Source of the DNA: Flammeovirgaceae bacterium
GTDB taxonomy: Bacteria > Bacteroidota > Bacteroidia > Cytophagales > Cyclobacteriaceae
DNA: 43,820 bases
Assembly (NCBI GenBank): GCA_024638265.1
Contig: JAHEKQ010000020.1
Span: 1-43,820, forward strand
Reading direction: 5' to 3'
The notes under the pieces were generated by a model. That model worked only from the letters and a program-made list of their open reading frames with translations, was not told the origin of the DNA and did no database searches. Of this stretch, positions 1 to 43,820 are shown in pieces. The translations under genes and the position numbers were made by a program. Each line of letters opens with the position of its first letter. Positions within the stretch are counted from its first letter, which is position 1.

Positions 1-708
1 TTCTTCCTGGCTGACATCAATTACCCGGTCTACCCGATCAGGCTCAAATATTTTCGGTAAGAATTCTGGGGACCACCGCCGGATTCCCGGAATGGATGAA
101 CCATCGGTTGGCTGGGTACCAACAATTTGTATTTCGGGATTTTGCTCCTTGAGGTATCGCGAGACCCCCATAATTGTCCCAGTGGTTCCCATTGCAGATA
201 CAAAATGAGTAATCTTTCCCTCCGTGTCCCTCCAGATCTCAGGGCCTGTGGTATTGTAATGCATCCTGTAATTGTCGGGATTGGAAAACTGGTTGAGAAT
301 ATGGTAGCCTTCACTCTGTGACATCTCTTCTGCGAGAGTTCTTGAGAATTCTATGGTTTTTTCCGCTGGAGTGAGTATTACATCTGCTCCATAGGCTTTC
401 ATTGTAATGATCCTCTCTTCGGTGGAATTATCCGGCATGATCAGGGTCATTCTTAAACCCAGGAGTTGGGCGATCATTGCCAGGGCAATACCGGTGTTTC
501 CACTTGTAGCCTCCACAAGCCGATCTCCCTTTTTAATTTCTCCCCGGTCGAGGGCTCCCTGGAGCATCCCTAATGCGGCCCGGTCCTTAACACTACCACC
601 GGGGTTTTGACCCTCCAATTTCCCGAGGATCTTAACATGGGGATTTTCCGGAATCACCGAAAGTTCTACAAGTGGGGTGTTCCCTATAAGGTCGGTAAGC
701 CTGTTCAA
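1..708 (-). CDS. cysM: Cysteine synthase (O-acetylserine sulfhydrylase), CysM-like, 3' end outside window
   Basis: Makes cysteine from O-acetylserine and sulfide with pyridoxal phosphate in the cytoplasm. The 236 codons in view hold the family hallmarks: LIGNTPLV near residues 7-14, the PLP lysine in GGSVKDR (K41), and the phosphate-binding loop GTTGTIMG. The spacing and the GTQPTDGSSIPGIRRW stretch resemble CysM-type enzymes more than CysK. The frame is open to the left edge, so about 60 C-terminal residues are missing. I place the start at TTG 706-708 because it gives the normal short N-terminus (MNRLTDLIGN) and overlaps the TGA of the upstream serine acetyltransferase gene as TTGA, which suggests translational coupling. 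No ATG fits in frame nearby. Substrate preference between CysK and CysM types is not settled by the sequence. Confidence 0.92.
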   Translation of the reverse strand, partial: MNRLTDLIGNTPLVELSVIPENPHVKILGKLEGQNPGGSVKDRAALGMLQGALDRGEIKKGDRLVEATSGNTGIALAMIAQLLGLRMTLIMPDNSTEERIITMKAYGADVILTPAEKTIEFSRTLAEEMSQSEGYHILNQFSNPDNYRMHYNTTGPEIWRDTEGKITHFVSAMGTTGTIMGVSRYLKEQNPEIQIVGTQPTDGSSIPGIRRWSPEFLPKIFEPDRVDRVIDVSQEE

Positions 709-1523
709 TGATCTTTGATTTCTGTTTGAATACCGTCTTCAATTTTTGCACGATAATAGATTTTAGACCCAGCGGGTACTGATTCTGTAATCCAGACATT
801 TCCGCCAATGATGCTATTGTCCCCAATATGGGTATTTCCCCCCAGGATTGTCGCACCGGAATAGATCACCACATTGTTTCCAATGGTGGGATGTCTTTTC
901 TTCTCAGCGTCCTCCTTATTCACAGAAAGTGCTCCCAGTGTTACCCCCTGGTATATTTTTACACGATCCCCAATTTCTGTGGTTTCCCCAATCACAACAC
1001 CTGTCCCATGATCTATGCAGAAGAAATGTCCGATCCTGGCGCCCGGATGAATATCTATCCCCGTTTTACTATGAGCATGTTCTGTAATAATTCTGGGGAT
1101 CATTGGAACTCCGAGTTTTCTGAGCTCCCGTGCCACCCTGTAAGCGGCAATCGCATAAAATCCCGGGTAGGAACGAATTACTTCGTGTTTACTTTTTGCT
1201 GCAGGATCACCTTCAAATATAGCCGTAATGTCTTCTTCGATCCGCTCATGAATATAGGGCAGTTGATCGAAGAAACTGTCTACGATAAGGTCCGGATCCA
1301 TGGAGTCTATATCCAGGTTTCTTGTCAAAATCTGGTCAAGCCTAACTTTCAGGCTCTCAAGGTGTAATTCAAATTCTTTTCGGGAACTGAACTTATTTTT
1401 TGAATAATCCGGAAACAATACTCCCAGCAGATCCTGGAAGAAATTACTCATTACCTCGGGAGACGGACACTTGGGGCATTCCCGGTGGTTTTCATACAGC
1501 TTATCAATAAATCCTTCATCCAT
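705..1523 (-). CDS. epsC: Serine O-acetyltransferase (EpsC/CysE family)
   Basis: Forms O-acetylserine from serine and acetyl-CoA, the substrate of the gene that follows. The 272-residue protein has a helical N-terminal domain (about 1-110) and a left-handed hexapeptide beta-helix from about residue 140, including HPGARIG, the catalytic-type segment IDHGTGVVIGET and GGNVWITESVPAG. The length and the extended N-terminus match the EpsC subgroup rather than short enteric CysE. Start ATG at 1521-1523. The stop overlaps the start of cysM, so both enzymes of the last two steps of cysteine synthesis are made from one transcript. Upstream on this strand a TTTTGACA box followed by TATAAT (about 1551-1577) could be its promoter; this is weak evidence. 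Confidence 0.93.
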   Translation of the reverse strand: MDEGFIDKLYENHRECPKCPSPEVMSNFFQDLLGVLFPDYSKNKFSSRKEFELHLESLKVRLDQILTRNLDIDSMDPDLIVDSFFDQLPYIHERIEEDITAIFEGDPAAKSKHEVIRSYPGFYAIAAYRVARELRKLGVPMIPRIITEHAHSKTGIDIHPGARIGHFFCIDHGTGVVIGETTEIGDRVKIYQGVTLGALSVNKEDAEKKRHPTIGNNVVIYSGATILGGNTHIGDNSIIGGNVWITESVPAGSKIYYRAKIEDGIQTEIKDH

Positions 1524-1559
1524 AGTTAACCATTAACGGTCTGGGGCATATTATAGTTC

Positions 1560-1590
1560 TTTGGTATGATGTCAAAACTCCTTAATTTCG
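1560..1590 (+). promoter_or_regulatory. Candidate Bacteroidota primary-sigma promoter for the 1622-4114 operon
   Basis: TTTG at 1560-1563 is followed by exactly 19 bases and then TAATTTCG at 1583-1590, one mismatch from the TAnnTTTG element known for the Bacteroidota primary sigma factor. It ends about 30 bases before the TTG start of the CPBP gene. Confidence 0.5.
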
Positions 1591-1621
1591 GCGCGCCAAC
1601 TCTGGTATAAACTGGAATAAA

Positions 1622-2338
1622 TTGCTTGACTTTTTCACATCGGGAGACCGTGCGGTAACCCAATTTAATTTTGCCCTGATTGGAACAACATTGTTCTATT
1701 CCGTTTATTGGTTTTCCAGTCGGTCCAGACAGTTTATCCGACTCTTTGGAGGGGGAGAATCAACGGTTAGCAGATGGACGGTGATCAGGGTATCAGGCCT
1801 TTTTTTTATGGGTATTTTCCCCGCGATTTTATTGGTAGGGTTTGATATAATGTCTCTCGAGGAGGTGGGTTTTAACAGCAAATGGCATCCCAATACCTGG
1901 CTATGGCTAATGATCCTTACGGTACTAACCCTGGTCTTAAACCTCGCGGTAACGCGCACTAAGGAGAATCTTCAACAATATCCACAGATCAGGTCGGAGC
2001 GGTGGACTAAACGGACATTTTTTTACGAGTTTAGTGGATGGGCTGCTTATTTGCTGGGTTACGAATTCCTTTTTCGGGGAGTGCTGCTTTTTGGTACTAT
2101 ACCGCTAGTTGGTGAAACGGCGGCTATCGCGATTAACGTAGCAATCTACTCAATGGCTCATATGGTCAAGAACTGGCTGGAAACTTTCGGATCCGTTTTA
2201 CTTGGCGTTGTGCTGTGTTACCTTACTATCCTTTCCGGAAGTATCTGGTTTGCACTTATCCTGCATATCATTCAAGCGTGGATAAATTCTTTCTTATCGT
2301 TTAGGAACCACCCCGATATGCGCTATGGGCGTAGATAA
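1622..2338 (+). CDS. CPBP family intramembrane metalloprotease-like protein
   Basis: A 238-residue polytopic membrane protein with about seven hydrophobic segments. The CPBP (Abi/Rce1-like) motifs appear in order: EFLFRG near residue 145 (EExxxR-like, with tyrosine in place of the first glutamate), SMAHM near 180 (the FxxxH-type histidine) and LHIIQAWIN near 222. Members are membrane proteases or act in prenyl-protein processing and bacteriocin immunity; the substrate here is unknown. The start is TTG 1622-1624, chosen because the first ATG in frame would cut into the first membrane segment; it is the least certain part of this call. The gene overlaps the next one by 14 bases, so the three genes 1622-4114 form an operon. 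Confidence 0.8.
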   Translation: MLDFFTSGDRAVTQFNFALIGTTLFYSVYWFSSRSRQFIRLFGGGESTVSRWTVIRVSGLFFMGIFPAILLVGFDIMSLEEVGFNSKWHPNTWLWLMILTVLTLVLNLAVTRTKENLQQYPQIRSERWTKRTFFYEFSGWAAYLLGYEFLFRGVLLFGTIPLVGETAAIAINVAIYSMAHMVKNWLETFGSVLLGVVLCYLTILSGSIWFALILHIIQAWINSFLSFRNHPDMRYGRR

Positions 2339-3320
2339 ACGAGTTTTTGTAACCGGCGCCACGGGTTTTATTGGCGAAAATCTCTGCAAAAGCCTTTCAA
2401 AGAAAAATATCAAGGTCAATGCCCTGGTACGAAATCCCAATAAATCACCTGACCTCGTATCAGATCCTAACGTCAGCTTAATCCGAGGCGACCTACTTTC
2501 AAAAGATGATCTTTTACGAGCTTCAGAGGGTTGTTCCGAAAGCTACCACATCGCAGGATTTGTGGAACCCTGGCATCCTCAAGAATCCTATTTTTATAAA
2601 ATAAATGTGGATGGCACCCAAAATGTACTGGAAGCAACCAAAGAGAATGGAATCCAAAAGGTAGTATTTACCTCTACCGCCGGGGTATTTGGCCCCAGCA
2701 TCTCAGGTCGGGTAACCGAAAAGACTATAAAACAAATTCCACTTACGACGCATTACGAACGATCAAAGGAGGAAGCAGAAAAAGTAGCCAGGCAATACTC
2801 ATCATTGGGAATGGACGTTGTCATTGTAAATCCTACCAGGGTGTACGGAAGGGGGCAAATCTCAAAAAGTAATGCAGTGACACTTCTGATCGATCGCTAT
2901 AGTAGAGGGAAATGGAGAATTTTGCCCGGTAATGGTAATAAACTGGGAAATTATGTCCATATAGAAGATGTGGTACAGGGTCATTTGCTTGCAATGGAAA
3001 AAGGCCGTTCCGGGGAAAACTATCTTCTAGGTGGTGAGAGTGTCACCTATCGGGAATTATTCAATATAATCGCAGAAGAATCGGGTAAGAATCACTGGAT
3101 GATTCCATTATCGAGCAGGATAATTATATTTGTATCGTATTTGCAAGAAATACAAGCGAACCTATTTAACAGTCCACCCTTAATTACGTCCGGTTTTGCG
3201 AAGAAATACCTCTACAATTGGGACAATGACAGTTCAAAAGCAGAAAGAGAATTGGGTTATCGTCCAAGATCGCTCCGGGACGGAATCAGGGATACACTAG
3301 AATGGCTAAGTAATAAGTGA
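2325..3320 (+). CDS. NAD(P)-dependent epimerase/dehydratase (extended SDR)
   Basis: A 331-residue cytoplasmic oxidoreductase. The Rossmann glycine motif TGATGFIG is at residues 10-17, the DxxD-like RGDLL turn follows near 55, the catalytic serine region FTSTAGVFG is near 114 and the YxxxK pair (YERSK) near 144-148. The family includes dihydroflavonol-4-reductase-like and hopanoid HpnA-like enzymes; I cannot name the substrate. Start ATG 2325, inside the end of the CPBP gene. Its TGA overlaps the GTG of the next gene. Co-location with a second SDR suggests a short pathway acting on a lipid or isoprenoid substrate, but this is inference only. Confidence 0.9.
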   Translation: MGVDKRVFVTGATGFIGENLCKSLSKKNIKVNALVRNPNKSPDLVSDPNVSLIRGDLLSKDDLLRASEGCSESYHIAGFVEPWHPQESYFYKINVDGTQNVLEATKENGIQKVVFTSTAGVFGPSISGRVTEKTIKQIPLTTHYERSKEEAEKVARQYSSLGMDVVIVNPTRVYGRGQISKSNAVTLLIDRYSRGKWRILPGNGNKLGNYVHIEDVVQGHLLAMEKGRSGENYLLGGESVTYRELFNIIAEESGKNHWMIPLSSRIIIFVSYLQEIQANLFNSPPLITSGFAKKYLYNWDNDSSKAERELGYRPRSLRDGIRDTLEWLSNK

Positions 3321-4114
3321 ACAGACCTACTAAATACGCTATCGTCACCGGTTCCAGCTCAGGGTTGGGAAGGAGTTTTGCTCACCAGCTAGCTGGTATG
3401 GGCTATGGATTACTCCTGGTGGCTCTTGACGATGTGCACCTTGAAAACACTCGCAGGGAAATTGAAAAAAACTATGAGATCGATGTAAGGGCATTCGGAA
3501 CTGACCTGAGTGATCACTGTGCAGCAGAAAAAGTTTCACAATGGGTGGAAGAACAGGATGTACCTATTAGCATTTTGATCAATAATGTAGGTGTAGGTTA
3601 TGTTTCCGGTTTTCTTGAAATGCCTTTGGATTACTACGAAAAAGTAGTGAACCTCAATGCCATAGTTATGATGAAATTATCTTACCTGGTATTGCCACGG
3701 CTCATGAAAGAGGAAAACGCATATATACTCAACATTGGCAGTATTGCGAGTCTCTTCCCTGCCCCCTACAAAGCGATCTATTCGGCATCCAAACATTTTG
3801 TAAAGAGTTTCTCCTATGCGCTCCGTGAGGAACTTAAGAATGATGTGAAAGTAAGTGTAGCTTTCCCGGCAGGTATATATACAAATGAAAGCATAAAAGA
3901 CCGGGCACATAAATTCGGATGGCTGGCCCGACTGGGAATGCTTGAACCTGAAAAAGTGGCCAGACAATGTCTTCGGGGAATGTTCCGTGGACAAAGAAGG
4001 ATTATGCCTGGAAATGCCCCGGTAGTATATTCCCGGATAAGAGACGTACTCGGCTATCGGCTGACCATGTCCATACTAATGAGAAACTTCAAGAAAGGCA
4101 TAATTAACCACTGA
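3317..4114 (+). CDS. Classical short-chain dehydrogenase/reductase
   Basis: A 265-residue enzyme with the complete classical SDR signature: TGSSSGLG near residue 11 (cofactor binding), NNVGVG near 90, the catalytic serine in NIGSIAS near 140 and YSASK near 155. The C-terminal region (about 200-265, rich in Arg/Lys and hydrophobic residues) resembles DltE-like or ketosteroid-type SDRs that associate with membranes. The GTG start at 3317 overlaps the upstream stop as GTGA, which implies coupled translation. The gene converges on nosY with only four bases between the two stop codons. Substrate unknown. Confidence 0.9.
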   Translation: MNRPTKYAIVTGSSSGLGRSFAHQLAGMGYGLLLVALDDVHLENTRREIEKNYEIDVRAFGTDLSDHCAAEKVSQWVEEQDVPISILINNVGVGYVSGFLEMPLDYYEKVVNLNAIVMMKLSYLVLPRLMKEENAYILNIGSIASLFPAPYKAIYSASKHFVKSFSYALREELKNDVKVSVAFPAGIYTNESIKDRAHKFGWLARLGMLEPEKVARQCLRGMFRGQRRIMPGNAPVVYSRIRDVLGYRLTMSILMRNFKKGIINH

Positions 4115-4129
4115 GATTTCAAAAATCTC
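4113..4129. terminator. Short stem-loop shared by two converging genes
   Basis: GAGATTT (4113-4119) and AAATCTC (4123-4129) form a perfect 7-bp inverted repeat with a 3-base loop. It overlaps the stop codons of the SDR gene (+) and of nosY (-). No long U tract follows on either strand, so termination is possible but weakly supported. Confidence 0.35.
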
Positions 4130-4919
4130 TCCGCTTGGAAGACCTCACCATCATATAAGCCGGTGTAGTCATCCACAGTAAGAGCATAATCCCTGAAATT
4201 ACAATCCCCCAGTTACTGCCGAAAAACGTTTGGAAAACAGCTCCGGTATAGCCCATAAGAGCTGAAATATCCAATTTTATCAGCACGAGAATCCTTGAGA
4301 GATCGATGGGATTAAGCATGCTCATCAAGAGTGAAAATTGATCGATAGGGTAATTCTCAAATATCAATAACAGGCTGAGAAATATACCATCATAAATCAC
4401 GGCGAAGAACAACCACAACAGGACAGAATAGCCAAAACCCTTTATCCTGTTTGAATTTCTCAGGCTAATCCACATGGAGAGGCCTGTAAATGAGAAGGTC
4501 AATGCCATACCGATGAATATCAGCATGATAAAATTGAAGATCTCCGCAGAGTTCGCCAGTCCGAAAATTAGAAATGGCAATCCCAACCCAATGACCAGGC
4601 TGAGGGAAAGTGATAGGGATACCCCGAGATACTGGCCCATAAATATCCTGCTCCTCCTGATAGGCTGAGCTATTAATAGCTCCGTGAATTCCCTGGAATT
4701 ATAGTAAAACATCACCCCAAACAAGGTGCCAATCAATGGGGTTAGAATGATAATGATATTCATGATCGTAATCACCGAAGATGACAGGTCATTATTCAGA
4801 AACAGCAGAATAAACCCAAGCAAGAGGTAAAACAGCAGGTAAACTATGATCCATTTAGCCCGGATCATGTCCTTAAAACTATATTTGAAGATCAACCACA
4901 TCTTTTCCGTGAATTTCAT
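4119..4919 (-). CDS. nosY: NosY, ABC transporter permease of the nitrous oxide reductase maturation system
   Basis: A 266-residue inner-membrane protein with about six hydrophobic helices, of the ABC-2 permease type. It works with the ATPase NosF and the periplasmic NosD to supply the sulfur needed for the CuZ centre of NosZ. The assignment rests on its place directly after nosD and nosF. The chosen ATG at 4917-4919 makes it overlap nosF by 41 bases; a second ATG seven codons in (4901) would also give a full protein. It is the last gene of the nos operon, and its stop lies in a small hairpin shared with the converging SDR gene. Confidence 0.9.
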   Translation of the reverse strand: MKFTEKMWLIFKYSFKDMIRAKWIIVYLLFYLLLGFILLFLNNDLSSSVITIMNIIIILTPLIGTLFGVMFYYNSREFTELLIAQPIRRSRIFMGQYLGVSLSLSLSLVIGLGLPFLIFGLANSAEIFNFIMLIFIGMALTFSFTGLSMWISLRNSNRIKGFGYSVLLWLFFAVIYDGIFLSLLLIFENYPIDQFSLLMSMLNPIDLSRILVLIKLDISALMGYTGAVFQTFFGSNWGIVISGIMLLLWMTTPAYMMVRSSKRRDF

Positions 4920-5601
4920 TTACAATGGCCCGCTCAAGTGAATCCTGTTGCGTGCTTAGTTTTAGATCTGTTACAAACCCGCGGTACACCATTCTTCCTT
5001 CCAGCAGGTATACGATCTCATCAGCGAGTTCGTCTACAATACCCATAATATGGGTGGTAAGTAATATGAGTTTACCCATATCACGGTGCGACTTGATCAA
5101 CTCCTTCAATTTGACAGTGCTTACCGGGTCGAGGCCGACAGTTGGCTCATCCAGGATCAGGATCTCACTCTTGCACATAAAGCTCAGCACTACATTGACT
5201 TTCTGCCGGGTTCCACCTGAAAGATTCCCAAGTTTCTCGCTGAGGAATTGTTCGAGCCCGAAGAGACTTACCAACTCCATATACTTTGAATCAACAGCCC
5301 TGAGATCCCTGATAATGGCCAGCAATTCTTTCACACTGAGATTCTCAGGAAATGTAGCTATCTGTGGCAGGTATGCTATTTCGTTACGATAATTATAATC
5401 TTTGCTTATATCGATTCCATTAACCCGGATTGTACCATTGTCAGGGAGCACCATTCCCAGTATAGTTTTCAGAAGAGTGGTTTTTCCCGATCCATTGGGC
5501 CCCAGGATTCCAATTATTCCCGGCTCATTAAATTCCAATGAAATGTCCTTGAGAACCTCCAACTTCCTATACTTTTTCGATATCTCCTGTATTGCTACCA
5601 T
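4879..5601 (-). CDS. nosF: NosF, ABC transporter ATPase for NosZ maturation
   Basis: A 240-residue cytoplasmic ATPase with Walker A GPNGSGKTT near residues 34-42, the Q-loop YLPQ near 78, the ABC signature LSGGTRQK near 127 and Walker B ILILDEPT near 148, followed by the switch histidine in LLTTHIMG. It powers the NosY permease. Start ATG 5599-5601 overlaps the end of nosD by a few bases, and its 3' end overlaps nosY, so the three maturation genes are translated together. Confidence 0.95.
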   Translation of the reverse strand: MVAIQEISKKYRKLEVLKDISLEFNEPGIIGILGPNGSGKTTLLKTILGMVLPDNGTIRVNGIDISKDYNYRNEIAYLPQIATFPENLSVKELLAIIRDLRAVDSKYMELVSLFGLEQFLSEKLGNLSGGTRQKVNVVLSFMCKSEILILDEPTVGLDPVSTVKLKELIKSHRDMGKLILLTTHIMGIVDELADEIVYLLEGRMVYRGFVTDLKLSTQQDSLERAIVNEIHGKDVVDLQI

Positions 5602-6827
5602 TTTATCTTCTTCATACTGGGTTGGTCATCCATTAAATTATCAGGGGTAAATACCGGGGTCACCCTTTCTGAAAAATTGATGATATCAATAAAAAAGCTT
5701 CTCAAAAGTACGATGGTCTCCGGTGTTCGATTTACCACATAGGAGAACAATTTTACGGGCCGGTAAGGTATGTCTCCCCAACCATCCCGATCAATATCAT
5801 ATCCGGAATAAGAACTCCAGAAGTTTCCCTGGAACAGGTTGTCGTTCAGCTTTGAATTGTAGCTCACGTCAAAGGAATTAGAAATGAAATTATTGGATGT
5901 GAACTGGTTAACATAGCAACCTCCTGTTACCCTAATAGCCCACCCATTTTGGATAAAATCATTATTCCTGTAATAAATCCGTGAGGACCCATCAACGCTT
6001 ATCGCGACCGTATTCTTTTCAAACAGGTTCATTTTAATCTCGGCATCATAGATCTCTTTCAGGAGCAGTCCATAGGAGCTCGTACCCCAATTGTGCGAAA
6101 ACCGGTTGTTGATCATCTTGATATTTTTGGAGAACATCACGGCCACCCCCGCCCCATTGTTGTAAAAATAGTTATCGAGGTAATCATCGTCATTGGAAAA
6201 CATGTAATGCAGTCCGTAACGGGTATTGTGATGACTCCTGTTTGCAATCACATAACTGTCATCTACAAATTCGAAGTATATGCCATCTCTGAGTCCACTA
6301 AGATCGTTTCCTTCCACCCGGGCGTTTTTGCAGTGCCAAAGATGGATACCGTTGCCCGAGTCAAATTCCCTGCTGAAGCGTCCTTTAACAATGTTATCCT
6401 TTACAACTACGTTCGAAGATTTCTCCAACCTGATCCCAAAGAATACATCCTCCAGGTGATTGTCAGAAATCTCCAGATAATCGGCCCGAAAGGAGTAGAT
6501 AGCAGCGTAATCCTCTGTATGTGATATACCCACCCTGCGAATATCAAAGCCGGTGAAACTGACACTATCCGATAATATCTTTACGATATATCCCTTGTCC
6601 TCTCCATCGAGGACTGGCCGGTTCAGACCCCTTAAGGTTATGGGTTTAGTTATTACCATATTATGAATAGGGTAGATTCCCTTATGAACAAGGACTGTAT
6701 CGTGGGGGGAGGCTGATTCAATGGCAGAGGGTACGGTCTTGAATTGACAATCAGAGCAGACCTCAATCTGTCCAAAAACGCTGGCCGAGATCATAAGACA
6801 AGTCAATATGCCCAGGAATCGACTCAT
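5595..6827 (-). CDS. nosD: NosD, periplasmic beta-helix protein for CuZ assembly
   Basis: A 410-residue exported protein. The first 19 residues form a Sec signal peptide ending in VFGQ. The rest is a parallel right-handed beta-helix of the CASH/NosD type: many short turns with Asn-rich corners (SDNHLED, VKDNIVKG, MINNRFSHNWG). A CSDC pair sits just after the signal peptide. NosD acts with NosF and NosY in sulfur delivery to the CuZ cluster of NosZ. The start overlaps the stop of nosL by four bases (ATGA). Confidence 0.93.
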   Translation of the reverse strand: MSRFLGILTCLMISASVFGQIEVCSDCQFKTVPSAIESASPHDTVLVHKGIYPIHNMVITKPITLRGLNRPVLDGEDKGYIVKILSDSVSFTGFDIRRVGISHTEDYAAIYSFRADYLEISDNHLEDVFFGIRLEKSSNVVVKDNIVKGRFSREFDSGNGIHLWHCKNARVEGNDLSGLRDGIYFEFVDDSYVIANRSHHNTRYGLHYMFSNDDDYLDNYFYNNGAGVAVMFSKNIKMINNRFSHNWGTSSYGLLLKEIYDAEIKMNLFEKNTVAISVDGSSRIYYRNNDFIQNGWAIRVTGGCYVNQFTSNNFISNSFDVSYNSKLNDNLFQGNFWSSYSGYDIDRDGWGDIPYRPVKLFSYVVNRTPETIVLLRSFFIDIINFSERVTPVFTPDNLMDDQPSMKKIKW

Positions 6828-7234
6828 TTCAGGTAATTAGACATTGTTTGCCATTTGAATACCGGGATTTGTCCTGTGTAAACAGCCGCTTCCGTAGAAT
6901 CGGTGAAGGCTGTCAGGTTTGCTCCCATTGGGGAAGGGATTTTCTCGCTTATAACAAAGTAGGCATCCGATACCTCCGTCAGTTTGCCGGGTTCGTCTAC
7001 TGTGGAAACGAGCATCATGACGGGTTCTATCTCGAGATTTCTCAAATCCCGGAACATGCATTCTATCGCGTCGAACTTGAAGGGTTTACCTTTATCGGTA
7101 ACGTACTGTGCGCTGTGACTCTGATCAACGATGGTCATGGAACAGTAGTGACACTGGTCCATCCCGTAGTTAATCTCCACCGGTTTGACCTCGCAAGCCG
7201 CGAGGACGATCAATATAAGAAGCCAATTTTTCAT
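6824..7234 (-). CDS. nosL: NosL, copper chaperone lipoprotein
   Basis: A 136-residue lipoprotein. The lipobox LAAC puts the modified cysteine at residue 14. The metal site YGMDQCHYCSM (about residues 24-34) is the conserved MDxCxxCxM pattern of NosL, which binds Cu(I) and hands it to NosZ. Anchored to a membrane on the periplasmic side. It overlaps nosD by four bases and follows a small membrane-protein gene by 42 bases. Confidence 0.95.
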   Translation of the reverse strand: MKNWLLILIVLAACEVKPVEINYGMDQCHYCSMTIVDQSHSAQYVTDKGKPFKFDAIECMFRDLRNLEIEPVMMLVSTVDEPGKLTEVSDAYFVISEKIPSPMGANLTAFTDSTEAAVYTGQIPVFKWQTMSNYLK

Positions 7235-7276
7235 TTCTACCGTGAATTTGGATTCTGTTATCTATTAAAATATCGG

Positions 7277-7840
7277 TCATTCACCCCTGGCCCTAAAAAA
7301 GGCCAGAACGGCGAGCAACATCCCCCCCATCAGCAAATATGTCCCTATCATGGGGGTTGAGACTGCTGTAAAATTCAAGATGTCCTTACTGCCAATCAAG
7401 GGAGGTTGATATCCCTGGCCGGGGATCTTTATTGCCGCGGTGGGATCGAGATTATGGCCATAGTCGTACTCCCAAAGATAGAAGTCATACATCCCAAGTA
7501 TGCCCAATATCGCAACAATAATCAGCCATACCATGTAAAATTTCCTGTTTCCGATAAATCCCGCTATCAAACCGAGGACCGTCGCACCAATCACAATACC
7601 CGGGAAATACCTGAACTCGGGAATTTTTTCGGGAATCGGTTTCATCCCCACATAATGATTCATGAGATTGATATTCTTAAGGTCGTTTTCGTTGTGATCA
7701 GCGATCTTATTGATCCAGATCTCCATACCAATTGGTTCGGGATATTGTGGAGCCTTTAAGGTGATCTTCCACATAGGAAATACAAAAAGTGATAACAGGA
7801 GCAAAGCACCTACTATCATAAATATTTGAGATTTTTTCAT
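7277..7840 (-). CDS. Four-helix membrane protein of the nos operon, function unknown
   Basis: A 187-residue protein with one N-terminal membrane helix (about 6-22), a periplasmic loop of about 55 residues and three more helices towards the C-terminus. The frame is open further upstream to 7912, but I chose ATG 7838-7840 because MKKSQIFMIVGALLLL is a normal membrane N-terminus and GGTCAAATA lies just before it. It carries no heme motif and no conserved Cys pair. Its position between nosZ and nosL suggests a role in NosZ assembly or electron supply, as expected for the ORF often found there in clade II nos clusters. I cannot give it a biochemical function. Confidence 0.8.
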   Translation of the reverse strand: MKKSQIFMIVGALLLLSLFVFPMWKITLKAPQYPEPIGMEIWINKIADHNENDLKNINLMNHYVGMKPIPEKIPEFRYFPGIVIGATVLGLIAGFIGNRKFYMVWLIIVAILGILGMYDFYLWEYDYGHNLDPTAAIKIPGQGYQPPLIGSKDILNFTAVSTPMIGTYLLMGGMLLAVLAFFRARGE

Positions 7841-7917
7841 TATTTGACCTTTATGGGGTGAAGGGGGCAGCCGGTAGAAATGTTGTGGACGAGGCTGCCC
7901 CCATGTTGACAAATCAA

Positions 7918-9882
7918 CTATTCACCGCCCATTTTTTCCCCATCAAGAGACCATGATAACGGGACACTTGAACCTTCAGGAGATACTCTTACGTATCCCT
8001 GCATTTCCTGATGAAGTGCAGAACAGAAGTCTGTACAGTAGAATGGCCAAACACCTACCCGCTTTGGTTCCCATACGAAAGTCTCTGTCTGACCCGGCAT
8101 GATCAGTAATTCTGAAGTGTTTGCGCCAATCATGCTGACCCCGTGTGGCACATCATAATCCTGCTCCAGGTTAGTAATGTGGAAGTATACTTTATCACCT
8201 ACCATTATTCCTTCAATATTGTCAGGTGTAAAGTGGCTACGGATCGTTGACATATAGATATGTACCTCTGAACCATCCCGCTCCACTCTTGCTTCAGCAT
8301 CAGATTTGATACTATAAGGGTGATTATTGTCTTCCAGCCTGTAGAACTTCATTGAATTTGGCATAATGAGATCCGCAGGGGCACCCGCAGCATAGTGGGG
8401 CTCACCAATGGTAGGGAAGTCAAGCAGCAATTCCATTTTATCGCCGGAGATATCATATAATTGCGCGGAGTGAGTTAACTCCGGACCTGTTGGCAGGTAG
8501 CGGTCCTTGGTAATCTTGTTCATTGCAACCACGTACTTTCCAAATGGCTCCCTGGAGTTTCCACCGGGAATCATCAGGTGACCCACAGAATAATAGGTCG
8601 GTGCCCTGTCAATTACTTCCCAGGTACCGATTTCCCATTTTACCACTTCAGAGGAAATGAAAAATGTGGTGTAACCGTAACCTTTGCCATCAAATTCTGT
8701 ATGCAATGGACCTAATCCAGCTTGTTCTACTGAACCTGCCACCACGTCGTCGTAGTTAATGATCGGGATTCCATATGCGTCACCGTCAAACTTCTCGCCC
8801 TCGATGGCCTCCAGCATTTTAGAAAATGAATGAGCTGTGATTGAAGCCGCCAGTTTTCCGCTACCTATAATATACTCACCGGAAGGGTCAACATCGCAAC
8901 CGTGAGGGGACTTAGGTGTAGGAAGGAAATATACAAGACCGGGAAGTTCAGCTGGATCAAGAATACGGACCGTTTTGACCTGGTTCGAGGTTGTCATCTG
9001 AGTACTCTCATCCCATACATTATGCCTGTAATCGGTTTCCACTTCTGTGAATTTACCAGCTGCCATGTACTCCTCCGCCTTTTTCCAGTTTATGGCTGCA
9101 ATGAAATCCTTATCATTTTGTGAGGCATTGACCTCAAGAAGTGAGCTTGCTTCTTCTGTATTATATGTAGAAAAGAACATCCAACCATGTGAAGCACCCC
9201 GACCCGGGTGTGCAAGGTCATAGTTAAATCCGGGCATCATAATCTGGAACTCAATGTTCATATGACCCTCATCATCAACCTTTATAAAGGTTACCGCGCC
9301 TTTGAAGTTACCCTTGTATTCGTCAATTGGCATATCGCGTTGAGGATAGGGAACACTGAATCGGGTTCCCGCGACAACATACTCTGTATTTTCCGTTACA
9401 AAGGATGAACTGTGATTTCCAGCACTGTTGGGAATCTCAATAATTTCCTCTGTTTCAAATGTTGACAGGCTCACCCTCGCAATCCTGGGTGTATTATTGG
9501 CGTTGATAAAGCACCATCTTCCATCAACAACACCATCGGTTTGAGAAAGGTCCGGGTGGTGGGCATCATCCCATGGGATAGTTCCAAAAGATGTCTCAAG
9601 CATAGGTTTGGTTTCCTCGTTAAATCCATAGGCTTTTTCAGCATCGACTGAAAAAACAGGTACCACGCGGAAAAGCCGGCCTGAAGGCAAGCCGTAGATG
9701 GAAAGCTGACCACTATACCCACCGGAAATAAAAGCGTAGAACTCATCGAGTTCCCCTGGGGCTACATAGACCCGTTCCGCAATATCCCCAGACAATGCAC
9801 CTCCTTTTTCCGTGGAGTTACATCCGGGAATCAATACTATCAGCATCGCTGACAGCACGAATAACATATTTCTGATTTTCAT
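7918..9882 (-). CDS. nosZ: Nitrous oxide reductase, clade II type, predicted lipoprotein
   Basis: Reduces N2O to N2, the last step of denitrification. The 654-residue protein begins with a Sec-type signal ending at a lipobox-like LIPGC (Cys21), with no twin arginine, as in clade II enzymes. A seven-bladed propeller carries the CuZ histidines: H108 and H109 (DDAHH), H327 (SPHGCD), H394 (GPLHTEF), H435 (SVGHL) and H496 (GEPHYA), with another from the segment H225-H232. The C-terminal cupredoxin domain has the CuA ligands: H580 (DVPHGV), C616, C620, H624 and M627 in YCTDFCSALHQEM. All key residues are present, so the enzyme looks active. No nosR is in the window, again as in clade II clusters. 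Confidence 0.97.
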   Translation of the reverse strand: MKIRNMLFVLSAMLIVLIPGCNSTEKGGALSGDIAERVYVAPGELDEFYAFISGGYSGQLSIYGLPSGRLFRVVPVFSVDAEKAYGFNEETKPMLETSFGTIPWDDAHHPDLSQTDGVVDGRWCFINANNTPRIARVSLSTFETEEIIEIPNSAGNHSSSFVTENTEYVVAGTRFSVPYPQRDMPIDEYKGNFKGAVTFIKVDDEGHMNIEFQIMMPGFNYDLAHPGRGASHGWMFFSTYNTEEASSLLEVNASQNDKDFIAAINWKKAEEYMAAGKFTEVETDYRHNVWDESTQMTTSNQVKTVRILDPAELPGLVYFLPTPKSPHGCDVDPSGEYIIGSGKLAASITAHSFSKMLEAIEGEKFDGDAYGIPIINYDDVVAGSVEQAGLGPLHTEFDGKGYGYTTFFISSEVVKWEIGTWEVIDRAPTYYSVGHLMIPGGNSREPFGKYVVAMNKITKDRYLPTGPELTHSAQLYDISGDKMELLLDFPTIGEPHYAAGAPADLIMPNSMKFYRLEDNNHPYSIKSDAEARVERDGSEVHIYMSTIRSHFTPDNIEGIMVGDKVYFHITNLEQDYDVPHGVSMIGANTSELLIMPGQTETFVWEPKRVGVWPFYCTDFCSALHQEMQGYVRVSPEGSSVPLSWSLDGEKMGGE

Positions 9883-9907
9883 TTTATTGAACTTTAGTAT
9901 TTATGAC

Positions 9908-10471
9908 TTATTCAGGAAGGATCACCGTATCGACTACATTGATAATCCCGTTGGAGGTCTCGATCGTACCAACCACTTTGGCGCCACCAACAAAAACGTC
10001 CTCACCGTCAACGACAATGTCCAGGTAGTCGCCCGTGGCCATGTATAGTTTCCTTTCCCGTGAGGCCTCCTTTTTCAGGGCATCCAGGTCGTAACGTCCC
10101 GGTGCCGCATGTCTTGTCAGAATGGTAGCCAGGTCAGATTTATTTTCAGGTAATAGTAGATTGTCCACTGTTCCTTCAGGTAGCTTTCCGAAGGCATCAT
10201 TTGTGGGAGCAAAAACCGTAAGTGGCCCCGCGTTAACAAGAATGTGTTCAATCTCTGCAGCCTGCACTGCTGCCACAAGGGTCGAATGGGCTTCTGACCC
10301 AATGGCTACTTGCAGGATGTTCGCATCGGATTCTTCATCCACAACTGAGGCCTGTCCTAATGGCCTTGTATCTTCGAGGCCTTCCGCCTCTTCTGTTTGA
10401 CCCGGACCCGAGCCACAAGACCAACAAATGACTATAGGTATCACGAGAAGTGATAGGTTTAAACGCTTCAT
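9908..10471 (-). CDS. Fasciclin (FAS1) domain lipoprotein
   Basis: A 187-residue exported lipoprotein: short signal, lipobox-like CWSC (Cys19), an acidic linker to about residue 45, then one FAS1 domain with the family landmarks LTVFAPTNDAF and the closing NGIINVVDTVILP. FAS1 domains mediate adhesion or protein-protein contact and are often found with periplasmic redox proteins in this phylum. The frame extends upstream to 10504, overlapping the cytochrome gene, but ATG 10469-10471 gives a proper signal peptide and a small gap. It lies between the cytochrome c gene and nosZ, so it probably serves the nos system; how is not known. Confidence 0.88.
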   Translation of the reverse strand: MKRLNLSLLVIPIVICWSCGSGPGQTEEAEGLEDTRPLGQASVVDEESDANILQVAIGSEAHSTLVAAVQAAEIEHILVNAGPLTVFAPTNDAFGKLPEGTVDNLLLPENKSDLATILTRHAAPGRYDLDALKKEASRERKLYMATGDYLDIVVDGEDVFVGGAKVVGTIETSNGIINVVDTVILPE

Positions 10472-10481
10472 AGTTTTGATA

Positions 10482-10949
10482 TTAAAGTGTTCGAAAATAT
10501 TCAAGTACTGCCCTGGCCTGTTCTTCGGTCAGGTTCTGGTTTGCCATTGGCGACATATTGTATTCAATAAGCAACAGTTTGGCAATGGGGTCTTTCTGGA
10601 CCATTTCCTCTGGATTGAGAATCATGTTCATAACCCATGCAGGAGTTCTCCTTTCAAAAATACCTGCAGGAGCGGGACCGATGAATTTCTTATCAGGCTT
10701 GTGACAGGCAGAACACATCGTGTTATAGATCTCCATACCCTCTGCAGCAAGTGCCTCGTCAATCTCTGAAGTCAATTCAAAAGATTCGATAGGACCCACT
10801 CCGTTATAGGATTTATAATTCGCTTCGGCTTCTGCAAGAGTCGCAGGCATTTTCACTTGTCCGGGAGCTGATGATTCAGTCTTGTCACCCCCTCCCCCAC
10901 AAGCAAAAAATATTGCTGAAACAGCAATAAAGGTTAGTACATTTCTCAT
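10482..10949 (-). CDS. Monoheme cytochrome c lipoprotein of the nos operon
   Basis: A 155-residue lipoprotein (lipobox FFAC, Cys17) with one heme c site CSACH (C79, C82, H83) and a likely axial methionine in NMSPMAN near residue 130, followed by the typical C-terminal helix. It is the first gene of the nos operon and is a good candidate for electron donor to the CuA site of NosZ, a role that clade II clusters fill with c-type cytochromes. The intergenic region upstream, shared with the Rrf2 gene, carries a palindrome that may control it. Confidence 0.92.
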   Translation of the reverse strand: MRNVLTFIAVSAIFFACGGGGDKTESSAPGQVKMPATLAEAEANYKSYNGVGPIESFELTSEIDEALAAEGMEIYNTMCSACHKPDKKFIGPAPAGIFERRTPAWVMNMILNPEEMVQKDPIAKLLLIEYNMSPMANQNLTEEQARAVLEYFRTL

Positions 10950-10992
10950 CTGAATAATTGATTTGGTTTATGTCTACAAAATAAGATAATAA

Positions 10993-11004
10993 GATATTTA
11001 TATC
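10993..11004. promoter_or_regulatory. Candidate Rrf2/NsrR operator between the nos operon and its regulator
   Basis: GATAT (10993-10997), two T, ATATC (11000-11004) is a perfect inverted repeat in the 90-base region between the cytochrome start and the Rrf2 start. The flanking AAGATATTT is similar in style to the AAGATGCATTT half-sites of enteric NsrR. On the minus strand it lies just upstream of a TTATTTTG box that could be the -7 element of the nos promoter. No footprint evidence exists, and AT-rich DNA makes short palindromes common. Confidence 0.4.
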
Positions 11005-11039
11005 CTATTTAATTCAATTAATTTTTTTACATTTATAAT

Positions 11040-11471
11040 GTGTTCTCCAATTCAACAAAATATGCCATCAGGGCCATTTTGCAGCTGTCCACACTCCCAC
11101 CGCAAGAACGCGCAACAGTAGATGAATTAGCTAGTGTGCTCGACCTTCCTAAAGCCTATCTCAGTAAACTTCTTCAACAACTTTCACGGGCTGATGTAAT
11201 CTCATCTTCAAAGGGGCGTGGTGGGGGATTCTTTCTTTCCAATTCGAACCTGAAACGACCTCTCATAGATCTCATAGAATGCCTAGAAGGGCATAATGTT
11301 CTCAAGAAATGTCTGCTGGGTCTTCCCAACTGCTCCGACAAAAATCCCTGTGCGCTGCATACGTATTATAAAGAGTTCAGAATCGACCTAGAACGCGTCC
11401 TTATGAAAGAGTCACTGAGGGACCTCGTGCTTGACTCAGACCTGCTTAACCGGATTCCCAAAAAGTCATGA
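11040..11471 (+). CDS. Rrf2-family transcription regulator, NsrR-like
   Basis: A 143-residue regulator with an N-terminal winged helix (STKYAIRAI at the start, KAYLSKLLQQLSRADVI as recognition region, KGRGGGFFL as wing) and three cysteines C91, C98 and C104 in the positions that bind an Fe-S cluster in NsrR, IscR and RsrR. The start is GTG 11040-11042; an ATG at 11038 is out of frame. It diverges from the nos operon with 90 bases between, so control of nos by nitric oxide or oxygen through the Fe-S cluster is a reasonable inference. Which signal it senses cannot be read from the sequence. Confidence 0.88.
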   Translation: MFSNSTKYAIRAILQLSTLPPQERATVDELASVLDLPKAYLSKLLQQLSRADVISSSKGRGGGFFLSNSNLKRPLIDLIECLEGHNVLKKCLLGLPNCSDKNPCALHTYYKEFRIDLERVLMKESLRDLVLDSDLLNRIPKKS

Positions 11472-11538
11472 TGTTGACAATTATTCAATCCCACATTTTG
11501 TTTGGAAACATATAGCCTATTGAGTTTGTAAATACTGC

Positions 11539-11901
11539 ATGGAAACAACGAACAGACATTATGCAGTTATCGACCCGGTCCGTCGTCGAATAACTGTAAA
11601 ATACCAAGGTGAGACCATCCTCGAATCGGAAGATGGCCTTATCCTTAAGGAAGTGGGAAAATCTGTCTACGACCCAGTGTATTATTTTCCCAAACAAGAT
11701 CTTTCGGTGGACTTGCTTCCCGAGGATTCCAGGTCAAGCCATTGTCCAATCAAAGGGGATGCAAAATACTGGAATTTGGATCAAGCCACTGATAACTACT
11801 TTGCCTGGAGTTACGAAGAACCCTTGCCGATGAGCAAGAAGATCAAGGGACATATTGCTTTTAATCCCAACTATGTCACCTTTATCTCGGCCCCTCTATA
11901 G
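11539..11901 (+). CDS. DUF427 domain protein
   Basis: A 120-residue cytoplasmic protein. The conserved DUF427 landmarks are visible: the start of the domain (VKYQGETILES), DPVYYFPKQD, the CPIKGDAKYW turn and FAWSYEEPLP near residues 88-97. The biochemical role of the family is not established. It ends immediately before a heptamer repeat that also encodes the end of the converging TonB receptor gene. It is separated from the Rrf2 gene by 67 bases and could share its transcript. Confidence 0.87.
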   Translation: METTNRHYAVIDPVRRRITVKYQGETILESEDGLILKEVGKSVYDPVYYFPKQDLSVDLLPEDSRSSHCPIKGDAKYWNLDQATDNYFAWSYEEPLPMSKKIKGHIAFNPNYVTFISAPL

Positions 11902-11903
11902 AT

Positions 11904-11938
11904 TATTCTCTATCATCTATTCTCTATTCTCTACTCCC
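11904..11938. repeat. Degenerate heptamer array (TATTCTC type)
   Basis: Five in-phase 7-base units: TATTCTC, TATCATC, TATTCTC, TATTCTC, TACTCCC. It fills the gap between two converging genes and encodes the last codons and the stop of the TonB receptor on the minus strand. Confidence 0.75.
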
Positions 11939-14439
11939 ATTAGCTTATACCTCAATCCCGAGTATATCATCCTGCCAAAGATGGGTCCCCATACCAGTGA
12001 ACTATCGAAATAATTACCAAAGGGATCATCGGCCGCAATGATTGGGTTGTTCTGGCGGAAGTTAGTAATATTCTCCACGCCGAGATAAAGAGAGAATTTA
12101 GCTCCCCAGTTTTTGGTTACCTGGCCTGAAAGCAGCCCGAACGTAGGGGAAAACTCTTCGCGCTGGTAGTCACTAGGGTTCGCTCCCGTAAATGGGATTC
12201 TCTTTGCACCCTGACGGTTATAGGTTATATCAAAAGCCCACCCATTGCTCAATTCATAGGCTATATTGGCAAATGCCCTGTGGTTAGCAACCAATGGCTT
12301 CAATAATAAGCCTGGTTGGTAATCTGCTCTTACATCCAGCCATCGGTAAGCGAGCCGGATGTCAAAGCGCTTGAACAACTCGTAATCCAGCTGTGCCTGC
12401 AGGCTATTTGAAAATGACTGACCTTGAAGGTTGTAGAAAGATACTGCCTGGGTATCATCATCGAGATCCACGATTACCTGGTTAGTAAAATCTGTCCTGT
12501 AGTAGTCAACACTGAACGTGCCTTCACTGTAGTTTACGTTAAAATACTGGGTCAGATTTAATCCATAATTCCATGCGATTTCCGGGTCCAGCCCATACGG
12601 GTTGGATGGATCGTTGCCCTGGATATTCCAGGTTCGCGAGGTTGCCATCAGGCCTGCATTGTCTGCAAATATCCTTGCTGTCCTTTGCCCCCGGCCGGCC
12701 GTGAGCCTTAAAACAGTATTTTCACTCGCTGCGTACCGTATGAAAGTCCTGGGAGTCACAAATGTCCCAAATAGATTGTGATAATCAGCTCGTAATCCCA
12801 CCACAGCACTGAATTTATCTAAATAGTTATAGGTGTACTCGGCAAATACGCCAGGCACGGTTTCCCGGTATTGATAATCCGTACCCTCAAAGTTCTCGTC
12901 ATAGTCATCGAACATGAAGGATGATCCAATCCTGTAAGTATGATTGGTATTTCCGATGATACTCTGAAATAAGAAGTTTGCGTACAAAAAGCTCTGTTCT
13001 CCAGAATATTCCCGAAGTCCAAAGTAAGAATCCTGCTGGTGGTAGCTTCCAGATAACTGAAGGCCGAAACTTTGGTAAGGCTTTTCGTCACTGATCTTCC
13101 CAATTTTCATCCAGCCTTCCACCCTGTTGATATCGATCGCGTTTCCCCATACAGTCGAGGAACCCCGATCCGATTCCGGGTCAAAGTTCAACTGGCCACC
13201 ATTGTTGGAGAAAATAGTTCCTTTTACTCCCCCCTGCAGATAAAGACCTTCACTGTATTTCTCCCACCTGTTGAGTCCAATAAATCGGGTTCCCAGGGGA
13301 TTGTCGAGAAACCCATCACTGTTTACATCATTTTTGGTTCCGTTGTAAGTTCCGTGCAGCAACAGGCTTGTCCCCCAATTTTTACCGACGTCCTGTTGCA
13401 GGTGGGTATTTAACTCCAGCCTGCCCATCCTGTTGGCATACAGGTTGACAAAGAACCTTTCCATATCAGCTGGATTCTTCAGGTCAACATTGATCTGTCC
13501 ACTGATACTTTCAAATCCATTGGCCACCGACCCTGTACCCTTATTCAGCTGTATATTTTCCACCCATGTACCCGGTGTAAAGGTCAGACCCTGAATACCG
13601 GCCAGTCCCCTGGTGTCCGGAAGGTTTTCACGCATGATCTGGGTATAAGTCCCCGAGAGCCCCAGCATCTGTATTTGTCGCGTACCGGTGACTGCATCAG
13701 TAAATGATACATCCACACTGGGAGTGGTTTCAAAACTCTCAGACAGGTTACAGCAGGCCGCCTTCAAGAGCTCCTTTTCCCCAATATTCTGGATTTGCAG
13801 GGATTCAAGATAGTCAATCTCTGTAGCCCTTTTTCTTCCAAATATTTCCACCCCTTCCAATATGGTTGAGGGATTCATATCCACTTCGAGGTGGTGCTTT
13901 CCAGTCACATCAATTGTGTCATTGCTATAACCCACATAGCTGATCACCACCTTTGAGGTACCATGCACATGGGGGAGTTCAAATCCACCATATTCGTCTG
14001 AAGTCGCCCCCGTTGTAGTACCTTCCCAGAATACATTTGCACCCATCAGGGGTTGTTTTATTCCCTGGCCATCACTCTCGAATATATGCCCCATGAGGGA
14101 TTCCATATTGTCAATCCGGTATAGACAGCAGTCAGGTAATGCGGAATAGACCTCATCTCTTGCCTTGAATAGTGGCGTATCATGACCTACCCCGGCTATG
14201 ACCCTGTGAATCGAGTCGAGGCTTACTTTTTCTTCCTGAAACGCAACGGTGAAAAGTTTGGAGTCCACATCCCAATTGGCCATCCGAACACCGGAGAGGT
14301 CGATCACTGCAGATTCAATCCGGTTCTTACACATTCCGCATACCCCAGACACTTCGAATTCTTCCTGTACGAATTTATCCTGGGCATTGACAGTCAACCC
14401 CGCAAGGGTAATTAATAAGATTAAGTATGTATTTTTCAT
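11917..14439 (-). CDS. TonB-dependent receptor with N-terminal heavy-metal-associated domain
   Basis: An 840-residue outer-membrane receptor. Order: signal peptide (1-19, ending VNAQ); an HMA-like domain with GVCGMC (C34, C37) to about residue 95; a DCC pair near 104; a CarboxypepD_reg-like beta-sandwich (about 115-205); a plug that begins with AACCNLSESFETTPSVD near 230; and a 22-strand-type barrel to the C-terminus. The CxxC domain is the fold used by copper chaperones, so copper or a related metal is the likely cargo. The neighbouring HYC_CC_PP gene upstream supports this. Copper uptake would match the copper enzymes NosZ and multicopper oxidase in the window. The final residues GVENRE come from a heptamer repeat. 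Confidence 0.9.
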   Translation of the reverse strand: MKNTYLILLITLAGLTVNAQDKFVQEEFEVSGVCGMCKNRIESAVIDLSGVRMANWDVDSKLFTVAFQEEKVSLDSIHRVIAGVGHDTPLFKARDEVYSALPDCCLYRIDNMESLMGHIFESDGQGIKQPLMGANVFWEGTTTGATSDEYGGFELPHVHGTSKVVISYVGYSNDTIDVTGKHHLEVDMNPSTILEGVEIFGRKRATEIDYLESLQIQNIGEKELLKAACCNLSESFETTPSVDVSFTDAVTGTRQIQMLGLSGTYTQIMRENLPDTRGLAGIQGLTFTPGTWVENIQLNKGTGSVANGFESISGQINVDLKNPADMERFFVNLYANRMGRLELNTHLQQDVGKNWGTSLLLHGTYNGTKNDVNSDGFLDNPLGTRFIGLNRWEKYSEGLYLQGGVKGTIFSNNGGQLNFDPESDRGSSTVWGNAIDINRVEGWMKIGKISDEKPYQSFGLQLSGSYHQQDSYFGLREYSGEQSFLYANFLFQSIIGNTNHTYRIGSSFMFDDYDENFEGTDYQYRETVPGVFAEYTYNYLDKFSAVVGLRADYHNLFGTFVTPRTFIRYAASENTVLRLTAGRGQRTARIFADNAGLMATSRTWNIQGNDPSNPYGLDPEIAWNYGLNLTQYFNVNYSEGTFSVDYYRTDFTNQVIVDLDDDTQAVSFYNLQGQSFSNSLQAQLDYELFKRFDIRLAYRWLDVRADYQPGLLLKPLVANHRAFANIAYELSNGWAFDITYNRQGAKRIPFTGANPSDYQREEFSPTFGLLSGQVTKNWGAKFSLYLGVENITNFRQNNPIIAADDPFGNYFDSSLVWGPIFGRMIYSGLRYKLMGVENRE

Positions 14440-14444
14440 TTGAC

Positions 14445-14497
14445 GCTAAGTATTAATAATTACTGATTAAGACATTGGGTAACCAGTAGTACTTAGC
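14445..14497 (-). promoter_or_regulatory. Long-range inverted repeat in the leader of the TonB receptor gene
   Basis: GCTAAGTA (14445-14452) and TACTTAGC (14490-14497) are perfect 8-base arms 37 bases apart. Inside them TACTG (14461-14465) and CAGTA (14484-14488) form a second stem. On the minus strand the structure covers the stop codon of the HYC_CC_PP gene and ends a few bases before the receptor start, so it could modulate read-through or translation between the two genes. No known riboswitch class was recognised. Confidence 0.4.
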
Positions 14498-14885
14498 CGT
14501 AGTAGGTAAGAGAGCAATTGATGAGCCGGACCTGCCTGGAAGGCGGTGGTGGGAGATCCAAAAATACCTCAGTGCCCACAACCATGCTTGGGAAGGCCAA
14601 CTCAATCTCCGCAAAATTAGCCTTAGTAATAATCCAATCGTTGGAAACAGTAAATTGATGATTTACCGGGGAGTGGTCATCATCGAGTTTGATCAGCTGC
14701 TGCTCATCTTCACAGCAATCCATCATCCCCTTCATATCCCCACAACAGCACTCTTTCTCGACCTGGAAGAGCTGGGTAGATTTAACCTTTCCCATACAGG
14801 AATGACTGTAAAATACCACCCCGCTACTTACAACGAAGTAGAGTACTGCAGAAAATACGATCGATGCCTTTTTTATCACCTTCAC
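14493..14885 (-). CDS. HYC_CC_PP family protein
   Basis: A 130-residue protein with an N-terminal membrane or signal segment (about 6-26) followed by YSHSCMG, a cysteine cluster ECCCGDMKGMMDCCED near 45-60 and a PPPP run near residue 113. This matches the Bacteroidota HYC_CC_PP family, named for exactly these three motifs (here the first is HSC). Such proteins sit beside HMA/TonB receptor genes and probably handle copper or another soft metal in the periplasm. Distance to the receptor gene is 53 bases, filled by a two-stem inverted repeat. Confidence 0.85.
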   Translation of the reverse strand: MKVIKKASIVFSAVLYFVVSSGVVFYSHSCMGKVKSTQLFQVEKECCCGDMKGMMDCCEDEQQLIKLDDDHSPVNHQFTVSNDWIITKANFAEIELAFPSMVVGTEVFLDLPPPPSRQVRLINCSLTYYG

Positions 14886-14937
14886 TTATACAAAGTTACG
14901 AAAACCCTTGTAATTTGTTGTAACAACAAATAAACCA

Positions 14938-15519
14938 TTGCTGTTCAAACGCCATACACTGGAGGGTATACGCCAAGGTGTAATCACCGTGGCTTTCCGA
15001 AAATGGAAACGCCCAACCGTAAAGGAAGGGGGTACGCTTCAAACTCCCGCAGGCCAGCTTTACATCCGCAAGATCAGCCCGGTGCGTATTGATGAAATAA
15101 ACTTACACGAGCTACATGCTGCGGGGCTTTCTGATCAAGAGGAGTTAAAAGCTCTGATTGCCGACAGGGAAGGTGAGCTCGTAAAAGTGGAGTTCGATTT
15201 CCTGGGTGGTGATCCCAGGGAGGCCCTGCGTAAACAGAGGGACATTCCGGCCAAAGAAATAGACCGGATCATTTCAAGAATTCATAAACTGGACCAGAAT
15301 GTTATTTCGAGAGATTGGGCGAGTAATATACTTAAGCTAATTGACCAATATCCCGGTAAACGGGCCGCGGACCTGGCTGAAATGATGGGGGTAGAAAAAG
15401 ATTGGCTCAAACCCCAAATCAGGAAACTCAAGGCAATGGGTCTCACGGAAAGCCTGGAAGTGGGGTATCGGCTATCTCCCAGGGGCCAAGTGATTTTGGA
15501 AGTGAATAGTAGAAAGTAG
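14938..15519 (+). CDS. ASCH-like domain fused to a winged-helix domain
   Basis: A 193-residue cytoplasmic protein. Residues 1-95 form a compact beta-rich ASCH/PUA-like domain (FKRHTLEGIRQGVITVAFRKWKR at the start, then GGTLQTPAGQLYI), a fold that binds RNA or nucleobases. Residues 115-190 look like a helix-turn-helix (AADLAEMMGVEKDWLKPQIRKL) with a wing. I infer a nucleic-acid-binding regulator or RNA modulator; the target is unknown. The start is TTG 14938-14940. The last residues and the TAG stop come from an AGTAGAA heptamer repeat. Confidence 0.72.
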   Translation: MLFKRHTLEGIRQGVITVAFRKWKRPTVKEGGTLQTPAGQLYIRKISPVRIDEINLHELHAAGLSDQEELKALIADREGELVKVEFDFLGGDPREALRKQRDIPAKEIDRIISRIHKLDQNVISRDWASNILKLIDQYPGKRAADLAEMMGVEKDWLKPQIRKLKAMGLTESLEVGYRLSPRGQVILEVNSRK

Positions 15520-15591
15520 AAAGCACCCTTATAACCTTCTACCCATTCACCTATTCACCCATTCACCCATCTACCCTTCAACCCTTCAACC
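15501..15591. repeat. Heptamer then octamer array between converging genes
   Basis: Three heptamers AGTGAAT, AGTAGAA, AGTAGAA (15501-15521) contain the stop of the ASCH gene. After a short gap, seven in-phase octamers of the form C[AT]TC[AT]ACC follow (15536-15591), with CATTCACC and CTTCAACC as typical units. The final C of the last octamer is part of the TAG stop of the amidohydrolase on the minus strand. Confidence 0.8.
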
Positions 15592-17168
15592 TAATTCCCC
15601 CTCACCGTTGGATACTTAATCCCCAGTTGCTCCAGGTAGGAATCATACTTGGTCTCATCGTAGTAGTACCGCCGCATCTCCTCCCTGAATTGAGCCATAA
15701 TCTCGCTATTAATATAGGTGGGCGGAACATCCTCCGCTGAGATCAAAGGGGTGTATTGAGTTTCTTTGGTCTGGTTGGAAAAATAGGTAGAAGCATCCGT
15801 GAGCAACTGGGCATCCAGTAGCAAGTCAAGCATGGTGGCCGCCATGACTTTAGCACCTGAAACCACACCCTTATGTGCAATGGGGGTGGCCATTGCTACG
15901 GCATTGGACCAGTGATGACCTTGTAAGCCGGGAATATTGGCCGGGAATCTAAGAGTAACCGTGGGCACGGTCCATGAGATGTCCCCGATGTCGTCAGACC
16001 CGCCGCTCACGGGAGAACGGGGTGGTGCGCCCAGTTCAGGTAGCTTACTGCGCAGGCCGTTGGCGTTGGAATTCACCTCTTTCTGCAATGACTTTGCAAG
16101 AGTCTGGTCGTTTTCTGACCACTCGGGGAGTCCCACGATTTTAATATTATCGTACATGCGTTCAGCGATCGGCTTATTGAAATGGCGGGGCCAGGCACTT
16201 CCGAGTATCCTTGAATTCATTTTTGTATTGGTCATAAGTGCGGCTCCCTCGGCAATCTTCAAACCAGATTCAAAGTTCTCCTTTATTCCCTTATAGGTGA
16301 TCTCCCGGAAATAATACCAGACTGAGGCCTTTGAAGGCACCACATTGGGTTGATCGCCTCCATCAACAACCACGTAGTGACTTCGCTGTAAGGGATGTAT
16401 GTGCTCCCTTTTAAAGTTCCATCCAATATTCATCAGCTCCACGGCATCCAGGGCACTTCTTCCCCTCCAGGGAGCTCCGGCACTGTGGGCTGACTCCCCA
16501 TCGAAACTAAACAGCACTGATACAAGTCCCGTGCCTCTCGCTGGCCCGTAGGTAGTGGATAGATTACTGGAGACATGAGTAAAGAGACAGGCATCAACAT
16601 CTTTGAAATAGCCATCCCTGGCGAAATAGGCTTTACTGCCAAGCTGCTCCTCTGCGACACCGGGCCATAAAAGCAATGTACCCTGTATTCCCTCGCGTTC
16701 CATGATCTCCTTAACGGCCAGTGCCGCCACCACATTTACCGCCTGGCCACTGTTATGACCTTCCCCGTGTCCGGGCGCACCCTCGATTAGAGGATCATGG
16801 TAGGCAACACCCGGTTTTTGTGAAGCCTTTGGGATACAATCCAGGTCGCTACCAATGGCAATGACAGGTTTTCCGGATCCCCACTTAGCCATCCATGCTG
16901 TCTCGATCCCTGAAATGCCCTTCTCAATCTCAAATCCATTCTCCTCGAGCACGCTCGTTAAATAATTACTGGTCTCAAACTCCTGGAAACCGAGCTCTGC
17001 AAAGGAGAAGATCTTATCATTCATCACCTGGGCTAATTTTCCATTAGCAGCTACCTTTTCAATAGCTTCCATTTTCAGCTTTTCGACTTGCTTCTTTGAG
17101 TATTTCTTCTGTGCGGCAACTGTGAAAACCAACAGGAACAGGAATAGGGTAAACGCATAGCTTTTCAT
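15591..17168 (-). CDS. M20 family amidohydrolase, AbgB/p-aminobenzoyl-glutamate hydrolase-like
   Basis: A 525-residue exported metal hydrolase. It has a signal peptide ending VAAQ at residue 20. The M20D metal-site motifs are present: GSDLDCIPK near 106-114, GHGEGHNSG (133-141), the catalytic pair EE (173-174) in GVAEEQLGS, and H198. A dimerisation (lid) domain follows around 215-330. The closest family resemblance is to AbgB, which cleaves p-aminobenzoyl-glutamate, but other N-acyl amino acids are possible and a periplasmic location is unusual for AbgB itself. It lies 11 bases after the PrsW gene on the same strand, so they may be cotranscribed. Confidence 0.88.
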   Translation of the reverse strand: MKSYAFTLFLFLLVFTVAAQKKYSKKQVEKLKMEAIEKVAANGKLAQVMNDKIFSFAELGFQEFETSNYLTSVLEENGFEIEKGISGIETAWMAKWGSGKPVIAIGSDLDCIPKASQKPGVAYHDPLIEGAPGHGEGHNSGQAVNVVAALAVKEIMEREGIQGTLLLWPGVAEEQLGSKAYFARDGYFKDVDACLFTHVSSNLSTTYGPARGTGLVSVLFSFDGESAHSAGAPWRGRSALDAVELMNIGWNFKREHIHPLQRSHYVVVDGGDQPNVVPSKASVWYYFREITYKGIKENFESGLKIAEGAALMTNTKMNSRILGSAWPRHFNKPIAERMYDNIKIVGLPEWSENDQTLAKSLQKEVNSNANGLRSKLPELGAPPRSPVSGGSDDIGDISWTVPTVTLRFPANIPGLQGHHWSNAVAMATPIAHKGVVSGAKVMAATMLDLLLDAQLLTDASTYFSNQTKETQYTPLISAEDVPPTYINSEIMAQFREEMRRYYYDETKYDSYLEQLGIKYPTVRGN

Positions 17169-17179
17169 ATAAATGTATT

Positions 17180-17869
17180 TTATGAATTAAGATTTTGGTC
17201 TTTAAATGGTGAGGCATCCTGGTGCAGCTTTATCGCTTTCCTCGAGAAGTAAAATCCTATTCCCAGGGAGATAAACGCACCTATCCACAGGCCGGGAACG
17301 AATGATATGAAGAGAAAGTAGTCATAAATACCATGAACCAGCAAAGCACTTGCAAAAGCCATAAAACTCAGTAAGAATTCATGCTTATGAGTGAACTTTG
17401 CCTTCCCCAGGTAATAGCCCATTATTATCGCGAAAGTAGCATGAGCGGGAACTGCTGTAAACATTCGCAGGATTGCCGTAGAAGCATCCGTGTTCATTAC
17501 ATAAATGATGTTCTCCACGGTGGCAAATCCCATCCCGACCACCACAGCATATACAATTCCATCAAAGGGCTCATTGAAATTCTTGTCACGGTAGAGAATA
17601 AACCGTACAAAGAGAAATTTAAATGATTCTTCGACCAGTGCCACGGTAAAAGCATGCTCTGCTTCCCCGAGAAAATTATGTCCAAATGCATCGGTAATAC
17701 CTATAAACTGGGAGACTTTAAGGGCCAGCCAGAGGGCAATACCCCCATAGATAAAACTGAGGATGATCAGTCCCAGGGGCTCCTTCTCATGTTTGTCGGA
17801 GAGATAGATAAAAACCACGATGGCAATTCCGGGTAAAATGGAAAGTGCCAGCAGCAATAATTCATGCAT
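17180..17869 (-). CDS. PrsW family intramembrane protease
   Basis: A 229-residue polytopic membrane protein with about seven helices. The PrsW motifs are complete: VEESFK (E80, E81), GFATVENIIY (E119, N120), PAHATFAIIMGYYLG (H143) and VHGIYDYF (H179, D183). In Bacillus PrsW makes the first cut in the anti-sigma factor RsiW. Here an ECF sigma factor and a membrane-bound anti-sigma candidate lie about 3.4 kb upstream on the same strand, so a similar role is possible but unproven. Start ATG 17867-17869. Confidence 0.92.
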   Translation of the reverse strand: MHELLLLALSILPGIAIVVFIYLSDKHEKEPLGLIILSFIYGGIALWLALKVSQFIGITDAFGHNFLGEAEHAFTVALVEESFKFLFVRFILYRDKNFNEPFDGIVYAVVVGMGFATVENIIYVMNTDASTAILRMFTAVPAHATFAIIMGYYLGKAKFTHKHEFLLSFMAFASALLVHGIYDYFLFISFVPGLWIGAFISLGIGFYFSRKAIKLHQDASPFKDQNLNS

Positions 17870-17884
17870 GTGGAAAGATAGAGA

Positions 17885-18083
17885 GAGAATGGGAAAGGTT
17901 CAAGAGTTCACGAGGCAAGAGTTCAAGCGACCGAGGGAGGGGGAGGAGTGCATGAGGTTAAAGATGTAGCCCTAACCCAATCTTGTACTCAATCGCTTGA
18001 ACCCGAGTCGCGTGAACCTGAGTCTCGCGAATCCGTGAACTCGTAAACCCAAATCGCTTGAACCCGAGTCGCGTGAACCCGTG
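17885..18083. repeat. Low-complexity spacer with a 28-bp direct repeat
   Basis: The spacer between two minus-strand genes is made of short degenerate words such as GAGTTCA, GTGAACC and CGCTTGAACC. A 28-bp stretch starting AATCGCTTGAACCC occurs identically at 17991-18018 and 18052-18079. No coding frame or hairpin terminator was seen. Confidence 0.7.
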
Positions 18084-18096
18084 AACCCCAATTAAC

Positions 18097-21000
18097 TCAT
18101 TTAAGCAGCTTCAACGATACCATCCACTCATCATAAAACTTTCTTTCGCCTGCTTGTTGATCCATATTCCAGGCTCGGGCGAATCCGAAAGAGAGGGTCG
18201 CAGGGTTCAGGGAGAACATTACCAGCCGGGTATCGACCTGCGCGCCGAGGTTAATAAATTGCTCAGACCGGTCATTGTCGAAATCATAGACATTAAGCAC
18301 AGTAGTAAATATGTTGGATTGGGTCCAGTTGGCATAGAGATTGAAAAAGCCGAGTTTCCGGTAGCGTATAGGGGGCAATACAAGATCCGCCATCGCCTTG
18401 GTGAAGGATTTCGCTATTACCGTCTTGTCGGCATTGAAACTTAAGCCGGGAAACGAGAAAGTATTCCGGTATCGCTTGTGTGTCATGTAGTCAACATAAT
18501 TATTTCCAAACGCAGCAAAACCGAACCTCGTGAAGGGATTGAATGTCTCACTGAACGAATTTCCCGCGGCAGTCCTAAACCACAGTGAAGTATGACGGAA
18601 AGGCAATTGGAATCCAAATTCCATGGTCCCGGTCGCGGTTGGATATAGCGTATTCCCAGTCAGGGCAGTCCCCGCTCGCACAGAGGTCCTGAATCCCTTT
18701 TCATAATCCACAGCCCCCATTGAATTCTTGACGTAACTATAGGACAAGGATCCATTAAGATTATAGAAAAGGTTATCATCGAATCCTGTGGTCTCGACTT
18801 TCTGGAATTCAGGGGAACGATCGAGTCCATAAAATCCTCCCAGATTCAGGTTCAGGTCTAGTCTCTTTGGTGGATCCCAAATCAGGGACCTGTTGTAATT
18901 GACTGCAAAAGTAGCACCCCTCCTTGATCGTTTGGTAGGTCCGAAAAGATCGTAGAAATCAGCTTCATTATAACCGGCATATACATTGAACCTGCCTGCT
19001 TTAAAATGCATTGAAGCATGAAACCTCTCATCATTCTCAAGGGTATCTCCACTTGATATATCCTCTCCCAATTCATTAAACCAATTTGTTGGTGTATAGG
19101 AAAAGGAAAGATCCATGGTGCGGAAGCTAAGCGGATCCCCAAAGCTGAACTTGTAACCCAGCCCAATCCAGTTTTTGTATCCGACCAGGATGGGGTACGC
19201 CTGGTTAAGCCGGAACTTACTCATTGGTTTATAAGCTCCTTCATTGATTGTCAAAGCATCGATATCCACATCTTCCTTTCCTGGTATTTTTAATTCCCAG
19301 TCCATCAACATAGGGTGTTCTGCAACGGCCATGTTACCGAGGAATTCAATGCGTTTAATCCCCTCGGCTACTTTATTAGGTATTGTGACCGGGATGAATC
19401 CATCGCTTTTGAACTTAAAGGCGAATATTTGATTCTCATTGAGAAGAATAGGCCTGAAATACCCTGTCAGTGCATTCGACATAGGCTCAATTTCGAAGGT
19501 CTCTGCATCCAATCTTAAGATATTACTTACACCTGATAAATAGGATGACCCGATTAGGTACCTGCCATCTTCGGTATACCTGAAGCTCTGAGGGGAGGCT
19601 GGTTCAAAATTATATACCTCCGTTGATTCCGGTGAGCCGCCATCAAATGCCTCAATATCATAAATGAGTAATCTCTGATCACCGAAATAGTCTGATACTG
19701 CCGCGCTCAACTTTTTGCCATCGGGAGAAATATCAATGTCAAAGATATCCTGACCATAGGGCAGAGTATATATCTGTTCCCATGTGCTGTAAGGCGCTTT
19801 TTCACCCTCTTGTTTTGGTATCCTCACAATTGTTGAATAACCATTGAGGTGCTTAATACCCCATATGGACTCATCTGCGTCGTTAAATGCAAGATCTCCC
19901 GTTCGGAAATCCTTTTGTAATCGTATCGTTTCTCCTGTCACGAGGTTGTAACTGTTCAGGTCCCTCCAAGCGTCATTGTCTGTAGTGAAAAATATAAGAT
20001 CATTCTTTTCATCATAAACTATAGACGATACATAAAACAACGCGGCTCCCTTTATATCGGTCAAATGTTCGAGCTTGCCATTAGACAGGTCTATCGCCGC
20101 AAGGTGCGGGACTTTCCCCGGGTAATTTACCGCGACATAGACCTTGTTCCTTTTTTTATCATGATAAGCATATGATACTGAACCAAGCACATTTTGAGTG
20201 ACTGGCTCTGATACCGTTACAGGATTCTGGCCTATAGTTTTGATATTTCGCCGCTGAAAATCCCGCTCGAATTCAATCCATTCATCCCAGCCCTCGTTGA
20301 TAGGTTTTCCGAATACATGTTTGAACTGTGCTGAAAACAATCGCTTACTCCCGTCTTTTCTCTTTACCCATTCTATCATCTTTTCCGGACCATATTTATA
20401 AGCGAGGTAGCCCATAAAGCGGGTTCCATATAAATAGGAATTAGATTTCCCCTGGAAGTCCGTGGTTGTCCCTTCTGATTCAAGGCCCTGGGCGCTGTAG
20501 ATCCTGGCGTCTTCCAGTACCCGTGTCCTGAATACCATTTCATCGTAATTGCCCAAAGCAAGTCCTACCCCTCCACTCATCCATGTTTCTACATAGGAGG
20601 CTATCCCTTCATGGTACCATCGAGGGGAATACCTGCGGGGTGATGTCAGGTAGCTATAAAACATAGAAAGTGGCTGATCATTGGAGACGTGAACTTTCCC
20701 AAAAAACAGTTTATGGAAAAAGCGATCAGCCCGGGTAGAATTGTCAAGTGCTACCACGTGTACCAATTCGTGATTCATCAAACTGAACACACGTTCTCCA
20801 GCGGGACTCGTCTCAAAAGCATAACTGAAAGGTGACAAGCCCATGCTTACAGCATTGACCGGTACGGCTGTTGCTCCACCATTCCCGTAATCTCCGAAAT
20901 CCTGAATGAGTACTGTTATTCTTTCGGATGGTTCATAATCAAACAATTTCCTGTGGAATTCCAGTGCATTATGAAAGCACCTACCTGCGTGAGGGAGAAT

Positions 21001-21114
21001 ATATTTATGTCCGAAATCGTAGGTCACAAGGCTCATATCCTCTGTCTCTATCATATTGAGTTGAGCAAAGGATGTATGAGCTGACAGGAGAATCAGCAGA
21101 AGAAGGGCTCGCAT
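18097..21114 (-). CDS. Large surface protein: HExxH metallopeptidase, beta-propeller and outer-membrane barrel
   Basis: A 1005-residue exported protein with signal peptide 1-18 (SFAQ). Residues about 20-290 form a gluzincin peptidase: HELVH (H115, E116, H119) and the third ligand E169 in WYHEGIASYVE. Residues about 320-600 are TolB-like propeller repeats (DISPDGKKLSAAVSDY, FRYTEDGRYLIGSS). Residues about 640-1005 are alternating amphipathic strands ending in a lysine (KLLK), as in an outer-membrane barrel. The peptidase is thus probably held at the outer membrane. Substrate unknown. It lies 122 bases after the repeat-containing anti-sigma candidate, but a strong terminator between them argues for a separate transcript. 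Confidence 0.82.
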   Translation of the reverse strand: MRALLLLILLSAHTSFAQLNMIETEDMSLVTYDFGHKYILPHAGRCFHNALEFHRKLFDYEPSERITVLIQDFGDYGNGGATAVPVNAVSMGLSPFSYAFETSPAGERVFSLMNHELVHVVALDNSTRADRFFHKLFFGKVHVSNDQPLSMFYSYLTSPRRYSPRWYHEGIASYVETWMSGGVGLALGNYDEMVFRTRVLEDARIYSAQGLESEGTTTDFQGKSNSYLYGTRFMGYLAYKYGPEKMIEWVKRKDGSKRLFSAQFKHVFGKPINEGWDEWIEFERDFQRRNIKTIGQNPVTVSEPVTQNVLGSVSYAYHDKKRNKVYVAVNYPGKVPHLAAIDLSNGKLEHLTDIKGAALFYVSSIVYDEKNDLIFFTTDNDAWRDLNSYNLVTGETIRLQKDFRTGDLAFNDADESIWGIKHLNGYSTIVRIPKQEGEKAPYSTWEQIYTLPYGQDIFDIDISPDGKKLSAAVSDYFGDQRLLIYDIEAFDGGSPESTEVYNFEPASPQSFRYTEDGRYLIGSSYLSGVSNILRLDAETFEIEPMSNALTGYFRPILLNENQIFAFKFKSDGFIPVTIPNKVAEGIKRIEFLGNMAVAEHPMLMDWELKIPGKEDVDIDALTINEGAYKPMSKFRLNQAYPILVGYKNWIGLGYKFSFGDPLSFRTMDLSFSYTPTNWFNELGEDISSGDTLENDERFHASMHFKAGRFNVYAGYNEADFYDLFGPTKRSRRGATFAVNYNRSLIWDPPKRLDLNLNLGGFYGLDRSPEFQKVETTGFDDNLFYNLNGSLSYSYVKNSMGAVDYEKGFRTSVRAGTALTGNTLYPTATGTMEFGFQLPFRHTSLWFRTAAGNSFSETFNPFTRFGFAAFGNNYVDYMTHKRYRNTFSFPGLSFNADKTVIAKSFTKAMADLVLPPIRYRKLGFFNLYANWTQSNIFTTVLNVYDFDNDRSEQFINLGAQVDTRLVMFSLNPATLSFGFARAWNMDQQAGERKFYDEWMVSLKLLK

Positions 21115-21187
21115 AGGTTCAGGTTTGAATTACTTAAAATAGTGAACCTGCGTAAGCTTATCAAGTTGGACCTAAAAGGGATTAAAC

Positions 21188-21218
21188 AAAAAAGGAGAAG
21201 GTTGCCCTTCTCCCTTTT
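21188..21218 (-). terminator. Rho-independent terminator after the sigma/anti-sigma genes
   Basis: GGAGAAGG (21194-21201) pairs with CCTTCTCC (21206-21213) around a short loop, flanked by A-T pairs. On the minus strand the stem is followed by a run of T (21193-21188). It lies 19 bases past the stop of the 21237-22553 gene. Confidence 0.85.
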
Positions 21219-21236
21219 GACCACAGTTAAAAAAAA

Positions 21237-22553
21237 CTACTCTAAATCTTCTATACTGGCCATCTTTTCGAGGTCGCCAAACTGGGCGTTCATCATCAGA
21301 TTGCCAAATGTAGGGTTCTTCATTACTTCACTGAATGCAGGTGATTTCATCAAGTCATTGAATGAAGGTGATTTCATAAGATCACCAAGTGCGGGCATTT
21401 TCATCAATTCGCCAAATGCTGGTGATTTCATCAGTTCACCGAATGCAGGAGACTTCATTAATTCACCAAACTCGGGAGCTTTCATTAATTCGCCAAAACC
21501 GGGAGCTTTCATCAGTTCACCAAATTCAGGAGCTTTCATCAGTTCACCAAAATCAGGTGACTTCATCAGTTCACCGAATGCAGGCGACTTCATCAGTTCA
21601 CCAAAATCAGGTGACTTCATCAATTCACCAAAAGCAGGGGATTTCATTAGTTCTCCAAGTGCAGGGGCCTTCATCAGGTTTTCGAAAGCCGGGCTCATAG
21701 CAAGATTCTGAAATGCTGGACTTTTAGCTAAATCAGAAAACTCAGCATTCTTTTCAAGATCCGCGAATTGTGCATTCTTTGCCAGATCAATCATTCCGGG
21801 ACTCTTCTGAAGTTCCGCAAATGCTGGATTCTTAGCTATATCAAGGAATGCGGGACTCTTCATTAATTCTGCAAAGTCTGCGTTCTTCTGAAGTTCACCA
21901 AAAGCCGGAGACTTAAAGAGATCGGCGAATGAAGGAGACTTCATCAATTCGGCAAAGTCTGCATTCTTTTGAAGCTCACCCATTGCCGGGCTCATCATGA
22001 GATCTCCAAAATTAGGGGCTTTCGCCAAATCGGTGAATGCTGGAGATTTCATTAAATCAAAAAATTGGGGACTTTTTGCTAGATCCAGGAATGCAGGATT
22101 CTTCGCTAAATCCATAAATACTGCATTTTTCGCAAGAGCCGTAAATGAGGGTGACTTCATTAAATCCCGGAATTGATCATTTTGGATCATTTCCTGGAAA
22201 TCATCATTCTGCAGCAGTTGCTGAACTTCTTCTCCCTCCAAATCGACGGTTTCACCGCGCTCACTCTTATACTTTTCCGCCTTCTCGATTCCTCCGATAG
22301 CGGATCCTGAAGCATCTTCAGGGTTGAAACCATTGCTGACGATCATATATCCTGCGACGGCTACCACTACTACAGCGGCTGCAATCGCGATCGTGTAATT
22401 TCGTTTAGGTTTGTTTTCCATGATCAGTTTTTCATTTTTAAGTTGTTCAATTATTCTATTTTCGAGTGAAGCTTGGGGGAGCTTGAACTTGTCCAGGCTC
22501 TCGAATGCTTCTTTTTCTTCCGGGGTTAAATTCTGTTCCTCTTGCATCGTCAC
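21237..22553 (-). CDS. Predicted membrane anti-sigma factor with 36 tandem nonapeptide repeats (paralogue A)
   Basis: A 438-residue protein of unknown family. Residues 1-52 are charged and helical (KFKLPQASLENRIIEQLKNE), like the cytoplasmic part of Bacteroidota anti-sigma factors. Residues 53-73 are one membrane helix. Residues 80-115 are a linker with SGSAIGGIEKAEKYKSER and VDLEGEEVQQLLQ, shared with paralogue B. Residues 116-438 are 36 units of nine residues, without any insertion or deletion, consensus [S/N/A]-P-x-F-x-[E/D]-L-[M/A]-K, such as SPAFGELMK. The last unit is one residue short. The GTG start at 22553 overlaps the sigma stop as GTGA; ATG at 22547 is the alternative. Role as anti-sigma is inferred from position and N-terminus; the repeat function is unknown. 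Confidence 0.8.
   Translation of the reverse strand: MTMQEEQNLTPEEKEAFESLDKFKLPQASLENRIIEQLKNEKLIMENKPKRNYTIAIAAAVVVVAVAGYMIVSNGFNPEDASGSAIGGIEKAEKYKSERGETVDLEGEEVQQLLQNDDFQEMIQNDQFRDLMKSPSFTALAKNAVFMDLAKNPAFLDLAKSPQFFDLMKSPAFTDLAKAPNFGDLMMSPAMGELQKNADFAELMKSPSFADLFKSPAFGELQKNADFAELMKSPAFLDIAKNPAFAELQKSPGMIDLAKNAQFADLEKNAEFSDLAKSPAFQNLAMSPAFENLMKAPALGELMKSPAFGELMKSPDFGELMKSPAFGELMKSPDFGELMKAPEFGELMKAPGFGELMKAPEFGELMKSPAFGELMKSPAFGELMKMPALGDLMKSPSFNDLMKSPAFSEVMKNPTFGNLMMNAQFGDLEKMASIEDLE
21240..22208 (-). repeat. 27-bp tandem repeat array coding for the nonapeptides of paralogue A
   Basis: Thirty-six 27-bp units in one unbroken phase. The middle units (21399-21668) are nearly identical to each other at DNA level, while the outer ones have diverged, which points to recent local expansion. 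Confidence 0.9.
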
Positions 22554-23074
22554 TTCTCATTTAAATATTTCCTGATAGCACGCCTGGCTTGGAAAAGCTG
22601 GCTCTTACTGGTTCCTTCACTTATTTCGAGCATTTCACTTATATCTTTATGTCTGAAGCCCTCTACGTCGTGTAAAATCAATATCTGGCGGTATCCATTT
22701 GGCAGTGATTCAATTGCACTTTCAAGGTCCATCAGATCAATCCTGTTTTCCGTTGTTAGTGCCGGATCTTCTACCGACAGGTCTTCATAAACTTTTTCCC
22801 TGATTTTCGCTTTAAAATTCTCCCGGTTAATATTGATCAGTATTCCGATCAGCCAGGTAGTCAGGGTTGATTTATGTTTGAATGATTCAAGCTTCTTTAT
22901 CGCCCTGATCCAGGTATCCTGTATCAGCTCATCTGCTGCTCGATCATTCCGCCCTGTCAATCTATACGCCATTTGATATAATCTCGGGGTGTAAGTCCTG
23001 TACAAGGCTCTGAATGAATTCTCGGATCTTTCAGCCAGATACTCATTTACCATTTGAAGGTCCTGAGAGTCCAT
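22550..23074 (-). CDS. ECF-type RNA polymerase sigma factor
   Basis: A 174-residue sigma-70 family protein with region 2 (about 15-85: NSFRALYRTYTPRLYQMAYRL, then ADELIQDTWIRAIKKLESFK) and region 4 (about 120-170: IESLPNGYRQILILHDVEGF followed by HKDISEMLEISEGTSKSQLFQARR). It directs transcription of an unknown regulon. Its TGA overlaps the GTG of the repeat-containing membrane protein gene, the usual arrangement for sigma and cognate anti-sigma. Start ATG 23072-23074. An inverted repeat at 23094-23116 just upstream may be part of its promoter. Confidence 0.94.
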   Translation of the reverse strand: MDSQDLQMVNEYLAERSENSFRALYRTYTPRLYQMAYRLTGRNDRAADELIQDTWIRAIKKLESFKHKSTLTTWLIGILININRENFKAKIREKVYEDLSVEDPALTTENRIDLMDLESAIESLPNGYRQILILHDVEGFRHKDISEMLEISEGTSKSQLFQARRAIRKYLNEK

Positions 23075-23093
23075 TTTCTGTTAGTTAGTGTGA

Positions 23094-23116
23094 GATACAC
23101 CTAAAAAGGTTGTATC
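23094..23116. promoter_or_regulatory. Inverted repeat upstream of the ECF sigma gene, candidate autoregulatory site
   Basis: GATACA (23094-23099) and TGTATC (23111-23116) are perfect arms; CC and GG extend them with one bulged T. On the minus strand this reads ATACAACCTTTTTAGG, containing the AACC core typical of ECF -35 elements, and a second CAACCTT lies ten bases further upstream. A clear -10 partner was not found. Confidence 0.4.
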
Positions 23117-23194
23117 AAGGTTGAAAAAAAAGGAAGATAATATAAAGAATTGTACCCGGTTAATGAAATTTCCCGGGTCCCCGAAGGATAGATT

Positions 23195-24232
23195 TTACCT
23201 CTCTAAGGTTTCTGAAATGTCCTCCAAGTCACCAAAACGGGCATTTTTCATGAAAGCGGAAAAGGTCTCGTTTTTCATTAATTCTGTAAATGACGGGTTC
23301 ATCGCCAAATTGGAGAAAGAGGGATGTTTTGCAATTTCTGTCAATCCAGGATTCTTCATCAGCGAGATAAAGTCTGGCTGCATTGCAAGTTCTGTAAACG
23401 AAGGATTTTTAAACAATTCAGAAAATGCAGGGTTCATGCTCAACTCGAGGAAAGAAGGGTGCATCATCAATTCCCGGATCGCTGGATTCCTCATGAACTC
23501 CCCAAATTGTGGGTTCTTGGCAAATTTGACAAAAACCGGGTTCCTGGCTAGTTCAATAAATGCCGGGCTTCTCGCCAAATTCTGAAAATTGGGATGCATG
23601 GCGAGTTCCTGCATTCCGGGGTTCATGGCCAATTGCTGAAATTGACTGGACCTTGCCAAATCCAACATGGCGGGATTGTGGGCAAGTTCTTCGAAACCCG
23701 GGATTCTGGCAACATCGGCCAAGCCCGGGTGCTTCATAAGTTCAGAAAATGCCGGATCTTCCAACATTTCTCCCAATTGGGGAGCCTTTGCAAGCTCAGC
23801 CAATGCATTGGTCTTTTGTAGCTGTGTGAATTGGGGGGTACTTCGAAGTGCCTCAAATTGCGGAGACCTCGCCAGGGTGGCAAAATCCGGATTCATAGCG
23901 AGCTGATTAAAGGAGGGCAACATTGCCAGTTCAATGAATACAGGGTTGGAAACCATCTTGGCAAACTCGGGAGACTTGAGGAGTCGCCGGAAAGATTCGT
24001 CATTCATTAATTCGTGGAAGTGCTCGCTTTGTAATAATTCCTGTACTTCCTCGCCTTCTAAATCAACTGATTCTGTTCTTTCTGTTTTATGTTTTTCTGC
24101 CTTTTCAACACCTCCAACAGCTGAACCTGAGATCATGGATGGATCAAACTGATCACCTACTACCATAAAGTATCCAATTGCTGTTACCGCGACGACCATT
24201 ACAGCCACATATGTCAAACCGCCCTTTCTCAT
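23195..24232 (-). CDS. Membrane-anchored protein with 30 tandem nonapeptide repeats (paralogue B)
   Basis: A 345-residue protein homologous to paralogue A but lacking its cytoplasmic N-terminal part. One membrane helix (about 6-25) is followed by the shared linker SGSAVGGVEKAEKHKTER and VDLEGEEVQELLQ (residues 36-68), then 30 complete nine-residue units (69-338) without indels, consensus [N/S/H]-P-x-F-x-E-L-[AM]-[MKR], and a short tail. Unit sequences are much more diverse than in A, suggesting an older array. The ATG at 24230-24232 is preferred over an upstream in-frame TTG at 24254-24256. It lies 120 bases before the sigma gene on the same strand. It may be a decoy, partner or co-sensor of paralogue A; no family is recognised. 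Confidence 0.78.
   Translation of the reverse strand: MRKGGLTYVAVMVVAVTAIGYFMVVGDQFDPSMISGSAVGGVEKAEKHKTERTESVDLEGEEVQELLQSEHFHELMNDESFRRLLKSPEFAKMVSNPVFIELAMLPSFNQLAMNPDFATLARSPQFEALRSTPQFTQLQKTNALAELAKAPQLGEMLEDPAFSELMKHPGLADVARIPGFEELAHNPAMLDLARSSQFQQLAMNPGMQELAMHPNFQNLARSPAFIELARNPVFVKFAKNPQFGEFMRNPAIRELMMHPSFLELSMNPAFSELFKNPSFTELAMQPDFISLMKNPGLTEIAKHPSFSNLAMNPSFTELMKNETFSAFMKNARFGDLEDISETLER
23219..24028 (-). repeat. 27-bp tandem array coding for the nonapeptides of paralogue B
   Basis: Thirty in-phase 27-bp units, recognisable at protein level (Pro at position 2, Phe or another hydrophobic at 4, Leu at 7) and strongly diverged at DNA level. Confidence 0.85.
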
Positions 24233-24253
24233 GGTTTTCCGATTGGAGAGAAA

Positions 24254-24261
24254 CAAATATA
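24254..24261 (-). promoter_or_regulatory. Candidate -7 element (TATATTTG) for paralogue B
   Basis: On the minus strand TATATTTG matches TAnnTTTG exactly and lies 21 bases before the ATG at 24232. A TTTTG box 24 bases further upstream (24286-24290) could be the -33 element, at slightly long spacing. Confidence 0.45.
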
Positions 24262-24603
24262 GTCAAATTCGAAAAAATCTTACATCAAAATTCATTTGTA
24301 ACAGCCGCAATCCGCCTAATTGCCACATATATCGATGAATAACATCAGGTAATACGAAGAAATCTTACCTGGGGTAAGCCCGGATAATTAAGATGTTTCC
24401 CCTAAAAAATTGAACCCTTCCAAGGACGATGTTCAGTAAAACTTTCAACAATGGTGCTGAATGATTTTTTAAATAATACATAACATTTATATTTGACTCG
24501 ACCATTTACCGCAAATAGACCTACTCTAGAAGGGAATTCATTCGCGAAAAGATGGTGCCACTGCGACTAAAACCAATGTAAGTGGTAACACTATTTTTTT
24601 GAC
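24262..24603. other. Divergent intergenic region, no gene seen
   Basis: About 340 bases between paralogue B and the calcium ATPase. No credible frame, tRNA or long repeat was found. On the plus strand TATATTTG at 24488-24495 matches TAnnTTTG and may be the ATPase promoter, though no good -33 box precedes it. A small hairpin (CTTACC 24364-24369, GGTAAG 24373-24378) has no T tract. Confidence 0.5.
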
Positions 24604-27309
24604 ATGAAGTATAATATCTCTGGCTTATCTGAACAGGAAGTCGCCGAATCTCGTGCGAAATACGGTTCTAATGAACTATCTCCATATAAACTGGAGAGCT
24701 TCTGGACTAAGCTACGCCAAAACTTCAAAGACCCGATTATTATCATCCTGGTCATTGCGCTGGTGGTAATATTTGTACTTTCTCTCTTTGAACTTACCGA
24801 ATGGTACGAAGCTGTGGCTATTGGTGCCGCTGTATTACTCGCCACCTTCGTATCGACTTTCTCTGAATTCAAGAACGAAAATTCCTTTCAAAAACTTCAG
24901 GAGGAGGCATCGCGAATTAATAATCTCGTAATCCGCGATAGCCAGGTAACACAGATCCCCATTACTGAAATCGTCAATGGAGACTACGTCTTCTTACAGG
25001 CGGGCGATAAAATACCCGCCGATGGCCACCTAGTCGAAGGGGATGTCAAGGTGAACCAGGCCAGCCTGACCGGGGAATCAGATAGTGTAAACAAAGACCC
25101 GATCAGGGAAAATGACATCGATCCTGAGAAAATGGACTTCTCCAATAAGTCGGACCTTTTCCGGGGTTCCGTAATAGATGAAGGTGAAGGAGTGATGAGG
25201 GTGGCCATGGTCGGCGATAGGACGGTATACGGACGTCTTGCCAGTGAACTCTCCGGTGGAGATAACCGGCCTTCCCCACTTCAGGTCAAACTAAAAGGTC
25301 TTGCGGCACTGATCAGCCGCTTTGGTTACATCGCTGCCATCCTAATTTTCGTTGCCTTTATATTCAACAAAGCTTTTGTACTGAACGGTTGGGACTGGGA
25401 TCTTATCCGAGCCTATTTTTCAGATTTAAATATACTTCTGCCGGATGTGCTTAACGCCATCGTACTTTCCATAATAATCGTGGTAGCCGCAGTTCCCGAG
25501 GGCTTGCCAATGATGATTGCCATCGTACTTTCTCTCAATATGAGAAAGCTCCTGACAGAAAAAGTCCTGGTTAGGAAGCTTCTTGGAATCGAAACGGCAG
25601 GTAGCCTCAATATCCTTTTCTCAGACAAAACAGGAACCATCACCAAAGGCCAACTCGAACCGATGATGTTTATATCGAGTTCAAAGACCACCTATAATAA
25701 CTATGACGAGATCCCGGAACCTTTAAAGAGTCTCGTGGGATTCTCTATTATAGAAAATACTGCTTCCTATATTTCACCTAAGGGAGAGGTCGTGGGAGGT
25801 AATTCTTCGGAACGCGCTCTTTTGAGCTTTATTAACAAAGAGGATATCAAGAGAATCACGGATTTCGGCGCCAAACCGGAGAAGTTGATCCTCTTTGACA
25901 GTAGTCGTAAATTTTCCGCTACTCAAGTGATCACCCCTCAGCCCATTCCGGGTACTGACCTCGGCAACCTGTCCCTTATTAAAGGAGCCCCTGAAATTGT
26001 CCTGGAAAAGTGTAACTACTACCTAGATGAAGAAGGCCAGGTACAGGAGTATCATAACCATGCAGATCTCACTGCTCAAATAGACGACCTGGCCGATAAG
26101 GGAATCCGCTTGATTGCCCTGGCCGTTTCAAGACAGCCCCTGGCGGATGAAACAAGTATTCCCGGGCAGGCCGCACTATTAGGTGTCATTGCCATTCGCG
26201 ATGAGATCCGGGAGGAATCCAAATGGTCCATCGATGAAGTAAAACGCGCAGGTATCCAGGTGGTTATGATCACAGGAGACCGCAAAGAGACGGCCCAGGC
26301 CATTGCTACGGAGACCGGCCTCCTGGAGGATGAGAACGATGTGGTATTGGTCTCGTCAGAACTGAACGAAAAAACAGAGGAAGAACTCCTGCAAATTCTT
26401 CCTAATCTAAGAGTAATCGCCCGAGCATTGCCGACGGACAAGAGCCGATTGGTCAGGCTTTCGAAAGCTGCCGGTAAGGTGGTGGGGATGACCGGTGACG
26501 GAGTAAACGACTCCGCCGCCCTGAAGCAATCCGATGTCGGTATTGCCATGGGTTCCGGTTCAGAGGTTTCCAAGGAAGCCGGAGATATAGTTATACTGGA
26601 TGATAACTTCTATTCGATCACAAATGCGGTAAGGTATGGTCGTGCCATCTTCAAATCGATTAGAAAATTTATCATTTTCCAGTTGACGATTAACGTCGCC
26701 GCTGTGTCAACGGCTTTTCTTGGCCCTCTATTTGGAATTGACTTCCCGCTAACCATTATCCAATTATTGTGGATCAATATGATCATGGACACGCTGGCTG
26801 CCATTGCTTTTGGCGGGGAACCGGCGCTGTTCCGGTACATGGAGGAACCTCCGGTCAACCGGGAAGAGAATATACTCACGAAGTATATGCTTTCGGCTAT
26901 ACTGACGACCGGGTTCTTTATTACTGCTTTCTCCCTGTTCTTTTTAACCTCCGATGTATTGCGGGAGTTGTTTGTAAGGGACGGGGTTGCCAATGAAGCG
27001 GTCTACCTGACAGCCTTCTTCAACATCTTTATCTTTATGATCATCTTCAATGGCTTTTCTGTGAGGACGCACAAGATCAACCTGCTCGATCACCTGGAAA
27101 AGAACTGGAGGTTTGTCATTGTCATGGTGGGCATTTTGATCCTCCAAATCATTTTCACCTACATAGGGGGGAACATACTTCGAACCACCGGACTGACTAT
27201 GCAGGAGTGGTGGTATGTATTTGCCATATCACTGATTATCATTCCCATCGACATGATCCGAAAGCTGATTTTTAAGGCAGTTTCGAAAGGACCGGTGAGG
27301 TCTGTATAG
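24604..27309 (+). CDS. Calcium-translocating P-type ATPase (P2 type)
   Basis: A 901-residue inner-membrane cation pump. It has the N-terminal cation-ATPase domain (GLSEQEVAESRAKYGSNEL), the actuator motif LTGES (155-159), the ion-site proline motif PEGLP (298-302), the phosphorylation site DKTGT (D341) and the hinge TGDGVNDSAALK near 630, plus about ten membrane helices. The overall form is that of PMCA/SERCA-like calcium pumps, exporting Ca2+ from the cytoplasm. No extra metal-binding N-terminal domain is present. It is followed by a heptamer/octamer repeat spacer and then a universal stress protein gene. Ion specificity is inferred from the family. Confidence 0.92.
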   Translation: MKYNISGLSEQEVAESRAKYGSNELSPYKLESFWTKLRQNFKDPIIIILVIALVVIFVLSLFELTEWYEAVAIGAAVLLATFVSTFSEFKNENSFQKLQEEASRINNLVIRDSQVTQIPITEIVNGDYVFLQAGDKIPADGHLVEGDVKVNQASLTGESDSVNKDPIRENDIDPEKMDFSNKSDLFRGSVIDEGEGVMRVAMVGDRTVYGRLASELSGGDNRPSPLQVKLKGLAALISRFGYIAAILIFVAFIFNKAFVLNGWDWDLIRAYFSDLNILLPDVLNAIVLSIIIVVAAVPEGLPMMIAIVLSLNMRKLLTEKVLVRKLLGIETAGSLNILFSDKTGTITKGQLEPMMFISSSKTTYNNYDEIPEPLKSLVGFSIIENTASYISPKGEVVGGNSSERALLSFINKEDIKRITDFGAKPEKLILFDSSRKFSATQVITPQPIPGTDLGNLSLIKGAPEIVLEKCNYYLDEEGQVQEYHNHADLTAQIDDLADKGIRLIALAVSRQPLADETSIPGQAALLGVIAIRDEIREESKWSIDEVKRAGIQVVMITGDRKETAQAIATETGLLEDENDVVLVSSELNEKTEEELLQILPNLRVIARALPTDKSRLVRLSKAAGKVVGMTGDGVNDSAALKQSDVGIAMGSGSEVSKEAGDIVILDDNFYSITNAVRYGRAIFKSIRKFIIFQLTINVAAVSTAFLGPLFGIDFPLTIIQLLWINMIMDTLAAIAFGGEPALFRYMEEPPVNREENILTKYMLSAILTTGFFITAFSLFFLTSDVLRELFVRDGVANEAVYLTAFFNIFIFMIIFNGFSVRTHKINLLDHLEKNWRFVIVMVGILILQIIFTYIGGNILRTTGLTMQEWWYVFAISLIIIPIDMIRKLIFKAVSKGPVRSV

Positions 27310-27312
27310 ACG

Positions 27313-27468
27313 GTGGTCAGTGGTCAGTGGTCAGTGGTCAGTGGTCAGTGGTCGGTAGTCGGTAAGTAAAAAGGCAGAAGGCAAAAGTTAAAAGTTAAAA
27401 GTCCCTTCCCCTGTATCCTCGTCCCCATGTCTCCTTGTATCCCTGTCTCCCTGTCCCCTTGTCTCCCC
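27313..27468. repeat. Composite 7-mer / 8-mer repeat spacer
   Basis: Seven heptamers of GTGGTCA type (27313-27361, five perfect), then a block of AAAAGTT/GGCAGAAG words (27368-27404), then seven in-phase octamers of GTCTCCCT type (27413-27468). The block 27368-27397 is identical over 30 bases to 38587-38616. Confidence 0.85.
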
Positions 27469-27565
27469 CAAAAACTTGATTTTGGCTCAAATTTCGCTAT
27501 TTTATAGTATAGACCATACTTAAAAAGCGGAGTGTTCCGCATGGAATTTTGAAATAAAATTAGAT

Positions 27566-28024
27566 ATGAAAGATCGAATACTTATAGCAATTGATATTAA
27601 CGATGACAATGACCGGTTGATCAGTCAAGGGATTGAACTTGCCAATTCACTGGGCAAGGATATACAACTTTTTCACAATGTGACGGTACCTAAGTCTGCC
27701 TATATGGGAGCTGGAGTAATGGACAGTGTTCCGCCGGGAGAAATTGTTGAATATGACCTGAAGGTGGCCTCAGCAGAATTGAAGGGATTATCAGAGGAAA
27801 TAGATGACGCCCTCAATAAAGACCTGAAGTGCCGTTACGGGACAAGCTATGGAACTACTGAGTCAGCGATACTGAACGAGGAGGAAAGGCTGAACCCCGA
27901 TATGATACTCATGGGAAGACATGAACGTGAGAATTTTCTCGACAGTATCCTGAAAACTTCCGTGAAGCGAATCATTAACGGAGCAGACTGCCCGGTCATG
28001 ATCGTTCCACAGTCCAATAAATAA
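27566..28024 (+). CDS. Universal stress protein (UspA family)
   Basis: A 152-residue cytoplasmic protein of the UspA alpha/beta fold. It starts with the beta-strand DRILIAIDIND and ends with MILMGRHERENFLDSILKTSVKRIINGADCPVMIVP, containing the G-2x-G-9x-G(S/T)-like ATP-binding region in degenerate form. Members aid survival under stress; the partner is unknown. Only nine bases separate it from the next gene, so the two probably form an operon. Confidence 0.9.
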   Translation: MKDRILIAIDINDDNDRLISQGIELANSLGKDIQLFHNVTVPKSAYMGAGVMDSVPPGEIVEYDLKVASAELKGLSEEIDDALNKDLKCRYGTSYGTTESAILNEEERLNPDMILMGRHERENFLDSILKTSVKRIINGADCPVMIVPQSNK

Positions 28025-28033
28025 GGTTTACAT

Positions 28034-28366
28034 ATGTCTAAACACAATCTAACCCCTCTTACAAACAAATTACGGGAGCTTGAATCCCACGGATTCAGTA
28101 CACAGTTCGCTATTGAAGACGATTCACTGATTTCCAGGGAATCCGGTGATTATTATGATCCCGAAGAAGTAAACCTAATTGATGAGTTACGATTTGAGGG
28201 AAATACTGATCCGGGAGATGCCAGTATCATTTATCTCCTGGAAACCAAAGATGGGAAACTGGGCACACTGATCGATGCCTACGGTGTGGACAGTAGTCCC
28301 GAAATCAACGAATTTGTACAACAATTAAGAGAAGGATACGGGAAGGGGATACGGGAACGCGTATGA
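28034..28366 (+). CDS. Small conserved Bacteroidota protein, function unknown
   Basis: A 110-residue acidic cytoplasmic protein (LTNKLRELESHGFSTQF at the start, then DPEEVNLIDELRFEGNTDPGDASIIYLLET, and LIDAYGVDSS). Relatives in this phylum are sometimes labelled phosphoribosylpyrophosphate synthetase, but no PRPP-binding motif is seen, so I do not use that name. Cotranscription with the universal stress gene is likely. A heptamer array follows its stop. Confidence 0.7.
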   Translation: MSKHNLTPLTNKLRELESHGFSTQFAIEDDSLISRESGDYYDPEEVNLIDELRFEGNTDPGDASIIYLLETKDGKLGTLIDAYGVDSSPEINEFVQQLREGYGKGIRERV

Positions 28367-28386
28367 GGGAGTGAGTTTGGAGGAAC

Positions 28387-28428
28387 TACCAAATACCAAA
28401 TACTAACTACCCAATACCAACTCCCAAA
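28387..28428. repeat. Heptamer array (TACCAAA type)
   Basis: Six in-phase units: TACCAAA, TACCAAA, TACTAAC, TACCCAA, TACCAAC, TCCCAAA, filling most of the gap before the DUF4956 gene. Confidence 0.8.
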
Positions 28429-28452
28429 TAATTCGCTTATTTTTAATCCCAG

Positions 28453-29133
28453 ATGCTAGACCAATATTTTAGCGGCAGTTCGGGGTATTTCGAGTATCCC
28501 TCATTTACGGTGGCAATATTCACCTTGCTCCTGGCACTGGTATTGAGTACCGCGATTGCCCTGACATACAGGCTTACCTTCCAGGGAGATACTTTTCCCA
28601 ATAGTTTTTTCCAGGCTATCGTATTGAGCTCTACCGTTTCAGCAATGGTAATGATGGCAGTAGGTGATAACCTGGCAGTGGGATTTGGGGTCCTCGGAGC
28701 AGTCTCTATAATCCGTTTCCGGACCATTGTCCGAAATCCAAGAAACATCATTTTCATATTTGCCGGTCTATCAATCGGTATAGCTACAGGCGTTTTTGGA
28801 TACGCTATTGCCATCAGTGGTACGGCAATATTCTGTTTGACTGTTTTCCTGCTGTACTATTCCCCTTACGGAAGGGAAGGCGACCAGAAATACCTCGTTA
28901 CCTTTTCTACCTCAAACGAGAGTTCAGTGGGACAATTCCGGTCCTTGATGAAATCATATGGGTCTCCCCCCCGGATTAACAGGGTTCGGTCAGAAGAGGC
29001 GGTTACCCGTTATACATTCCTGGTGGGTTTGAAGACCGGAACGGACCGTGAACAGGTATATGCCGAAATCAGTAAAATCCCGGACCTGATCGATATCCGC
29101 CTCCAATATGATGACAGTGAAGAGCAATTGTAA
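28453..29133 (+). CDS. DUF4956 membrane protein
   Basis: A 226-residue protein. Residues 15-137 hold about four membrane helices with the conserved family core GVLGAVSIIRFR (79-90) followed by NPRNIIFIFAGLSIGIATG. Residues 145-226 form a soluble domain resembling an ACT-like or ferredoxin-like fold (YLVTFSTSNESS to IDIRLQYDD). The core has some likeness to MgtC proteins. The family has no settled function. Three bases later an HlyD-like gene begins, then a TolC-like gene, so it probably is the inner-membrane part of a trans-envelope assembly. Confidence 0.85.
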   Translation: MLDQYFSGSSGYFEYPSFTVAIFTLLLALVLSTAIALTYRLTFQGDTFPNSFFQAIVLSSTVSAMVMMAVGDNLAVGFGVLGAVSIIRFRTIVRNPRNIIFIFAGLSIGIATGVFGYAIAISGTAIFCLTVFLLYYSPYGREGDQKYLVTFSTSNESSVGQFRSLMKSYGSPPRINRVRSEEAVTRYTFLVGLKTGTDREQVYAEISKIPDLIDIRLQYDDSEEQL

Positions 29134-29136
29134 TCT

Positions 29137-30141
29137 GTGAAGAGTAAGCTATTCTATATCGCCATTGTCCTGATCGCCATCCTTCTCCTGGTGTTTTCAC
29201 TCTCCAGTATGGAGAGCTCCGAGGCTATTATGGCCGAGGTAGAGTCTCAGAAGACAGCCATAAGCTTTGGAAAGCCGGTACAAATCAGGGCCCTGCATGT
29301 CACTGATGGTCAGAAGGTGAAGACGGGCCAGGTTCTGTTGGAGGTTTCCAGGCCCGACCTGATCCTCGACAGGGAAAGGCTTGAGAACGATCGCCAGCGC
29401 GAACTGGCTTCCAGGAAAAAACAGGTTTCGGAACACAAGAGTAAATTGACCCTCCTGGATATCGATGTTAATGGAAAAATTAAGAGACTGCAGTCACAGA
29501 TTGCACAGCTACAGGCCGAGATAAGGGCAGATAAAAACACCTATTCAAGTCTCCTGGCATTGGCGGGAGCAGACAGTTCTCAACTCCCGGTGAATGAAGA
29601 AAGAAACATCCGGTTGGCATCACTTGAAAATGATATCCAAAGCCTTGAAAAATACCGGACTTCAGAGCGTAGGAGATTAAACGTCATACTAGAAGAGAAC
29701 CTAAGTACAATAGACCTAGAATTGAATATTATAGAAAGGGAAATGGCGACACTCAAATTAGAAGAGGCCAGCCTGAAACAGGTAGCTCCTTTTGATGGCA
29801 CAGTAAGCAATGTCAATTCACAACTACTGGAATTAGTACCTCCGTATCAAACCATACTCTCCCTGTTTGAAGAGAGGCCCTCGACGATCAAGGCGCATTT
29901 AAACCTGGAAAGTGGATATGGTGTTGAGGTTGGCCAGCGTGTTAACGTAGAATCTGCCGCCCGTACCTACACGGTTGAAGGGGAAATTGTCGAAATCGGA
30001 TCCAGGATTATCAGCTATCGTGAGCCGGGCAGTCCCCTTTCCACTCCACCCCTATATGGCCGGGAATTGTTTGTTAAGCTCCCGCCCGACAACACCTTCC
30101 TATATGGAGAACAGGTGTATGTTTTTATCATTGAAAAGTAA
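29137..30141 (+). CDS. HlyD/RND-type membrane fusion (periplasmic adaptor) protein
   Basis: A 334-residue adaptor. An N-terminal membrane anchor (4-24) is followed by the first half of a lipoyl domain (VQIRALHVTDGQKVKTGQVLLEV, about 50-70), a long coiled coil (about 75-215, rich in Lys, Glu, Leu, Arg), the second lipoyl half (APFDGTVSN near 223) and a beta-barrel domain. It links an inner-membrane component to an outer-membrane channel. The start is GTG 29137, three bases after the DUF4956 stop. The usual ABC or RND partner is not in the window. Confidence 0.88.
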   Translation: MKSKLFYIAIVLIAILLLVFSLSSMESSEAIMAEVESQKTAISFGKPVQIRALHVTDGQKVKTGQVLLEVSRPDLILDRERLENDRQRELASRKKQVSEHKSKLTLLDIDVNGKIKRLQSQIAQLQAEIRADKNTYSSLLALAGADSSQLPVNEERNIRLASLENDIQSLEKYRTSERRRLNVILEENLSTIDLELNIIEREMATLKLEEASLKQVAPFDGTVSNVNSQLLELVPPYQTILSLFEERPSTIKAHLNLESGYGVEVGQRVNVESAARTYTVEGEIVEIGSRIISYREPGSPLSTPPLYGRELFVKLPPDNTFLYGEQVYVFIIEK

Positions 30142-30146
30142 TCCTT

Positions 30147-31379
30147 ATGTATCGATTCGCCACCCTATTGTTCGTGTTGACCTCATGGTCAGCCCATGGT
30201 CAATTTTCCATGGAAGACTTTCTCGCATCCTCCAGCAACAGCGCTGAAGCACTCGCTTTGAAAAAGCAATTGGACTACGTGCGCGAAACGGAATTTAATT
30301 CTCCATTCCTGCGTGAAGTAGAAGTTCGCTTAAGGGAAACCATAGTGAGTGAAGGCCTGGAAGACTACCGGCTTCGGTTCAGTCCCGTTAATCCACTGGA
30401 ACGCAGGGCCAATCGGAATTATCGTACCGCAATCAACCGCCAGATGGAGGTCGAGTACGAACTTACCCTCAATGAGGTCCTATACAGCAAGTACAAAATC
30501 CTGGTAGGTCACTATTCCACTACCCGGGAAATTGAGACCCTTGAAAAAAATATTGCCCTCCTCGAGGAGATCGTATCCCTGGCCGGGCGACAACCCGAGC
30601 GGTTCAACGCCGAAGACCTGGTCGAACTGGACCGCGATCTGTTTGATTCTCGACTCAAACTACAAGACCGCCAGGCGGTACAACAGAGATTGGAATTCCT
30701 CATACGCCTCACCTATCCTTTTGAAGGTGGTATTACATGGGAAAACCTTGACCTGGTGGATGTGGAAAGGATCAGGAACTGGATCAATACCGGACAGACC
30801 CCATTGGAGAACAACCTGATCATGACGCGAATGAAAGAACGCACCAACGTCGAGAAATCGATTTTTGAGATCAACCGAAGAGAAAGCTTCAGTAACCTGG
30901 GATATTTGCAGGCAGAGTATAATACCGACAACGAGCGAACATTTGATCAGAATCTTGGCATACAATTGGGCCTTACCCTACCCATCGTCAACCCCGACCG
31001 GCCTGATTTGCAACGACGCATGATCGATGTAGTAGAAGCGGAAGGAAGAATTGAAGAGCAACGCGAAGAACTCAACACCGAATACGGACTGTTGTTTTTG
31101 GAAATGGAACACGTACTGACCAAGTATGACATGGTCTCCGAAAAGCTGAAGAATTACCTGTCAGTCCCCCTGGCCACCCAGTTGGAGCGAAATGGCCTGG
31201 GTTTAGTGAGGGAACTACGCGAATACAAAATCGAACTCGAAGACCTGGCTGAAAAACTCTACAGCGAACTCATGGGCCACTACATCGAAGCCCTGGCACT
31301 GGAAGGAGCATTGGTTAAGGGACCGTTGGTGAATTATCTGTCTTATTCGGGAAGCACATTTGAGTTGGGTGGTCAGTAG
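30147..31379 (+). CDS. TolC-like outer-membrane efflux protein
   Basis: A 410-residue exported protein with signal peptide 1-19 (SAHGQ). The rest is mostly long amphipathic helices in two similar halves, with short strand segments (LGIQLGLTLPIVNPD) placed as in TolC-family channels. Similarity to TolC is in architecture more than in motifs, so the family call is moderate. It begins five bases after the HlyD-like gene and ends in a heptamer repeat, whose CAG TAG supplies the last codon and stop. Confidence 0.75.
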   Translation: MYRFATLLFVLTSWSAHGQFSMEDFLASSSNSAEALALKKQLDYVRETEFNSPFLREVEVRLRETIVSEGLEDYRLRFSPVNPLERRANRNYRTAINRQMEVEYELTLNEVLYSKYKILVGHYSTTREIETLEKNIALLEEIVSLAGRQPERFNAEDLVELDRDLFDSRLKLQDRQAVQQRLEFLIRLTYPFEGGITWENLDLVDVERIRNWINTGQTPLENNLIMTRMKERTNVEKSIFEINRRESFSNLGYLQAEYNTDNERTFDQNLGIQLGLTLPIVNPDRPDLQRRMIDVVEAEGRIEEQREELNTEYGLLFLEMEHVLTKYDMVSEKLKNYLSVPLATQLERNGLGLVRELREYKIELEDLAEKLYSELMGHYIEALALEGALVKGPLVNYLSYSGSTFELGGQ

Positions 31380-31557
31380 GCAGTAGTCTGTGGGCAGTGG
31401 TGGGGAGGTGGCGGTTGGGAAGTGAGAAGTAAAAAGGCAAAAGTCAAAAGTCTTCTATGATTCGTGGTCAATTGTTAGTTGTCAATTCAATTATTATCTA
31501 TTCACTATCATCTATCATCTTACCTGTCCCCTCGTCCCCTCGTCTCCTAGTCCCCTC
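31372..31557. repeat. Composite 7-mer / 8-mer spacer between converging genes
   Basis: Four heptamers of GGCAGTA type (31372-31399), AAAAGTC words (31431-31452), four heptamers of TATCTAT/CATCTAT type (31495-31522) and four octamers of GTCCCCTC type (31526-31557). It contains the stop of the TolC-like gene at one end and the stop of the FISUMP gene (31547-31549) at the other. Confidence 0.82.
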
Positions 31558-32161
31558 TAATGCACCTTACCGAAAGGGCCCATTCCTTGGAAGGGTAGTT
31601 GAGATCATAGGCTGCATTATGGTTATGGCCTAGTTGGAGAATACGGGCTGAGCTCTCCCCTACTTCAGTGGAAGTCCAGAAATAGGCCTGTTTACCTATC
31701 CCGTTAAAGTCGAGGTATAGTTTACCGGAATAAGACCCTCCGGGACGAGCGGAAAACCCGCTGACATTCGTAGCCCCCATATTGGGCACCTTCCATAATT
31801 CGTTGCCTTTTTCTTTCAGGGCGCCCCCAGAGCTTTTCATACGGCCGAACCGGGAGTACAATACCGTAAAATCATTGGCCTCCGGCAACCGCCATCCAGC
31901 GGGACAGGCATCTAAAGCTACCTCCCAGGTATAGAGTCGCCCGTAGACTTCCTCGTAATCATCTTTATAGTCATAGGAGAAACTGCCCTGGCCAAAAGGT
32001 TGGTAGGCGAGATTCTCCGCCATCCAAACCTGGTCTCCAATCTTAACCCACGGGTATTCCTTCCCGTCCCTTTGATCAGTAAAAGACCCTCTTTCAATCG
32101 GCATGAATTGCCCAAAACCCATTACAGGCAAGAGAAACAGTAAAGCCACTAAGCGAAACAC
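31547..32161 (-). CDS. FISUMP (Fibrobacter succinogenes major paralogous) domain protein
   Basis: A 204-residue exported protein. The signal peptide (1-18) ends in GFGQ. The domain has the family landmarks DGKEYPWVKIGDQVWMAEN, YTWEVALDACPAGWRLPEANDF, GGSYSGKLYLDFNG, YFWTSTE and SVRCIRG at the end. Such proteins are surface or periplasmic; binding of a ligand or cell-wall material is assumed but not shown. The start is GTG 32159-32161. The last residues (RGD) and stop come from an octamer repeat. Confidence 0.85.
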   Translation of the reverse strand: MFRLVALLFLLPVMGFGQFMPIERGSFTDQRDGKEYPWVKIGDQVWMAENLAYQPFGQGSFSYDYKDDYEEVYGRLYTWEVALDACPAGWRLPEANDFTVLYSRFGRMKSSGGALKEKGNELWKVPNMGATNVSGFSARPGGSYSGKLYLDFNGIGKQAYFWTSTEVGESSARILQLGHNHNAAYDLNYPSKEWALSVRCIRGD

Positions 32162-32204
32162 GACTTACTAAAATAAGTAAAAATTCAAAGAACCTTCCAC
32201 CACC

Positions 32205-32344
32205 CTCGTCAACTCGTACCCTTGTCTCCATGTCTCCCTCTCCCCTCATCCCTAATCCCCACTGTTAGTTGTTAACTATTATTATCTATCATCTATCATC
32301 TCCCCTCACCCTACTGTTAGTTGTTAGCTGTCAGTTGTTAGCTA
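32205..32344. repeat. Seven octamers followed by twelve heptamers
   Basis: In-phase octamers 32205-32260 (such as CTTGTCTC, CATGTCTC, CTCATCCC), then twelve in-phase heptamers 32261-32344 (GTTGTTA, TCATCTA, TTAGTTG, TTAGCTG types). The array fills the promoter region of the FloA gene. Confidence 0.85.
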
Positions 32345-32391
32345 ATCCTCACCCATATGCCTATCTTACATACCAAAACCCAGCAGCCCAT

Positions 32392-33300
32392 ATGACCATA
32401 CCCATAGAACTCGTTATAATCACTGCCATCGTACTGATATTGGTATGGATTCTCTTTACGGTGATCCCGGTAGGACTTTGGATCACCGCACAATTTTCCG
32501 GTGTACGGGTTAATCTTTTCGAATTGGTATTTATGCGGATCCGGAAAGTGCCACCACGGCTCATCGTGCGATCCATGATCCTGGCAACTAAAGCAGGTCT
32601 GGCCAATATCGACATAAAACAACTAGAGGCCCACTACCTGGCAGATGGAAACATTGCTAATGTGATCAACTCTCTGATTGTAGCAGATAAAGCCAACCTC
32701 GATATGGATTATAAACAGGCGACCGCTATTGACCTGGCCGGAAGGGATGTACTGAATGCCATCCAGGTTTCAGTAACTCCCTATATCATAAACGTCCCGG
32801 CCGTAAGTGCGGTATCCCTCGATGGTATTCAGCTCATTGCCGAAACCATAGTGACAGTCCGGACCAACATCAAACAATTAGTGGGAGGTGCCGGTGAAGA
32901 AACCATCAAGGCGCGGATTGGCCAGGGGATCATTTCAAGAATCGGCCAGGCCAGCAACTACCTTGAAATTCTTGAAAAGCCAGAAGAAATCTCAAAGGAA
33001 GTTCTGGCCAACGGACTCGATGCCGGGACCGCTTATGAAATTCTCTCCATAGATATTGCCGACATCAGCGTTGGAAAGAATATTGGTGCCACCCTGCAAA
33101 TCGACCAGGCAATGGCAGATCTGGATGTGGCTAATGCCAAAGCCGAAGAACGCCGGGCCATGGCCGTCGCCCTGGAGCAGGAGATGATCGCACGGATCCA
33201 GGAAGCCAAGGCAAAAGTCATTCAAGCTGAATCTGAGGTGCCCAGGGCCCTTTCGGAAGCGTTTAGGAAAGGAAGGCTTTTTAAGGGGATGAACCCTTAG
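32392..33300 (+). CDS. floA: Flotillin-like protein FloA
   Basis: A 302-residue membrane-associated scaffold of the FloA (UPF0365) family. An N-terminal hydrophobic hairpin (about 6-32) is followed by the family core VPVGLWI-like ([31 protein letters not shown]), the SPFH domain and a C-terminal helix rich in Ala, Glu and Lys. Such proteins organise membrane microdomains. The frame is open upstream through the repeat array to 32269, but ATG 32392-32394 gives the correct N-terminus. It is about 30 residues shorter at the C-terminus than typical FloA. Confidence 0.92.
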
Positions 33301-33301
33301 G

Positions 33302-33547
33302 GGAAGTAAAAAGGCAGAAGTTAAAAGTTAAAAGGTAAAGGGAAGTAAAAGTGCAGGGTGAAAAGTGTAAATCTAGTGGAGAAGTAAAAAAGCAAAAGTC
33401 AGAAGGTAAAAGTTAAAAGCGGTTATTAATTGAGAACAAGCTAGGGTCGATCTTTACTGCCATTATTATCTATTCTCTATCATATATCATCTTACCTCAC
33501 CCCTCATACCTCATCCCCACTGTTAGTTGTTAGTTGTTAGTTGTTAG
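33302..33547. repeat. Composite heptamer spacer after floA
   Basis: First part (33302-33419): words of AAAAGTT and AAAGGCA type, including a 33-bp stretch (33351-33383) that matches 38687-38719 at 32 of 33 positions. Second part (33464-33547): twelve in-phase heptamers ending in four copies of TTGTTAG type units. The hoxW stop codon (33530-33532) is inside this second part. Confidence 0.85.
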
Positions 33548-33961
33548 TTTAAAATGCTGTACTGCGAGTGCTAATCTCATTTTAGCAACTTCCGACATCC
33601 CATTCCCCAATTCCCAATCTTCCCCGGAAATCCCAACAAGATGGGCTGATGGGTACGAATCATAAATGTCATGGCATAACTGTAAAATGGCTGAGGGCGG
33701 CAATGCATGGGATGTATACGAATGTTGTGCCTGCGGTTTTACCTCTTCGGATTTATACCCATTTTCATACATTTCATGAGAAGCATCAATGAACCAGACT
33801 CTTTGATAATTCGATATTAGCTCAGCATCCTCGATCTGAAGTTGATACCGATATTGTAATTCGAACCGGGTATCATCTGCCATCCTGTCAAGGAAAGCCC
33901 AGCCCAATCCGTCGTCTGCTCGTCCTATATTACCAATTCCAATAACCAGGATCTTTTCCAT
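33530..33961 (-). CDS. hoxW: Hydrogenase maturation endopeptidase (HoxW/HyaD type)
   Basis: A 143-residue protease that removes the C-terminal extension of the large subunit after nickel insertion. The motif GIGNIGRADDGLG (8-20) contains the nickel-sensing aspartate (D16), FIDAS is near 57-61 and the SHALPPS histidine follows near 84, as in the M52 family. The start overlaps the stop of hoxH by one base. The last codons (about KLTTNN) and the stop lie in the TTGTTAG heptamer repeat, so the C-terminus may have been reset by the repeat. Confidence 0.88.
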   Translation of the reverse strand: MEKILVIGIGNIGRADDGLGWAFLDRMADDTRFELQYRYQLQIEDAELISNYQRVWFIDASHEMYENGYKSEEVKPQAQHSYTSHALPPSAILQLCHDIYDSYPSAHLVGISGEDWELGNGMSEVAKMRLALAVQHFKLTTNN

Positions 33962-35409
33962 TAATTGCTTATGGTTTTGATCAGCTCATCATCTGCATTA
34001 TATAACTCTGCTTTCAAGGGCATTTTTCCAAGTGCTTGCGTTGCACAACTCAGGCATGGATCATAGGCCCTGATGGCCACTTCGACCTGGTTGAGCATCC
34101 CTTCGGTGATCGTTTCCTGTTCTGATATTACCTCTTGTGCTACTTTTCTCACACTTCGATTCATTGCTTCATTATTATGCGTAGTCGAAACGATCAGGTT
34201 ACACTTCTGGATCATACCCTTTTCGTCCACCTGGTAGTGGTGAATTAATGTTCCCCTTGGGGCTTCTATGATTCCAATTCCTTCATTTCGGCGCTCTCCT
34301 TCCCTTCTGAGATCGGTACTGAGAATGTCCGGATCATTCAGCAGTTCTTTCATAATTTCTGCACAGTGCAGTATTTCTATAAGTCTTGCCCAATGCGTAT
34401 GCATCGTGTGATGATTTACTGACACCCCGTTAAGGGCAAAGAAATCTTGTCTTTCCTGCTCAGCAAGGGGGGTGGGAATACTTTCACATACATTCATCCT
34501 GGCCAATGGACCAACCCGGTTCCATCCATTTTCCAGACCGCGGTCCTTGAGAAATGGAAATTTCATATATGACCATCTCTCAACATGTTCTGAAAAATAT
34601 TTGTGGTAATCATCTGTCGGTATGTCATTCAGTGTTATGTTACCTTCCGCATCAATCGCCCGCAGTGCACCATGGTAGAGTTCCAGCTTACCATTTCCCG
34701 AAACCATCCCGAGATGGCCGGAAGGATGACTCGCGAAAGTGTCCATGAAGGTTTTGTGCTCTATATGATAAGCCTTCATGAAGTTTATGATCTCCCTGGA
34801 CCATTCTATCATCGTGTCAATGTTGGGTATATCCCTTCCATTCAGAAAGTACTCCCGCTCCTCGGGCATGAAAGTCTTATATACACCCCCCGGTACACAG
34901 GCGGTACCATGGATTTTTTTTCCTGCTATGGCCTTAATTACCTCCTGGCCAAACTTTCTCATTAGGATTCCTTTTCGTGCTAGTTCCTTGTCTGCCATTG
35001 CCACACCAACCACATTCCTGTTCAGGCTGGGAGAATCAACTCCGAATAAAAGGTCAGGTGACGCCAGGTAGAAGAAATGCAAGGCATGGGATTGGAATAT
35101 TTGGCCGTAGTGAAGGAGCTTCCTCAGCTTTTGCGCAGGTTCGGAAAGATTGAAGGGATCAATACCTACCAGCTGGTCTATCGCTTTTGCGGCTGCCAGG
35201 TGGTGGCTCACCGGACAGATACCACAGAGTCTTTGCACAAGTACCGGTGCTTCCCAGTATGGGTGGCCCTGGATGAATCGTTCAAATCCGCGAAATTCAA
35301 CGATGTGAAAATAGGCCTTATTGACTTTGCCCGTATCGTCAAGGTGAATAGTTACACGTCCATGCCCCTCTACTCTTGTTACCGGATCAATGGTGATTTT
35401 CCTACTCAT
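33961..35409 (-). CDS. hoxH: [NiFe] hydrogenase large subunit (Hox type, group 3)
   Basis: A 482-residue cytoplasmic catalytic subunit. The four nickel cysteines are present: C62 and C65 in RLCGICPVSHH, and C452 and C455 in DPCLSCATQ. A 24-residue C-terminal extension follows, so processing by the adjacent protease is expected. The residue at the usual cleavage position is Gln458 rather than His or Arg, which is uncommon. The motif forms and the diaphorase partners place it with NAD(P)-linked group 3 (most like 3d) hydrogenases. It follows the fused hoxU-hoxY gene by ten bases. Confidence 0.93.
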   Translation of the reverse strand: MSRKITIDPVTRVEGHGRVTIHLDDTGKVNKAYFHIVEFRGFERFIQGHPYWEAPVLVQRLCGICPVSHHLAAAKAIDQLVGIDPFNLSEPAQKLRKLLHYGQIFQSHALHFFYLASPDLLFGVDSPSLNRNVVGVAMADKELARKGILMRKFGQEVIKAIAGKKIHGTACVPGGVYKTFMPEEREYFLNGRDIPNIDTMIEWSREIINFMKAYHIEHKTFMDTFASHPSGHLGMVSGNGKLELYHGALRAIDAEGNITLNDIPTDDYHKYFSEHVERWSYMKFPFLKDRGLENGWNRVGPLARMNVCESIPTPLAEQERQDFFALNGVSVNHHTMHTHWARLIEILHCAEIMKELLNDPDILSTDLRREGERRNEGIGIIEAPRGTLIHHYQVDEKGMIQKCNLIVSTTHNNEAMNRSVRKVAQEVISEQETITEGMLNQVEVAIRAYDPCLSCATQALGKMPLKAELYNADDELIKTISN

Positions 35410-35419
35410 AACCTATTGC

Positions 35420-36718
35420 TTAATCGTATTTGAATTCATGATACAATACAGAAAATCCCTCATCCCACAGAAGGTTCCTGATCACCTTCCATAAGTGGTC
35501 TGCCGATGGCGGACAACCCGGCACGAAATAGTCTATCTTGACAATTTCATTGCATGAATAGACCCTGTCGAGCAGCTTGGGAAGATCTTCATGATACGGG
35601 ATAACCCATTCTCCTTTAACACTTGTTTCCACGTTGATATATGCCTCCTCAAGACATTCACCCAAAGGTATCGTGTTACGCATGGCGGGCAGGCCTCCCC
35701 AAATAGCACATTCACCTACCGAAACCAGGATATCGCAATTGTCCCTGAACTTGCGCAACGTTTCAATATTTTCAGCATTACAGCAACTACCTTCAACGAT
35801 ACCGATATCGCAGCGTTTAGTGAACTCTTTGATATCAGTAAGGGGAGATTTATTGAACTCTACCACGTTAACAATATCGAGAAGCTGCTCATCTATATCC
35901 AGGAGTGACATATGACATCCGAAGCAACCTGCAAGAGATACGGTGGCCACGGTCTTTTTATCCATTTTCTTTTGTTCTTTCTTAGAGGGGAAGAGGACAT
36001 TGTAATCCTTTTGATCAGATTCCATGTCAAAACTTCTCTCACCGAAAGGCTCAACAAGACTGCTGCCCCTCACAATGATAGCCCCGGTCGGGCAAAGATC
36101 CATGGCGGCTTTGGCCTGTTTCTCTGTCAACTGTGCTTCCTGTTCATAATCGACGGCTACAAGGGTATCTATTCCCCTGTTGTGATACATAAATACCCGT
36201 TTGCCCTCATCGGTGAAGACCTCTTCCACACATCTTCTACACTTGATACAACGGTTGTTCTCCAGGACCATTCGTTGAGGGTTATAGTCAATAACCCGGT
36301 CTTTAAAGAGGTGGGGAAAGCGGATGTTGGTAACGCCTAATTCATAACCCATATGCTGAAGGTCACAGTTACCGCTTTTCTCGCACGATGGACAGAAGTG
36401 ATTTCCTTCTGCGAACATCATTTCAACAAGTGCATGGCGTATATCCTTAAGTTTTTCTGTATTCACTTCTATAGCCATGCCTTCCTCCAATTTTTGGATA
36501 CATGCGGGCAGATAATTGCCATTCACCTTACAGGTACATGCCCTGCAGGTTCCCAGGGGTGGATCATGATGTTTAAAATAACACAATGAAGGAATAAAGA
36601 CTCCGTTCTCCATAGCGGCATCGACGAGATTCTGACCTTCCCTGGCTTCGCAGGTTTTACCATCGATGCTAAAGCTTACAAGTTTTTCTTTTGGTTTAGT
36701 GTTCTTCATAGCCTTCAC
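35420..36718 (-). CDS. Fused diaphorase/hydrogenase small subunit (HoxU-HoxY)
   Basis: A 432-residue iron-sulfur protein that joins two normally separate Hox subunits. Residues 10-225 are HoxU-like: [2Fe-2S] C46, C58, C61, C73; an H-C-C-C [4Fe-4S] site H107, C109, C112, C118; and a further [4Fe-4S] site C157, C160, C163, C209. After a lysine-rich linker (about 230-255) residues 256-432 are HoxY-like: AGCFGCHMS (C265, C268), C312/C313, GECAIWGG (C337) and PGCPPS (C402), which bind the proximal cluster. M252 lies where a free HoxY would start. It carries electrons between HoxF and HoxH. Three bases separate it from hoxF. Confidence 0.9.
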   Translation of the reverse strand: MKAMKNTKPKEKLVSFSIDGKTCEAREGQNLVDAAMENGVFIPSLCYFKHHDPPLGTCRACTCKVNGNYLPACIQKLEEGMAIEVNTEKLKDIRHALVEMMFAEGNHFCPSCEKSGNCDLQHMGYELGVTNIRFPHLFKDRVIDYNPQRMVLENNRCIKCRRCVEEVFTDEGKRVFMYHNRGIDTLVAVDYEQEAQLTEKQAKAAMDLCPTGAIIVRGSSLVEPFGERSFDMESDQKDYNVLFPSKKEQKKMDKKTVATVSLAGCFGCHMSLLDIDEQLLDIVNVVEFNKSPLTDIKEFTKRCDIGIVEGSCCNAENIETLRKFRDNCDILVSVGECAIWGGLPAMRNTIPLGECLEEAYINVETSVKGEWVIPYHEDLPKLLDRVYSCNEIVKIDYFVPGCPPSADHLWKVIRNLLWDEGFSVLYHEFKYD

Positions 36719-36721
36719 TTG

Positions 36722-38488
36722 CTAGCTTTTGTACTTTTCATATTCCTTCACTGACTCCTCGAGATCGAACTTGTGATTTAGCCCGTCAAACGTGGTATCC
36801 AGTTTAGGTTCGAAATAATCCCGGAACTTTTCAATGGCGAATACGGGGGGATTACAAGCTGTCTTACCCAAGCCGCAACGGCTGGTAGTCTTCATGATGT
36901 CACACCACTGATGCAGATCATTTAAATCTGAGTAGGTGGCAATACCATGCTTAATTTTCTCGAGCTTCTTGTGCACTATATAATTCCCCGCACGACATGG
37001 AGTACAGATGCCGCAGGATTCCTTCATAAAGAAGTCTGAGAAATTAATCAGGATATCGATTATCTCACGGTACTTGTTAAAGACCATTACGGAGCCTCCA
37101 CAGCGGATATCCTGTGTCGCCATCAGGTCACGCATAGAGATCTTTCGATGCTTTTCGTGCATACTGACAGATTCACCGGACGGGCCACTCACCTGGATAA
37201 AATAGGGATCAGCGGCCCCTGCTAAGTTGAGAAGCTCTTCGATAGACATCCCCCATTCAATCTCATAGATTCCGGGATTATCTACATCTCCTGAGAGGCT
37301 GATCAGCTTGGTACCCGGTGATCCGGGTATACCCCTGTTGAGGTATTCATTAATACCCATTTCGATCATCCTTGCAACCGCTGCAAATGTCTCGACGTTA
37401 TTGACGATGGTGGGTTTCTGCAAGTAACCCCTCTCTACGGGGAAGTACCACTTGGTACGCGGTTCCCCGCGTTTCCCTTCCATTGATTCAAGCAGGGCCG
37501 TCTCCTCTCCACAGACATATGACCCGGCGCCCATTTGGATTCTTATATCAAAATCGAATCCCTTTTTACCCTTAATGTTTTTTCCAAGAAGGCCTTTGCT
37601 ATAAAACTCATTGATGGTATCCTCCAGCTTCTTCTTGAGCCAGAAGTACTCAGCCCGAAGGTATATAACTCCAAATTTTGCCCCCGTAGCATACCCGGCA
37701 ATGATCATTCCTTCCAGGACTGAGCCCGGTTCCCTGTTCAGAAGCACACGATCTTTAAACGTTCCGGGTTCTCCTTCATCAGCATTACAAATGATGTAGT
37801 TAGGAGTTGCTTCTTGCTTTCTACAGCTATCCCATTTTATCCAGGTGGGAAAGAATGCACCTCCCCTTCCGGATAAATTGGATTTTTTAACAAACTCTAT
37901 AACATCTTCGGGGGTTCTGATTTCCAGTTTAGCAAGAGCTTCCCCGGCAGTATAAGGCCGGAAGAAAATGGTTTTATCCTCCGGGGGTAGGTACATGATA
38001 TTATCATCAGGACAATCACACATCACGGCAGGGTCTTCACCATCCTTCAGGGCCTGAATGATATTCCTGACCTTCATTATGTTGAGATTTGTGAAAGGGT
38101 AAAAGTTGACGAGTGCAGCGGGTTCCTGGTCACTCATTCCAATACAAGGTGTCTCAAAGAGGGCAAATGTGTTTGTCCTGTCGCTCGTACCAAATCGAGT
38201 ACCCGTTTCCCTTTCCAGGGCCTCCCTGATCCTGGAATAGCCTTTGATCTCTGAGATCATGCTGTTGTTCAGGTAAATGACATATTTGGCTGTCGGTTTT
38301 GTATGCAGGAAGTGATAAAAGGAGATCACCCCTTCTACCTCTACCAGCGACAGTTCCATCTCAGTGGCCAGTTGTTGTGTGGCCTCTTTTGATATATATC
38401 CTTCCGTATATTGAATCTCCCGTAACTTATTGAGCAGTTTACTCTGCTTGGGTTCATGCGGGAAAAATTCCATCAGAGAATACGGCAT
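36722..38488 (-). CDS. hoxF: NAD-linked diaphorase flavoprotein (HoxF; NuoE-NuoF fusion)
   Basis: A 588-residue cytoplasmic subunit that exchanges electrons with NAD. Residues 1-165 are NuoE-like, residues 170-588 NuoF-like with the FMN/NAD regions GRGGAFFPTW (207-216), EPGTFKDR and AGSYVCGEETALLESMEGKRG, and the [4Fe-4S] ligands C492, C495, C498 and C538. The NuoE part has lost most [2Fe-2S] ligands: CIGMS (C115, S119) replaces the usual CxxxC and no cysteine is found near 70-80. The usual GAGFPTG loop is also altered. It is the first gene of the operon. A CRP/FNR-like palindrome precedes its likely promoter. Confidence 0.92.
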   Translation of the reverse strand: MPYSLMEFFPHEPKQSKLLNKLREIQYTEGYISKEATQQLATEMELSLVEVEGVISFYHFLHTKPTAKYVIYLNNSMISEIKGYSRIREALERETGTRFGTSDRTNTFALFETPCIGMSDQEPAALVNFYPFTNLNIMKVRNIIQALKDGEDPAVMCDCPDDNIMYLPPEDKTIFFRPYTAGEALAKLEIRTPEDVIEFVKKSNLSGRGGAFFPTWIKWDSCRKQEATPNYIICNADEGEPGTFKDRVLLNREPGSVLEGMIIAGYATGAKFGVIYLRAEYFWLKKKLEDTINEFYSKGLLGKNIKGKKGFDFDIRIQMGAGSYVCGEETALLESMEGKRGEPRTKWYFPVERGYLQKPTIVNNVETFAAVARMIEMGINEYLNRGIPGSPGTKLISLSGDVDNPGIYEIEWGMSIEELLNLAGAADPYFIQVSGPSGESVSMHEKHRKISMRDLMATQDIRCGGSVMVFNKYREIIDILINFSDFFMKESCGICTPCRAGNYIVHKKLEKIKHGIATYSDLNDLHQWCDIMKTTSRCGLGKTACNPPVFAIEKFRDYFEPKLDTTFDGLNHKFDLEESVKEYEKYKS

Positions 38489-38514
38489 AATGATTGGGAC
38501 GATGTTCTAAATCA

Positions 38515-38563
38515 TCTAAATATGCCAAATTTGAAGCCCCAAAACCATGAACTTTGTCATGGT
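38515..38563 (-). promoter_or_regulatory. hox promoter with CRP/FNR-like palindrome
   Basis: ACCATGA (38544-38550), six bases, TCATGGT (38557-38563): a perfect inverted repeat with the TGA-N6-TCA core of CRP/FNR-family sites. On the minus strand it lies directly upstream of TTTTG (38544-38540), a 17-base spacer and TATTTAGA (38522-38515). The centre is about 45 bases upstream of the expected start point, as in class II activation. Confidence 0.5.
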
Positions 38564-38872
38564 ATCTGCTGATCTTTTACGTAATTAAAAAGGCAGAAGG
38601 CAAAAGTTAAAAGTTATTAAATGCTGAGTCGTGCTCTGTGAATCTCTGTGGTCCCTGTATCTCTGTGGTGAAAAATAGTAAGTAAAGTGCAGAGTGAAAA
38701 GTGTAAATCTAGTGGAGAACTGAAAACTTTGCGTCTCTGCGTCTCTGCGTGAAACAAAATAGAGGCAAAAGTCAGAAGGCAAAAATTAAAAGTGGATAAT
38801 AGCTAACAGGTGTTGGTTGGCGGGGTGGCTTGTTTATCTCAATCTGGATTATAATTCGTATATTATATTGCC
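38564..38872. repeat. Gene-free spacer built from short repeated words
   Basis: No gene is supported here. It holds the 30-bp block 38587-38616 (identical to 27368-27397), degenerate octamers such as TCTCTGTG and GTCCCTGT (about 38640-38672), the 33-bp block 38687-38719 (copy of 33351-33383), two perfect octamers GCGTCTCT (38731-38746) and AAAAGTC words (38765-38793). The last 70 bases are AT-rich and should contain the promoter of the multicopper oxidase. Confidence 0.8.
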
Positions 38873-40828
38873 ATGAGACTTCTGATGCCGCTCCTATGGA
38901 TAGGTTTTCATCTCTTTTCTTCTTGTCAACCGCAGTCCAGTCAAATCCTAACAGAGTTACCTACCGATAATACTTATTGTCGAACTTCCTCGATTTCGCT
39001 CATCTCCTCACTTGTCAGCCTCGAGGAAATATCAAAAGTTGAGCATCCCCGAATTATTTATTCTGATGAACCTTCTGATTATCCGAGAATCGAACCTAAT
39101 CACAATTGGGTAACCAGCGGTGAATTAAATAACGATATGCTGGAAATCGACCTTGAAGTAGCCTGGGGCGATTTCTATATGGAGGACGATTCCAAGGCGG
39201 GGTTCAGGGTCATTGCAATTGGTGAAAAAGGAAAGCACCTTTCAATCCCTGCTCCACTAATACGCGTCAAGAAAGGGACCACGATACGTGCAACTATTAC
39301 CAACTCTATTCCTGATTCCTCGATCTCCGTATTCGGCATGCAGGAACGACCTTCCACGGTTGCCGATAGCATTACAATTCTATCAGGTGAATCAAAGATG
39401 GTGGAATTTAAGGCCGGCATGCCCGGAACATACCTGTACTGGATAAGGGCCGGGGCAAAAAAAAGAAGGATATTTGGTGAAGAAGAACAATTGGCCGGAG
39501 CTTTTATAATCGATCCTATCGAAGGGTCTCCACCAGACAGAGTGATGGTGATGAATATATTCTCTGTACCCAAAGAGATGCCCGGTAGAGACGCATGGGA
39601 GGCCTTGACTATTAACGGAAAGTCCTGGCCCTATACTGAACTATTCGAACCGGAAGTAGGTGATACATTAATTTGGCGGGTAATCAACGCCTCAAAAAGA
39701 AACCACCCCATGCATCTTCATGGCTTCTATTACGATGTTCTTTCAAGAGGAAGCACACTGCAGGATGAAATCTATCCCAATGATAAAATATCCCAGGTAG
39801 TTACGGAATTTATGACCCGCAGAAGCACTGTAGTCATGCGATGGATTGCAACAAGGCCCGGTAAGTGGCTGTATCATTGTCACCTTTCATTCCACGTTTC
39901 ATCAGAAGTAAAAATACCCGATGGGCTGGATCACGGGGATCATATGGCCGGATTGGTAATTGGTATCAATGTGAAGCCGGGAGAAACTGATCTCCTCTGG
40001 AAGGGGCCAGAGAAAAGGATTGAACTCGAGGCGTTAGATGATCAAATTGGAAACCGCAGCTTGAAAATTCTCCGAGAGTCCATGAGTGAATCAAGTGATA
40101 CCAATTCTTCCCCTGTTCCGGGACCCCTCCTTGTACTCAAGCAATATCAGCCAACCTTTGTCACGGTATCCAATTCCATGGAGGAACCTACAAGTATTCA
40201 CTGGCATGGCCTCGAAATAGACAGTTGGTCGGACGGGGTCCCCGAATGGAGTTCTTCGGATGGTAAGACCTCGCCTATCATTCACCAAAATGAGAGTTTT
40301 ACCTATAAACTTGGCCTTATGAGGCCCGGTTCCTTCATCTATCACAGTCACCTGGATGATATTGAACAGCTCACTGATGGCCTTTATGGGCCCATGATTG
40401 TACTTGCTGAAGGGGAGAAATACGATCCGGAGACCGACAGGATCTACATGGTTGGTTGGAGGAAAAGTGAGGACCCGGACTTAGTATTTATAACAGAAAT
40501 TAACGGGGACACCGTTCTTCAAGACTTTACCCGGGGAGTGGTTGGAAATACCTATCGAATCAGGCTAATGAACATTGCTCCGGCCGGTAGGGTTGGAATT
40601 AGCATATTCAAAGGTGGAGAGCCAGTCACTTTTAAAATTATTGCAAAAGACGGAGCAGATCTCCCGGAATCACTCCAGGAGGAAATGAACAAGAGTTTCA
40701 GATATGGGGTCGGAGAAGCTGCAGATTTTAGTTTTACACCGGGTGAAGCAGGTATTTACACGCTTTCCATAAAAAGTAATACCAGGAAAAAGCCTTTTGA
40801 ACAGAAATGGGAAGTGTCGATGCGGTGA
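38873..40828 (+). CDS. Multicopper oxidase made of two tandem two-domain units
   Basis: A 651-residue exported protein, probably a lipoprotein (FSSC, Cys18). Four cupredoxin domains can be traced. Domain 1 (about 85-215) has the fold pattern but not the histidines (SISVFG at 151 and LYWI at 188 replace HWHG and HSH). Domain 2 (about 220-370) has HPMHLHG (H278, H281, H283) and HCHLSFH (H335, C336, H337, H341). Domain 3 (about 415-515) has HWHG (H443, H445) and YHSH (H491, H493). Domain 4 (about 525-651) lacks ligands. Domains 2 and 3 thus supply all eight trinuclear histidines and the type 1 site, in the reverse of the usual order. Substrate, copper or phenolic, is unknown. Confidence 0.88.
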   Translation: MRLLMPLLWIGFHLFSSCQPQSSQILTELPTDNTYCRTSSISLISSLVSLEEISKVEHPRIIYSDEPSDYPRIEPNHNWVTSGELNNDMLEIDLEVAWGDFYMEDDSKAGFRVIAIGEKGKHLSIPAPLIRVKKGTTIRATITNSIPDSSISVFGMQERPSTVADSITILSGESKMVEFKAGMPGTYLYWIRAGAKKRRIFGEEEQLAGAFIIDPIEGSPPDRVMVMNIFSVPKEMPGRDAWEALTINGKSWPYTELFEPEVGDTLIWRVINASKRNHPMHLHGFYYDVLSRGSTLQDEIYPNDKISQVVTEFMTRRSTVVMRWIATRPGKWLYHCHLSFHVSSEVKIPDGLDHGDHMAGLVIGINVKPGETDLLWKGPEKRIELEALDDQIGNRSLKILRESMSESSDTNSSPVPGPLLVLKQYQPTFVTVSNSMEEPTSIHWHGLEIDSWSDGVPEWSSSDGKTSPIIHQNESFTYKLGLMRPGSFIYHSHLDDIEQLTDGLYGPMIVLAEGEKYDPETDRIYMVGWRKSEDPDLVFITEINGDTVLQDFTRGVVGNTYRIRLMNIAPAGRVGISIFKGGEPVTFKIIAKDGADLPESLQEEMNKSFRYGVGEAADFSFTPGEAGIYTLSIKSNTRKKPFEQKWEVSMR

Positions 40829-40860
40829 TAAGACAATTCCTCCTCGGTTAAAATAATTAT

Positions 40861-40912
40861 GTAATTAATTATATAATTATTTATGTGATTAATTGGGTAA
40901 TTAATTATATAA
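40861..40912. repeat. AT-rich direct repeat
   Basis: A 16-bp sequence GTAATTAATTATATAA occurs at 40861-40876 and again at 40897-40912 within very AT-rich DNA just after the multicopper oxidase gene. Function unknown. Confidence 0.6.
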
Positions 40913-40987
40913 ATATTGATGAATGTGTTGTGAAAACTAAATTATTTAAAGACTATTGTTCGCGATAGAATTCACAGGGATCAAAAT

Positions 40988-41025
40988 AAAAAAACGGTTG
41001 CAAATTGTTGAATGCAACCGTTTTT
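40988..41025 (-). terminator. Rho-independent terminator of the tRNA gene (bidirectional)
   Basis: AAAACGGTTGCA (40991-41002) pairs with TGCAACCGTTTT (41013-41024). T runs flank it on both strands, so it can end the tRNA transcript on the minus strand and any read-through from the oxidase gene on the plus strand. Confidence 0.88.
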
Positions 41026-41030
41026 CTTTG

Positions 41031-41107
41031 TGGCTCCCCTTCTTGGACTCGAACCAAGGACCTACTGATTAACAGTCAGCCGCTCTAACCAACTGAGCTA
41101 AAGGGGA
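41031..41107 (-). tRNA. tRNA-Asn (GTT)
   Basis: On the minus strand a full cloverleaf can be drawn: acceptor TCCCCTT with AAGGGGA, D loop AGCTCAGTTGGTTAGAGC, anticodon stem-loop with GTT, and TTGGTTCGAGTCCAA as T arm. The 3' CCA is encoded (41031-41033). Confidence 0.97.
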
Positions 41108-41369
41108 ATATAAGCTCAACAGTTCAGGAGTTCAGCGGTTCAGCAGAAAACTTGCGCTGGTGAACTTCCTCCTCAGGGATATACATCCCCGAAAAAGGAA
41201 TGCAATATTAGAGCCTTTGGTTCAATTTTGCAATATCATGAATTGAAAACTATTCGATTAAACACTTACTTCCTTTATCACAGAACAGTCTTGCATTGAA
41301 TCTGAATTCCAGAATCACTATTTTAATTGTTTAAACCAGTAACACTTAGCCCCAAAGAATGCAAATCTG

Positions 41370-42737
41370 ATGGTTTCTCTCAAGAACCTAATGCTCTATG
41401 CCCCGGTCCTGGCTGCCATAACTATGACTGCCGTGGCCCTCTGGTTGCTCAGGGCGGGTAAAGGAAGAGAATCCAGTCGGGCCTTCTCATTGGTTCTTAT
41501 CGCAAGGGCGGGCTCACTGATGGGTTTGACCCTGTTTTCCGTCACAGAATCTCTGGTGTGGATTCGAGTTGGAAGTGCTTTCTATATAGGATTCGCAATG
41601 ATCACAGCTGTTGCTGTAATTTACTTTGTTCTGGTGTATCCCAAGCGATGGTCGGGCTTGCCGCGCCAATCATTTATTCAGGTAGGGATTCTGTTGTTGA
41701 CCATTATCCTGGCTGTGGCAGTTTGGATCCGACCCGACCTGGCAAATCCAACAGGATCACCTGATGGAACAGGTGTTGTCGATGTAGTTATCTGGGCCTT
41801 TTCTTCGCCTACTTCTCCCATCGGGTTTGGTCCCACCTTGCTGGATTTTGTTATGGCCGGATCGGCATTTTTTCTCGTCAGAGATTACCTGATGGCTGAA
41901 CCGGGACGCGGGCGGGATACCCTTCGACTGGTAGCCCTGGGGTTCTTTGCACCCGCATCCTGCAGTTGTATGGTTGCCGGCCTTCTTCTTAAAACACAGG
42001 CTGGAATTCCCCCCCCAACCAACCCGAGTTTGTTTAATATGATTGAAATGGGCCTGTTTGGTGGATGGGCACTTCTGCTTCTGGTCATTTTAGTTTATCT
42101 GGTCGTTAGTCGGCGCACACGCGTATCCGGCCAGCGGGGTGCACGAATCTTCTTAGCGGTTGTATTAATCGCAACAGCAGTAGGTATGAGTACCGCCCTG
42201 GTATCTGACCTTGAGAACAGAATAATATCAATCAATGCAATGCTTGCATTCTGGTCTACCCTGGGCGCCGCCCTTGTAGCCCATGGTGTAATGCGACTCA
42301 ACCTGTTTGACATCGATGTCAGGTTCAAAGTCACCATGAGGCGAAGTACAGTGGCAGCGATATTCGTAGCATTTTATTTCTTGGTAAGCGAGATCAGTGC
42401 AACATGGTTCGGTAATGTCGTCGGGTCGGATTACTGGGGAATTGCGGGTGCAGCAGTATTGTTATTAGCTCTCCATCCAATACAGTCGATGGCAAAACGG
42501 CTTGCCAACCGCCTGATGCCATCAGCTCAGCCGCTTAGAGATCTTGACCAATCCAAACAACTCGAGTTCTACCGACAGCAGGTAGACCTGATGTGGATGG
42601 ATGGTAATTTATCCCTCACAGACCGGAAGGTCCTGGCAAACCTGAGGAGTCATCTGGGTCTCGACCCTGAAACAGCAGAGGCGGTAGAACTTGAAGTTAT
42701 TGCTAATCGCTCTGAACATGGCACCGATACCAGGTAA
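41370..42737 (+). CDS. Polytopic membrane protein with a short cytoplasmic C-terminal domain, function unknown
   Basis: A 455-residue protein with about eleven hydrophobic helices over residues 8-375, resembling the membrane-sensor halves of 7TM-type histidine kinases (NLFDIDVRFKVTMRR near 310 is a recurring motif of such sensors). The last 70 residues form a small helical domain (DLMWMDGNLSLTDRKVLANLRSHLGL) rather than a kinase. Its composition looks richer in G and C, with more Gly, Ala and Val, than its neighbours, and similar sensors are common in archaea, so transfer is possible. Start ATG 41370. The 260 bases before it hold nothing else that I recognise. Confidence 0.7.
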   Translation: MVSLKNLMLYAPVLAAITMTAVALWLLRAGKGRESSRAFSLVLIARAGSLMGLTLFSVTESLVWIRVGSAFYIGFAMITAVAVIYFVLVYPKRWSGLPRQSFIQVGILLLTIILAVAVWIRPDLANPTGSPDGTGVVDVVIWAFSSPTSPIGFGPTLLDFVMAGSAFFLVRDYLMAEPGRGRDTLRLVALGFFAPASCSCMVAGLLLKTQAGIPPPTNPSLFNMIEMGLFGGWALLLLVILVYLVVSRRTRVSGQRGARIFLAVVLIATAVGMSTALVSDLENRIISINAMLAFWSTLGAALVAHGVMRLNLFDIDVRFKVTMRRSTVAAIFVAFYFLVSEISATWFGNVVGSDYWGIAGAAVLLLALHPIQSMAKRLANRLMPSAQPLRDLDQSKQLEFYRQQVDLMWMDGNLSLTDRKVLANLRSHLGLDPETAEAVELEVIANRSEHGTDTR

Positions 42738-42805
42738 AAATTTACCTCTTACGTCTCAATGTATTTCTACTATAATTGCCGCACATATTCTTTTTAAATT
42801 GTAAC

Positions 42806-43820
42806 ATGAAGTTGATCCATAAACAGTTAATCCTTATCGTTCTGGTTATTGCCGGGTGTCAGACTCCACCACCTGATAGCCCTTTTGAAGTAAGTTCCTC
42901 TTACGACGACCTGGTCACCCTCTTCCACGAATGGAGGGATTTTGAAAACCCTCCCCTATTGGACGGTACCCCCGATTACACCGCTGCCACCTTTGAAAAG
43001 CGCTGGCCTGAATTCAGGCAACTACAGGAAAAACTGCTAGCCTTTGATACGACCGGGTGGACAGTAGAAAATCAGATAGATTGGCGGATTGTGTGGGCGG
43101 AGATGAATGGGTATGATTTCAACCACCGCATCCTGAAACCCTGGCAGAGAGATCCCGCTTTTTACAAGTCGGTATGGACCGCCCGAAGCGATGTCCCCGC
43201 ACACGAGGGACCCACACATCATTCCACCACAGAACTCTGGACCTATGAATACCCGCTGAGTTCCGAAGAAATGAGCCGGTTGATCACTGATTTGAAGGTC
43301 ATCCCTCCCCTGAATGAACAGGCCAAACAAAACCTCACCGGGAATGCCCGGGACCTTTGGAGAGCGGGGATCCGTCCCATCTCGATCCAAAGTGCAGTGT
43401 TGAGAGACTTCCTCAATCATCCCGGTATAAACGGGGATGCTGAAATAACACAAGCCATCAATGATGCCATTGCCTCCACCGACGACCTGGTGGAATGGCT
43501 GGAAGCTGAATTGCCCTCCAAAACCGGGCCCTCGGGCATTGGTAGAGAAAACTACACCTGGTATATGCAAAATGTACACCTGGTGCCATTGACCTGGGAA
43601 GATGAAGTGATGATCCTAAAGCGCGAACTTGCCCGCGCATGGTCCGGCCTGAAACTGGAAGAGCACAACAACAGGAATTTGCCCGAACTGGAACCTGCAA
43701 ATACCCCCGAGGAATTCGAAGCCATGGCGGAACGGGCTGCTAAAAGTCTTCTTAATTTCCTGGAAAAGGAAGAAATCGTTACCGTCAAGGAGTACTTTGA
43801 ACCGGCCCTGAGAGCGCATA
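42806..43820 (+). CDS. DUF885-like lipoprotein, 3' end outside window
   Basis: The frame runs from ATG 42806 to the right edge, 338 codons in view. The N-terminus is a lipoprotein signal (LVIAGC, Cys18) and the following residues resemble the DUF885 family: SYDDLVTLFHEWRDF, then FEKRWPEFRQL, and GIGRENYTWYMQNVHLVPLTWEDE around 245-268. DUF885 proteins are predicted zinc hydrolases, but the HExxH-like region would lie beyond the window, so activity cannot be judged. It follows the membrane-protein gene by 68 bases. Confidence 0.75.
   Translation, partial: MKLIHKQLILIVLVIAGCQTPPPDSPFEVSSSYDDLVTLFHEWRDFENPPLLDGTPDYTAATFEKRWPEFRQLQEKLLAFDTTGWTVENQIDWRIVWAEMNGYDFNHRILKPWQRDPAFYKSVWTARSDVPAHEGPTHHSTTELWTYEYPLSSEEMSRLITDLKVIPPLNEQAKQNLTGNARDLWRAGIRPISIQSAVLRDFLNHPGINGDAEITQAINDAIASTDDLVEWLEAELPSKTGPSGIGRENYTWYMQNVHLVPLTWEDEVMILKRELARAWSGLKLEEHNNRNLPELEPANTPEEFEAMAERAAKSLLNFLEKEEIVTVKEYFEPALRAH

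Follow-up and report, generated by a model that had tools for sequence, protein, structure and literature searches.

What do long arrays of strict nine-residue repeats do on two membrane proteins that flank the gene for an ECF sigma factor? The question is raised by a 43,820-nucleotide stretch of a Flammeovirgaceae bacterium contig (JAHEKQ010000020.1; the window), in which two single-pass proteins, P1 and P2, lie on either side of such a gene. A sequence-only reading had proposed that the arrays form a periplasmic solenoid that senses unfolded envelope proteins and controls the sigma factor. The gene set does not end at 21237, where that reading stopped, but continues downstream to 17180 through genes for an outer-membrane-type protein, GTB, and a PrsW-family intramembrane protease. 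The sigma/anti-sigma part of the proposed switch found support; what had been overlooked is that GTB and PrsW are better conserved neighbours of the repeat protein than the sigma factor.

The gene row and its nonapeptide arrays

The genes for P1, P2, the sigma factor, GTB, and PrsW all lie on the minus strand (Table 1). The TGA stop of the sigma gene (22552-22550) overlaps the GTG start of P1 (22553) by four bases (GTGA), so the reported coupling is real; an alternative ATG start of P1 two codons on (22547) leaves no overlap. The ATG start of P2 is at 24232, with an alternative open TTG at 24256. A hairpin between P1 and GTB and a gap of 227 bases between GTB and PrsW mean that a single transcript is not assured. 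No Rfam match was found in 17000-24700.

Table 1 Features of the gene row in window coordinates
Feature	Position	Strand	Basis or remark
P2: TM, linker, and 30 nonapeptide units, without a cytoplasmic domain	23195..24232	-	
P2 juxtamembrane motif SGSAVGGVEKAEKHK, candidate PrsW cut region	24086..24130	-	8 residues past TM window
P2 nonapeptide array	23219..24028	-	residues 77-346, numbered from TTG
ECF sigma factor (Sigma70_r2 and Sigma70_r4_2)	22550..23074	-	Pfam match, tree
P1: short anti-sigma-like N-terminus, TM, linker, and nonapeptide array	21237..22553	-	
P1 residues 1-52, cytoplasmic anti-sigma-like segment	22398..22553	-	weak one-sequence search matches
P1 transmembrane helix, residues 54-72	22338..22394	-	hydropathy
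P1 juxtamembrane motif SGSAIGGIEKAEKYK, residues 82-96, candidate PrsW cut region	22266..22310	-	
P1 nonapeptide array, residues 116-438	21240..22208	-	nine-residue layout, lag-9 identity, AF2
Terminator-like hairpin and T run, P1-GTB gap	21189..21218	-	z -3.74
GTB: HELVH...E metallopeptidase with signal peptide (by eye) and predicted beta-propeller and C-terminal barrel (WD40-Omp85-like)	18097..21114	-	
GTB HELVH zinc motif, residues 115-119	20758..20772	-	
PrsW-family intramembrane protease	17180..17869	-	PF13367

Laying out both proteins in rows of nine confirmed the in-phase arrays, with no indel in either, and the linker common to P1 and P2 is as originally described. P1 fills 36 rows completely, with 8 residues left over, and P2 fills 31, with 7 left over, counts that take in the linker's imperfect GEEVQ[QE]LLQ row; identity at lag 9 was 0.57 for P1 and 0.34 for P2, against maxima of 0.143 and 0.123, respectively, among 2000 shuffles. 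Four kinds of peptide unit recur in 2-4 copies each, with DNA that differs in every copy (SPAFGELMK: 4 copies, 4 DNA versions). Since the recurring units have no common DNA and synonymous differences among units reach 0.70-0.80 per site, the arrays are old. Ten near-perfect P1 units gave a pN/pS ratio of 0.11, the set of 35 P1 units used gave 0.43, and 30 P2 units gave 0.59, a range that indicates purifying selection on the units. In the nine-residue layout, the window units have no invariant cut residue.

The short helices, each started by a proline, that had been anticipated for the repeat appear in AF2 models of the array, one per unit, at moderate confidence (mean pLDDT of 57.3 for the whole and 70.8 for a fragment). 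Foldseek returned zero matches to the array models at E <= 0.001 (best E of 3.9e-3, at a TM of 0.14, and 0.28), and VIA-align gave a best Z of 5.6 with designed repeat proteins in its top rows; on these models, the fold searches suggest only a generic helical arrangement. The STI1/HOP DP domain is a compact fold that has a hydrophobic groove for client binding. The resemblance to STI1/DP motifs was borne out in part: STI1-HOP_DP (PF17830) scored 35.1 bits on P2 against a cutoff of 29.1, though no single stretch passes, and P1 had no Pfam match to it. Among 20 repeat-protein homologues, PF17830 was found in eight and PF23195 in five at E <= 0.001, the STI1 scores being sums across many weak stretches. 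Pfam OSCP, NCBIfam TPR_END_plus, and the PDB entries for coagulation factor V and Spt5 were not taken as homologues, as these matches look like whole-sequence sums over short-period repeats; matches to the array on the plus strand are antisense images of the repeat.

GTB, PrsW, and the sigma factor across loci

The window GTB is 1005 aa long. HE..H and E169 are invariant in 15/15 aligned GTBs, and HExxH is intact in all 35, that of locus L154 included, as expected of a gluzincin/Peptidase MA enzyme; the Peptidase MA Pfam profile itself was sub-threshold on GTB. Three of 15 GTBs matched Omp85_2 at E <= 0.1, the best score being 18.0 bits (residues 780-919), below the cutoff of 23.1. PD40 was above cutoff in one of nine singly scanned GTBs (L163, 26.0 vs 20.9), with sub-threshold Lactonase, WD40, or PD40 matches in others, and a PDB profile search with GTB yielded nothing under E 0.11. 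GTB is a probable outer-membrane protease-barrel that, by its predicted domain order, resembles the WD40-Omp85 class.

We compared 35 GTB loci; in one clade the repeat proteins are membrane-anchored, and in the other those that are readable have signal peptides (called by eye and hydropathy). The repeat gene has GTB as its neighbour in the window, as it does in 18 of 19 homologous loci, the exception being L106; L115 was dropped, as its 512-aa protein (G129) scored 28 bits and is without the shared linker. In one draw of 395 genomes, 31 match GTB, and these include every one of the nine that match the P1/P2 profile, among them the window's own (hypergeometric 3.4e-11, relatedness ignored). Among 59 close-relative genomes (the window's included), the sole other match (G055), an 885-aa protein whose long repeat is of another kind, was rejected as unrelated.

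The window PrsW matches PF13367 at 1.5e-35 (123 bits, cutoff 23.5). In the anchored clade, GTB is followed directly by PrsW in 21 of 22 assessable loci; in the signal-peptide clade, for which just 0.7-2.0 kb of downstream sequence is available, PrsW adjoins GTB in none of 11. This correlation of anchor and PrsW goes back to a single deep division in the GTB tree and so counts as one evolutionary event. L154 has an anchored repeat protein and no adjacent PrsW. PrsW is kept in the 10 assessable same-order loci lacking a sigma gene and, in L106, stands beside a repeat gene without GTB, an arrangement that points to the repeat protein as its probable target.

The expectation that homologues would have a sigma gene next to them held for the anchored clade outside the window's order (11/11 assessable loci) and failed within that order (0/10 assessable of 12 loci) and in the signal-peptide clade (0/11). 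An ECF sigma gene is likewise found in the gene row of 7/7 P1/P2-profile genomes outside the order, and in L117-L120 the repeat protein is preceded by a fused anti-sigma domain, as is its counterpart in L154; both results strengthen the link between sigma and anti-sigma factors. The fused domains are long in these loci and short in the window's P1. In class I anti-sigma factors, according to the excerpts of PMC7406223, helix 4 of an N-terminal four-helix domain binds sigma2 and helix 1 binds sigma4. The module profile pairs P1 residues 16-42 with the helix region that carries SL-x-x-x-I in other anti-sigma domains (6.8 bits), and a control profile aligns over residues 1-49 (5.8 bits), both weak matches from one-sequence searches.

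The window sigma factor (174 aa) contains both ECF regions, Sigma70_r2 at 2.7e-13 and Sigma70_r4_2 at 2.6e-17. In the tree it falls outside the clade of the other module sigma factors, with a single clade not rejected (p-AU 0.442), and as the tree background was selected by likeness to the window sigma, the tree may lean towards separating them. A sigma scan of genome contigs gave 54 loci, none with a repeat or GTB gene at E <= 1e-3, which served only as controls and tree background. AACCTT occurs 37, 48, and 136 bases upstream of the window sigma gene and at 0/8 other module sigma genes examined.

Exchange of the repeat and the juxtamembrane motif

In syntenic homologues the repeat unit is 9, 12, 15, or 16 residues long, or absent: L153 and L155-L157 have no clear repeat. 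The signal-peptide clade contains near-perfect 15/16-residue copies, with a self-match of 0.85-1.0 in six. Because anchored homologues span 176 to 539 residues, a role of the array as a fixed ruler was dropped. In the account favoured below, the array would be a generic helical chain, its precise sequence being of little importance from one lineage to another. Replacement of the repeat unit while the N-terminus, partner genes, and position are kept makes this module a natural test case for what such arrays do.

What persists while the repeat is exchanged is a juxtamembrane segment, SG[ST]xGG..AxKYK. The pattern [STEKA]G[TSD][IMLAG] lies 8-11 residues past the TM in 20 of 24 anchored repeat proteins, and G[TS][IMLA] follows the TM in 6/6 separate anti-sigma factors (5/6 by the stricter pattern) compared with 1/42 control sigma neighbours (Fisher 5.7e-7); the stricter pattern occurs in 0/41 single-TM ORFs. 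In L111 and L112, where PrsW is adjacent, the motif is altered to TSSGIKG. In the signal-peptide types, an A-x-R-x-R motif stands 1-8 residues past the hydrophobic stretch.

A candidate release system and its alternatives

We tentatively favour, at somewhat under an even chance, a conserved envelope module of anchored repeat protein, GTB, and PrsW, joined here to an ECF sigma factor, in which a cut frees the repeat domain and the sigma factor reads its release. P1 and P2 would be inserted with their arrays in the periplasm, and PrsW would cut 8-11 residues beyond the membrane, within the region of SG[ST]xGG. The cut would leave a free N-terminus a few residues ahead of A-x-[RK]-Y-[RK], akin to the end that signal peptidase would leave in the signal-peptide clade. 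GTB may then handle the freed protein, most simply by moving it to or through the outer membrane, and A-x-[RK]-Y-[RK] would serve as a putative recognition segment. As P1 carries its anti-sigma-like segment on the cytoplasmic side, the PrsW cut could double as site-1 cleavage of the anti-sigma factor, after which, by analogy to RsiW, a site-2 protease would free the sigma factor; the latter would in this way read out release of the repeat protein. Such sigma release is conceivable where the anti-sigma factor is fused to the repeat protein (P1) or has a motif in common with it, and it would not be general, since the sigma gene is absent from 10/10 assessable same-order and 11/11 signal-peptide loci. 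A bolder form of this account is possible but doubtful: PrsW and GTB would constitute an N-terminal, sortase-like route of release and export, cutting at SG[ST]xGG and receiving through A-x-[RK]-Y-[RK] with any repeat, and anti-sigma cleavage would count the released molecules. Anti-sigma factor and repeat protein would then have become fused on more than one occasion, with a long domain in L117-L120 and L154 and a short one in the window. Judged by gene content, the related sets in distant bacteria with other repeats suggest an undescribed envelope system that frees, and perhaps exports, a repeat protein and may signal this cut to the genome.

Other roles for the array have to be weighed against the same observations. 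The repeat protein might instead be a tether or scaffold between the inner membrane and GTB, removed by PrsW if GTB is missing or misassembled so that the sigma factor induces repair. The inner-membrane anchor of one clade, the outer-membrane-type partner, the long arrays, PrsW, and the anti-sigma motif would suit this role, but the wide range of lengths and the signal peptides that replace the anchor in the other clade would not, and we regard it as unlikely. It is quite unlikely that the array is a passive spacer kept by repeat slippage, with the linker, GTB, and PrsW being what matters and the window sigma gene a chance neighbour. Turnover of unit sequence and length between lineages, the hairpin after P1, the position of the window sigma outside the module-sigma clade, and the absence of sigma from the rest of the order examined agree with a spacer; purifying selection on the units, the four-base overlap of sigma and P1, and the sigma genes in all assessable anchored-clade loci outside the order argue against it.

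The original proposal, an STI1/DP-like solenoid of nonapeptides that would bind hydrophobic segments exposed on unfolded envelope proteins and signal to the sigma factor, draws on the P2 score, the eight matching homologues, the one short helix per unit, and the anti-sigma domain ahead of the array in P1 and L117-L120. It is weakened to the point of being improbable by the summed nature of the STI1 scores, by the failure of P1, the protein joined to the anti-sigma segment, to match, by the replacement of nonapeptides with unrelated 12-, 15-, or 16-residue repeats or aperiodic sequence in syntenic homologues, and by the sigma gene being found near the protein in none of the assessable same-order or signal-peptide-clade loci. 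Very improbable is a multi-copy peptide precursor that the GTB metalloprotease cuts into small, near-identical signals or effectors: the near-perfect copies of the signal-peptide clade and the intact HExxH would fit, but the window units have diverged (pN/pS 0.43 and 0.59) and lack an invariant cut residue, and four loci have no clear repeat.

The favoured module can be set beside several known systems. In two-partner secretion, the exoprotein (TpsA) carries a TPS domain and the transporter (TpsB) POTRA domains. The present set is similar in that a repeat-rich protein is encoded beside an Omp85-like barrel, but it has short helical repeats and involves PrsW and a metallopeptidase, and no TPS or POTRA Pfam family was found in the 20 repeat proteins (E <= 0.001) or the scanned GTBs.

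PrsW is described in the excerpts of PMC3498285 as the site-1 protease of the anti-sigma factor RsiW. As in PrsW-RsiW-SigmaW of Bacillus subtilis, the gene for a PrsW-family protease lies close to those for an anti-sigma-like protein with one membrane span and an ECF sigma factor; here, however, PrsW accompanies the repeat protein and GTB even where a sigma gene was not found, a long repeat array makes up the periplasmic part, and an outer-membrane-type partner belongs to the set. Synteny points to a second class of PrsW substrate, with a readable motif and a candidate cut site. Myxosortase, according to PMC11980579, is a CPBP-family protease that frees single-pass proteins at a short membrane-adjacent motif for surface placement. 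It shares with the proposed cleavage an intramembrane protease, a short motif beside the membrane, and a single-pass substrate, but MYXO-CTERM is a C-terminal tag with an invariant cysteine, whereas here the anchor is N-terminal and SG[ST]xGG contains no cysteine.

Our literature search on WD40-Omp85, within the text it returned, led to PMC4104836 only, the excerpts of which place a beta-propeller ahead of a C-terminal barrel, liken this to a BamA-BamB fusion, and give no partners or function for this class of the Omp85/TpsB superfamily. The predicted order of propeller and barrel in GTB is the same, but its Omp85 match is sub-threshold and an HExxH metallopeptidase domain, of which those excerpts make no mention, precedes the propeller; a barrel class catalogued without known function would thereby gain partners. 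The STI1/HOP-DP and ubiquilin families (PF17830, PF23195) share NPxFxEL-like units with short helices, but here P1 is unmatched and the period is strictly nine residues, in about 12-45 units that are presumed periplasmic.

Nonapeptide arrays on either side of an ECF sigma gene

The sequence-only reading had placed an ECF sigma gene between two nonapeptide-repeat membrane proteins, and this arrangement was borne out, with the arrays of both single-pass proteins (P1 and P2) in phase and free of indels. The nine-residue phase runs unbroken to the ends of both proteins, with a lag-9 identity of 0.57 in P1 and 0.34 in P2 versus at most 0.143 and 0.123, respectively, in 2000 shuffles. The arrays are evidently old, since copies of the same peptide differ in their codons and synonymous differences reach 0.70-0.80 per site within arrays; pN/pS ranges from 0.11 to 0.59 across array units, which places the arrays under purifying selection.

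Features of the sigma region in the window and of a gene adjoining three related repeat genes
Feature	Position	Strand	Remark
P2	24232..23195	-	ORF
ECF sigma gene	23074..22550	-	regions 2 and 4 present
P1	22553..21237	-	ORF
GTB	18097-21114	-	next gene after P1; HELVH at residues 115-119
PrsW protease gene	17180-17869	-	next gene after GTB
TIR-like gene (by eye)	L103:9522-11639		
TIR-like gene (by eye)	L104:6434-8551		
TIR-like gene (by eye)	L105:6755-8878		

Because a terminator-like hairpin separates P1 from the gene for GTB (our label for the WD40-Omp85-like protein with a HELVH metalloprotease motif, a putative propeller and a putative C-terminal barrel), sigma and P1 may form their own unit, and GTB expression may depend on its own promoter or on read-through. 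On the + strand, 21142-21711 is open for 189 aa opposite the P1 array; we read this frame as an antisense image of the repeat and not as a gene. Elsewhere in the window, ORFs judged by eye form an apparent nitrous-oxide reductase cluster (4119-9882; a 654-aa NosZ-like gene with NosD-, NosF- and NosY-like genes) and an apparent NiFe hydrogenase cluster (33530-38488; diaphorase-type subunits and a maturation peptidase).

Repeats in the window and, among the homologous loci fetched (L-numbers), in L103-L113 and L116-L121 have a period of 9 (or 18) residues; the period is 12 in L122, 15 in L165 and 16 in L160, L163, L164, L167 and L168. No clear period was found in L153 and L155-L157, and L159 is partly masked. 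In AF2 models each nonapeptide forms a single helix of some seven residues (mean pLDDT 57 for whole P1, 71 when residues 287-438 are modelled alone), and structure searches with these models returned no good match among solved folds. The earlier likening of the unit to STI1 is real at the profile level in some members and leaves the exchanged repeats unexplained.

Distribution and gene order of the module

A search of the window's own genome and 58 relatives (59 in all), after one false match was dropped, found the protein in the window's genome only. The P1+P2 profile hits 14 genomes among 390 from the order (12, the window's included, once G055 and G129 are dropped) and 9 among 395 from the phylum, and the GTB profile matches 31 of these 395 at E <= 1e-20 (G483 over part of the model only). 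All nine lie among the 31, with a chance of 3.4e-11 assuming independent genomes, which they are not. The stretches fetched comprise 20 with repeat-protein matches and 16 with one of the 22 other GTB genes; the remaining six genes begin at a contig edge (G530, G476, G748, G451, G739) or are the partial match (G483).

The GTB glutamate at residue 169 is invariant in 15/15 aligned sequences. The propeller match of the window protein is sub-threshold, and weak Peptidase_MA_2 and C-terminal Omp85_2 matches occur among the homologues. The tree of 35 GTB sequences splits into clades of 24 and 11 with support of 100/100. In the larger, anchored clade, hydropathy and inspection by eye give the visible repeat proteins an N-terminal TM and no obvious signal-peptidase site, and PrsW directly follows GTB in 21 of the 22 assessable loci (L154 lacks it; L120 and L153, where the sequence runs out, were left out). 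In the smaller clade signal peptides were recognised by eye in all seven repeat proteins that could be read, and PrsW was found after GTB in 0/11 loci, with 0.7-2.0 kb visible downstream. PrsW presence follows the split between anchored and signal-peptide proteins, a correlation that counts as one event on the tree, and this suggests that PrsW serves the anchored proteins as signal peptidase serves the others. At L106:1199-3346, PrsW comes immediately after a repeat gene and GTB is missing; the same genome (G134) carries a repeat-GTB-PrsW set as well, at L107.

Anchored-clade loci outside the window's order have, at their fullest, the row HATPase - STAS - ECF sigma - anti-sigma - repeat protein - GTB - PrsW. 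Of those with a visible upstream side, 11/11 carry sigma (L116-L122, L153-L155, L157; L156, cut off upstream, was left out), and RsbW-like HATPase and STAS genes lie upstream of it in nine (L116-L122, L153, L154; not L155 or L157). Judged by their Pfam families, they would form a partner-switch-like pair beside an ECF sigma. L116, L121, L122, L153, L155 and L157 encode the anti-sigma on its own. In L117-L120 it is fused to the repeat protein, ahead of the TM, and in L154 likewise to the protein that takes the repeat protein's place. Twelve loci were fetched from inside the order, and these have repeat protein - GTB - PrsW as their stable unit behind varying upstream genes; no sigma was found in ten (L103-L105, L107-L113; about 8 kb visible upstream), the visible upstream side being 1.2 kb in L106 and none in L114, and the window is the exception in having one. 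Three genomes from a single genus encode, immediately before the repeat gene, a 705-707 aa protein that carries YDIFISYRHKD close to its N-terminus and looks TIR-like by eye.

No sigma was found in the 11 signal-peptide-clade loci, about 7-8 kb upstream being visible in seven. Here, 15/16-residue repeat proteins with signal peptides (e.g. SGSQLDELGSKYGWVR) are encoded upstream of GTB in L159, L160, L163-L165, L167 and L168. By eye, a sigma-54-type activator gene is present at L159, L164, L167 and L168, and a kinase-like gene and a GAF-type sensor gene at these loci and L160.

The juxtamembrane motif and a proposed PrsW cut

The segment [STEKA]G[TSD][IMLAG] occurs 8 to 11 residues past the TM window in 20/24 anchored repeat proteins; L109 and L110 have AGSG, although the pattern script scored an earlier match, and L111 and L112 have TSSGIKG. 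Some residues beyond the segment lies A-x-[RK]-Y-[RK] or a close variant; L109-L113, L153 and L155-L157 lack the strict pattern. In signal-peptide proteins this second motif is found 1-8 residues after the hydrophobic stretch. G[TS][IMLA] lies 9-16 residues past the TM in 6/6 separate anti-sigmas (5/6 by a stricter pattern) versus 1/42 single-TM genes beside other sigma genes (stricter pattern, 0/41 single-TM ORFs). The Fisher value for 6/6 vs 1/42 is 5.7e-7; the six proteins are related rather than independent, since five of them seeded the anti-sigma profile.

Starting from the directly observed gene set, its conservation, the intact HExxH of GTB, the common juxtamembrane motif and the exchange of repeats, we propose that PrsW would cut at the motif in repeat proteins and anti-sigmas alike, that GTB would receive the freed protein, and that the same cut would release sigma. 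Earlier papers describe PrsW as the site-1 protease of RsiW (PMC3498285), propose that release of C-terminal toxin domains is linked to PrsW, chiefly in Gram-positive bacteria (PMC3482391), and describe the WD40-Omp85 barrel class without known function (PMC4104836); myxosortase (PMC11980579) is the nearest sorting analogue. No toxin families were among the Pfam matches of the 20 repeat proteins scanned. A literature search of titles and abstract starts, with most subscription papers outside its reach, found no account of the gene set.

Origin of the window's sigma

In the sigma tree, eleven module sigmas group at 100/99 with the window's sigma outside, on a branch of 2.2; a single clade uniting them is not rejected (p-AU 0.442, 12 vs 23 rows). 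The cytoplasmic part of P1 measures 52 residues versus 94-128 in module anti-sigmas, and is similar to that of background-sigma neighbours, whose TM mostly starts at 40-62. We lean to independent recruitment of the window's sigma, with a short anti-sigma segment fused to the repeat protein.
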